From contig CALVHR010000016.1 of assembly GCA_944328495.1 (NCBI GenBank), positions 1 to 43,372 on the forward strand: a stretch of DNA of 43,372 bases, written 5' to 3'. Numbering within the stretch: position 1 is the stretch's first letter; each line of letters begins with the position of its first letter. The translations under genes and the position numbers were made by a program. The stretch is from an uncultured Clostridia bacterium (GTDB lineage Bacteria; Bacillota; Clostridia; Christensenellales; Borkfalkiaceae). Positions 1-43,372 of this stretch are shown piece after piece. The notes under the pieces were generated by a model that saw only the letters and a program-made list of their open reading frames with translations, did not search any database and was not told the origin of the DNA.

Positions 1-44
1 GTTTAGTCCATTTATCTGCGTCCGCTCGAAAATCATGCAAATAC

Positions 45-73
45 AGTATAACAGTATTTAATAAATTTGTCAA
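45..73 (-). promoter_or_regulatory. Sigma-70-type promoter firing out of the window's left edge
   Basis: On the minus strand there is a perfect TTGACA (68-73), a 17-base spacer, and TATACT (45-50) preceded by TG in the extended -10 position. Transcription would start near base 38 and run leftwards, so the gene served lies outside the window. The -35 box sits inside one copy of a 15-base direct repeat, which suggests control by a DNA-binding protein. Confidence 0.75.
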
Positions 74-102
74 TATTTAAATTAGTTAATTTGTCAATAT
101 TT
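64..102. repeat. Two 15-bp direct repeats spaced 24 bp, operator candidate
   Basis: The 15-base word AATTTGTCAATATTT occurs at 64-78 and again, identically, at 88-102. The start-to-start spacing is 24 bases, a little over two helical turns. The proximal copy contains the -35 box of the leftward promoter; the distal copy has a -35-like word with no matching -10. Same-face direct repeats covering a -35 are the usual form of an AraC-type or similar operator, but no protein is tied to it here. Confidence 0.5.
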
Positions 103-164
103 TAAAAACTTTATTGTAATATTTTAGCGTTTTATCCGAATACTGCATGCGGCACTTGTTATAC

Positions 165-211
165 CAAAAAGGCAACAGCGACAGCCGACGGCTGTCGCTG
201 TTGCCTTTTTG
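165..211. terminator. Perfect 23-bp inverted repeat, bidirectional terminator
   Basis: Bases 165-187 are the exact reverse complement of 189-211, giving a GC-rich stem of 23 base pairs (about 21 with a realistic loop). It is flanked by A5 on one side and T5 on the other, so it can terminate in both directions. It lies about 170 bases beyond the stop codon of the 2004-residue gene and would insulate that operon from the leftward transcription unit at the window edge. Confidence 0.7.
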
Positions 212-306
212 TGCAAGCTCGGAATGAACACCGTCTATAAGTTGCCAGGAACAGAATGCACCCTTCCGCTGCAACGAAATTACACCTGTTTTATTTACTG
301 CCACAC

Positions 307-354
307 AAGCAACAATTCCGAGGATCGTCATCCTCGGAATTGTTGCTTTTTTTT
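307..354. terminator. Rho-independent terminator with 19-bp stem and T8 tail
   Basis: Bases 307-325 pair perfectly with 330-348 around a CGTC tetraloop, followed on the plus strand by eight T residues (347-354). The T tail favours plus-strand termination. For the minus-strand operon ending at 382 the stem comes first but the following tract is only weakly U-rich, so the hairpin may work with the one at 165-211 as a double terminator or serve as a 3' stabilising stem. Confidence 0.65.
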
Positions 355-381
355 AAACATTATACTCAAATTATCATCAAA

Positions 382-3300
382 TCAAATAAAAACAGTGCAT
401 TCAGACGTTTCGAAAGAAGTAATCATGGTCAAAGCGCCAAAATCAACGTATTCTTCTTCATAATGCGTCGGATCATTATACACACAGCCAAGATATACCT
501 GATACCGAATCGCGCTTGCTCCCGAAAGATCATCCGCGGTGAACGTAGTTGTAATTTCACGCGTCCCGTACGTTCCCGCCGTTCCAGGCTGTTCCCAACT
601 TGCCGCAATATTCGAGTGCCCCTCTATAAGGTAAAACACACCGTCGTCACCGCCGCAATTGCAGTATTTACTAATTTCAATCTCCTGTGTAATGGAAACT
701 ATTTCTCCCTGCACTCCCTGATATCCGAGAGTGAACACAATGCCGCCGCTGTATCGGTTTGTGACCGTAAATCTTCCCGCACTGTCGACGGTGGGAACAC
801 CGCTGATTGTCAGTCCGTACAAATCCGTGACCATGCCCTGCATATTTTCATACAGCTTTTCGCCCATGTCAATACTTACCTGCATAAGTACGGAAACATC
901 TTTCACCGCGCTGCTGAAAACGCAATCAAAAACATTGTCCAGATCCGTCTCCGTCACATCATAACGCAGTTCGCCGCCTTCCGCCTTTGCTTCATAGCTT
1001 TGTATTTTTGTGCCTTCACGATAAATATCGAGCGTAACTGATGTGCCGTCCGCCGCATCCGTCGAAGCGACGATCTCCGATGCCTTCCCGTAAGGAAGCT
1101 GCACCGAATAACCTTTCAGGGCTTCTTTCTCTGTATAAGCAGGCATATTCTCTTCTCCGGCAATTGCAAAAAGTTGGCCGTCACCTCTTTCCGTACGCTT
1201 TACCGACATCTCTCCGAATTCCAGCACTTCTCCCGCATGCGCCTCGACCCGCTCGGAACAGCCCATTCCGTAAAAGATCGAAAAAGTAGAAGAGGTGCAC
1301 TTTGCAAGCGTTTCTCCCTCGATCACGATCGTGCCGCTGTAAGTTCCGAGCGCCTTGTCCTGACAGCTGAATTGTCCGACGATCTCTCCTCCGTTAATGA
1401 TCCAGAACCAGTCGCCGCCGCCGCAGTTGCAAATCTTTCGGAAGGTATACGCAATACTGATTCTCTCCACGCTCTCAAGATCGGCACAATCAATATAGTA
1501 ATCGTAACCGTTGAGCGGTCGCTTTTCGCCTCCTATCCAATAATTCTGCCTGTAAATATTCTCGGTATCCGTACGGATGCAGCCGTCTTCACCGATCGTC
1601 AGGGATGCGGTGCCCTTGCGCACCGTCCAAATTCCCGCTCCCGAAGATGCATACATCGCTTTCCCGAGATGGAACGTTTCCTCTATATCCGCCGTCGCAG
1701 AATCAATTGCAACATTTCCTGCTTCGGACATACAATACATTGTGACGGCCCCCTCTTGCAGGAACTGACCGATCGAGAATATCGCAAGCCCGTTTTCCTC
1801 GCACAGCGCATAATATTCGCCCACAGTTGTATTTTGACTGTCTTTTATAACGGCTGTATATATTTTCCCGCTCTCAAATTCACCGTACGCCTTGATCTCA
1901 CGTGCGCCGTACAATGAACGGAAAGGCGTTCCGGCAAACACTTTCACCGTATCGGGTATCTCGATCGATCCGCCGATCATGCGCATATCCTCACGCTGAC
2001 CGACCGTACTGCCGTAAAAGCGCACCGCACCGAGACTAATATATTCCTCGCCGTGTGTTTTGCATTGCGACCAATCACCCACGCAACCGTACCACAAATC
2101 CAGAACAAGTCCGCCGCCGCATTCATCATATGTATAGGAGAATGTTCCCTGCACGATCTGACCCGTCCCGTCCGTGCTGCCCAGAAGCATATCCAGTTGC
2201 TTCGTCTTATTTTTCGAGTAAATATATACCGCATCCCGTCCGCCGCTGCCGCAAAGTCCGAGTATGGAAAGATCGATCTCTACCCTGTCAAAGCCCTGCG
2301 GAAACCCGATTTCGACGCTGCCGCTCTTCCAACCGCAGTTTGCGGGATATCGGATATACCCGTCTGCATCTGGACGCAATCCCGAAGAAACAGTCACACC
2401 GTCCGTTTCCGATACGGACGCCGCAAGCGACTTTCCGACATCCGCCGAACCAAGCAGGACTCCCTCTGCGCGCACCTCGGTCACTGACGCGCCGCCCATT
2501 GCCGTACGCACGACCGCATATAGATTGACCGCTTTTTCATCCAAACCTGTAATCGTAAATTTTGCCAGGTTGCCTTCAATCACGGAATAATACACGCCGA
2601 TCTCTTCATTGAGAAGATTTCGAAGCGACAACATGGCCAGATCACCGTCGCGCACGCTGCCTGTTTCAAAACACACCGTGATTGTATCGCTTTCGCGCAA
2701 ACTTCCGAAATAATATGCTTCCGTTTGCTCCGCTTTCCAATAGGTATCGTCGAACAGGAAATCCAACGCAGAAACAATTTTATCACCGACATTGATCTGC
2801 GCGCCCGCAAGCGGATCACCGACAACTTCGGAATACAATTTGACCGTTTTTCCCACATACGTATCGCCCAAAAGAAATACCGCATTCCCGTCTTCGCCGA
2901 CCAAAGCAAAATAACTTTCACTTTCGGAGCCGCAATTCAAATATAGAATCGCAAGATCGCCCCTTGACGCATCTGCAAAGCTGACCGTGACTTCCGTTCC
3001 CGTCAGGATGCCCTCGTTGTAGCGCGCCGCGCCTTCGCCGATACGCGACGCAGCCGTTTTCAGACTTTCAATCGCCCTCTGCACTTCCGCCTCATCCGAA
3101 GCTCGGCTGAAAAGCACCTTCTTTGCCGCATCCAGCGCTTGTGCGAAATTCTGTGCGATATACTGCTCACAGGCGGAGCAATCCCGCTCATCTTCCTGCG
3201 CCACGAGAGCGGAAAGTTCAGATTTGTCTACGTCGTAAGGCACGATCTCCGCCTTTACGAAATTAAATGCATAAGTGCCGTCCCCGACGCAGAGGAAAGT

Positions 3301-6300
3301 AAAGGAGTCAGACACCCCGAGCAATCTTGCAACGCGGAAGGTTACAATTCCGTCCGAATACACATAATCCAACTTTTCGCCCTGCCAATAGATCTCAAAC
3401 GCGGTCGCATCAAAATTTTCCAGCGTGAGCCGATATTCGTATGTTCCGTCAATCGGGACGGCCATATTGGGAAATGCAATCGTTCCGTCCTTCCTGATAT
3501 TGCTAAATTTGATCGGCTGCATCATGTTCGATTGTTTTTCGATCCCGGAAGAGACGACAACGCCATTGTAAACCCCTTCAAATCCGCCTTTATACGTCTT
3601 GCTTACGGACAAATGCAGAGTTTTTGCACAGTCTAACCGCGCACCCGTACCCGTCGATACCTCATTCTTCCCGATACATTTTGCCGTGATCGTGTATTGT
3701 CCTTCTTTCAGATCAACCGTACCCATTGCATACGTACGGTACTCAGAAACAGGAGAATACATGTCGATATCGGGAGAGATCAAAATTCCGTTATAATAGA
3801 ACTTGTAAATTCCTTTGTCGGGCCCTGCGAGATAAGTCAGAATCAACTGCGCCCCACGCGCCCTCGTAATGACACCGGTAAACTCCGCAGTCTGTCCCTG
3901 CGAAAGCGAAAGCTCTGCCGCATATCCTCCGCTCGCCGCACTGTCTTCCACACGGGATGCCCCTTTCAACATTTCAAACTCAATGTAGTTTGATCCCATC
4001 TCCATAAAAGACACATAATCGATACACAGCCCGAGCATCCAACCTTCAAAGTTTATGTTCGGCGTGCTCCGCGCCGTAAAGGTAATGATATGTTCACCGG
4101 CCGCTATAAACTGCATCGGAAGATAATATTCCATATATTGTGACGTCGCAGAATATGTATTCACCGTTCCCGAATATACACCGTCAAACGCCACGTCGAA
4201 CAAGCCGCCTGTCTCTCCCACCTTGAAATTAATGACAGGCAGGGAATATCCGTCTGCAAGAACATCCACCTTGGCCGTAACCGCATCACCGAGACGAACT
4301 GAAAAATCGCTGTATCCGCCGCCTTCCATGCCTTCCTTTTCCATATAGACGGGTTGCGCGCCTTCAAATTGCATCGCCGTATCATCGACGACCTGTTCCG
4401 CATCGTCCGGAGCAAAATAGTACTCACCCTCGGTAAATCGAATATCCGAATAATAGGCACATCCTTCCGTAAAATAATTGGATGCATTATAATCGTTAAG
4501 TACCGTACCGTTATAGGAAAAATTGTTGAATATCACATTCGAGATCTGATGATCTTCACTTGTCCCTTTGAATTCGATCTTCCTGTCCGGATTGCCGTTA
4601 TACGTAATATTATTGAACACAACATCCGAAATCGTGCCGTCATATGTGTCCGTACCATAAAACGCATCTTCATTGCTTATGAGCTCGAGCGATATCAGCT
4701 TGGCCGTATTTTCGTAATCCGATCCGTACGCATACGTCCCTTCATTACTCGAATACGTATTCGTAAGTTCCATCCGAATGTCGTCAAAAATTACGTTGGT
4801 TACGCGCGCACTGTCCAAGATTTCCATCGCAATTGCACGATTGACATTGTTGTGGATAATGTCAATGTTGCGGAAAATAATGTTATTATAAACGTCGGTA
4901 CAGCTCTCCGAGCCCACCACAATACCGTTTCCGCCCTGATAATTCCACAGAGTCGTGTTCTGCACAACAATGTTTTCAATGTACATGCGGGTATCCTCTT
5001 TCCCAAATCTGCCCTTGATAGTCACACAGTCGTCAATGGTGCGGATCCAGCAATTATCTACGAGAATATCCGAGGAATTGCAAATATCAAAGCCGTCATT
5101 GTTGTTGCGGCGCTGTCCCGCGATACGGATGCTGCGATATGTCACGTCCTGCGATTCGGTCACAACATTTGTCCAGTTGTTGGAATGATACATCACAAAC
5201 CCTTCCGCGACAACATTTTTCGAATTGGTTATCAGAAGGATATTTACCTGCCCCGTCATTTGTCCGCTGACATATCCTCGGCCCTCGATCGTAACATTGG
5301 TCGCGTCTGTAACGCGCAAAAACCCGTAAATACCCGCATCTCCGTGAATATACACGGTAGTATCGGATGGAATCTCAAACTCCGCCTGCCCGGCGTACGA
5401 GCCTTCTCCTTCCGTCAAAAAATAAATTCCCTTGCCGAATACAATCACATTGTGCTTGGCGGAAGAATATTGTTGATAAATGTCGTTCACATTTACCGTT
5501 CCGGGTTCCGCTATGATAAGATTTTCCTCTTCGGAAACAGAAGAGCGGACCGACTCGATAAAATCTTCCGACTCCATACTGTATTCACGGATCTCGTCGG
5601 TGAACAGCATGAGATTGGTGCACGTATTCCCGTCAAATTCCACACTGATATTGCAAGGACGCGTCAGGGTAAACTCGATCGTATTGTCCATACCTGCCAC
5701 GCGCTCCCATTCGATCCCCAGCGACAGCGGCCTTATATCTACTTGTTCAAACGCAAAGTCTGCCGTAACGCGCACGACCGCCTCTCCGTTAAAATCGAAC
5801 ATCCCGATCGTGGATAACCCGAGCTGCTGGCCGTGCATTTGCGAATACGCCGCTACCATCCCGACATCCTGCATGTGGATCTCGTCCCCCGGCGCATATA
5901 CGCTGACCGAATACCTGCCTTCCCAGTCCAAATCCTGACCCGTTTGGATCTCGTAATTGATGGTGCGTTCGCTCCATTCCGGATCCATCTCGTCATAAAC
6001 ATAGATTTTATTTTCCGTCGTCGGTGCGGGAAGGATCTCCCTTTCCCGCACCGTGACCGTATACGAAGTTTTCACATCGGTGCCGTCGGCGCTGACTTCA
6101 ATCGTATAATTCCCCGGTACAGTCCGTTGGTATTGAGAACTGTCCACCGTAAATTCATCATCCGAAAGAGTATCTTGCGATCCGTCGTCATAATGTGCCG
6201 TGACCGTAAGGCCTGCGGAAGAAAATGCCTCGCCGTATGCAAACGACGTATCCTGTCCGCTCAACGTCAGCGAAACAATCCCATGGCCATCCTCAGTATT

Positions 6301-6396
6301 CTGCGTCTTTCCGCACGCCGCAAAAGCAAGCATTGCCGCCACAAGAAGCAGTGCCGCAAATGCTGTCAGGTATCTTGCCTTCTTTTTTATCCTCAT
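382..6396 (-). CDS. Giant surface lipoprotein with GH28-like beta-helix and repeated Cys modules
   Basis: A 2004-residue secreted lipoprotein (lipobox FAAC, Cys28), probably a membrane-anchored polysaccharide-active enzyme. Visible order: a bacterial Ig-like domain (about 40-115); a right-handed beta-helix (about 290-640); jelly-roll-like segments; a FIVAR-like helical domain (about 1058-1123); then three spacer-plus-cysteine modules to the end. The helix resembles GH28: NNNDGFDI gives Asp434, and IDDC gives Asp455 and Asp456, with the same 21-residue spacing as in fungal polygalacturonases. The usual GHG histidine is replaced by Asn490 (GNG), and no RIK motif is obvious, so the substrate may not be pectin. 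ATG overlaps the upstream stop as ATGA, with GGAGG just upstream, so translation is coupled. It is the last gene of the operon. The hydrolase class is an inference; the fold and signal peptide are well supported. Confidence 0.85.
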   Translation of the reverse strand: MRIKKKARYLTAFAALLLVAAMLAFAACGKTQNTEDGHGIVSLTLSGQDTSFAYGEAFSSAGLTVTAHYDDGSQDTLSDDEFTVDSSQYQRTVPGNYTIEVSADGTDVKTSYTVTVREREILPAPTTENKIYVYDEMDPEWSERTINYEIQTGQDLDWEGRYSVSVYAPGDEIHMQDVGMVAAYSQMHGQQLGLSTIGMFDFNGEAVVRVTADFAFEQVDIRPLSLGIEWERVAGMDNTIEFTLTRPCNISVEFDGNTCTNLMLFTDEIREYSMESEDFIESVRSSVSEEENLIIAEPGTVNVNDIYQQYSSAKHNVIVFGKGIYFLTEGEGSYAGQAEFEIPSDTTVYIHGDAGIYGFLRVTDATNVTIEGRGYVSGQMTGQVNILLITNSKNVVAEGFVMYHSNNWTNVVTESQDVTYRSIRIAGQRRNNNDGFDICNSSDILVDNCWIRTIDDCVTIKGRFGKEDTRMYIENIVVQNTTLWNYQGGNGIVVGSESCTDVYNNIIFRNIDIIHNNVNRAIAMEILDSARVTNVIFDDIRMELTNTYSSNEGTYAYGSDYENTAKLISLELISNEDAFYGTDTYDGTISDVVFNNITYNGNPDRKIEFKGTSEDHQISNVIFNNFSYNGTVLNDYNASNYFTEGCAYYSDIRFTEGEYYFAPDDAEQVVDDTAMQFEGAQPVYMEKEGMEGGGYSDFSVRLGDAVTAKVDVLADGYSLPVINFKVGETGGLFDVAFDGVYSGTVNTYSATSQYMEYYLPMQFIAAGEHIITFTARSTPNINFEGWMLGLCIDYVSFMEMGSNYIEFEMLKGASRVEDSAASGGYAAELSLSQGQTAEFTGVITRARGAQLILTYLAGPDKGIYKFYYNGILISPDIDMYSPVSEYRTYAMGTVDLKEGQYTITAKCIGKNEVSTGTGARLDCAKTLHLSVSKTYKGGFEGVYNGVVVSSGIEKQSNMMQPIKFSNIRKDGTIAFPNMAVPIDGTYEYRLTLENFDATAFEIYWQGEKLDYVYSDGIVTFRVARLLGVSDSFTFLCVGDGTYAFNFVKAEIVPYDVDKSELSALVAQEDERDCSACEQYIAQNFAQALDAAKKVLFSRASDEAEVQRAIESLKTAASRIGEGAARYNEGILTGTEVTVSFADASRGDLAILYLNCGSESESYFALVGEDGNAVFLLGDTYVGKTVKLYSEVVGDPLAGAQINVGDKIVSALDFLFDDTYWKAEQTEAYYFGSLRESDTITVCFETGSVRDGDLAMLSLRNLLNEEIGVYYSVIEGNLAKFTITGLDEKAVNLYAVVRTAMGGASVTEVRAEGVLLGSADVGKSLAASVSETDGVTVSSGLRPDADGYIRYPANCGWKSGSVEIGFPQGFDRVEIDLSILGLCGSGGRDAVYIYSKNKTKQLDMLLGSTDGTGQIVQGTFSYTYDECGGGLVLDLWYGCVGDWSQCKTHGEEYISLGAVRFYGSTVGQREDMRMIGGSIEIPDTVKVFAGTPFRSLYGAREIKAYGEFESGKIYTAVIKDSQNTTVGEYYALCEENGLAIFSIGQFLQEGAVTMYCMSEAGNVAIDSATADIEETFHLGKAMYASSGAGIWTVRKGTASLTIGEDGCIRTDTENIYRQNYWIGGEKRPLNGYDYYIDCADLESVERISIAYTFRKICNCGGGDWFWIINGGEIVGQFSCQDKALGTYSGTIVIEGETLAKCTSSTFSIFYGMGCSERVEAHAGEVLEFGEMSVKRTERGDGQLFAIAGEENMPAYTEKEALKGYSVQLPYGKASEIVASTDAADGTSVTLDIYREGTKIQSYEAKAEGGELRYDVTETDLDNVFDCVFSSAVKDVSVLMQVSIDMGEKLYENMQGMVTDLYGLTISGVPTVDSAGRFTVTNRYSGGIVFTLGYQGVQGEIVSITQEIEISKYCNCGGDDGVFYLIEGHSNIAASWEQPGTAGTYGTREITTTFTADDLSGASAIRYQVYLGCVYNDPTHYEEEYVDFGALTMITSFETSECTVFI

Positions 6397-9300
6397 TCCT
6401 GTCCCTCCTGCGGAACAAATTCGATTTGCGCCGAAACATCCATCACAAGCGTTTCCGCCAGCTCGTAATTCAGATTGAATTTCAGTTCGCCAAACGTCAG
6501 CGTCTCACCGACATGCGCAGCATTCTTTAAAGAACATCCGAATCCGTAAAATATATGGAATGTATCGGACGTACACAGCGCCAATTTGTCCCCTTCGATT
6601 TTAATTGTCCCTTCATATGTTGCGTTTGCCTTATCCTGACAGCTGAAATGTCCGACAACCTGACTGCCGTTGGTAATCCAAAACCAGTCGCCGCCGCCGC
6701 AGTTGCAGATCTTTTTAAAAGAATAATCAATGGTTATGGACGTGACATTCGAAAGATCTCCATTATACACAAAGCTGTAATCGTATCCGTTGAGCGGTTT
6801 CGCTCCATCGGACACCCAATAATTTTGTCTGTACATGGCTGATTCTGTGGTAACAATGTCCCCTTCTTGCGTCAGAGACAGCGACGGACGCGCATAATAC
6901 GTTGTGACCACCGACGTAACCGATGAATCGTACAATGCTTTGCCAAGCGATTCCACGCTCGCAGCGCCTTCCGCCCGGAACGCGTCCGCGCTTACGCCCG
7001 TGCTCGTCACACCCGCCAAAAGTACGGTATCCGACCTTTCCTCGACCGCAAACACAGCCGTTTTATCCTCGCTTACCTGTGCATAGTATGTCGCAAGCGT
7101 ATTTCCGGATTCGTCACAAACGGCAAGCATTGCGGCATCACCGCTTTCTGCGCCGGCAAATGTTGCCGTGACTGTTCCCGCTGCAAGACCGTCCGCACGC
7201 ACAAACAGCTGCCCGGACGGAGCAACATATTCTGCGCCGACTCCGTTTACCGCATAAATCGTTGTTTCAGCCGCATTGTTTGCCTGGTAAAATACGATTT
7301 CTCCTCCTCGCACCCATTCCTGAGGGTGCGTTTTGCATTCACTCCAATCTTTGGCACAGTATTTATAAATAAGAAGTCTTATTCCGCTCTTGTATTCTTC
7401 TTTCGTAAACGTAACCGTCACGCTGCGTTCCGCCCCGAAATAATATATACCGCTGCTCTTAAAGTTGAACGTTCCGAGCGTTTCGCCGCCGGATTGCAGG
7501 AATACCGAATCATCTCCACCCGATCCGCAATAGCTGATGCCGCTCATTTCTACAGTCGCGTAATCAAATTCTCCGGCATAGAAAACTTCTATCGACGTTG
7601 CACCGTTCGCAAGAACGCCGCCGTCTTCCGTAAGATCTTTGGCTTGAGGCCCGTAAATATCAATATTGTCTACCCTGATTGTGCTCGATGCGAGCGCCTT
7701 TCCGATATCAGCCTTTGCCACGATCGCCGCTTGCGTCGAAAGGGAAGAAACTTCCGCCCCGTCACTTTCCGCAGCAACAACCGCTTTATATCCCCGCAGA
7801 TCCAAACCGCTCGTATCAAACTCCGCAACCGAACCGTTCGCTCGCGCATACAGACGATGCTGCACCGCGTTATTTCCGTCACGCAGCTCCATCATCACCA
7901 TCGTACCGTCTTCGATCGTGCCCGCCTCAAACACGGCTTTTACACTCTCTGCTCCCCTCATGCCGCTCAAATCGTACGCAGTTACCTTTTCTGCGCTGTA
8001 ATATACACGCAAAACCAAACTTCCGTCCGCTGCGACAATCCCTTCCGTCAGACTGTCCTCATGGGAAAGATCCGGAAGCAGATTTTCGTTTTCGGGTGTA
8101 TATGCCCCGGCCTCGACCTTCGCATCCGTCGTCCCTTTCATTTCCGCAGTGCTCACAAGTCGATAGGTACCGTCCGCCTGCTGTTCATAGTATTCAATCT
8201 TGTATGCTGTATCCGTCTTAGGCGTAAAACGCGCGATGAGCGTGATCTGCTGTGTAACCGGACTTTCAAAATCAAACAAATTATCGTTGCAATACCACCC
8301 TGCAAAGTCATACCCTTGCTTGGAAGGATCTGCGGGCCTTTCTGCTTTTTCGCCAGGATATACCTTGACAGTCTCGTTCTTTCCGTCCACACTGAAAATG
8401 ACTGCAATCTTGTCTACTCTGTCGACTTTGCCGCATACTGCGCACGTTCTGGATTTCCCGTTTTCGTCCTCTTCCCAATTTCCGAAGGAATGTATCTCTT
8501 CCGATTCCGAATTGAGTATACTGCATTCCGAAACCGTATGCACGCTGTCCTTTGCCCCGACAACATACACACGCAGCAAATACGTCCCCTCCTCTTCGAC
8601 TGCACTCCCCAAAGGAACGCGTACGGTATTGCCGTTAAACTCCTGTTCTGCAACAACTACGTTTTCCGTTTCCTCTCCTTCCTTGCAAATCGCCACTTTG
8701 AACTTTCCCGTCCCGCCGAAATACAAGTATTGTCCGGAAGAGAGACTGATCTTGCGGTATGCCACTGACCGCCCGTCTTCTGTCGTCATTGTAAAGACTG
8801 CCGCATAGTTTCTGTAATCCAATTGTATTCCGCTCATCCATTTCTCTGGATCGGAAAAGAGGAACCGCGCCTCAATGCTCTCGATATGCATTCTTCCGCA
8901 AACTTCGCACTCGTAATCGATCTCTCCGGAGCCATGGCAGGTCGCTTCCACCCGAGAAGTTTCCTTGTACCGGTGGATCGTTTCATCCTGCGCCGAAAGG
9001 AAAGTCAGATCGCGCACATAAGCAATAGAATTTTGAGCCCCCTCCAAATATATGTTCAACCCGTATGTTCCGGACGTCGTGATTCCCATTTCCGAAAGCG
9101 GTATGACATAACGGCCGCCTTGTGTAAAAATCTGTTTGCATTCGTCTGCCGTCTCTGAAAACTGTACCGCAAACGCCGATGCCGTCATCCCGTCAAAATC
9201 GATCAGAAAATATTTGTCTGTCTGTATGTCGATCTCAACATAACGAAAGTTATAATTCCAGATATCGTTCCTGTTTTGCGTGATCTTCACGCCGCCGGAT

Positions 9301-10241
9301 ACGTTCTCCAACAGCATGGCATCCGCCTGCCACTTACTCATATCCGCCAGAAGAAAACGTGCTTCGGTATAGTCGTCGGTATAACTGTCTTTGCACACGC
9401 TGCAAGTATAAACGGTATACCCTCCCTCCGCGCAGGTAGGTTGGACCGTTTGTGGATCATATGTGTGCGCTTCACTCTCCACCGTCACGGCAATCACCGA
9501 TTCCGGCCCTGCAATATAATCCGCGGAAGAAAAACTGTATACTCCATCCTTCCCTTCAATGACATCCCCGTTTACCTTAACGGCAATGATATGTTTGCCT
9601 TGTTCGGGCTGCACCGTAAAACTGACCCGAGTATCATTTCTGACCATTCCGCCACTGACGCCTTCGGTGAACCGGACCGACGCAGGCGCGGTCAAAGGAT
9701 AGGTTCTCTCTGCCGTATTCACTGCAATTATTATCTGCGGCGCACTCTCCGAAAGATAATCACCCGCCGCAAATACAAACGTCCCGTTTTCCGCCTCGAG
9801 CGGATTATCATTAACGGTGACCGAAGACAGCACTTCCTCTGCCGGAACATCGACCGTAAAAGAAACAATGCTCTCTACCGTAACTTTCCCCTCATTTGTC
9901 CCGCTTGTAAAGGTCACGGAAGCGGGAGCCTGAACAGGGTAAAGAATTGCCTCACGCGCAAGCGTAACGCGCACGTCTCCTCCGGGCATTACAAATACAT
10001 TGTCTTCGATCGTTATCGGATTTTTTCCGCTCACTGCGGAAAGGGTGTAAGAATATCCGAATTGTTCTTCATATGATAGCCCTACTTTCTGCCCTTCTGC
10101 GGCAGTGCTTACGCTTTTTCCGTCCACGAGAAAGGTAATTCCATCTCCGGTCAGCGCATAACTTTTTGCCGCGCACGCAGCAAAAATACCGACAAGCGCA
10201 ACAACCATCAAAACCATCCAAAAGCATTTTACTCTTTTCAT
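6393..10241 (-). CDS. Large multidomain surface lipoprotein, glycan-binding or adhesin-like
   Basis: A 1282-residue lipoprotein (lipobox FAAC, Cys23). I place the start at the ATG at 10241 because AAGGAGG lies just upstream and the signal peptide begins there; an upstream in-frame Met would add 18 residues without a better ribosome site. The N-terminal third has tandem repeats of about 60 residues (SVTFTSG, SVRFTEG types). Two jelly-roll-like domains follow, separated by CxxC knuckles (TCSVC, ECEVC, TCAVC), then a Listeria-Bacteroides repeat (DFAGWY). The tail has two copies of the spacer-plus-cysteine unit (CGSGGDD near 905, CNCGGGD near 1178) also found in the 2004-residue neighbour. No catalytic domain is visible, so a binding or scaffold role for the same glycan is likely. 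Its TGA stop overlaps the next ATG. Confidence 0.85.
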   Translation of the reverse strand: MKRVKCFWMVLMVVALVGIFAACAAKSYALTGDGITFLVDGKSVSTAAEGQKVGLSYEEQFGYSYTLSAVSGKNPITIEDNVFVMPGGDVRVTLAREAILYPVQAPASVTFTSGTNEGKVTVESIVSFTVDVPAEEVLSSVTVNDNPLEAENGTFVFAAGDYLSESAPQIIIAVNTAERTYPLTAPASVRFTEGVSGGMVRNDTRVSFTVQPEQGKHIIAVKVNGDVIEGKDGVYSFSSADYIAGPESVIAVTVESEAHTYDPQTVQPTCAEGGYTVYTCSVCKDSYTDDYTEARFLLADMSKWQADAMLLENVSGGVKITQNRNDIWNYNFRYVEIDIQTDKYFLIDFDGMTASAFAVQFSETADECKQIFTQGGRYVIPLSEMGITTSGTYGLNIYLEGAQNSIAYVRDLTFLSAQDETIHRYKETSRVEATCHGSGEIDYECEVCGRMHIESIEARFLFSDPEKWMSGIQLDYRNYAAVFTMTTEDGRSVAYRKISLSSGQYLYFGGTGKFKVAICKEGEETENVVVAEQEFNGNTVRVPLGSAVEEEGTYLLRVYVVGAKDSVHTVSECSILNSESEEIHSFGNWEEDENGKSRTCAVCGKVDRVDKIAVIFSVDGKNETVKVYPGEKAERPADPSKQGYDFAGWYCNDNLFDFESPVTQQITLIARFTPKTDTAYKIEYYEQQADGTYRLVSTAEMKGTTDAKVEAGAYTPENENLLPDLSHEDSLTEGIVAADGSLVLRVYYSAEKVTAYDLSGMRGAESVKAVFEAGTIEDGTMVMMELRDGNNAVQHRLYARANGSVAEFDTSGLDLRGYKAVVAAESDGAEVSSLSTQAAIVAKADIGKALASSTIRVDNIDIYGPQAKDLTEDGGVLANGATSIEVFYAGEFDYATVEMSGISYCGSGGDDSVFLQSGGETLGTFNFKSSGIYYFGAERSVTVTFTKEEYKSGIRLLIYKYCAKDWSECKTHPQEWVRGGEIVFYQANNAAETTIYAVNGVGAEYVAPSGQLFVRADGLAAGTVTATFAGAESGDAAMLAVCDESGNTLATYYAQVSEDKTAVFAVEERSDTVLLAGVTSTGVSADAFRAEGAASVESLGKALYDSSVTSVVTTYYARPSLSLTQEGDIVTTESAMYRQNYWVSDGAKPLNGYDYSFVYNGDLSNVTSITIDYSFKKICNCGGGDWFWITNGSQVVGHFSCQDKANATYEGTIKIEGDKLALCTSDTFHIFYGFGCSLKNAAHVGETLTFGELKFNLNYELAETLVMDVSAQIEFVPQEGQE

Positions 10242-10308
10242 TTTTTCCTCCTTATAATTCCGCTTGAAAAGGGATAAAATCCCATAGTCTTTCAAAAGTT
10301 AACTCCAA

Positions 10309-12267
10309 TCATCCATGGGTTAATCCGACCTCGGTTTCCGTCAATTTTCGCTCCCCGTCATAAAATGCAAACCGATAAATTCCCTCTCGCAGCGTACGAG
10401 CGTGCCGTGTTTCATCCCAAACCGTGAGATCTTCTGCATCGACAAAAAACTCCGCTTCCGCGCACTCTCCCGGTGCCAGTGCATATTTTTCAAACGCAAC
10501 CAACTCGCGAGCGGGAACATCCTCGCCCGGCTTTTGCACGAAGAGCATCGCGGTTTCCTCCCCCGCCATGTCTCCGACATTGCAAATGCGCACTCTGCAT
10601 ACAACTCCTCCGTCCTGCACCATGCATGTCATGTCCGAATATTTAAAGGACGTATAGCTCAAACCGTAGCCAAACGGAAAGCGCACCGGAATATTGCGCG
10701 TATCGTAATACCGATACCCTGTATAAATTCCTTCCGCGTAATCCAATCTGGCCTTCTCTTTCGCATAGTACGGATAGGACGGGTTGTCCTCATAACGGAT
10801 GGGAAACGTTTCCGCGAGCCTGCCGCTGAAATTGTGTTTCCCAGAAAGAAGGAGCGCGATCGCTTCGCCAGCCGCTTCACCGCCGAAATACATCTGTACG
10901 ATCCCCTGCACCTTTTCCGCGTACGGCATTTCCGTGACACTTCCCGTCTGCAACAGCACAACAACCCGCTCACAACAGCAGCTTACCCCGTCAATCAATC
11001 GCAGATGCTTTTCAGGAAGAGCCAATGTGGCGCGATCGGACGATTCTTCCTCCGAATAGTCGTCGCAATCGAGAAATACCAGAGCTGTCCCGCTCTTTTT
11101 TGCCAGTTCGCACGCCTCGCGCATGCATTGTTCGTCATACGGTTCATTGCGCTTATAGCCGCGGGCAAACGGAACATTGCCGTATAGTTTTTGAAGCTCT
11201 GCCAGAGGGGACGAAACCCTGTAGCTTTCCACGCGCGAACTGCCTTCCCCCTGAATGCGCGGAGTGACCGCGGCGTCTCCGATGACGCAGAAATCCCCGC
11301 GCAGCGGCAGTACTCCTTCGTTTTTCAAAAGAACCATTCCGCCCAGCGCAATTTTGAGCGCAACGTCGTACCCTTTTTCGAAATCAACGGGCTCTCCTTT
11401 TTTCCCCGAACACTGCTCCCGCAGCCGCAAAAGCCGCGCGCAAGAACGATCCAAAGCTTCTTTCCCCTCTGCGCCGCCCGCTATCTGCAACACTTTTTCC
11501 TTTGAACCATGATATTCGAATCCCATTTCGAGATCACAGCCTGCAAGCAGGGCTTGCGCACGATCGCGCACGGCGCCCCAGTCGCTGATCACGGTTCCCT
11601 CAAAACCCAGCGTTTCGCGCAAAAGTTCTTCCAAAACCTCCCTGCTTTGCGCGCAGTACTGCCCATGATAGCGATTGTACGCCGCCATCACCGTAAAGGG
11701 CTGTACCTTGGCGATTATCCGCTCAAAGGAACGCAGATAGATCTCACGTAGGGCGCGTTCCCCGATTACCACATCCACATTGTAACGGTCAAACTCGGTG
11801 TTATTCCCGAAATAATGCTTCAGACTGCACCCCACCCCGCAGGATTGCACACCCTGTATGTACGCCGCTGCGATTTCGCTCGTCAGCACAGGGTCCTCGC
11901 TCATATATTCGAAATTTCTGCCGCCGATGGGCGTGCGCTTATGATTGATGCCGGGGCCGAGCAAAACATCAACCCCGAAATGCGCCGCTTCTGTTCCGAT
12001 CTGCTTTCCTACTGCATATGCTGCACGGCGGTCAAAGGATGATGCGAGCAGCGCGATCCCGGGGAAACAGGTCGCCTTGTAACTCGCATGTCTGTTGTGC
12101 TTATCTGTCGCCGTTGATTCCGGATTTTCGCAACGCACCCCCACGGGGCCGTCCGCAAAGCGCAGTGGGCGTATTCCCAATCGCGGAACGCTTCCCGAAA
12201 TCCACGGCTCCGCTCCGATCACAAGATCGGCCTTTTCTTCCAAAGTCAGATCATCCGGCTTATTCAT
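10309..12267 (-). CDS. Glycoside hydrolase family 3 enzyme (beta-glycosidase), cytoplasmic
   Basis: A 652-residue GH3 protein with no signal peptide. Family features visible are the N-terminal barrel with KHYFGNN, the nucleophile Asp229 in VISDWGAV, the C-terminal alpha/beta sandwich with an SEEESSDR loop that would supply the acid/base glutamate (about Glu408), and a fibronectin-III-like tail from about 560. The gene lies 15 bases downstream of the GH38 gene, with a weak AAAGAGA ribosome site. GH3 includes beta-glucosidases, beta-xylosidases and others; the sequence alone does not fix the substrate. It should act on oligosaccharides imported by the ABC system of the same operon. Confidence 0.93.
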   Translation of the reverse strand: MNKPDDLTLEEKADLVIGAEPWISGSVPRLGIRPLRFADGPVGVRCENPESTATDKHNRHASYKATCFPGIALLASSFDRRAAYAVGKQIGTEAAHFGVDVLLGPGINHKRTPIGGRNFEYMSEDPVLTSEIAAAYIQGVQSCGVGCSLKHYFGNNTEFDRYNVDVVIGERALREIYLRSFERIIAKVQPFTVMAAYNRYHGQYCAQSREVLEELLRETLGFEGTVISDWGAVRDRAQALLAGCDLEMGFEYHGSKEKVLQIAGGAEGKEALDRSCARLLRLREQCSGKKGEPVDFEKGYDVALKIALGGMVLLKNEGVLPLRGDFCVIGDAAVTPRIQGEGSSRVESYRVSSPLAELQKLYGNVPFARGYKRNEPYDEQCMREACELAKKSGTALVFLDCDDYSEEESSDRATLALPEKHLRLIDGVSCCCERVVVLLQTGSVTEMPYAEKVQGIVQMYFGGEAAGEAIALLLSGKHNFSGRLAETFPIRYEDNPSYPYYAKEKARLDYAEGIYTGYRYYDTRNIPVRFPFGYGLSYTSFKYSDMTCMVQDGGVVCRVRICNVGDMAGEETAMLFVQKPGEDVPARELVAFEKYALAPGECAEAEFFVDAEDLTVWDETRHARTLREGIYRFAFYDGERKLTETEVGLTHG

Positions 12268-12282
12268 TGTAGTTGTCTCTTT

Positions 12283-15200
12283 TCATGTATTCTCTCTTTT
12301 TCTTCGAATGCGGAATGTTTTAATCTCATACGGCCCGAATTCCGCCCCAAAACCGTTGTTTACGATCTCTGCAGCAGTAATTGTCCGCTCCAAAAGATCG
12401 GTTTCCTCTGCGCTGAAAACGGGTATTCCCAAGGTAAATTCGCATGATGTCCGCCCGCCGAACGATTCAAACGCTCGAACAATGATCCCGTCGCCGTCTT
12501 CTGCCCGTTTGACCGTCTCGATCACCACGGATTTGCAGTTCGTACGGATCAATGAAAAGCGCGCGTCCAACCGCCCGTGCCCTGCCGCGGGAAGCGCGAG
12601 AAAAGGATCGTTGAGCAGATATGCCTGCCCGATTACGTCCGCTTCCCGATAATCGCCTTCGTGCGGCAACAAACTGTATACGAAAACATGTTTTCCCTGA
12701 TCGGCTTGCCCGTACGGATAGGTGCCGCAGGTAAGAAGGGTCAGCCCGAGTTTCCCGTCGCCCGCGCTGTGCCCGTATTTGCAGTCGTTTAACAGGCTCA
12801 CGCCGTATCCGTATTCGGACAGATCGACAAATTTATGCGCGCACGTTTCAAATTTTGCCGCGTCCCAAGACGTGTTTTTATGCGTCGGCCGAGATACCGC
12901 GCCGAACTGAATGTCGTATACGGCGCGATCGGCATGGATCGCCAGATCCGATTCGGATCGAAGCACTACATGGTGCTCGTGCCAATCGATTTCCGTTTCA
13001 AAATCGATGCGCGGCATATTTTCATACAGCCAGACTGTCTGCACGATCGCAGAATCGCGGAACGCACGCCGAAAACACACGCCGCGGCGCACTCCGTCAT
13101 TGACCGTCTGAACGGAAACAACCCGAATTTTTTCCAGAGGTTTTTCCGCGTAATAGTCTTTCAGTTCCCAATTATCGAACTCGTACGGCAGATTTTCGTA
13201 TGCAATCAGGCGATTGCATGCCCCGCCTTTGCGTACGACTTCCCGCCCGCAACGTTTGTCATACAGCGAAATGATGCTGCCGTCCCTGTCAAAACGTATC
13301 CTGTACAGCGCACTCTCCATCCCGCGCGCGCTTGCGCGGATGGTATTGTTGAAGCGAAATTCGTTTATGACGGCGTACCCCTTTGCAGGAATATTTTTTA
13401 CCCCCGCCGTAACGCCGTTAACGCGAACCGTCGCTTCACCCTCGTAACAGCCCGGATTGAATACGAGCGTTCCCTCCTGCGCAACATTTTCCGCAATTGC
13501 CGCAAGCGCCGCGCCTTCGATGCCGTCCAGAGAAGCCTTGATTTGTTTATATTCTTCATCTGCGGCATCATACACCGCGCCGACCGAGGAGCCGGGAAGA
13601 ATATCGTGAAATTGATTTGTCAGCGCCGCAAGCAAACAGCGTTCAAGTTCCTTTGCAGGGTATTCCCTTCCGCAAAGCGCAGACGCAAGCATGCTTTCCA
13701 ATTCGCTCCGCCAGAGCGCAAACTCCGTTTTGCGGTTCGCACGCTTGATCTTTGCAACCGAAGTATAGGTGCCGCGATGAAATTCGAGGTACAGTTCCCC
13801 GACCCAGCGCGGAACGCGCTTGCCGCGCAGATTTTTGCGAAGCTGCGCAAAAAATGCGCCGCTTTGCGCAAAAAACGTGCGCGCACATCCCTTCACCCCT
13901 TCGGACAGATACCCGATGCGCTCGATCATTTCAGGGGTCGTGCCGCCTCCGCCGTCGCCATGTCCGCAGGGCATCAGCACGTCTTTCGTGAGCTCTTTGT
14001 CGCTCAGACGAAAATATGTCCCCTCCGCCTCCGCCGCCGTACCTTCTCCGTTGTACGTTACAAAATTGTAGCTGCGCTCCCCTTTCACTTTGCGCTGTGT
14101 CGTCAAAAAGTACGACAAGATCTGCGTCCCGTCTATTCCCTGCCAGTCAAAAATCTCGTGCGGCATGCGATTGGTTTCATTCCAGCTGATCTTGCTGGTC
14201 ACAAACACATCCACTCCGCTTTTTTTCAAGATCTGCGGTAGCGCGGCGCTGTACCCGAATACGTCCGGGAGCCAACAAATTCGGCTTTCCTTCCCGAACT
14301 GTTTCTGAAAATACTGCTTCCCTTTGAGCACCTGCCGCACAAGCGACTCGCCCGAAGTGAGGTTGCAATCCGCTTCCACCCACATCGCGCCTTCGCTCTC
14401 CCACGTACCTTGTCTTACCTTCTCGCGGATCCTTTCAAACATGTCCGGATCCTGTTCCCGCACGCATTCATACAGTGCGGGTTGGGACGACATAAAACGA
14501 TACTGCGGATATTCGTCCAGCAGAGAGAGCGCCGTTCCGAAGGAACGCAGTGCTTTTTCGCGCGTCTGCTCTTTGGTCCAGAGCCACGCATAGTCGATGT
14601 GCGTATGGCCGATCGCCCACACCGCGGGAAAACGATGCCCGTCCGTAAGAGAAGATAGAATTTTATGCGCCTTATCGACAGACGCATAAAACGCCGAAGA
14701 GTAAGGCTTTGCAAAATCGAGTGCGTTGCAAGCATCCGCAAGCGTATTCGAAAGCTCTGCACGAAGCGCCGTTTCATCCTCGGTATAGCCGAGAATGTCG
14801 CACAATACCGAAAAGCGTATCCTGAGCGCATGAACGCGCTCGTCACGGACAAAAAAACGCACCGAAACAGGCAAATATTTTCTTTCGTCCACCCCCGAAT
14901 ACATATATGCGGTCACTTCCCGCACTTCTTTGGGGAACGGAACGGCACGATGATTTACATCCAAGCCGCGCACGGCTTTGCCGTCATAAAACAACAGCAT
15001 CTGCGGATTGCACGCATCCCAGCCCGAACTGCCGGTATCGATCTCCAAATAAAGCGTCCGCCCATCCTCCGCCGCAAGAGCGGGAGGCGAAAATTGCAGC
15101 CACGCGTGCATGTCCGCCGCGCACCGCCAGAGCCCGTCGAACGGCTCAAACTGTCGGGGGATCGCACCGTGCCGCGCATATCCCTTGCAGGATGCAAACT

Positions 15201-15294
15201 TCAGATCGGTCACCGTCTCCGAACGCACTTCTTCCAGTTCTGCCAGCTTTGCTTGTATGCATTCGTATCGCCTTTGATCTCGCTCGTTTGCCAT
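12283..15294 (-). CDS. Glycoside hydrolase family 38 alpha-mannosidase, cytoplasmic
   Basis: A 1003-residue GH38 enzyme of full family length. The zinc and catalytic motifs are clear: HTHIDYAW puts the metal ligands at His232 and Asp234, and WVEADCN gives the likely nucleophile Asp309. LPDVFGYSAALPQIL and the C-terminal beta-domains follow. No signal peptide is present, so it should trim alpha-mannosides inside the cell. The start at 15294 follows AAGGGGAAAGA. It sits nine bases after the lipoprotein gene and just before the GH3 gene, which suggests that the imported glycan carries alpha-mannose, though GH38 members also act on other alpha-mannosyl compounds. Confidence 0.95.
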   Translation of the reverse strand: MANERDQRRYECIQAKLAELEEVRSETVTDLKFASCKGYARHGAIPRQFEPFDGLWRCAADMHAWLQFSPPALAAEDGRTLYLEIDTGSSGWDACNPQMLLFYDGKAVRGLDVNHRAVPFPKEVREVTAYMYSGVDERKYLPVSVRFFVRDERVHALRIRFSVLCDILGYTEDETALRAELSNTLADACNALDFAKPYSSAFYASVDKAHKILSSLTDGHRFPAVWAIGHTHIDYAWLWTKEQTREKALRSFGTALSLLDEYPQYRFMSSQPALYECVREQDPDMFERIREKVRQGTWESEGAMWVEADCNLTSGESLVRQVLKGKQYFQKQFGKESRICWLPDVFGYSAALPQILKKSGVDVFVTSKISWNETNRMPHEIFDWQGIDGTQILSYFLTTQRKVKGERSYNFVTYNGEGTAAEAEGTYFRLSDKELTKDVLMPCGHGDGGGGTTPEMIERIGYLSEGVKGCARTFFAQSGAFFAQLRKNLRGKRVPRWVGELYLEFHRGTYTSVAKIKRANRKTEFALWRSELESMLASALCGREYPAKELERCLLAALTNQFHDILPGSSVGAVYDAADEEYKQIKASLDGIEGAALAAIAENVAQEGTLVFNPGCYEGEATVRVNGVTAGVKNIPAKGYAVINEFRFNNTIRASARGMESALYRIRFDRDGSIISLYDKRCGREVVRKGGACNRLIAYENLPYEFDNWELKDYYAEKPLEKIRVVSVQTVNDGVRRGVCFRRAFRDSAIVQTVWLYENMPRIDFETEIDWHEHHVVLRSESDLAIHADRAVYDIQFGAVSRPTHKNTSWDAAKFETCAHKFVDLSEYGYGVSLLNDCKYGHSAGDGKLGLTLLTCGTYPYGQADQGKHVFVYSLLPHEGDYREADVIGQAYLLNDPFLALPAAGHGRLDARFSLIRTNCKSVVIETVKRAEDGDGIIVRAFESFGGRTSCEFTLGIPVFSAEETDLLERTITAAEIVNNGFGAEFGPYEIKTFRIRRKRENT

Positions 15295-15303
15295 TCTTTC
15301 CCC

Positions 15304-17421
15304 TTATATCGGATCGGCCATTCCGCCATCCGCAATCAAGTATTCTGTTTCCGTCCCGTTTGCCGTGACGGTATATTTGTCCTTTTCGCCGTCCATGCGA
15401 ATGGAATATTCCACGCCGTTTAACCGGATCCCCGAAACACCCGCACTGCGATCAAAGAGGTTGATCGCGCCGATGCCTCCCTCGTGATACATGAATCCGT
15501 TCAAAAGCCAGACGTTGTCGATCATCAAAATTGCCCCAAACAGGCTCGGGCGCACTCCCTCGCAGACCGTCCCGCGCCAGACCGAATTGTACAGTTCGCC
15601 GATAAATCCCGAGCGCGGGATGTCGCGCAAAAGTGCCTGTACCATGTCCGCGGCGATGTCCGCTCTGCCGTTACGCACAAACCCGTACAGTGTGTACGCC
15701 CAGTCATCGTATTTGACACTTCCGAACCCTGCGAATGCTTTTTCCGGATCGTACTGCGACACGGCAAAATTTAAAACTTTTTCCAGCGCATCCCCCGTCA
15801 GTTCATCGCACCAGAGCGATTTACATACCCAAAGCGGAGTACCGGGATCCCGTGAACCGTCATTGACAAAATAACGCTGTACCGGCTCTTCCCCAGCAAA
15901 AAACCACTCGCACATATTTGCGTACATGGCATCTGCCTTGCCCTGCCAATAGGCGACATCGTCCGTACGCCCCAGTTCGGTGCAGATCTTCACCATAAAT
16001 TTGAGATCCACGAGATATGCGGCAACAAAATCGATGTCCCGTTCATTCACATCGTCATGCGACCCGCTTAAAATCCAGCGCGGATTTTCAAAGCGCCAAT
16101 TTAAATAATTTGTAAGCGGTTCGATGCATTGTTCCAGCTTTTCACGGTCATTTTTCGCCGTATAGCAGATCCAAACCGTCTGCGCCTTGTTCGAAGGAAG
16201 CGATTCCCCCTGAATGTTTCCGTCTTCGGGAATGGTCGACATTGTACCCAGGCACAGCTCCCATGCAATATCCGGATCCACAAACGCGTACATCTGCGTC
16301 CCGTACAGCGACTCCCAGACGCACGAATATTTGCTTTCCGGACTTCCAGACGACCACATGGACGCCTTGCCCAACGAAAGCGAACGATAGGAAAAATTCG
16401 TATTTTCCGGCAAAACATTGGACAAAAGCATCGTCCACGAACGATAATAATAACTGCGGATGTCCGAAGCCGTAATCCCATTGCTCTCCAAATCATACAG
16501 CTCAAAAGTCTGCGGCAAAGGCACGCGCGACAAGAGTTCGTTCCAATATATTTCGCGCTCCCCCGCCGCACTTACGAAATCGTTGTTCACATACGGCGCC
16601 TTTGCCCGCGACACGACATCCTCCGTAGTCTCACCGTATCCGCCGACCCCGACCGAAACGGATACAAACTCCGTCCCTTCCGCAGGAGTAAAGCACCACA
16701 CGCCCGTCTGGTCTGGCTCCTCGTATGCCGTGCCCCCATCCGAAAAATCACTTTGCGAATTGTAAAAGCTCCATTCCCCGGGACAGGAAACCCCGATCGC
16801 AACGGTAATGCCGTCCGCTCTGCGGTAGACGAATGTTCCGTCCTGCATGCGCATAAAATTTGAATTCCCGGCAGCATACCCGCCCCAAAGCGCGATCGCC
16901 TTGCCGTTGGTCGTCAGGTTTCGGACAACGGTCTCGTTATCGTAAAAATAGTCATACGCCTCGATGCTTAAACCGCTGTCGTATTCCGCCGCATACGTCA
17001 GCCTGTCGGGACGCCAGCCGTTTTCAAACCCGTCCCTCGCATATAAATGCCCTCCGTACGGATTTACGCCCGCAACACCGAGCACGTTTTCCGCAATTTT
17101 CCCGGAGGAACTGTAATCCAGCACGCCGATGTCGATGGTCAGTTCGGCACGGTTGAAAAACTGTGTCTGGCGCACATCCGTCGTGGAATTGCTGCTGAAA
17201 TCAAACGGATTGATCACAAGTTCACTGTCGGGCACGGAAAGCCAGCATTCCCGATCTTTCGACCGATCTTCCAGCGTTTCGACCCGCACGGCGCGCTCCG
17301 CCGTGTCCGTAACCGCTGCCCCGCCGTCCAAATACGTCTCCGTTTTTCCGCAGCCTACCGCTCCCGCACACAAAAGAAGGCCCATACCAAGTGCAAAAAA
17401 TCTCTTGCTCAATTTTATCAT
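15304..17421 (-). CDS. Secreted lipoprotein with six-hairpin glycosidase-like barrel
   Basis: A 705-residue lipoprotein (lipobox AVGC, Cys24) preceded by AAGGAGG. After the signal come a beta-rich domain (to about 270) and a helical domain with repeated Trp/Tyr-rich hairpins (RSWTMLLSN, CVWESLYGTQ, YDDWAYTLYG), the pattern of (alpha/alpha)6-barrel glycosidases such as GH63/GH37/GH78 relatives. Acidic candidates are near DDVNERD and WRGTVCEG. I do not recognise a specific family. It lies between the permease genes and the cytoplasmic glycosidases, and its lipid anchor places it outside the cell, where it could release the oligosaccharide that the transporter imports. The enzyme role is inference. 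Confidence 0.8.
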   Translation of the reverse strand: MIKLSKRFFALGMGLLLCAGAVGCGKTETYLDGGAAVTDTAERAVRVETLEDRSKDRECWLSVPDSELVINPFDFSSNSTTDVRQTQFFNRAELTIDIGVLDYSSSGKIAENVLGVAGVNPYGGHLYARDGFENGWRPDRLTYAAEYDSGLSIEAYDYFYDNETVVRNLTTNGKAIALWGGYAAGNSNFMRMQDGTFVYRRADGITVAIGVSCPGEWSFYNSQSDFSDGGTAYEEPDQTGVWCFTPAEGTEFVSVSVGVGGYGETTEDVVSRAKAPYVNNDFVSAAGEREIYWNELLSRVPLPQTFELYDLESNGITASDIRSYYYRSWTMLLSNVLPENTNFSYRSLSLGKASMWSSGSPESKYSCVWESLYGTQMYAFVDPDIAWELCLGTMSTIPEDGNIQGESLPSNKAQTVWICYTAKNDREKLEQCIEPLTNYLNWRFENPRWILSGSHDDVNERDIDFVAAYLVDLKFMVKICTELGRTDDVAYWQGKADAMYANMCEWFFAGEEPVQRYFVNDGSRDPGTPLWVCKSLWCDELTGDALEKVLNFAVSQYDPEKAFAGFGSVKYDDWAYTLYGFVRNGRADIAADMVQALLRDIPRSGFIGELYNSVWRGTVCEGVRPSLFGAILMIDNVWLLNGFMYHEGGIGAINLFDRSAGVSGIRLNGVEYSIRMDGEKDKYTVTANGTETEYLIADGGMADPI

Positions 17422-17436
17422 CCGATCCTCCTTGCT

Positions 17437-18294
17437 TCATTGCTTGATCCCCGAAACGGAGATCCCTTCGATAAAATACTTCTGACAGCAAAAATACATG
17501 ATGATCAGCGGCAGCATAGTCAGAACGTTTGCCGCCGAAATGATATTCCACTGCTTTGTATCGCCGATCTTGACCGTGTCGTACATCTGATACATGACCA
17601 ACGCAAGCGGTCTTTTTTCGGGAGCGCCGCTCAAGTACAAAAGCGGCCCCATAAAATCGTTCCAGCTCCCCGTAAACGTGAAAATACCCACGGTGATCAG
17701 GATGGGTACGCTCATGCGCATCGCAAGCGTCCAGTAATTGCGCCATTCTCCCGCACCGTCGATCTCCGCCGCTTCAAACAGCGTTTTCGGGATCCCGCGG
17801 AAAAACTGACGGATGAGAAAAACATTCATAATCCCTCCGCCCAAAAATGGAGGGATCCAAAACGGAAAAAACGTATCGATCCAACCCAGCCTCGTATACA
17901 GCGCATACATTGAGATCTGCAAAACTTGCCCCGGAATCATGACCGACATCAGGAGAAAGGAAAAAATATATTCTTTTTCCCGCACTTCGAACCGTGCAAA
18001 CGCGTACGCCACGAGCGAAGACGAAAACACCGTCCCGATCGTCGTGAGCACGGAAATATGCACCGAATTCCAAAGCCCGCGCAGATATCCCTGCTCGGTC
18101 ACCGACCGCACATAGTTATCGAGCGTGAACGGCTTGGGAATCAGGCTGTTTGCATTGCCTACCGCATCTTCAAAGGTCTTGAACGAGGTTGTAAACAGGG
18201 ACAAAAACGGGAGAATGAGTATCAGACTGCATACGATCAGCACGACATACCGCACCGTGCATCGCACCGTCTTCTTTGTCTTGGAAACTGTCAT
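17437..18294 (-). CDS. Sugar ABC transporter permease, MalG type
   Basis: A 285-residue inner-membrane permease with six hydrophobic segments. The EAA loop that contacts the ATPase is visible as LFEAAEIDGAGEWRNYW followed by SVPIL. It ends in a short tail typical of the second (MalG-like) subunit. AAAGGAGG precedes the ATG, and the gene is 12 bases from the upstream permease. Together with the neighbouring permease and binding protein it forms a carbohydrate-uptake system of the CUT1 kind; the ATPase is not encoded here. Confidence 0.95.
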   Translation of the reverse strand: MTVSKTKKTVRCTVRYVVLIVCSLILILPFLSLFTTSFKTFEDAVGNANSLIPKPFTLDNYVRSVTEQGYLRGLWNSVHISVLTTIGTVFSSSLVAYAFARFEVREKEYIFSFLLMSVMIPGQVLQISMYALYTRLGWIDTFFPFWIPPFLGGGIMNVFLIRQFFRGIPKTLFEAAEIDGAGEWRNYWTLAMRMSVPILITVGIFTFTGSWNDFMGPLLYLSGAPEKRPLALVMYQMYDTVKIGDTKQWNIISAANVLTMLPLIIMYFCCQKYFIEGISVSGIKQ

Positions 18295-18306
18295 ACCTGC
18301 CTCCTT

Positions 18307-19224
18307 TCAATACTCATAATGCACATAAAACCTGGAAAGGATCATGTTTCCGAACACCAGCACGGCGACAAAGACAAACAACAGCCACGCCATTGCCGAC
18401 GCAACCCCCATCTGATAGGTGCCCGTGTATGCCAGATCGTAGATGCAAGCGACATAAAAACTGACTCCGTTTGCCCCGACATACGCTTCGGTAAATACCT
18501 GCACCCCCGCTATGATCGCCGTGATCAGGTTGTAGAGAATGGACGGGGTGACCAACGGCATCGTGATTTTGAAAAAACATACGGTACGGCTGGCCCCGTC
18601 CAGCTCCGCCGCCTCATAATAGGAAACGGGGATCTCGTTGAGGCCCGCAATATAAATGACCATTTTGCCACCAAACCCCCACAGCGAGATAATGATCAGC
18701 GTCATCAACGCCGTTCTGCTGTTCGAGAGCCACATGGGCAAATCTTCGCGCGCGATACCGAATTTCAGGAGCACGGAGTTGACCAGCCCGCTCGACGGAT
18801 CAAATACAAACGCGAACATGATCACCGTCGCAACCGCAGGAAGAATGCTCGGTATGTAAAAGAGGGTCCGAAATACCTTTGTACCCCGAAATTGCTTCGT
18901 CAATGCGTTTGCCGCGATCAAAGCGATCACATTTGTCAAGATTACGTTGAAAACCGCATAAATCAAAGAATTTTTAAACGCCGGCCAAAATTTCGGATAA
19001 AATTCCAGCAAATAACGATAATTTTTTAAGCCGATAAATTGCGCGTCTCCCGGATAATATAACAACCTGTCCGTAAAACTTGCGATCAGCGACGAAAAAA
19101 ACGGATATGCGGTCAGGATGCTGAACCCGATCACAGCCGGCAAAAGAAACAGATAAAAATGCAGCCTTTGCCGCCCCGCTCGGCCCAGGTGAAAACTGCC
19201 TGTACGTTTTTTTGTTTTTTCCAT
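18307..19224 (-). CDS. Sugar ABC transporter permease, MalF type
   Basis: A 305-residue permease starting at the ATG at 19224, which follows GAGGGGAAAC. A longer reading frame from 19338 would overlap the binding-protein gene and lacks a signal. Transmembrane segments begin at FYLFLLPAVIGF. The EAA loop reads YYEAAELDGASRTVCFF and ends in TMPLVTP, as expected for the MalF-like subunit. It should pair with the MalG-type protein downstream and receive sugar from the lipoprotein encoded 19 bases upstream. Confidence 0.95.
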   Translation of the reverse strand: MEKTKKRTGSFHLGRAGRQRLHFYLFLLPAVIGFSILTAYPFFSSLIASFTDRLLYYPGDAQFIGLKNYRYLLEFYPKFWPAFKNSLIYAVFNVILTNVIALIAANALTKQFRGTKVFRTLFYIPSILPAVATVIMFAFVFDPSSGLVNSVLLKFGIAREDLPMWLSNSRTALMTLIIISLWGFGGKMVIYIAGLNEIPVSYYEAAELDGASRTVCFFKITMPLVTPSILYNLITAIIAGVQVFTEAYVGANGVSFYVACIYDLAYTGTYQMGVASAMAWLLFVFVAVLVFGNMILSRFYVHYEY

Positions 19225-19243
19225 GTTTCCCCTCGGCAAAAAA

Positions 19244-20644
19244 TCAGAATTCCGTCTTGTAACGGTACATAATGTATGCGTTTGCGTTTTCTTCCGCAGC
19301 CTTTGCCGCCTGCTCCGCCGTGGAATACGTTCCGTCAATCAATTTATTTACTTCCGGAACAATATACTGCATCGTCACCTCTTCAAAATAGGAAAGTCGG
19401 GGCAGCGACGCCGCAATGGAAACGGAATCATAGATTGCTTCCAGATTTTTATATTTTGTCGCACGCTCCTCTTTGGGCACCGCCAATTGCATGTCCCGCT
19501 CCGACTTGCGCGGCGTGGGCATTGCAAATTCCGCCAGCTCTTCAAGATCAGTGCGCGGCGCCGTGAGCCATTTCAGCAGTTCCCACGCACCCTTTTTGTT
19601 TTTGGAATTTTTATGGATCCCGTACGCCGTAATGCTCATTTCTATGCCCGCACGGCTGTCCGTAAGCGCCGATTTCGGCAGCGGCGCCACGTCAAAATTC
19701 AGATTGGAATTGGAAAATGTCATCAGCTGACCGCACGCCACACTATAGAGCATCGCCACTTTTCCGCCCGCAAAATTCCCGAGATTTCCGCCGTCCGAGC
19801 CGTTGTGCGTCCCGATCTTGTCGGGATACTGCGCATTCGTCTGACCCTGTACACCCGTAATTCTGCGCCAATTTGTCAGCGCGCGAATCCCTTCTTCCGT
19901 GTTCAGCGTCACATATCCCTCATCGTCATACAGAGATCCGCCGTCCATCCTCAGCATGGAATACCACTGCGTCCACCACTCCGTCACCGTCTGGTTTCCC
20001 CACTGCTGCGCCGCACCCGAAGAATCATATTTTGTGAGCGCTTTCCCCGCCGCAACAAAATCTTCAAATGTCCAGTCCTCTGTCGGATACGCCTGCCCTG
20101 CCTGATCGAACAGATCTTTGTTATACAAGAGAACGGATACATTGAACGTCGTCGGCAAATAATACAAACCTTCGCCCGAACTCAGCGAATCAAGCATCCC
20201 GTCCAAAAAATCCTCGGACTGCACTTGCTGCGCGTCGCGCTCGATCAGCTTGTTCAAAGGAAGCAAAAACCCTTTCTGGTTTTCAATATGTACGTCGCCG
20301 CCCAAAATCAGATCAGGAGGATTCCCCGTGGATATGGCAGACGTCTGTTCCTGCTTGACCCCGTCGCCTGCGGCACCCCAACGCACCTCTACGTCATACT
20401 GCGGGTACGCATCCTCAAATGCCTCGATCTTCGGCGCATAATAGTCCTGCATATCATTGCTGAAATACACAAGGATCGTGTTGCTGGAATCATTCTTTCC
20501 TTCCCAATCGATCTTATCCCAGTCAATGACATCTTCATACGTATTGGTTTGTCCTTGCGCACCCCCGCCGCATGCCGAAAGCAACATCGACGTACTCGCC
20601 AAACAACAAATCGAAAGCACGATCGCAACCAATTTTTTTAACAT
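19244..20644 (-). CDS. Extracellular solute-binding lipoprotein of sugar ABC transporter, family 1
   Basis: A 466-residue lipoprotein (lipobox LSAC, Cys25) with the start at 20644 after AAGGAGGAAAAAATC; an in-frame Met ten codons earlier is not needed. The mature part has the family-1 binding-protein signature: a YFSNDMQDYYAPKIEAFE opening, NPPDLILGGDVH, YYLPTTFNVSVLLYNKDLF and the WTFEDFVAAGKAL segment. It captures an oligosaccharide outside the membrane and delivers it to the two permeases downstream. It is the second gene of the operon. Confidence 0.95.
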   Translation of the reverse strand: MLKKLVAIVLSICCLASTSMLLSACGGGAQGQTNTYEDVIDWDKIDWEGKNDSSNTILVYFSNDMQDYYAPKIEAFEDAYPQYDVEVRWGAAGDGVKQEQTSAISTGNPPDLILGGDVHIENQKGFLLPLNKLIERDAQQVQSEDFLDGMLDSLSSGEGLYYLPTTFNVSVLLYNKDLFDQAGQAYPTEDWTFEDFVAAGKALTKYDSSGAAQQWGNQTVTEWWTQWYSMLRMDGGSLYDDEGYVTLNTEEGIRALTNWRRITGVQGQTNAQYPDKIGTHNGSDGGNLGNFAGGKVAMLYSVACGQLMTFSNSNLNFDVAPLPKSALTDSRAGIEMSITAYGIHKNSKNKKGAWELLKWLTAPRTDLEELAEFAMPTPRKSERDMQLAVPKEERATKYKNLEAIYDSVSIAASLPRLSYFEEVTMQYIVPEVNKLIDGTYSTAEQAAKAAEENANAYIMYRYKTEF

Positions 20645-20674
20645 GATTTTTTCCTCCTTCCGCTTCCTGCGCAA

Positions 20675-23218
20675 TCAAAGAACTGCATCTTCCGTCACAA
20701 ACATAACTGTGTCAAACGTCGCAGACGTACCGGCCTTGCCGATAACATACAAATGAACCTCAAAACTCTCCGCGTTTTGCAGAAGTTTTGCAATTTCCGC
20801 ATCCGACAAATCAAATTTATAGACTCCGAGAGAGGTACAATCCCCGGTTGCAATTGTTATTTCCGTTTCACCGACTGCTATTTTAACGGAAATTTTATCT
20901 GCCGTACGCGTTTTGGCACTGACAAGAAGATAACGGGCGCCTTCTATCGCCGATTTATCGACCGTCTGCGTCACATTTCCGAACCCGTCACCCGTAAGTG
21001 TTGCCGTCATGCCGCCCCCTTCCGAAGGCTCGCATTGGTATCCGGTTTCCCATACACCGTTCGTAATGTCGGCAACCGTCTTTCCAAACACCAGACGACC
21101 ATACGTATATCCTCCGAGAGTCTCTCCGCTGCGAGTAACAAGTACCTCGAAGCGGTAAAGCCCGACCTCGTCAAACAATTTATCGCTCAGATCAAACAGG
21201 ATCCTGCGTTGCGCATCCATGCTTCCCTGCCCGTTGACGTCTTTTTCCTCTTCCGCAATCGTCGTCCGCGCCAGCACCGTACTATCTTCACCTTTCGACG
21301 CGACGATCGTAACTTCATCTCCCGACAGGATTTCATTGCCGAGTTCAAAACTCCCGTATCCAATCGCGGACGGATCAAGCTCAACTTCCACCGCCGCAAG
21401 CACTTCGATCTCAACCGAGTCATATGCGGCACCGTCCTCGCTGTATGCACTGACCATAGCCGAACCTGCCCGAAGTGCCGTAACCTCTCCGTTCGCAACC
21501 GTTAGAACAGATTCATCGCTGCTCACCCAAATAATTCCCGCATGATCGGCATTTCCCGGAGAACACTGTGCACTGAGCTGAGCCTTTGTTCCAATCAGCA
21601 TTTCTGCCGCCGCGTTGCTGATTACAACCGTTTGTACCGGCGTAAAAGATTCCTCTACTGTAAGTGAAAATTCTTTCCATGCATTGACATTATCTCGCGA
21701 AGATACCCTTACGATCGCGCTCCCCTCTTCCGTAAACGTGATCTTTCCCGCTTCATCTACTGCAAACCCCGTTCCTGCAGAAACCAATGTATATATTAAC
21801 GTCTTATCACTCGCATCAGCGGGATATATCTCCACCCCGGATGCAAGATCATATGAGCCGTCCGAAAGTTTGACCGTCGCTTGTCCGGCCGTCGTCGTAA
21901 AACGAATCTCTTCCACTCCCACTGTCCCGTTCAATATCACAGATCCGTACTTTTTTCCGTCAAATCCGACAGCACTGATTTCACATTCGCCCGCTTCCTT
22001 TACCTGAATCACCCCGTCATCACTTACCGAGATCCGCTCATTCTCCGCGACCCATGCAAACTCTTGAAAACTGGCGTTCGCCGGAGAACATGTCGCTGTC
22101 AAACGATATGTCGATCCGACCCGCACCTTTTCGGGAGCGGAAATCGAAACCGTTTCCAGCGCAACATAATCTTGCGTTCCGACTCCCTTCACGTATTCGT
22201 TTCTATCCGAATAGTTTACAATATCTCCGATCGTCAAATCATCCTGCACCGCATAGATCACCAACGTGACTTTTCCGCCATATACATAATAGGCATAGTC
22301 GTTCAGATCAAATGTGCACATCGACTCTTCCGAAACCGCAATATCGCCTAATACAACTTCCTCAAAACGGCTGTCTTCTCCGTCACCCCTGCGCAGCTTT
22401 ACCGCCCATACCGCACCCTTTTGTGCGCTGACTCGAAAATAAGGGTTGACAAAGGATCCGTCTTCTCTCTGCTGAATATCAAATACAATGCTCGCTCCCC
22501 CGTGATTGATTGAATCGTTGACTATACTAAGTTTCCCGTCTTCTCGCCGCTCTGCATTGTAAAACGTCCAATCCTCCCCTTCCGTCAAAGAACGAGAAAT
22601 ATACGCATCCGTATTATACACACTCAAAACTTTGCCCTGTTCATTCCCGACAAATCCAAATCCGATACCGTATACTCCGCCGACTATCCCTAAATCATCA
22701 AGTTGAAAATACACGCGATGATTCGGAAGCACTTCCGCCGTCGCCGCGCCGACTCGCACTCCGTCCTTTTCGGCAACGCCGTACACCACCGTCCCTGCCG
22801 CAATATCGGATGAAACATCCAAAAACAGGCAAGGCATACGTTCCGGTTCGGTCATCACCATAAACCGATTTTCCTCCGCGATCTCCGGTGTCACTACATG
22901 GACAGTGATCTCATCACGCGCAGTTGTCCCGTCTGCTGTCAACGTCACCACGGCGCTGCCTTCACCAACCGCACGAATATATCCCCCGTCCTCGACCGCG
23001 GCAATACTTTCATCCGAAGATACAAGATATGCCCGGCTCCCCGCTGCCAATAAGGGCTGCGCCGTAAAAGACAACAGACGAACTTCCCCGATATTCATCG
23101 AAACCGAATCCCCGTCATCAAACTGCAAACTCATTTTGCTGCACCCGATTAAACCGCCCAGTATAACCAGCAGCAGAATTGCCGCCATTAATATTTTTTT
23201 CCCGATCCGTTGCTTCAT
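20675..23218 (-). CDS. Ig-like (Big_2) surface lipoprotein, first gene of glycan operon
   Basis: An 847-residue lipoprotein (lipobox LIGC, Cys26; AAAGGAGC upstream). It has one Big_2-type Ig-like domain after the signal (about 28-110) and three more at about 353-615 (typical words: AQCSPGNADHAGIIWVSSDES, ALRAGSAMVSAYSEDG). A jelly-roll-like domain lies near 115-350 and a second near the C-terminus. The C-terminal domain resembles the two jelly-roll domains of the 1282-residue protein (compare FEVHLYVIGKAG with YLLRVYVVGAKD). No catalytic motif is visible, so I read it as a cell-surface glycan-binding protein feeding the transporter encoded 31 bases downstream. The function is inferred from domain content and position. 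Confidence 0.85.
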   Translation of the reverse strand: MKQRIGKKILMAAILLLVILGGLIGCSKMSLQFDDGDSVSMNIGEVRLLSFTAQPLLAAGSRAYLVSSDESIAAVEDGGYIRAVGEGSAVVTLTADGTTARDEITVHVVTPEIAEENRFMVMTEPERMPCLFLDVSSDIAAGTVVYGVAEKDGVRVGAATAEVLPNHRVYFQLDDLGIVGGVYGIGFGFVGNEQGKVLSVYNTDAYISRSLTEGEDWTFYNAERREDGKLSIVNDSINHGGASIVFDIQQREDGSFVNPYFRVSAQKGAVWAVKLRRGDGEDSRFEEVVLGDIAVSEESMCTFDLNDYAYYVYGGKVTLVIYAVQDDLTIGDIVNYSDRNEYVKGVGTQDYVALETVSISAPEKVRVGSTYRLTATCSPANASFQEFAWVAENERISVSDDGVIQVKEAGECEISAVGFDGKKYGSVILNGTVGVEEIRFTTTAGQATVKLSDGSYDLASGVEIYPADASDKTLIYTLVSAGTGFAVDEAGKITFTEEGSAIVRVSSRDNVNAWKEFSLTVEESFTPVQTVVISNAAAEMLIGTKAQLSAQCSPGNADHAGIIWVSSDESVLTVANGEVTALRAGSAMVSAYSEDGAAYDSVEIEVLAAVEVELDPSAIGYGSFELGNEILSGDEVTIVASKGEDSTVLARTTIAEEEKDVNGQGSMDAQRRILFDLSDKLFDEVGLYRFEVLVTRSGETLGGYTYGRLVFGKTVADITNGVWETGYQCEPSEGGGMTATLTGDGFGNVTQTVDKSAIEGARYLLVSAKTRTADKISVKIAVGETEITIATGDCTSLGVYKFDLSDAEIAKLLQNAESFEVHLYVIGKAGTSATFDTVMFVTEDAVL

Positions 23219-23238
23219 CCCTGCTCCTTTCCGTTTTC

Positions 23239-23268
23239 AGACACCTGAACATTTTCTTTCATGTGTCT
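23239..23268. promoter_or_regulatory. Imperfect inverted repeat in leader of glycan operon
   Basis: AGACACCTGAA (23239-23249) and TTCATGTGTCT (23258-23268) form 11-base arms with one mismatch around an 8-base centre. The repeat lies between the minus-strand -10 box and the start of the 847-residue lipoprotein gene. It could be an operator or a leader hairpin; it lacks a U tail and so is not a standard terminator. Confidence 0.4.
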
Positions 23269-23286
23269 CCTCCGGCATTGAAATAC

Positions 23287-23320
23287 TTGACTTTCTAAAT
23301 AATTCGATTATACTATAATC
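23287..23320 (+). promoter_or_regulatory. Overlapping divergent promoters around a 15-bp palindrome
   Basis: On the plus strand TTGACT (23287-23292), a 16-base spacer and TATACT (23309-23314) form a good promoter for the AraC gene at 23419. The palindrome at 23306-23320 (7-base arms, one central base) also provides TATAAT on the minus strand (23312-23307) for the glycan operon. At the matching -35 position that side reads ATAAAA, far from consensus. The layout suggests a constitutive regulator promoter and an activator-dependent operon promoter that cannot both be occupied by polymerase. Confidence 0.6.
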
Positions 23321-23418
23321 ATATTTCCATTTTATCACTAAATTTTAGATTTTCAACATTTTATTTGCTTTATTAATCTTAAAAATTGCTATATTCTTAA
23401 TTTTGGAGGTTTCGAAAG

Positions 23419-24258
23419 TTGGGCGTTGGTTACTACGAACTCTTCAGAGATTTTTCTTCAAACATCCTGATCAGCGAAAATACAAACAACTCTTGCGATC
23501 AACATTTTCATCGCAATATCGAACTCCTTTATGTACGTAAAGGAAATATGGACGCTGTCATAAACGGAAACTGCTATTCTTATAATCAGGATGAAATCGT
23601 ATTTGTCCCAAGCTACTTTACACATAAATTCAGTACCCCAAAATACTCTGATGTGCTCGTCCTTGTCATCCCTTTCGAACTCCTTTCTGACTTTAACGAA
23701 TTTTTTAAGGACAAACAACTTTCTCCACACCTCTCTGATTGCAAATACAATCTCATGATCCGCGACGCTTTGGAACTTTTACTTGAAATCCGTGCAAACA
23801 GCAATCAGTTCGTCCTGAAAGGCTTCGTCAACATAGTTTTTGGTCTGCTCGTAAACCATTACCCTGCCTCCTATGTTCGCAATAACAGCGGTGCAGATAT
23901 CATGATACGTATCCTTTCCTATATAGAAGAACACTTTACCGAGGATCTGTCTTTAAAATCAATTGCAGAAACTTTTAATTATAATAAGTATTACGTCTCC
24001 CATATGTTTAAAAAATACGTGGGCGAAAACTTTAAAAATTATATCAATACTGTTCGCCTTCAACACATTATCGAAAGTTTTAATAAGACCAAAGAAAAAA
24101 ATATTTCTTCCCTTGCCCATCGGTGCGGATTTAACAGCATGCCTTCTTTTTATCGATGCTTTCACGAAACTTACGGAATGTCTCCAAAAGAATTTTTTAC
24201 ACAACTAAAAAATAACATTGAATATAATATTTTAGACCAAACAGAAAATTCTCTTTAA
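23419..24258 (+). CDS. AraC-family transcriptional regulator (glycan operon)
   Basis: A 279-residue cytoplasmic regulator. The start is TTG at 23419, eight bases after GGAGG at 23405-23409. The N-terminal half is a cupin-like sugar-sensing domain (HFHRNIELLYVRKG, DEIVFVPSYFTHKF). The C-terminal 100 residues carry two helix-turn-helix motifs (LSLKSIAETFNYNKYYVSHMF, and ISSLAHRCGFNSMPSFYRCF ending in YGMSPKEF). It is divergently transcribed from the glycan operon with a 200-base shared intergenic region, the usual arrangement of a local activator. Its base composition is clearly more AT-rich than the operon it faces. Confidence 0.93.
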   Translation: MGVGYYELFRDFSSNILISENTNNSCDQHFHRNIELLYVRKGNMDAVINGNCYSYNQDEIVFVPSYFTHKFSTPKYSDVLVLVIPFELLSDFNEFFKDKQLSPHLSDCKYNLMIRDALELLLEIRANSNQFVLKGFVNIVFGLLVNHYPASYVRNNSGADIMIRILSYIEEHFTEDLSLKSIAETFNYNKYYVSHMFKKYVGENFKNYINTVRLQHIIESFNKTKEKNISSLAHRCGFNSMPSFYRCFHETYGMSPKEFFTQLKNNIEYNILDQTENSL

Positions 24259-24343
24259 ACTTACTTTTGATTCCCTGAATCGTATATTTTAACAGTTAAA
24301 ATTCGGCCCCTATTTTTTCATTAATTTGAATTTTTAATTTCGT

Positions 24344-24389
24344 AAAAAGTCAGGAGCCGCCGACTAATCCGGTGGCTCCTGACTTTTTT
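24344..24389 (+). terminator. Rho-independent terminator of first AraC gene
   Basis: GTCAGGAGCCGCCG (24349-24362) pairs with 24370-24383, with one G-U pair and a 7-base loop. It is preceded by A5 and followed by T6. It lies about 90 bases after the stop codon of the AraC gene and is a canonical intrinsic terminator on the plus strand. Confidence 0.9.
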
Positions 24390-24812
24390 CAAGAATAACA
24401 CGCTTAATCTGATTTCAAAAAATTTTTACATTCGAAAGAAATATGTATCTGCAAATATAAATTTGGACGCATTGTATAAAAAACAACCTCAACCGCCCTC
24501 TTTTATGAGTTCAGCTGAGGTTGCACTTGCGCGACCGCGATAAAAAAGATTTTTTGCGTTTTTTTAGCAAGTATATGAACTCACGGCTTTATATCTTTTA
24601 CATAAGCAAAGATATACCTGTAAACAAGACCTGTAAACAAGTTCACGGAAGAATTAAGAAAACCGTCTACCCTCATAGAGATTGCAGACGACAGGAATAT
24701 ACCGTTTCAATAATAATTTGATATATTTTCTCACCACAATAAACACTTCTTAAAATGCTTATCACATTTAAAAGGGCTTTGAAAGTTATTCCTTAATTTA
24801 AAAAACAACTCC
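24390..24812. other. AT-rich non-coding gap with hairpins
   Basis: No convincing gene is present. Two hairpins are visible: arms 24484-24491 and 24516-24523 (8 bp, 24-base loop), and arms 24590-24598 and 24608-24616 (perfect 9 bp, 9-base loop). Neither has a proper U tail. A perfect tandem duplication follows at 24616-24641. The stretch may be the remnant of a lost gene or hold an unrecognised small RNA; nothing in it fits a family I know. Confidence 0.5.
24616..24641. repeat. Perfect 13-bp tandem duplication
   Basis: ACCTGTAAACAAG occurs twice back to back (616-628 and 629-641 of the 24 kb block) immediately after a 9-bp hairpin. It could be a replication-slippage duplication or a paired protein-binding site; no open promoter element is aligned with it. 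Confidence 0.6.
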
Positions 24813-24841
24813 TTGACAAAAAGACTGTTTTGGCCTAAAAT
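24813..24841 (+). promoter_or_regulatory. Sigma-70-type promoter for second AraC gene
   Basis: TTGACA (24813-24818), a 17-base spacer and TAAAAT (24836-24841) on the plus strand form a near-consensus promoter. A start point near 24848 would give a leader of about 78 bases before the ATG at 24926, which has AAGGA at 24912-24916. Confidence 0.75.
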
Positions 24842-24925
24842 ATTAAATATATTAGACGCAAATCTTTATTTTTTGTGTACGATAATTTAAATTTATTTAT
24901 CTGTTATTCATAAGGAAATCCACTC

Positions 24926-25708
24926 ATGCCTATTATCAATTTTATTGAAAAATACTCTACGATCCGCAATCTTGGAGTACATAGTCACAGCTACTGGGAA
25001 ATCATTTATGTCTCTTCCGGAAGCGGCATGTTTGTGTTTTCCGATGACAAAACTATAAAATACAATCAGGGAGACGTCATTTGCATCCCGCCATTGTTGT
25101 TACACCAAAATTTCCCCGATAAAGGATTTTCCAATATACATTTAACCCTAATAAACTGGTCGCCCAATTTCCATGGCCCCGCACTCATTTCAAATTTGGA
25201 AAATGCCGACTTTCACTATGTAAATGATTTGCATTATATTCTCGATCTTACTTATCGGCAATTTCACTATATTCACCAAAACAAAGAGATTATCAACAAT
25301 CTGACCAATCTATTATTGTCCTATATTGATTCATTGATCCAATCTCCAGATGTATCGATTTCATCTAAAATCATTGAATCGAAAATCGTATCAAATTTTG
25401 AAAACCCCTATTTCGATTTGAATTCCGTCTACGAAGAATTTCCTTATTCCAAGCGGCACCTGCAAAGATTGTTTTTAAAAGATTACGGAGTTAGCCCGCT
25501 GCAATATCTAATCCAGCAAAAACTCAATGCAGCGATCAAATATCTGAACCAATCGATAAAAAACGATTATTCGATTTGTGAGATCGCAGATCGTTGCGGA
25601 TTCGGCGATCAATATTATTTCTCTCGAATTTTTAAAAAACAATTTGGCGTAAGCCCGAAAGAATTTCGTAAAAGCGGAGCTTCTTCGGCGGAAATAAAAG
25701 ATGAGTGA
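24926..25708 (+). CDS. AraC-family transcriptional regulator (glycoside operon)
   Basis: A 260-residue regulator with an N-terminal cupin-like domain (VHSHSYWEIIYVSSGSG, GDVICIPPLLLHQNF) and a C-terminal double helix-turn-helix region (NSVYEEFPYSKRHLQRLF, and ICEIADRCGFGDQYYFSRIF ending in GVSPKEF). The ATG at 24926 follows AAGGA by nine bases. The gene runs head-on into the GH1 gene, with 23 bases between the stop codons, at the distal end of the second minus-strand operon. It is the most likely local regulator of that operon, though the operon promoter lies 15 kb away at 40.5 kb. Confidence 0.93.
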   Translation: MPIINFIEKYSTIRNLGVHSHSYWEIIYVSSGSGMFVFSDDKTIKYNQGDVICIPPLLLHQNFPDKGFSNIHLTLINWSPNFHGPALISNLENADFHYVNDLHYILDLTYRQFHYIHQNKEIINNLTNLLLSYIDSLIQSPDVSISSKIIESKIVSNFENPYFDLNSVYEEFPYSKRHLQRLFLKDYGVSPLQYLIQQKLNAAIKYLNQSIKNDYSICEIADRCGFGDQYYFSRIFKKQFGVSPKEFRKSGASSAEIKDE

Positions 25709-25724
25709 TCTTTTTCCTGTTTAG

Positions 25725-25741
25725 TCGCTTTTTAAAAGCGA
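25725..25741. repeat. Small palindrome between convergent genes, weak terminator candidate
   Basis: TCGCTTTT and AAAAGCGA form 8-base arms around one T, overlapping the last codons of the GH1 gene in the 23-base convergent gap. The stem is AT-rich and has no clear U tail outside it, so its role in ending either transcript is uncertain. Confidence 0.3.
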
Positions 25742-27078
25742 TGAAGCTCTTCTCCGTTGCTTTCGATAACTTTTTTATACCAATACGCGCTGTCTTTCGG
25801 GATTCGTTTCTGCGTCTCATAATCTACATAAACCAAACCAAAACGCGGTCTATATCCCAATTCCCATTCCATATTGTCAAAAAACGACCAACAAAAATAT
25901 CCGTCCACTTCAGCACCTTCTGCAGCCGCCCTTTCTAACTCCAATAAATATCTTTGCATGAAATCTTTTCTTTGAGGATCATGCACTTTACCGTCTAAAG
26001 AAACCCAGTCGTGACAGCAGATCCCGTTTTCTGTTATCAAGACAGGTTTTTGATATCGCGCATATAACCATTTTGCCAAATATTTGATACCCGACGGAGA
26101 AATATTCCAATGCTCCGCATTGTATTTTGCTCCTTTTTTTTCACGCACCATATTGCCTTTTGCATCAACCGGATAAGCATTATAAAAATTTTGCCCGCAA
26201 AAATCCAATGGTGCATGGATCTCCTTTAAATCGTCTTCCCATGTTACGGGAAGATATTTTTTTAATGCGGACAACATAGGCTCAGGATATATACCCAGAT
26301 AAATAGGATCGGCATACCACGACAAAGATGAATACCAATTAGGCAAACGATAGGAAAAAGTAGCTTCCTCCGCCGCGCAAATATTCTCCGAACTCTCTTC
26401 TATCGGATAAAATACACATCCCTGGTTTGCGAATCCAATTTTTATATCTTTATTTCCCGCTGCACGCATGGCGTGCACAGCTCTTCCGTGACCGAGCAAA
26501 ATATTGTGCGCGATCGGCACCGTTTCCTGATCAGACAACGAAAGTCCCGGTGCTTTTCCACTGCCCCGATGTGCACCTAAGATAAGTTGGGGCTCATTTA
26601 CTGTCATAAAGTGTTTTACTCTGTCCGAATAATGTCTCGCAACGACCTGGGCATATTCGGCAAACCAATCTGCAAACTCCCGATTCAAATATCCGCCTTT
26701 TTGAAAAAGCGTATACGGCAAATCCCAATGAAATAGAGTCACATATGGTTGCACATCGTTTTTCAGCATTTGGTCAATGACACGGTCATAAAAATCAAGA
26801 CCTTTTACATTGACTTTGCCATATCCGTCCGGTAAAATGCGATTCCAAGAAAAACTCATCCGGAACGCATTTATCCCCAGTTGTTTTATGAGTGCAACGT
26901 CTTGTTCATACCTGTGGTAAAAATCGCAAGCCGTTTCACCTGTATCGCCATTAAATATTTTACCTGCTTTTTCACAATGCACGTCCCAGATAGACTGTGT
27001 CCTGCCGTCTTCACGACACGCACCCTCTATTTGATAAGCAGCAGTGGCGACGCCCCAAACAAAATTTTTTTTAAACAT
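25732..27078 (-). CDS. Glycoside hydrolase family 1 beta-glucosidase, cytoplasmic
   Basis: A 448-residue GH1 enzyme of normal length. The N-terminal FVWGVATAAYQIEG signature, the acid/base Glu162 in TVNEP and the nucleophile Glu350 in ITENG are all present, as is the CWSFFDNMEW motif near the end. No signal peptide is seen. GGAGAA precedes the ATG, which overlaps the end of the upstream broken lyase gene by eight bases. The family hydrolyses beta-glucosides, 6-phospho-beta-glucosides and related glycosides. No PTS gene is nearby, so an unphosphorylated substrate such as a plant aryl glucoside is plausible but unproven. It is the last gene of the operon. Confidence 0.96.
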   Translation of the reverse strand: MFKKNFVWGVATAAYQIEGACREDGRTQSIWDVHCEKAGKIFNGDTGETACDFYHRYEQDVALIKQLGINAFRMSFSWNRILPDGYGKVNVKGLDFYDRVIDQMLKNDVQPYVTLFHWDLPYTLFQKGGYLNREFADWFAEYAQVVARHYSDRVKHFMTVNEPQLILGAHRGSGKAPGLSLSDQETVPIAHNILLGHGRAVHAMRAAGNKDIKIGFANQGCVFYPIEESSENICAAEEATFSYRLPNWYSSLSWYADPIYLGIYPEPMLSALKKYLPVTWEDDLKEIHAPLDFCGQNFYNAYPVDAKGNMVREKKGAKYNAEHWNISPSGIKYLAKWLYARYQKPVLITENGICCHDWVSLDGKVHDPQRKDFMQRYLLELERAAAEGAEVDGYFCWSFFDNMEWELGYRPRFGLVYVDYETQKRIPKDSAYWYKKVIESNGEELHRF

Positions 27079-27391
27079 CCTGATTCTCCTTTTCAGGATA
27101 ACGCAAAATTGGCTTTAATTTATTGTTTATGTAATCAAAACCGCTGTACCCATGCTCATGAGATCTTGTATCACGTACAAACCCCTTCTCGGGCCGATTA
27201 TCCCAAGCAGCCCTTTCGTCCCATGCAGAACGGGAAAGCGAAGGCATACTTTCGCCGTTGCCGTTCACGCTTGTTACATAATACATCCCTTGCGGCACTG
27301 AAATTTTTCTGTCACCTCCTTCGTAGAACAAACGCGTTTCGCCGTCTTCTACTTTATAAAGCTTATACACTCCGCAACCGAGCACCTCGCC
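27071..27391 (-). pseudogene. C-terminal tail of broken lyase-like gene, after in-frame TGA
   Basis: This stretch continues in the same frame as the segment upstream and is separated from it only by the TGA at 27392-27394. It completes a fibronectin-III-like domain (GVYKLYKVEDG, MYYVTSVNGNGES) and adds a tail that ends inside the start of the GH1 gene. No ribosome site precedes any internal start codon, so it is unlikely to be made as a separate protein. I read it as the last 106 residues of one original gene. Confidence 0.7.
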
Positions 27392-28260
27392 TCATGAAGC
27401 GCAATAATCACCCTGTGCCGTTTTTTCCACACGAAATCCTTCAGGACTATGCGGCAATGCATCGGTAACGTAAACGGGATAAGCATGCGAAAACTCGCCG
27501 AATTTTTTACCGTTTATACCGCGCACACGCACATAAAACTTACCTTTTTTCAAATCATTGACGGCAAATGAATTTTCGCCTTCTTTAGCTTGAACAGTCC
27601 CGACCGTCCTATAGGTATATTCATCATCCGCGCTCAAAGAAATTTCGTAAGTTTGCGCGCCGAGTAAATGCTCCCATTTCACATCGAAACCGTCCTTTCG
27701 AGCGACTGTAAAACGAACAGCCGCTTTTTCTATATCGGGCGTTTCGCCAATGTTATATGAATGCTTACCCCGCGGCATAATAAAGCAATATGCTCCTTTT
27801 TTGTATGAAAAATCAACCGCTTTGTGATCGACAAACACTTTTGCCTTATCCAACCGAGAAACACGAACAAACACCTCGCCTTCGGCACCGAATACAGCAT
27901 TGCCCCTGACTTCATTCTCGCTCAGAACCGCACTCATTCCGTAGCGTATCTCTCTGTCAAAGGGGATCGTCAGAGAAAAATCATCCAGACGTATATATGA
28001 ACCGTTGAAAATTGCCAAACGCTTTTGCAAATGCGTATCAGTCAAATATCCGACATATCCGTCAAAAGAAAATTCTTTTTCATCTACATAAATACGCGCC
28101 TGATCGTTAAACACCTCTTCTCTTGTCTGAGGAAAAATAAGTTCTGCGCCGTAATCTTTTTTATCGATCGAATAAATCAAACGTTCATCGTGATAATTCC
28201 TTAGGTGCGTGACCACTGTAAGAAAATCACCCTGACCATTAAAATTCATGATCTTACGCG
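27392..28260 (-). pseudogene. Middle part of broken lyase-like gene, after frameshift
   Basis: This frame takes over from the preceding segment near 28255 with a word (MNFNGQGDFLTVV) that continues its beta-sandwich. It includes a first fibronectin-III-like repeat in which Trp (TGG at 27674-27676) starts WEHLLGAQTYEI. It ends at TGA 27392-27394, in what aligns as the same Trp position of the second repeat. A longer open frame back to 28405 exists, but its extra part is Arg-rich and lies over the better-looking upstream frame, so it is a shadow. There is no start signal of its own. Confidence 0.7.
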
Positions 28261-30090
28261 GAGGATACGAGGATACTTTGAATTGTAACCCGCTCCGCTG
28301 TCGACGGGAACCCCCTCTCCTGTCACGAAAGCCTCGACTCCCGGCCGAAGATTTTTTATAACTGGAAATTCCCCGCCGCTGCTTTGCGACCAGGTAAAAC
28401 GGCAATGTTGTTTTGCATCTCCGACTGCATCATATATCGCAATGTAACGGTTTTCCACCATCATAACGCTTCTGTATTTATAATACGGATAAGAGTAGGC
28501 TCCCGCATTTACTCTCGCATATTTTACAAATCCGAAATCCATCAGAGGCTCTGAAAGATCATTACGACCGACAGATCTATATTCATGCCCTATCAAGACG
28601 CCGAAATTCGTACACGATTGTACATCCCCCCGATTTTCGTCACCCACATCTTCGGGGCCATGATCGGTATATTTATAGCGATCGGCATAATAATAGATCT
28701 CCCCGCATCCGCCCTGTGCGGCGCGGCCCCATCTGTAATTGGGGCCCTCATCTATCTGCTGCAAAATAAGGCACATTTCTCCATCTTCATTGACATGGTC
28801 GCGCAACATAAACCCCATGCCCGTATATTTGCAGGAAAATAAATCAGGAGAGGTACCAAATGTATTGGTCGTGCGGTGTTTATACATTTCCCCGTAAATT
28901 CCGCTGCTTTCCAATACCCCTTTGAAATCTGCTTCGTTACGGAAATTATGTAACAGATATTCTGCATACAAAGGCTCGTAATTTTTCAGCATATCAGCCA
29001 ATTCGATCATCGCCGTCATAAAACCGTGACCGAATTTTCCGCCATAAGACCCCGTACAAGCATGCGCCCCGTGAGGCGCATACAAGCGTCTGCCGTCAGC
29101 ATCTTCTGCCGTTTGCATATTTATTAAAAAAGAGATAAATCTTTTTATATGCGGATATAACGCCGGCATTTCGCCGCCGTTAAGATCGTATACCATTCGG
29201 CAATCATATACAATGCACTGCAACATACACATCATGTATGCACCAATATTTTCCGTCCAGCGCCCGCCCAAAGCATCCCAATCAGGGACATCCGGCCTGA
29301 TATGATATTTAAAATTACGCGCAAGCGCAATCTCATAATACTTCAACCATTTTTGATGCATAGGATGATTGGCACCGAGCAACGAAGCAAATACCGCTAC
29401 CGTTCCCGCGACATCGGTCAAAAAATTGGGATGCCCTGCCAAAATGGTATCCGTCGGATAATAATTTTCGTCAGAAAGTGTATAACAAACCAAAGCCATG
29501 GCGGCGCGCTCTCTGCTGAATTCTTCGTCAGTAAGTTCACTTGCCGTCAAATCAAATGTCTGCGCCCAAGAAGATCGAAAGGCTCTGCATGAAACCGGCG
29601 CTATTTCCTCTAACGTAGTAAACAGCGTTGCGTCGCGATCGAGAATGTTCATCATGTCCGCAGCCGAAGGTTTACCTACATGACTTTTATAAAAGCCACC
29701 CCATTTTGTATTTCTTTGCACGCAAAAGTATTTCGGATAAGAATTTTTATCGTCTTCCCACTCGAGGACATAATCTTTTACTTTATTCAAAGAAACTATA
29801 CTAAAATACCGCAGATAATGCGATCTCAGGGCGGTCACGGATCTATCTTTACTATTTTTACCCTTCTTCCATGTAAATGTATGCTCACCTCTATATGGAA
29901 GATCCGCCATTACTTTCAGGCGATACCCATCGTTTGTGGTTTCCGCTTCATATGGAACCGGCTTACCGTCCATGCATAAAATATCAGCGGTAAGGTTCGG
30001 GGCTTTGCCCTTCATTTCGTATATGAGCATTGTCTCGGGAAAAACATAAGCCCAATGCCGCAATTGATCTTTCAATACAAAATCTTCCAT
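28246..30090 (-). pseudogene. Lyase-like (alpha/alpha)-barrel protein, N-terminal part of broken gene
   Basis: The first 614 residues of an approximately 1000-residue protein. The ATG at 30090 follows AGAGG; an in-frame GTG at 30096 overlaps that site. After a beta-rich start, a helical part (about 150-400, GRWTENIGAYMMCMLQC, GSYGGKFGHGFMTAMIELAD) and then a beta-sandwich (EGPNYRWGRAAQGGCGEIYYY) suggest a heparinase II/III-like toroid-plus-sandwich fold, as in polysaccharide lyases; I am not certain of the family. No signal peptide is present, so it is cytoplasmic. The frame ends in RILRVRS at 28246, while the natural continuation lies in the -1 frame, consistent with one missing base near 28250-28270. 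Confidence 0.6.
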
Positions 30091-30114
30091 ATGCACCTCT
30101 TTCCGCTCGTCAGA

Positions 30115-30653
30115 TCATATTTTTTCAAATAAAAATTTTAATACATCATGCAGGATCTTTGCTCCATAAACATTGTCATGATGATAGTCAAAAAGAATAA
30201 AAGCATGCGCAGCCCCCCTCAGATTCTTAAATCACAGGTGACCTCATGCTTTTTCCCCAAACAAGCAGCATAATAGCCGCCGGCCGAATCGCCAACGGCG
30301 ATCATCCGCAGATTTTGATACCTTTCATTGCATAATGCGCGAACGTACGTAAGCGCATCGACACAGTCTGCCAAACCGTCTCTGATGTCCGTACAAGAAT
30401 TCTCATCAAGCAATCTATATGATATGCTTATGCCTATAGCACCGTTTTGCGCCGCGTATTGCGCATGAAGTTTTAATCTCTCGCATGAATCGCTCTTCCA
30501 CCCGCCCCCGTGAATAAACAAAATACAACCCTTGGGACTTTCCAATTTGGGATAACAAACGATCATATCCAGTTTTTGGTCGCCCACGATCTTAAAAACC
30601 CTTCTCTCGCACGCGATCTTTTCTACTTCTTCTTTATGAAATGTCTTTACCAT
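30115..30653 (-). pseudogene. Alpha/beta hydrolase (esterase-like) with internal deletion
   Basis: The first 144 codons (to TGA at 30219) encode the front of a carboxylesterase-like hydrolase: the oxyanion HGGGW motif near residue 48 and the nucleophile Ser in GDSAGGYYA near 124. Just downstream, in another frame, lies the matching C-terminus (HAFILFDYHHDNVYG, ending at TGA 30115-30117), which carries the catalytic His. About 100 residues in between, including the catalytic Asp, are missing. The join is at a run of six G (minus strand) near 30211-30216. The product cannot be an intact catalyst. It lies between a Gfo/Idh/MocA gene and the lyase-like gene, both on the same strand. Confidence 0.75.
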
Positions 30654-30657
30654 TTTT

Positions 30658-31677
30658 TCAGATAAGCCTCTTCGCCTTCTTTTGCGACTTTACTGCCAAT
30701 TCCATTGCATGAAATGTTTGCTTGAAAGACATTGCCGTCTCCGTTCTGTGCAAACAATCATATATTAAATTGCTGAAAAACGGTTTTTCCGTTTTATCTT
30801 TTACGCTCTCTTTTGAAATTTTATCTTTAGTCACCAAAATAACATTTTCACATGAATCGCCACAACCCACATCGATATATTTTCTCAATTCTATGTAACC
30901 CGTTTCTCCCAAGATCACAACTTTGCCGTCCCCGAAAACAGGCAATGCTTCCGGAGTGAACCAATCCACTCGTATATATCCCGTTGCACCGTTTTCACCA
31001 ACCAAATGCACATCTCCGAAATCATCAAATCCTTCAAAATCCCTATGCGCAAAATTCCCGATACCGGACGACAAGATCTTTGCTCTGTTGTTACCTGTAA
31101 ACGTTAAAAACTGATCAAATTGATGACTTCCGATATCGATCAGGATCCCCCCGGATTTTTTCCTCTCATAGAACCATTTAGGTCGGCTTTCCCCTAGTCT
31201 ATGCGGCGCCAGGATCGTCACATTCAAAACTTTTCCTATCGTACCTTCTTTTATCAGCTTATCAGCATAAACTGCGGCTTCACTTTCAAAAAACTCTGAA
31301 TAAAAGACAAAAAACTTATTTCCTGTCTTACGCATTGTTTTCTTTATGCCTCTGATCTGTCTTTGTGTGATCGCAGGGGCTTTAGCGCAAAAGAAATCCT
31401 TTCCTGCTTTCATTGCACGAATTCCCAAAGCAGCCCTTTTTGAAGGTATATCCGCGCTGGCAACAAGCTTAACTTCTCTGTCGGAAAAAACATCTTCCTC
31501 ACTCTGCACAGGTATAACTTGGGGAAATACGCGTGTAAACGACTGCACAGCAGATAAATCCTCGTCGTAAACGTATTTCAATTGTGCCCCTGCCGCGATC
31601 AATCCTCTGCACATTTGATAAATATGGCCATGTGCGAGTCCGATAACAGCAACGATTATTTGCTTGCTCTCGTTCAT
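30658..31677 (-). CDS. Gfo/Idh/MocA-family oxidoreductase, atypical
   Basis: A 339-residue NAD(P)-dependent oxidoreductase with an N-terminal Rossmann fold (VAVIGLAHGH) and the C-terminal substrate domain (GGILIDIGSHQFDQF, with the conserved DxGxHxxD). The usual EKP lysine motif reads CAKAPAIT: the lysine is kept, but Glu and Pro are replaced. Family members oxidise or reduce sugar hydroxyls, often at C3. The start is three bases after the stop of the other Gfo-type gene, with AAAGAGAT as ribosome site. Two divergent family members side by side suggest two steps, such as oxidation to a keto sugar and reduction back. Confidence 0.9.
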   Translation of the reverse strand: MNESKQIIVAVIGLAHGHIYQMCRGLIAAGAQLKYVYDEDLSAVQSFTRVFPQVIPVQSEEDVFSDREVKLVASADIPSKRAALGIRAMKAGKDFFCAKAPAITQRQIRGIKKTMRKTGNKFFVFYSEFFESEAAVYADKLIKEGTIGKVLNVTILAPHRLGESRPKWFYERKKSGGILIDIGSHQFDQFLTFTGNNRAKILSSGIGNFAHRDFEGFDDFGDVHLVGENGATGYIRVDWFTPEALPVFGDGKVVILGETGYIELRKYIDVGCGDSCENVILVTKDKISKESVKDKTEKPFFSNLIYDCLHRTETAMSFKQTFHAMELAVKSQKKAKRLI

Positions 31678-31680
31678 AGA

Positions 31681-32856
31681 TTATCTCTTTAACTCCGCTA
31701 TACTCTTAAACTCGGACAATTCCTCTAAAAGCTTATCTTCTGCATAGCATTTTTCGAGCATTCTGTCTAAGCCTTTGACTGTTAAGACATCATCTATAAT
31801 TTCTGTCGCATCCCGCTTGACATCTATAATTTTGTTATGTTCATGCAATGCAGCGACAAATCGCACCTGTTGTTTAGCGGCAAACACACCGCAAATTGCA
31901 CTTTTTTTCTCTTTTATCGCTTGCAAACAAATGTAAAATTTATGCGAAGCACCCTCGGCAAAAGGATCCCCATATATAATCTTTCTCCCATCGGCAAAGT
32001 GAGCCTCGATACAACCTGAATCATTCGGATAGATCACTTTACATTTTTCAAAGGCATATTCAAACGTCGGATCTACCGTCGAGCGTGTGCTGTGCGAAAC
32101 GACAAACATACCCGTTCCGCCGCAAACAAGACCAAAACGCACTGTTGCCGTATCGAAAGTCTCTATATTGTTGGCACGCAGCAGTGTCGCCTTTATCTCT
32201 GTCGCCGCCGCCGACGTATCGATCTGCTCTCCGAGAATGTAAAGAATATTATGGATATAATGCGCCGTGGCGTTATTGACAATACTGTCTCTGATCATCG
32301 TCCCGTCCGAAGAATATATTTTACCCGCCCATCCGGTAGAACGAGTAAAATATGCGCGCGTTCTCGGCCAGCAAACCATACATTTCAAATGCAACGCTTT
32401 TCCGAATACACCCTGCATAACATCCGCTTTTAGTTTTTGTATCGCGTTGCTGTAACTCCATTGATACCCTATAGCGATCAGCCTGTCCGACTCCTTCGCA
32501 CATTTTTCGAGAGCGGACAAATCCCCGATATCACCCGTCATCGGCTTTTCGCATAAAACATGTGCGCCATGCCTGACAGAAGTAAGTATTTGTCTCGTAT
32601 GGTATTGTATAGGCGTTGCAATAACAACAAAATCAGGTTTTTTGCCTAATTTTTCGTTTTCCGCAAACATTTTTTCTATATCGGAATAAATCGGGATCCC
32701 GATGCTTCTCAACTCCTGAAAACACGCCGACTTTTCCGGAAAGAGATCTACAGCGGCAACAATTTCAAAACCTTCCATAGGTTTTTGAAAAATTTCATTC
32801 AATATAACGCCCCCGTAACCGCCGATACCAACAAACGCCACTCTTATTTTATTCAT
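31681..32856 (-). CDS. Gfo/Idh/MocA-family oxidoreductase
   Basis: A 391-residue member of the family. I place the start at the ATG at 32856, directly before the Rossmann motif (VAFVGIGGYGG) and after AAGAGGAAAAC; an upstream in-frame codon at 32940 would overlap the FrdA-like gene. The classical CEKPM lysine motif is present, followed by a substrate-domain helix with DSIVNNATAHYIHN supplying the conserved histidine. It should use NAD(P) to act on a sugar or cyclitol ring. It lies between the FrdA-like flavoprotein and the second Gfo-type gene. Confidence 0.92.
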   Translation of the reverse strand: MNKIRVAFVGIGGYGGVILNEIFQKPMEGFEIVAAVDLFPEKSACFQELRSIGIPIYSDIEKMFAENEKLGKKPDFVVIATPIQYHTRQILTSVRHGAHVLCEKPMTGDIGDLSALEKCAKESDRLIAIGYQWSYSNAIQKLKADVMQGVFGKALHLKCMVCWPRTRAYFTRSTGWAGKIYSSDGTMIRDSIVNNATAHYIHNILYILGEQIDTSAAATEIKATLLRANNIETFDTATVRFGLVCGGTGMFVVSHSTRSTVDPTFEYAFEKCKVIYPNDSGCIEAHFADGRKIIYGDPFAEGASHKFYICLQAIKEKKSAICGVFAAKQQVRFVAALHEHNKIIDVKRDATEIIDDVLTVKGLDRMLEKCYAEDKLLEELSEFKSIAELKR

Positions 32857-32903
32857 TTCGTTTTCCTCTTTACGTTTTAGTTTAACACAGAAAACAACCG
32901 CAT

Positions 32904-34778
32904 TCAATAGTTTTTTGTATAATTCCTGAAGCGATTCCAAACTTTTTCAAACCACAGATCCCGTTCAGGGATCGGATGCACTTTTCTTTCCGTGATCTTC
33001 AACGCATTCTTTTCTTTTGCAACGATGAGCAGTGTTTTGCGCCCTGTTTCGTTTTCCTTCCTCGGATTGCGCTGCATAAAATCGCTTCCGTCCAAAACAA
33101 AAGCAGAACCTCTCGAACCGTATCTTTCTGCGGCTTCGATCATGGACTGTGCGATCATTTCTTGCATAATCAAGATTTCGCGGTTTTTGAATAGAAAAAA
33201 TATATCATAAGGTTTTGACCAGCCGTTATCTTTACAAAAACTTATTTGCCATTCCCTTATTTTATTCAAATGTAATTTCATTTCTTCTAAATTACGAATA
33301 AAGGCAAAATGCTCGCTCATTGCCTTTTGATATTTTCCGCGTATATCTAAAAGATCGGTTTCCGAACGATGCGTCGCGCATTTTAATTCTTCAGCTTCGC
33401 TTATAGCATCTGCAAGAACAGTTTCAAAATTTTCAAAGGATACTTTCTTTCCGAAGTAAGCGATATGCCTTGCAGCGCGCATGCCTCCGACCTGCGTCGA
33501 ATTTAAAGCGGAACCGCCCGGCCGGAAAATGCCAAAAGTACCGGCAGCCTCCCCGCATGCATACAGCCCGGGAATACTTGTCTGCCAATTTTCATCTACG
33601 CGAATGCCTCCATTATTATGCTGCGCGCATACGGCGATCCGAAGAGGTTCTTTTTCAAGGTCGATCCCGTGTTCTCTATATAGAGAAAGTGCGCCTTCAT
33701 TCATTTTTTTCAAGCGCTCAACTGGCAATGAAATAAGTGCATCGCTGTTTTTAAGATAGTTATATGCAACTTCATCCAACGCATCAAACCCATTTTCAAG
33801 TCGGGAAGGCTCTCGCGTAAAATCCATATACACGTCCCTTCCTAACAAAACGTTTTCCCTGTAAACGAGCAGATCTATATAAGATGACCCGCAAATCTTT
33901 CTCACGTCAAAAGGCCATTCATAACCTTTGAGAAATATATTTTTCAACATTTCTCCGTGATTTTTAAAATTCTCAATCAAAAATTCTCTTTCCGTACCGT
34001 CACGATCCACCGATATATATCGCGGCAAAACCTGCTGATATGTTCCCGATACATTCCAGCGAAAATCAACAGATGCCAAGCCGTATTGCCATTCGGATAA
34101 ATTAACAAATTCCGCCCCCGCTTCAACGGCAAGAGCAGAAGCCCCCGTTTGGCTCTCTGGATAAACACTGTCAAAATAAACGGACGCGGGTCCGCCCGTA
34201 GCCAAAACAACATTACCTGTCCTGATCGCTATGTATTCACCCGATAAAACATCGATCGCCAATATTCCGATAACACTCCCCGTGTCTTTCAAGATCCGGA
34301 TCACCTGACAATTATCGTAAATCGGAATATGCTTTTCCATTACCGCTTTTTCCAAAACTTCCGTCATTTTTTTAGATGTATATGGGCCAATGGAAGTCGC
34401 TCTTTGATATGGATCATGATCTGTTTTATAACCGACATATTCTCCGTATTCATTTGTAGGGAAACGCACGCCTGAATTGGCAAGCTTCATGAAACTTGCC
34501 ACAGAATTGGCTGCTTCACAGAGCGCTATTTCTCCGTCGACAGCACCGCCAGCAAACAGCGTTTCGGCCATGAGCCTTACGCTGTCCCCGTCGTCACCAG
34601 CAAGCGACATCTTATAATAGGTCTGCTTATCGCTTCCGGTATTACGAGATGTGCCCATCATACGGCCTTCGGTAACGATCGCAACGTCCGTGACACCATA
34701 TTCATATAATCTGTCGGCACAATTATAGCCCGCGCAACCGCTTCCGATCACGATTGCCTTATGTTCATAAACTTTCAT
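32904..34778 (-). CDS. FrdA/SdhA-like FAD-dependent oxidoreductase
   Basis: A 624-residue soluble flavoprotein. GSGCAG (12-17) binds FAD. The capping domain and the second FAD region (NNGGIRVDENWQTSIPGLYACGEAAG, then RPGGSALNSTQVGG) follow the fumarate reductase, L-aspartate oxidase and AprA pattern, and a helical C-terminal domain ends the protein. No twin-arginine signal, FMN-binding domain or multihaem motif is present, and no iron-sulphur or membrane subunit is nearby. This differs from a respiratory complex, so it probably reduces or oxidises a specific organic substrate, for example an enoate side chain of an aromatic aglycone. That substrate is conjecture. GGGGAAAAT precedes the ATG. 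Confidence 0.9.
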   Translation of the reverse strand: MKVYEHKAIVIGSGCAGYNCADRLYEYGVTDVAIVTEGRMMGTSRNTGSDKQTYYKMSLAGDDGDSVRLMAETLFAGGAVDGEIALCEAANSVASFMKLANSGVRFPTNEYGEYVGYKTDHDPYQRATSIGPYTSKKMTEVLEKAVMEKHIPIYDNCQVIRILKDTGSVIGILAIDVLSGEYIAIRTGNVVLATGGPASVYFDSVYPESQTGASALAVEAGAEFVNLSEWQYGLASVDFRWNVSGTYQQVLPRYISVDRDGTEREFLIENFKNHGEMLKNIFLKGYEWPFDVRKICGSSYIDLLVYRENVLLGRDVYMDFTREPSRLENGFDALDEVAYNYLKNSDALISLPVERLKKMNEGALSLYREHGIDLEKEPLRIAVCAQHNNGGIRVDENWQTSIPGLYACGEAAGTFGIFRPGGSALNSTQVGGMRAARHIAYFGKKVSFENFETVLADAISEAEELKCATHRSETDLLDIRGKYQKAMSEHFAFIRNLEEMKLHLNKIREWQISFCKDNGWSKPYDIFFLFKNREILIMQEMIAQSMIEAAERYGSRGSAFVLDGSDFMQRNPRKENETGRKTLLIVAKEKNALKITERKVHPIPERDLWFEKVWNRFRNYTKNY

Positions 34779-34790
34779 ATTTTCCCCGAT

Positions 34791-35414
34791 TTAAATTTTA
34801 CGAAATGTGTCCAACCATTTTTCCGCAATAAGTTCTGCGCCGAAAAGTGTCGGATGTACACCGTCAGACAATACAGCCTCATTACCGTAAACTTTTGCCA
34901 AACGATCAAGATCCGCCTGCAACGGAACAAACTTTGCCTGAAACTCTTCCGATAAAGAACGTACGATCTTTGCATAAGCAGTAATTTCGCAAAACCCTTC
35001 ATAAAACGCATCGGTTTCCGTTCCGCGCATCGCAAAAGGTTCCATTAGAATAAGTTTTACGTTCGGAAAACGTTCCAACGTTTCCATTATGATCGCCCGA
35101 TATACTTTTTCATATCTTTTCAATTCCACGCCGCAACCGAGCTTCACATCAAAGGCAAGATCGTTTACCCCCACTAAAATTGAGAGCACGTCGGGATTTT
35201 CATTCCAAACATCTTTTTTCAATCGTGCATACAGATCAACCGTCTTATTTCCGTTTATGCCACGATTGAGTATTTGATATTTAGCATGATCTTCACACAA
35301 TAATCTGCCCGCTACCGATCTTACAAAACCTACACCATAAGAAGAAAGCGCATAATCCGCCTGATAACTCCTGTGCGCATCGGTAATGCTGTCACCCAAA
35401 AATATGATCTTCAT
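34791..35414 (-). CDS. SGNH/GDSL-family esterase
   Basis: A 207-residue GDSL hydrolase without signal peptide. All four blocks are visible: GDSITD with Ser9, the Gly in RGINGN, GVND with Asn, and the Asp-His pair in SDGVHPT. Such enzymes remove acetyl or other acyl groups from sugars. It starts two bases after the SDR stop and ends 12 bases before the FrdA-like gene, so it is in the same transcript. A deacylating role on an acylated glycoside fits the context but is inferred. Confidence 0.93.
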   Translation of the reverse strand: MKIIFLGDSITDAHRSYQADYALSSYGVGFVRSVAGRLLCEDHAKYQILNRGINGNKTVDLYARLKKDVWNENPDVLSILVGVNDLAFDVKLGCGVELKRYEKVYRAIIMETLERFPNVKLILMEPFAMRGTETDAFYEGFCEITAYAKIVRSLSEEFQAKFVPLQADLDRLAKVYGNEAVLSDGVHPTLFGAELIAEKWLDTFRKI

Positions 35415-35415
35415 T

Positions 35416-36150
35416 TTACAACCTTTTAATATGGAATCCTCCGTCAGCGTTCAAAACCGTACCTGTACTAAAATCGAGATACCCTTTCGCGACAGCCAAA
35501 ACGCACTTGGCAACATCCTCAGGAGTTCCCCAACGTTTCATAGGCGTAATACCTTGCGCTATCAATCTGTCGTATTTTTCAGTAACCACTTCCGTCATGG
35601 GCGTTCTGATGATGCCGGGACGAACTTCCAAAACAGGAATATCGTATTCCCCCAATTTGTCGGCAAACAAAGTGGTTATCATCGAAACACCCGCCTTTGA
35701 AATACAATATTCTCCCCTCGAAATACTGGATGTGTAACTGGAATTAGAAGCTATGTTAACAAGTCTCGGCTTATAATCTTTTATGCCCTTTCCCATACAA
35801 TCGATCATATAATTTGCAAACAACTGGCACATAAAAAAAGTGCCTTTTGTATTGATCTGTATAAGCCGATCAAAACTTTCCTCGGTTGTTTCAAGAATAT
35901 CCCTGCGCACTTTGCAAGCTACCCCTGCATTATTGACCAAAAGATCAATACGTCCGAACGTTTTATCCACATATTCCAACAGAGACTGCCTATCTTTCGC
36001 CGAAGATATATCACATTTACAATAATATCGAACCTCGGGCATTTTTTCATGGATATCCGAATACACGACTTCGTATCCGTTTTGCGCCAACATATCCGCT
36101 ATACCTCTTCCGATCCCCTGGTAAGAACCTGTCACAACCGCCGTTTTCAT
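35416..36150 (-). CDS. Short-chain dehydrogenase/reductase (SDR)
   Basis: A 244-residue classical SDR. TGSYQGIG is the NAD(P) motif, NNAG the structural motif, and the catalytic residues appear as Ser in ASNSS followed by Tyr and Lys in YCISK. C-terminal NADGGF is typical of the FabG-like group. The ATG overlaps the upstream stop as ATGA and has GAGGGAG upstream, so it is translationally coupled to the flavin oxidoreductase. It interconverts a hydroxyl and a ketone; the substrate is not readable from the sequence. Confidence 0.95.
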   Translation of the reverse strand: MKTAVVTGSYQGIGRGIADMLAQNGYEVVYSDIHEKMPEVRYYCKCDISSAKDRQSLLEYVDKTFGRIDLLVNNAGVACKVRRDILETTEESFDRLIQINTKGTFFMCQLFANYMIDCMGKGIKDYKPRLVNIASNSSYTSSISRGEYCISKAGVSMITTLFADKLGEYDIPVLEVRPGIIRTPMTEVVTEKYDRLIAQGITPMKRWGTPEDVAKCVLAVAKGYLDFSTGTVLNADGGFHIKRL

Positions 36151-37346
36151 ACTTTGACTCCCTCATATAATTTTTTATAGTATTCGTTGAAAGTTGCACA
36201 ACCCGAAACACTGTGTGCCCGCATCAAAAAAGTACACTTTGAACAGGCGACACAACACTTTTTCGCATTGAATTTCCCGCTTAGATAATCCCTGTAAAAT
36301 TCAGGATAAGCCAAACTTCCGCGGCCGAATCCAACAAAATCGCATACCCCATCCTGCAACATTTTTTCCGCACGCGACATCAGATCATCTCTGTAATAAG
36401 AAATTCCCGATGCAACGATATTCAGTTGCGGAAAAGTCTTTTTCAACTCTTGCTCTACATCGTAAAACCTCTGCAACCCAGTCTCCGCTTTTTCAGGCGC
36501 TTTATAAGCACCGACCCTGAACGGTCTGTTTACATGCGGATTATAATAAGGATTACCCAACGTCACATTGAGGATCTCTACTCCGCACTCGATTAGCTTC
36601 GAAACCAACATCTTTCCTTCCGTAAGATCGAGATTCCCCTCTTCATCCGTACCGAACCCATATGGCTTTTTTACCATATCGCTCAGGCCCAGACGCGATA
36701 CAAGCAAACGATCCTGCGGTATCGCTTGCTTAACCGCACTGACGCAATCAATAAAACATCTGCTCCTGTTTTCAAAGCTGCCCCCGTATTTCCCCTTACG
36801 GTCAAACGCCGAAAGCAGTTCCTGCATCAAATAACCGTGACAACATTTCACATCTACCCCGTCAAACCCCGCTTTTATTGCAAGTTCTGCGGTTTTAGCA
36901 AAAGCGGAAGGCAAACTATCTAAATAATCATCCGTTACAATGCAATCGCCTGCAACAGGTCTTTTTTCTTCATACAAAGGATTATGATACGCGATCATCG
37001 GCACGACGCTCTGCCGTCCGGAATGTGTCAGTTGTAAAATCAAAATCGGCGCAAATCCAAACTCGCGCATGGCGATCTGTCTCATCTTCTGCGTCAATGC
37101 AGAAAATTTTTCAAGATTATCTTCTGTAAGGCGCATCTGCCTTTCATTCGTTCGACCTTCGGCACATACCGCACTCGCTTCAAACCAAATGATCCCTGCG
37201 CCAGATGCTGCATATTTAAAATATTTTTTTTCTGTTAGTTCACTCGGACTGCCGTCTTCCAAACAATCGCAACCTTCCATCGGTTGTATGACTACGCGAT
37301 TCGCTATATTGTATTTTCCGATCTTTATTTCTTCACTTAAAAACAT
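36147..37346 (-). CDS. NADH:flavin oxidoreductase (old yellow enzyme family) with Fe-S motif
   Basis: A 399-residue TIM-barrel flavoenzyme. I start it at the ATG at 37346, six bases after AGAGG; a TTG at 37364 is also in frame. QPMEG, LQLTHSGRQS and CHGYLMQELLS with KYGGSFENR are family signatures for FMN and substrate binding. The C-terminus has CCVACSKC and a later Cys (VSGC), as in members with a 4Fe-4S cluster such as 2,4-dienoyl-CoA reductase and bile-acid or flavonoid enoate reductases. The second FAD/NAD domain of those enzymes is absent, so the electron donor may be a partner protein. It probably reduces a conjugated C=C bond. Confidence 0.93.
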   Translation of the reverse strand: MFLSEEIKIGKYNIANRVVIQPMEGCDCLEDGSPSELTEKKYFKYAASGAGIIWFEASAVCAEGRTNERQMRLTEDNLEKFSALTQKMRQIAMREFGFAPILILQLTHSGRQSVVPMIAYHNPLYEEKRPVAGDCIVTDDYLDSLPSAFAKTAELAIKAGFDGVDVKCCHGYLMQELLSAFDRKGKYGGSFENRSRCFIDCVSAVKQAIPQDRLLVSRLGLSDMVKKPYGFGTDEEGNLDLTEGKMLVSKLIECGVEILNVTLGNPYYNPHVNRPFRVGAYKAPEKAETGLQRFYDVEQELKKTFPQLNIVASGISYYRDDLMSRAEKMLQDGVCDFVGFGRGSLAYPEFYRDYLSGKFNAKKCCVACSKCTFLMRAHSVSGCATFNEYYKKLYEGVKV

Positions 37347-37360
37347 ATTTACCTCTGTAC

Positions 37361-38242
37361 TCAATTAAAATAATATTCTGTTGACCAATCATACACCTCT
37401 TCAGGCACCAGTTTTATCCGCAATTTCGGTTCAAACGAAATAACGCGGTCATTGACAAATACTTGCAACAAACCAAGCGGATAATCGCCGAGCGCCTTGT
37501 ATACAGTTCGCTCGCCACTATAAATCGTCTGTATGTTTACCGAATCTCTCCCCGTCCAAACATAGCAGATACCTTTTTGCGTTTGCTCACATTCCGAAAT
37601 ACCATAAGATACGAATAATTCGACTGCACCTTTTTCACGTACAATAAATCGTTCATCGGTTTGCAAGTTCAATGCAGCCGGAATTTCTATCCGCAATTTC
37701 CCTTCTGCACCTTGAACAGGGAGAAAAGCGTGCGAATACCATAACGTCTCAAACACCTTGTCTCCTCTGTTTTTCAAAGAATGCGATATCCGAAGAGCAT
37801 TGCCGCTTAAAAGAATTTCTTTTTTATAATAATAAGAATTCTCTCCAAGTGCATCCGCCTGTGTAAATACAACAGACATTCCGTTTTTCACAATGCCAAT
37901 CGGCGCCACACGGCTGATCTTGTGCTTATCCCTGTTTGTATATATTTTTTGATCTGCTTTGATCTGCCTGCCCACTCCAATTTTTAAAAAATTTCCCCCG
38001 TTCTGCGCTTCATCATAGCCGACAGGCATTTCAAACTCATCAGGAAATCCCTCTCCCGAAAACGGATCGAAAACAGATTTCGGTGAATATAACAACTCTT
38101 TCCCTCTGACCTTATCAAAAATGCTTCTTATGTAGCCGCAATAACTGTAACGCGTTGAAAAATGCAGATCAGCAATATTGGATGGGTCACAGATCGCTAT
38201 CCTAAATCTGTGATTTTCAAGTATGATTTCTTTCGTATCCAC
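37361..38242 (-). CDS. Galactose-mutarotase-like (aldose 1-epimerase-type) protein
   Basis: A 293-residue beta-rich protein with no signal peptide. The fold pattern (IRSIFDKVRGKELLYS near the start, FLPVQGAEGKLRIEIP in the middle) resembles the galactose mutarotase-like sandwich, but I do not see a full aldose-1-epimerase His/Glu set. The start appears to be GTG at 38242 with GGGTGA upstream. It sits four bases after the GH65 remnant and overlaps the leader of the flavin oxidoreductase. It may set the anomeric form of a sugar released by the neighbouring glycosidases, or be a carbohydrate-binding relative. Confidence 0.75.
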   Translation of the reverse strand: MDTKEIILENHRFRIAICDPSNIADLHFSTRYSYCGYIRSIFDKVRGKELLYSPKSVFDPFSGEGFPDEFEMPVGYDEAQNGGNFLKIGVGRQIKADQKIYTNRDKHKISRVAPIGIVKNGMSVVFTQADALGENSYYYKKEILLSGNALRISHSLKNRGDKVFETLWYSHAFLPVQGAEGKLRIEIPAALNLQTDERFIVREKGAVELFVSYGISECEQTQKGICYVWTGRDSVNIQTIYSGERTVYKALGDYPLGLLQVFVNDRVISFEPKLRIKLVPEEVYDWSTEYYFN

Positions 38243-38246
38243 TGCG

Positions 38247-38988
38247 TCACCCGATCACATAATCTGTATTTGCGGCTAATGCGTATCTCTTTCCCGCATT
38301 GAAAATATATGTATTGCCATCTGACCTGACCGTAAACTTCTCCTTGTCGACAGTAACGGAGTATCTTATTCCTTTAAATGTAATTTTATAGGAAAGTTTT
38401 GACCACTTATCCGGCATTTTAGGATCAATATGCAGTTCATTTCCACGGAAATGAACACCACCAAATCCGTAAACAGTTGCGCACCACGTTCCTCCCGCAC
38501 ATGCAATATGAATCCCTTCGAACAAATTCTTATCCATATGCATGTTTTTCAGATCTAACAGCGCAGTCAAGGAAAGATACGCGTAGGCATATTTATCAAA
38601 GCCGTTTCTCAACCCGACAACACAATGTACCGAAGGACTCAAGGAATATCCGTGTTTGCACCGCTTTTCATAATATTTGAAACTTTCCGCCTGGATCTGC
38701 GGAGAAAAATCTTCCGGAAATAAGTAGTGCAACATTACTACATCCGGCTGTTTCAGCTCCTGTAATCCACTGTCGAAAACCCGCCTTCTGTCCTTTGGCA
38801 TCCCATAAGCATCGCGTTCTATTTCTCCGATATCTTTTAATTGGAAAAAACCTTGAAACTGCTCACAGACATTCGACATCATCGCAGGGAAAGCTATACC
38901 ATTTGCCACTTCAGACATTTTTTTTCGCGACTCTTGATCAAAGGAAGTGCCCTCTTCTATACGGTGATATGCCACTGTCTTTTTCCTT
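38247..38988 (-). pseudogene. GH65 phosphorylase C-terminal part, out of frame with its front
   Basis: This stretch, readable in the frame that ends at 38247, contains the last helices of a GH65 (alpha/alpha)6 barrel (EQFQGFFQL, SPSVHCVVGLRNG, GIHIACAGGTWCATVYGFGGV) and its C-terminal beta-domain (KITFKGIRYSVTV). It continues the GH65 portion encoded immediately upstream, but in a frame displaced by +1 or -2 near 38970-39000. The open frame extends to 39080 without a ribosome site, so no independent protein is expected. The original enzyme would phosphorolyse an alpha-disaccharide such as kojibiose or maltose. Confidence 0.75.
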
Positions 38989-40485
38989 TCATGCTTCCAT
39001 AGAACGGATCGCTTCAAGCATATTCCATTTTGCAAGATAATTTGTATAATAATTATCTGTAACATGAATGTTATATTCATCCGGTCCGGTCACATCTTCA
39101 ATATGATATTTACCGTCTTCCCCGAGCGTCGTTCGTGACATGTAATACTTTGCGGTCTCCACGATCGTCTCAATCGCATAATTTTTGTAAAATTCATAAT
39201 CATCTGTTTGCCTATAATAGTTGTGCATCGCATAGGCAACGGCTCCTGCAATATGTATTTCGCGCTTTGAACTTTCCGCCCAATCAGGTGGAGTTACATC
39301 ACGCCCCGTATACGCGCTCGTCCATGGAAATTTTGCGCCCTCGCATCCCTCGTTTTTTGCAATTTCTTTAGCTTGTGCAAGGCGCTTATATCGATAAAGC
39401 AGCAAACTTTTTGCCTCTTCAGGATCGGTAGCAAGATAAAACGGCACCATAAAAATCTCGGTATCCCAAAATGCGTGCCCAAAGTATCCCTGGCCGTGCA
39501 ACCCTGTCGCGCTGATGGAAATATCTGTATTCCCTTCATATGCCAACTGCATGAGGTTAAATATATTCCATCTGACCCCAAGCTGTATTTCGTCGTCCCC
39601 CTCAATAGAGACATCCGATGTTTCCCAGGCCTTTTGCCATGCGCTTACATGCTCTTCAATGATGCGTTCTTCTGACGTATTCGGCAGAACTGCTACGTCT
39701 ATATCATCATGCGTCGTAAAATATGCGCAACGCTTAAAAAAAGAATATTTTTGACCTTTCAAGGCATTAAACTTAAAAATTTCATCTATACCATTTTCTG
39801 TTTTTTCAATGAGTTTTTTTCCTGTTCCCTCCGTTTCGGGCTTATCTGCCAAATGATTGGAAATCACGTCGCTGCGGATGAAAACCTCCTCTAACGTCAC
39901 GAGTGAAATCCCAAAAGCCGAGGCACGCTCCTCGGGAAGATATTTATCCCAAGCAATAACATTGACGGAAATATCCTTCAATTTTTCTGCAACAAGCGCG
40001 CCAATCGTCCCGACTCCGATCAGTCCGACCGTCGCACCGTAATTTCCCGCATACTTTTCAAAAACTTTTTTCTTTTCGGCGTAAGGCATCTTCTCCGACG
40101 CACGAAAAAAACTTTTATTGGCCAATACAATTTGCGCAAAAACCGTTTCCGCAACAGGGATCGCATTGGAACGCTTGCTGCTGAAGATGCGAACACCACA
40201 CGCAAACAAATTTGCCGCGAAATTCTTAACAGTACCGGCTGCATAAAATACATATTTCAAAGAGGGAAAAAATTTCTTTATTTCTTCTTGTGTAAAATTC
40301 GGCATTCCCCACGTCGAAAAGGCATATTTTACCGAATACAATTCCTCCCTCCAATATGAAACATTATGCCTTCCGATCGTCTCCGGCACACAGCTTCCGA
40401 ACATACGCACTTGTTCTTTCCTTCCCTCGGAAAAAACTCTTTCTACCGCATTTTCTTCTGCTCCTAAAAACGCTATTTCAGCCAT
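38989..40485 (-). pseudogene. Chimera: D-2-hydroxyacid dehydrogenase front fused to GH65 phosphorylase middle
   Basis: A 498-residue open frame starting at ATG 40485 (AAGGAG ten bases upstream; a GTG at 40494 abuts that site). Residues 1 to about 220 are a D-isomer-specific 2-hydroxyacid dehydrogenase, with the NAD motif GLIGVGTIGA and NHLADKPET, cut off before the catalytic Arg, Glu and His blocks. From about 39835 onward it becomes the middle of a GH65 phosphorylase (FFKRCAYFTTHDD, GQGYFGHAFWDTEIFM, and DVTGPDEYN with the catalytic Glu), lacking the GH65 N-terminal domain. It stops at 38989, while the rest of GH65 continues in another frame. Neither half can be a complete enzyme. An in-frame deletion joining two genes, or a false assembly join, would explain it. 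Confidence 0.8.
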
Positions 40486-40524
40486 GCTCTCCACTCCTTG
40501 AAATCCGATCGCTTTTGCAACTAT

Positions 40525-40554
40525 ATTATAAACGCTGTTTTACAGGCAAGTCAA
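40525..40554 (-). promoter_or_regulatory. Strong sigma-70-type promoter of the glycoside operon
   Basis: On the minus strand TTGACT (40549-40554), an 18-base spacer and a perfect TATAAT (40525-40530) lie about 40 bases before the ribosome site of the chimera gene. The spacer holds the small palindrome CTGTAAAACAG, a possible operator half. This is the only clear promoter between 40.5 kb and 25.7 kb, and the genes between are spaced by a few bases or overlap, so it likely drives the whole operon. Confidence 0.8.
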
Positions 40555-40606
40555 TGCAGGATTTTCCCTTCTTTTTGTACAATCGGGACATTGACACATC
40601 GCAAAG

Positions 40607-41059
40607 TTACTTCGCGTTTAATACAAAATTAAACGTTAGTTGTTTTCCTGCCATTGTTATCGGTGTGTCTTTCGATAAATATATCGTTACTTCAAAAGTT
40701 TTTTCTTTTTCCCCGTTCAAACTCCCTTCGAAAAGTATAACGCCGCTTATAAAATCTTTTTCATTTCCATCGACACCTATTTTTAAACCCTCAATTTGGG
40801 TTTGCTCACCAATAATTTCAGCGCGCAGCTGAATCACTTCTGCATTTTCTGCCATTACAGTTATTTTTGCACTTTCATCTTTATCGGTTTTTTGGGGTTT
40901 GCTGCCTGCTATGGGCGCCAATTTTATCTGCGAACTAAAATAAGCAGTATTTTTATCAAAAGACAGCTTGATCTTATCCGTCTGCTCCGTGCCGCCGCAA
41001 GCGGAAAAGACAACCAAAATTACAAGAAAAAATAATAAAGACAGTACCTTCTTTTTCAT
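40607..41059 (-). CDS. Small lipoprotein, function unknown
   Basis: A 150-residue lipoprotein (lipobox FSAC, Cys21) with a beta-rich mature part (FEVTIYLSKDTP, LTFNFVLNAK). Its ATG overlaps the upstream stop as TAATG, so translation is probably coupled to the membrane-anchored repeat protein before it. I do not recognise a family. The pair may form a small surface complex. Confidence 0.75.
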   Translation of the reverse strand: MKKKVLSLLFFLVILVVFSACGGTEQTDKIKLSFDKNTAYFSSQIKLAPIAGSKPQKTDKDESAKITVMAENAEVIQLRAEIIGEQTQIEGLKIGVDGNEKDFISGVILFEGSLNGEKEKTFEVTIYLSKDTPITMAGKQLTFNFVLNAK

Positions 41060-41856
41060 TAGGTCGCCTCCCTTACCGTGACGGTGAACTGCATCACGAC
41101 GTCCTCATTTAGTTCATTTATTTGTGGATCTTTTCGCAAATACACGATATATGTTCCGCTCTGCGCATCCGCCAAAAGAACAGTGTTTGCCTCCAAATGA
41201 TTCCATTCTACGCTGTCGCCGATACGATACTGCCAAATACCTTCTGCTCCGCTTTCGGTTACATTCATCTCGGAAACCACAAGTTCCCAAACTCCGACCA
41301 CCGTTCCGTGGTCTTCTACGAAAAACTGCACGACAAGCTCTTCCCCTTCTGCAAACGACTGTTTCGCCGTTGCAGTCATGGTTTCATATCCATACTCTTT
41401 CAACGTTCCTGTCAATTTCAGCGCGCCGTCTTCATATGCTTCATTGCCCGAAACTGTTTGTTTGCTCAAATATAAAGTATATGTTTCCCCGCACTGCGGA
41501 TTTTTTTCCAAAATAAAGTCTTCGCTCGAAAGTTCTTTCCAGTCTCCGCTCTCTGAAACCCTGTATTGCCAAATCTCCGGTAAGTAATCGTTCCAATCTT
41601 CAAGACTAGACTCATCACACGAAAATGAAATCTTCTCAATCAACAATACCGTACCTTCTGCCGGCGCCTCGAAACCGTTTACGGTAAAATGCACTGCAAT
41701 ATCGTAATCATTACCGTTCCCCGATTCGGTATGCACAGTAAGTTTGGAATAAGACTCCACAAAAACGGTATTCTGTTCTGTTTTCAGTTTATTTCCCCAT
41801 TTCCAAAACGCATAAACGGTTCCCGTTCCGACCATAATCAATGCGCATAGAATCAC
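41059..41856 (-). CDS. Membrane-anchored repeat protein, possibly missing its N-terminus
   Basis: A 265-residue protein with one hydrophobic segment (ILCALIMVGTGTVYAF) and two diverged extracellular repeats (IWQYRVSESGDW...YTLYLSK and IWQYRIGDSVEW...YIVYLRK). The only start codon near the hydrophobic segment is a GTG overlapping the stop of the upstream fragment, and there is no ribosome site. The usual basic residues before the membrane segment are also absent. I therefore suspect that the true 5' end was lost at the junction near 41860. No family recognised. Confidence 0.6.
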   Translation of the reverse strand: MILCALIMVGTGTVYAFWKWGNKLKTEQNTVFVESYSKLTVHTESGNGNDYDIAVHFTVNGFEAPAEGTVLLIEKISFSCDESSLEDWNDYLPEIWQYRVSESGDWKELSSEDFILEKNPQCGETYTLYLSKQTVSGNEAYEDGALKLTGTLKEYGYETMTATAKQSFAEGEELVVQFFVEDHGTVVGVWELVVSEMNVTESGAEGIWQYRIGDSVEWNHLEANTVLLADAQSGTYIVYLRKDPQINELNEDVVMQFTVTVREAT

Positions 41857-42428
41857 GCTTTCACTGCATCACAAAGCAGCAGCGACTGCCCCTGTGTATA
41901 TTTTACGGGATTATTCGGAGAATTTTCTCCACCATTCAAAACATATGTAATGTTCGCAAAGACAGGATCTTTCGAAAACTTTGCATAGAGAGTAATATCT
42001 TCGTCCATAGTGGTCAAAATCGAGATCACCTGTGTTTCGAACTCTGCATCCAAGAACCAACCCTCAAACGTATACCCGTCTTTTGTGGCAGGAGCAAGCT
42101 CTCCCGTTCCCTCTCCCGCATAATAAGAAGTCGGATTTGTCGGAGCATTTTCTCCTCCGTCTAACATATAAGTGATCGTCAAAGGAGGGATCTGCTCATA
42201 TTTTGCATAAAAAGTTACATTCTCGTTTACCGTGTATGCACCGTCTACTTTGGAATTTTCCTGAAAATCAGAAGTCGTATACCATCCCACAAAAACATAG
42301 TGATTCGGCGCGATCGCATCGGCAAGCGTTATACTCTCCCCGCCCATGATTTGCGTAACAGTGTTGGCCGTATTGTTCTTACCGATACCTGCATCATAAG
42401 AAATGTTGAAATATTCTACATCCGGCAA
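41853..42428 (-). pseudogene. Listeria-Bacteroides repeat (InlB B-type) surface-protein fragment
   Basis: About 190 residues with three repeats of the Listeria-Bacteroides (beta-grasp) type: FVGWYTTSDFQENSKV, FEGWFLDAEFETQV and a third cut short after VKYTQGQSLLLCDAV. No start codon with a ribosome site and no signal peptide precede it. Upstream it runs directly into the ArdA-like gene in another frame, and downstream it stops at the beginning of the next gene. It is the middle of a surface protein that has lost both ends. Confidence 0.75.
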
Positions 42429-42942
42429 TGCTTTCGTTTCGGAACAGCAGTCCGTAATCGGTGAACACCCCCTTCTTTGAAAATAATAATTCTTTCCCTA
42501 TCTTTGCAAAATCTGTTTTTTGAGCTTCATCCGTTGTCATACCGCCTTTAATGGTCATATAATGTTGTCGTCCCACCTGTTCGATACTTTTTAGGTCCTG
42601 AATGAGCGTATAGCTGTCCGGATTGAAATATACATTGATGAGTTCCTTCGGGATATCATAGCCTTCGTAGTTTGCCACGGCATATACCTTATCTCTTTCA
42701 TCCTGCACAAGGCTATCCAAAAGTTTCGCAAGATAATTTACCTCATCCAAATTCAAAGCTTTACCTTCCAGCATAGAAAGTCCCGACGGCTCCACTACTT
42801 CCGAAACGTATACTTTCGGAGCATTCAGATCGGGAATCGCAATCTTTTCCAAAGCCTCCGACATCTTTTTTTCCGTGCACGGAAATTCAATATCTGTGTC
42901 CCGGCCGGCGTTCCGCAGATTCAGTATTATTTTATTGACCAT
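42394..42942 (-). pseudogene. ardA: ArdA-like antirestriction protein, truncated at C-terminus
   Basis: Starting at ATG 42942 (GAGGAGAAAG upstream), the frame encodes 182 residues. The segment DFAKIGKELLFSKKGVFTDYGLLFRNE matches, as I recognise it, the ArdA-type antirestriction proteins carried by Clostridia integrative elements. These are acidic DNA mimics that block type I restriction enzymes. After RNES the sequence becomes unrelated (CRIFQHFL, stop at 42394) and overlaps the surface-repeat fragment in another frame, so the C-terminus has probably been lost to a deletion or a false join. The start overlaps the upstream gene by 11 bases. Confidence 0.65.
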
Positions 42943-43291
42943 CTTTCTCCTCGAACCCATACCTGCGAATAGCAATACCGTTGCATATAATTTTTAAAAG
43001 CTTCGGCGACACGACTTCCCTATCCGCAAGATCTGCCGCAGTAATGTGTTCCGTTCCGTATGCCAAATCTTTTGCACAGCATAACAACGTATAACTCCAC
43101 TCCGTGCAAAACGAAAAGCGGATTTTATTCAACGGCAATCGATTCCCTTTCAGTTCACGCCGTGCCGCTCTCCATAATGCCCTGTCTGCAGAAAGAAGAT
43201 ATATTTTGCTCATCAATTTTCTGTCCTTTTGATTTAATCCCTTCACCGCATTCGAAAAAGCAGTTCTGTGCCTCTCATCCCTGAAATACAT
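42932..43291 (-). CDS. Small DUF6075-like protein of integrative elements
   Basis: A 119-residue protein beginning MYFRDERHRTAFSNAVKGLN, preceded by GGAGGAAACAAC. The opening and the LLSADRALWR segment match, from memory, the DUF6075 proteins encoded next to antirestriction genes in Clostridia conjugative elements. No enzymatic motif is visible. With the ArdA-like gene it marks the right edge of the window as part or remnant of a mobile element that continues beyond 43372. Confidence 0.7.
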   Translation of the reverse strand: MYFRDERHRTAFSNAVKGLNQKDRKLMSKIYLLSADRALWRAARRELKGNRLPLNKIRFSFCTEWSYTLLCCAKDLAYGTEHITAADLADREVVSPKLLKIICNGIAIRRYGFEEKDGQ

Positions 43292-43372
43292 GTTGTTTCC
43301 TCCTTGTATAATAAATTAAAGATTTGAATTAAAAAGTATTGCTTATCCCATAGCCTCTATGAGATAATATTC

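Follow-up and report, generated by a model that had tools for sequence, protein, structure and literature searches.

What do an OYE, an SDR and an FrdA-like flavoprotein do inside a run of carbohydrate genes? The run lies on the minus strand (40494-25732) of a 43,372-nucleotide stretch of DNA from an uncultured Clostridia bacterium, here called the window (Table 1). An earlier note had read it as a redox-assisted carbohydrate operon behind one promoter, and the observation behind that reading is partly confirmed. The same-strand run is real, but its genes are in part damaged, and a promoter-like site is present ahead of it; 3 sites with at least 11 of 12 promoter matches occur over 19 kb, whereas 60 simulated sequences averaged 0.75 and never exceeded 2. 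Adjacent genes from 39080 to 30219 overlap or are separated by no more than 12 nt, so that a single transcript is plausible there, and a gap of 122 nt separates the alpha/beta hydrolase from the next gene. The statement that no transporter is encoded holds inside the run but not beyond it, where the next same-strand run encodes an ABC importer.

Table 1. Positions of the features in and beside the gene run.
Feature	Coordinates	Strand	Evidence
Promoter-like site TTGACT-18-TATAAT	40525..40554	-	motif match
Truncated D-2-hydroxyacid dehydrogenase fused in frame to first part of GH65 catalytic domain	38989..40494	-	Pfam, blastp, tblastn
GH65 remainder, different frame	38247..39080	-	Pfam
293-aa protein, no family match ("mutarotase-like" in the earlier note)	37361..38242	-	
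OYE half, four cluster cysteines (core trio)	36147..37364	-	PF00724
SDR, PRK12745 group (core trio)	35416..36150	-	over PRK12745 cut-off
SGNH/GDSL hydrolase	34791..35414	-	PF13472
FrdA-like flavoprotein (core trio)	32904..34778	-	PF00890
Gfo/Idh/MocA oxidoreductase A (GfoA)	31681..32940	-	Pfam/NCBIfam
Gfo/Idh/MocA oxidoreductase B (GfoB)	30658..31677	-	Pfam; full-length relatives 2p2s, 3u3x
Alpha/beta hydrolase (BD-FAE), short, 144 aa	30219..30653	-	Pfam
616-aa protein, no family match; first piece of three-frame gene ("lyase")	28246..30096	-	
Second piece of lyase-like gene	27392..28405	-	weak, sub-threshold fn3 match
Third piece of lyase-like gene	27071..27385	-	
GH1 beta-glucosidase family	25732..27078	-	over TIGR03356 cut-off
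AraC-type regulator beside run	24926..25708	+	Pfam
ABC importer of next same-strand run (binding protein, two permeases)	17437..20674	-	

Pfam and NCBIfam agreed with the labels GH65, OYE, SDR, SGNH, FrdA-like, two Gfo/Idh/MocA, alpha/beta hydrolase and GH1 that had been given from the letters. The names mutarotase and lyase did not stand: the 293-aa protein had zero sequence matches in Pfam, NCBIfam and PDB, and the 616-aa protein had none in Pfam or NCBIfam and one PDB match with an E value of 0.19. The lyase-like gene is split over three frames. The N-terminal part of the 501-aa ORF at the head of the run matches residues 5-222 of a 334-residue D-2-hydroxyacid dehydrogenase before GH65 begins, a fragment that had been overlooked. 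It is unlikely that the operon is decaying in its own genome and has no present function there, whatever the role of the trio elsewhere. The accessory part does carry chimeric, frame-broken and short genes. Against decay, the frames of the OYE, SDR, SGNH and FrdA-like genes and of both Gfo genes are uninterrupted and of full length, and the breaks could be assembly errors. Among 40 genomes of the genus the flavoprotein was found in 4, the other three copies being 52-64% identical, and no near-identical locus was found, so private and shared gene breaks are indistinguishable.

The core of the run is the OYE-SDR-FrdA-like flavoprotein trio, which is conserved. All three genes occur together in 6/6 other loci of the family and in 67 of 86 loci. 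The proposal of a redox-assisted carbohydrate operon is supported: synteny of the OYE and FrdA-like genes is conserved, and a pair of Gfo genes, proposed for checking alongside, turns up again next to the trio at a small number of loci, L078 and L163 among them. A phylum-wide draw of 19 loci had the OYE near the flavoprotein in 5, the SDR in 4 and both in 3, so the flavoprotein also works without them. Neighbourhoods were compared over 106 loci, namely 80 named loci (the best 80 of at least 567), the 6 family loci, the 19 of the phylum draw and 1 further from the genus; a partial phylum-draw match, G545, was left out. The background was 36 stretches, mostly of 20 kb, hand-picked from 14 flavoprotein-bearing genomes, with the 453-base L197 dropped. 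By tblastn (E 1e-6), relatives of the SGNH, GH1, "mutarotase", "lyase" and hydrolase genes were found within 8 kb in 0/106 loci and a GH65 relative in one, which makes these six genes look like local additions.

The OYE half (405 aa) has the FMN barrel and the four cluster cysteines. Pfam finds Oxidored_FMN only and the C-terminal FAD/NAD(P)H domain is absent, so electrons would have to come via another protein. The flavoprotein shares the FrdA fold and passes no FrdA, SdhA or NadB cut-off of NCBIfam (best 144.9 vs 718 bits among the 25 of 37 models listed). His355 and Arg390 are substrate residues of FrdA; Arg390 aligns with R419 of the flavoprotein, which is invariant, and His355 with Q386, whose neighbour H387 is invariant.

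In relatives, the genes beside the trio or its flavoprotein include KDG-type kinase, KDPG aldolase, heparinase II/III, GH28, UxaA, UxaC, UxaE and tagaturonate reductase. A KDG-type kinase lies within 8 kb of the flavoprotein in 13/106 loci, 11 of them also with KDPG aldolase, against 0/36 in the background; the nearby kinases stay under every curated KDG-kinase cut-off. From copy number in 27 genomes, rather than in those of the named loci, 0.82 aldolase genes would be expected near the loci, compared with the 11 found (P 1.4e-9). Heparinase II/III is within 8 kb in 8 of the 106. The order OYE-SDR-FrdA-KdgA-KdgK occurs in L082, L094, L039 and L180, the last two being two of the three other loci from the genus of the window; their aldolase and kinase, hidden in longest-ORF gene maps, were found by tblastn. 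In L163 the order is OYE-Gfo-Gfo-HADH-SDR-FrdA-KdgA-KdgK. UxaE, UxaC, UxaA and GH28 are present in the Halanaerobium loci L115 and L120 and likewise in L169, and L099 (H. congolense) reads LacI-OYE-SDR-FrdA-TctC..TctA-tagaturonate reductase-UxaE-UxaC-UxaA. Halanaerobium is a halophile and not a gut organism. No KDG kinase or KDPG aldolase was found among the window proteins scanned.

In total, any uronate/KDG marker is within 8 kb in 24/106 loci, a count that is partly selected because the choice of markers followed a look at the gene surroundings in part of this set. None was found within this distance in 82/106, and in 53/106 neither such markers nor TIM-barrel or hydroxyacid dehydrogenase genes were. 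On a quick flavoprotein tree, built without bootstrap and with rows L041 and L110 omitted, the KDG label on 13 loci needs 11 gains or losses, so the KDG link is not one inherited cluster; its scatter resembles that of shuffled labels (11 vs 12.5 changes), and the wider uronate label does cluster (16 vs 21.7).

These neighbours bear on the earlier suggestion that the operon frees a plant glycoside whose aglycone, of flavonoid, cinnamate or steroid type, would then be reduced by the OYE, SDR and FrdA-like enzymes; equol formation, which uses enzymes of these classes, would be a parallel. The same three enzyme classes do stand side by side, and the window has GH1, an esterase and a BD-FAE-type hydrolase. 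However, conservation of the trio does not extend to the glycosidase and esterase genes, relatives occur in Halanaerobium and E. coli, and uronate/KDG markers are near 24 of the 106 loci. An equol-like cluster, the first idea drawn from OYE-SDR-FrdA, was weakened by these neighbour genes. Uronate use was the outcome that the earlier note had itself set against its reading; the markers near 24 loci point to it, but the 82 loci that have none do not, and with the link confined to those 24 the aglycone reading is weakened only. We regard that reading as quite improbable, and the earlier interpretation as a whole as partly supported. Since uronic-acid genes are often beside the trio in relatives, a sugar-acid pathway is more likely than one for drug-like plant compounds.

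Co-occurrence across genomes was compared between 27 genomes with the flavoprotein and 50 hand-picked ones without it. KDPG aldolase was over its cut-off in 26/27 vs 22/50 (p 3.7e-6), and a control, rhamnose isomerase, tilted in the same direction (14/27 vs 14/50, p 0.049). KduI (p 0.19), UxaC (p 0.47) and UxuA (p 0.21) were not enriched with the flavoprotein; all three are absent in 8 of the 26 genomes that have both flavoprotein and KDPG aldolase. In one of these three-gene-deficient genomes, the single-contig G439, the flavoprotein gene is immediately followed by KDPG aldolase and a KDG-type kinase. Replacement of KduI was rejected as a pattern, KduI being neither depleted nor enriched (10/27 vs 11/50), and GH88 was dropped as a marker (over cut-off in 12/77 genomes). 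The genome of the window itself has four KDPG aldolases, all on other contigs, one of them adjoining UxaC and UxuA on contig 24; GH88 is missing from it.

For gut and rumen anaerobes, the uronic acids of pectin, hemicellulose and host glycans are an important food source. With moderate confidence, we consider the three-gene redox module to be part of hexuronate catabolism. Its substrate would be a uronic acid, as such or unsaturated, or else a keto-uronide that a lyase or a Gfo dehydrogenase has produced. Both flavoproteins may act on a C=C bond, the FrdA-like enzyme beside a carboxylate and the OYE beside a ketone, while the SDR would interconvert carbonyl and alcohol. The product would be 2-keto-3-deoxygluconate (KDG) or a near relative, followed by phosphorylation and aldolase cleavage. 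In the window, release and preparation of the sugar acid would fall to the Gfo pair, GH1, GH65 and esterase. Far more tentatively, and with more doubt than belief, the trio could serve many anaerobes as an unrecognised redox path to KDG in place of KduI/KduD and UxaC/UxuA. Among the papers listed by our literature searches, none described an OYE-SDR-FrdA uronate module. As the trio has hundreds of relatives and repeatedly stands beside the last two KDG-pathway enzymes, current maps of uronate breakdown may lack a step.

The Gfo pair suggests another chemistry: after oxidation of a glycoside at C3 by the Gfo enzymes, an elimination would yield an enone, a 2-hydroxy-3-keto-glycal, for the trio to reduce or rework. 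GfoA weakly matches DgpA (1e-7) and the glucuronide-3-dehydrogenase 8tdi (5.9e-5); GfoA-like genes are near 14 and GfoB-like genes near 8 of the 106 loci, against 1 and 0 of the 36 background stretches. AP_endonuc_2-family TIM-barrel proteins are near 28/106, and DgpC-type enzymes are assigned to this class in PMC8563793. Against this, GfoA scores far under the cut-offs of two gut glycoside 3-dehydrogenases, with 46.3 vs 750 bits for BT_2158 and 26.4 vs 650 for BT_2159; a Gfo gene is absent from the surroundings of most trio loci, and no 3-keto-disaccharide hydrolase passed its cut-off. Such a 3-keto-glycoside pathway is decidedly unlikely. It may overlap with hexuronate catabolism if the glycoside is a uronide. 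An inositol-to-propionate pathway was rejected, as both Gfo proteins are far under the IolG cut-off of 355 bits (GfoA 69.4, GfoB 53.2); the part of PMC8355322 seen names Iol proteins, CoA transferase, acyl-CoA dehydrogenase and Etf, and not OYE or FrdA-like enzymes.

Some relatives of the flavoprotein have other company. A Rhizobium relative sits with Gfo, a sugar kinase and an aldolase, and in E. coli and L161 the flavoprotein pairs with CoA transferase and enoyl-CoA hydratase genes, in clusters that also hold a TIM barrel and a TRAP importer. The latter would suit a ring acid pathway (quinate/shikimate-like or for a cyclitol acid) of oxidation, dehydration, C=C reduction and CoA-dependent ring opening. 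We hold this to be very improbable for the trio: CoA transferase and enoyl-CoA hydratase are each near 1/106 trio-type loci, KDG-type enzymes suit sugar acids, and the literature covered by our search yielded no paper on a quinate/shikimate link.

Hexuronate catabolism, as proposed here, can be set beside known systems. The E. coli ytfB-rplI cluster (TetR-SDR-TIM barrel-ECH-CoA transferase-FAD protein-TRAP), on whose function the searched literature gave no paper, has an SDR (35% identity) and a flavoprotein (37%) in common with the trio, but it has no OYE and includes CoA and TRAP genes. FadH and 2-naphthoyl-CoA reductase have the FMN barrel and four-cysteine motif in common with the OYE half, but are 660-671 aa long, whereas the 405-aa protein is without the FAD/NAD(P)H half. 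FrdA, SdhA and L-aspartate oxidase are about 20% identical to the flavoprotein, which has Gln at the H355 position. The equol cluster (DZNR, DHDR, THDR) uses OYE-, SDR- and FrdA-class enzymes and so resembles the trio in class; the neighbours of the trio differ in including sugar-acid genes. The names and steps of the equol enzymes follow PMC8898433. An OYE and FrdA-like pair in a gut genome need not signal drug or flavonoid reduction.

The KduI/KduD and DEH-reductase routes convert unsaturated uronates to KDG, on which KdgK and KdgA then act. They are without an OYE or FrdA-like enzyme, unlike the trio, and the KduI family is missing from 17 of the 27 genomes with the flavoprotein. Their carbonyl reductase is an SDR, and like the trio loci they end in KDG kinase and KDPG aldolase.

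The minus-strand run from 40494 to 25732, which the earlier note had read as a candidate operon that deacylates, oxidises or hydrolyses a plant-type glycoside and then reduces the aglycone, is present, and most of its gene labels are backed by Pfam or NCBIfam models. The promoter site proposed for it (40554) matches well. Two labels, mutarotase (37361-38242) and lyase (28246-30096), found no support in any family searched. From 39080 to 30219, neighbouring genes overlap or lie at most 12 nt apart. The first ORF is a chimera, arising from either an internal deletion or an assembly error, and GH65, the hydrolase and a large gene of no assigned family are each either broken or short. The run is a real, though damaged, carbohydrate redox operon. 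The genome has 2.12 Mb at 91% completeness, and the window is one entire contig of it.

Features of the window and of compared loci
Locus	Position	Strand	Feature
Window	38989-40494	minus	First ORF of run; in-frame chimera of truncated D-2-hydroxyacid dehydrogenase and GH65
Window	382-20674	minus, as run	ABC importer, GH38, GH3, 2004-aa protein with GH28 domain
Window	382-6396	minus	2004-aa protein, Big_3 and GH28 domain (pectin-type enzyme), same contig as run
L062	13894-15567		KDPG aldolase fused to KDG-type kinase, single protein
L063	4205-5809		KDPG aldolase fused to KDG-type kinase, single protein
L125 (E. coli)	5910-14833		SDR-TIM barrel-ECH-CoA transferase-FAD protein-TRAP, between ytfB and rplI
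L126 (E. coli)	6233-13018		Second FAD-protein cluster, near dusA: CoA transferase, enoyl-CoA hydratase, quinone oxidoreductase
L161	9052-19901		Flavoprotein, MDR, cupin, KduI/IolB-type, enoyl-CoA hydratase, CoA transferase, MaoC, TIM barrel, TRAP

Of 201 genomes of the family, 7 (the window's own counted) encode a true member of the FrdA-like flavoprotein group, as do 4 of 40 from the genus. The synteny of the old-yellow-enzyme relative (OYE) and the flavoprotein that the earlier note proposed to look for was borne out, OYE and SDR adjoining the flavoprotein in all six other family-sample loci. A scan of named genomes gave at least 567 relatives, the best 80 of which were kept; in these and the six family loci, SDR lies beside the flavoprotein in 79 of 86, OYE in 68 and both in 67. 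Ten of the 19 loci without both partners are close to a contig edge and nine are not. Among 398 genomes drawn from across the phylum, 21 (own counted) have the family, a clear score gap separating them from 22 other matches, and OYE was near in 5 of 19 fetched loci, SDR in 4 and both in 3. Given these high and low counts, close kin as a rule carry the full trio, with other flavoprotein partners farther out. The 22 other genomes (E 1e-93 to 1e-72) hold a second, more distant flavoprotein group. Within 8 kb of the flavoprotein, relatives of the two Gfo/Idh/MocA oxidoreductases, GfoA and GfoB, occur in 14 and 8 of all 106 loci, versus 1 and 0 of 36 hand-picked background stretches; a GH65 relative is near one locus, and relatives of the SGNH, GH1, hydrolase and unassigned proteins are near none of the 106.

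In some loci, neighbours of the conserved core suggest a link to uronic acids. UxaE, UxaC, UxaA and GH28 are present in Halanaerobium saccharolyticum loci, and the H. congolense order is LacI-OYE-SDR-FrdA-TctC..TctA-tagaturonate reductase-UxaE-UxaC-UxaA (L099). At least one uronate or 2-keto-3-deoxygluconate (KDG) marker, the markers having been partly picked after some of these loci were seen, is near 24 of 106 loci versus 0 of 36 background stretches (p 5.7e-4). A hydroxyacid dehydrogenase or TIM-barrel protein accompanies 36 of the 106 loci versus 1 of the 36 stretches; 53 of the 106 have neither kind of gene nearby.

KDPG aldolase (PF01081) and a KDG-type kinase follow the flavoprotein in L082, L094, L163, L172 and, from the window's genus, L039 and L180; in L163 they come after OYE, two Gfo genes, hydroxyacid dehydrogenase, SDR and flavoprotein. 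In L062 and L063 the two are fused, behind a heparinase II/III protein. The top NCBIfam models of the kinase are KDG kinases, with scores under their cut-offs. The kinase lies within 8 kb in 13 of 106 loci versus 0 of 36 background stretches, and 11 of the 13 also have the aldolase (background 0/36; two loci with the genes on the other strand), about 0.82 aldolase genes being expected (P 1.4e-9). The 13 loci require 11 gains or losses on the flavoprotein tree, so they do not stem from a single inherited cluster. Downstream of KdgK in L039 (12793-16708) are two proteins that, judged by eye, resemble fucose isomerase and rhamnulokinase.

Across whole genomes, a KDPG aldolase scoring above the model's cut-off is present in 26 of the 27 that have the flavoprotein and in 22 of the 50 that lack it (p 3.7e-6). 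Rhamnose isomerase, used as a control, shows a weaker bias in that direction (14/27 versus 14/50, p 0.049), so general sugar use may account for part of the aldolase signal. KduI (10/27 versus 11/50), UxaC (13/27 versus 19/50) and UxuA (11/27 versus 13/50) were not enriched, and all three are absent from 8 of the 26 genomes having flavoprotein and aldolase. In the window's own genome, UxaC, UxuA and KDPG aldolase are adjacent on contig 24, with three further aldolases elsewhere; it gave no KduI or GH88 match.

More distant relatives keep other company. In the E. coli ytfB-rplI cluster the flavoprotein relative is 37% identical; of 5426 complete E. coli genomes, 1440 cover 80% or more of the stretch queried, and a literature search turned up no paper on the cluster's function. 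In Rhizobium, Gfo, a sugar kinase and an aldolase accompany the relative. These partners indicate a flavoprotein family broader than uronates, and the L161 run is possibly a CoA-dependent sugar-acid route.

The earlier note picked out the conserved core but probably misread its target, the substrate probably being a sugar acid and not an aglycone. The OYE, FrdA-like and SDR classes act at C=C bonds next to a ketone or carboxylate and at a ketone/alcohol step. The trio would act at such a C=C bond and carry out a ketone/alcohol conversion. Class chemistry and neighbour genes together make conversion of a uronic-acid derivative to KDG or a near relative its likeliest role, for which step order, direction and electron donor are presumptive. 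The SDR exceeds the PRK12745 cut-off; we know of no tested function for that group. Judged by sequence, the OYE corresponds to half of an enzyme of the FadH/2-naphthoyl-CoA reductase class, retaining the barrel and four cysteines but lacking the NAD(P)H half. In the flavoprotein alignment the substrate arginine is retained and the histidine is not; the fold of complex II and aspartate oxidase extends along the protein's full length.
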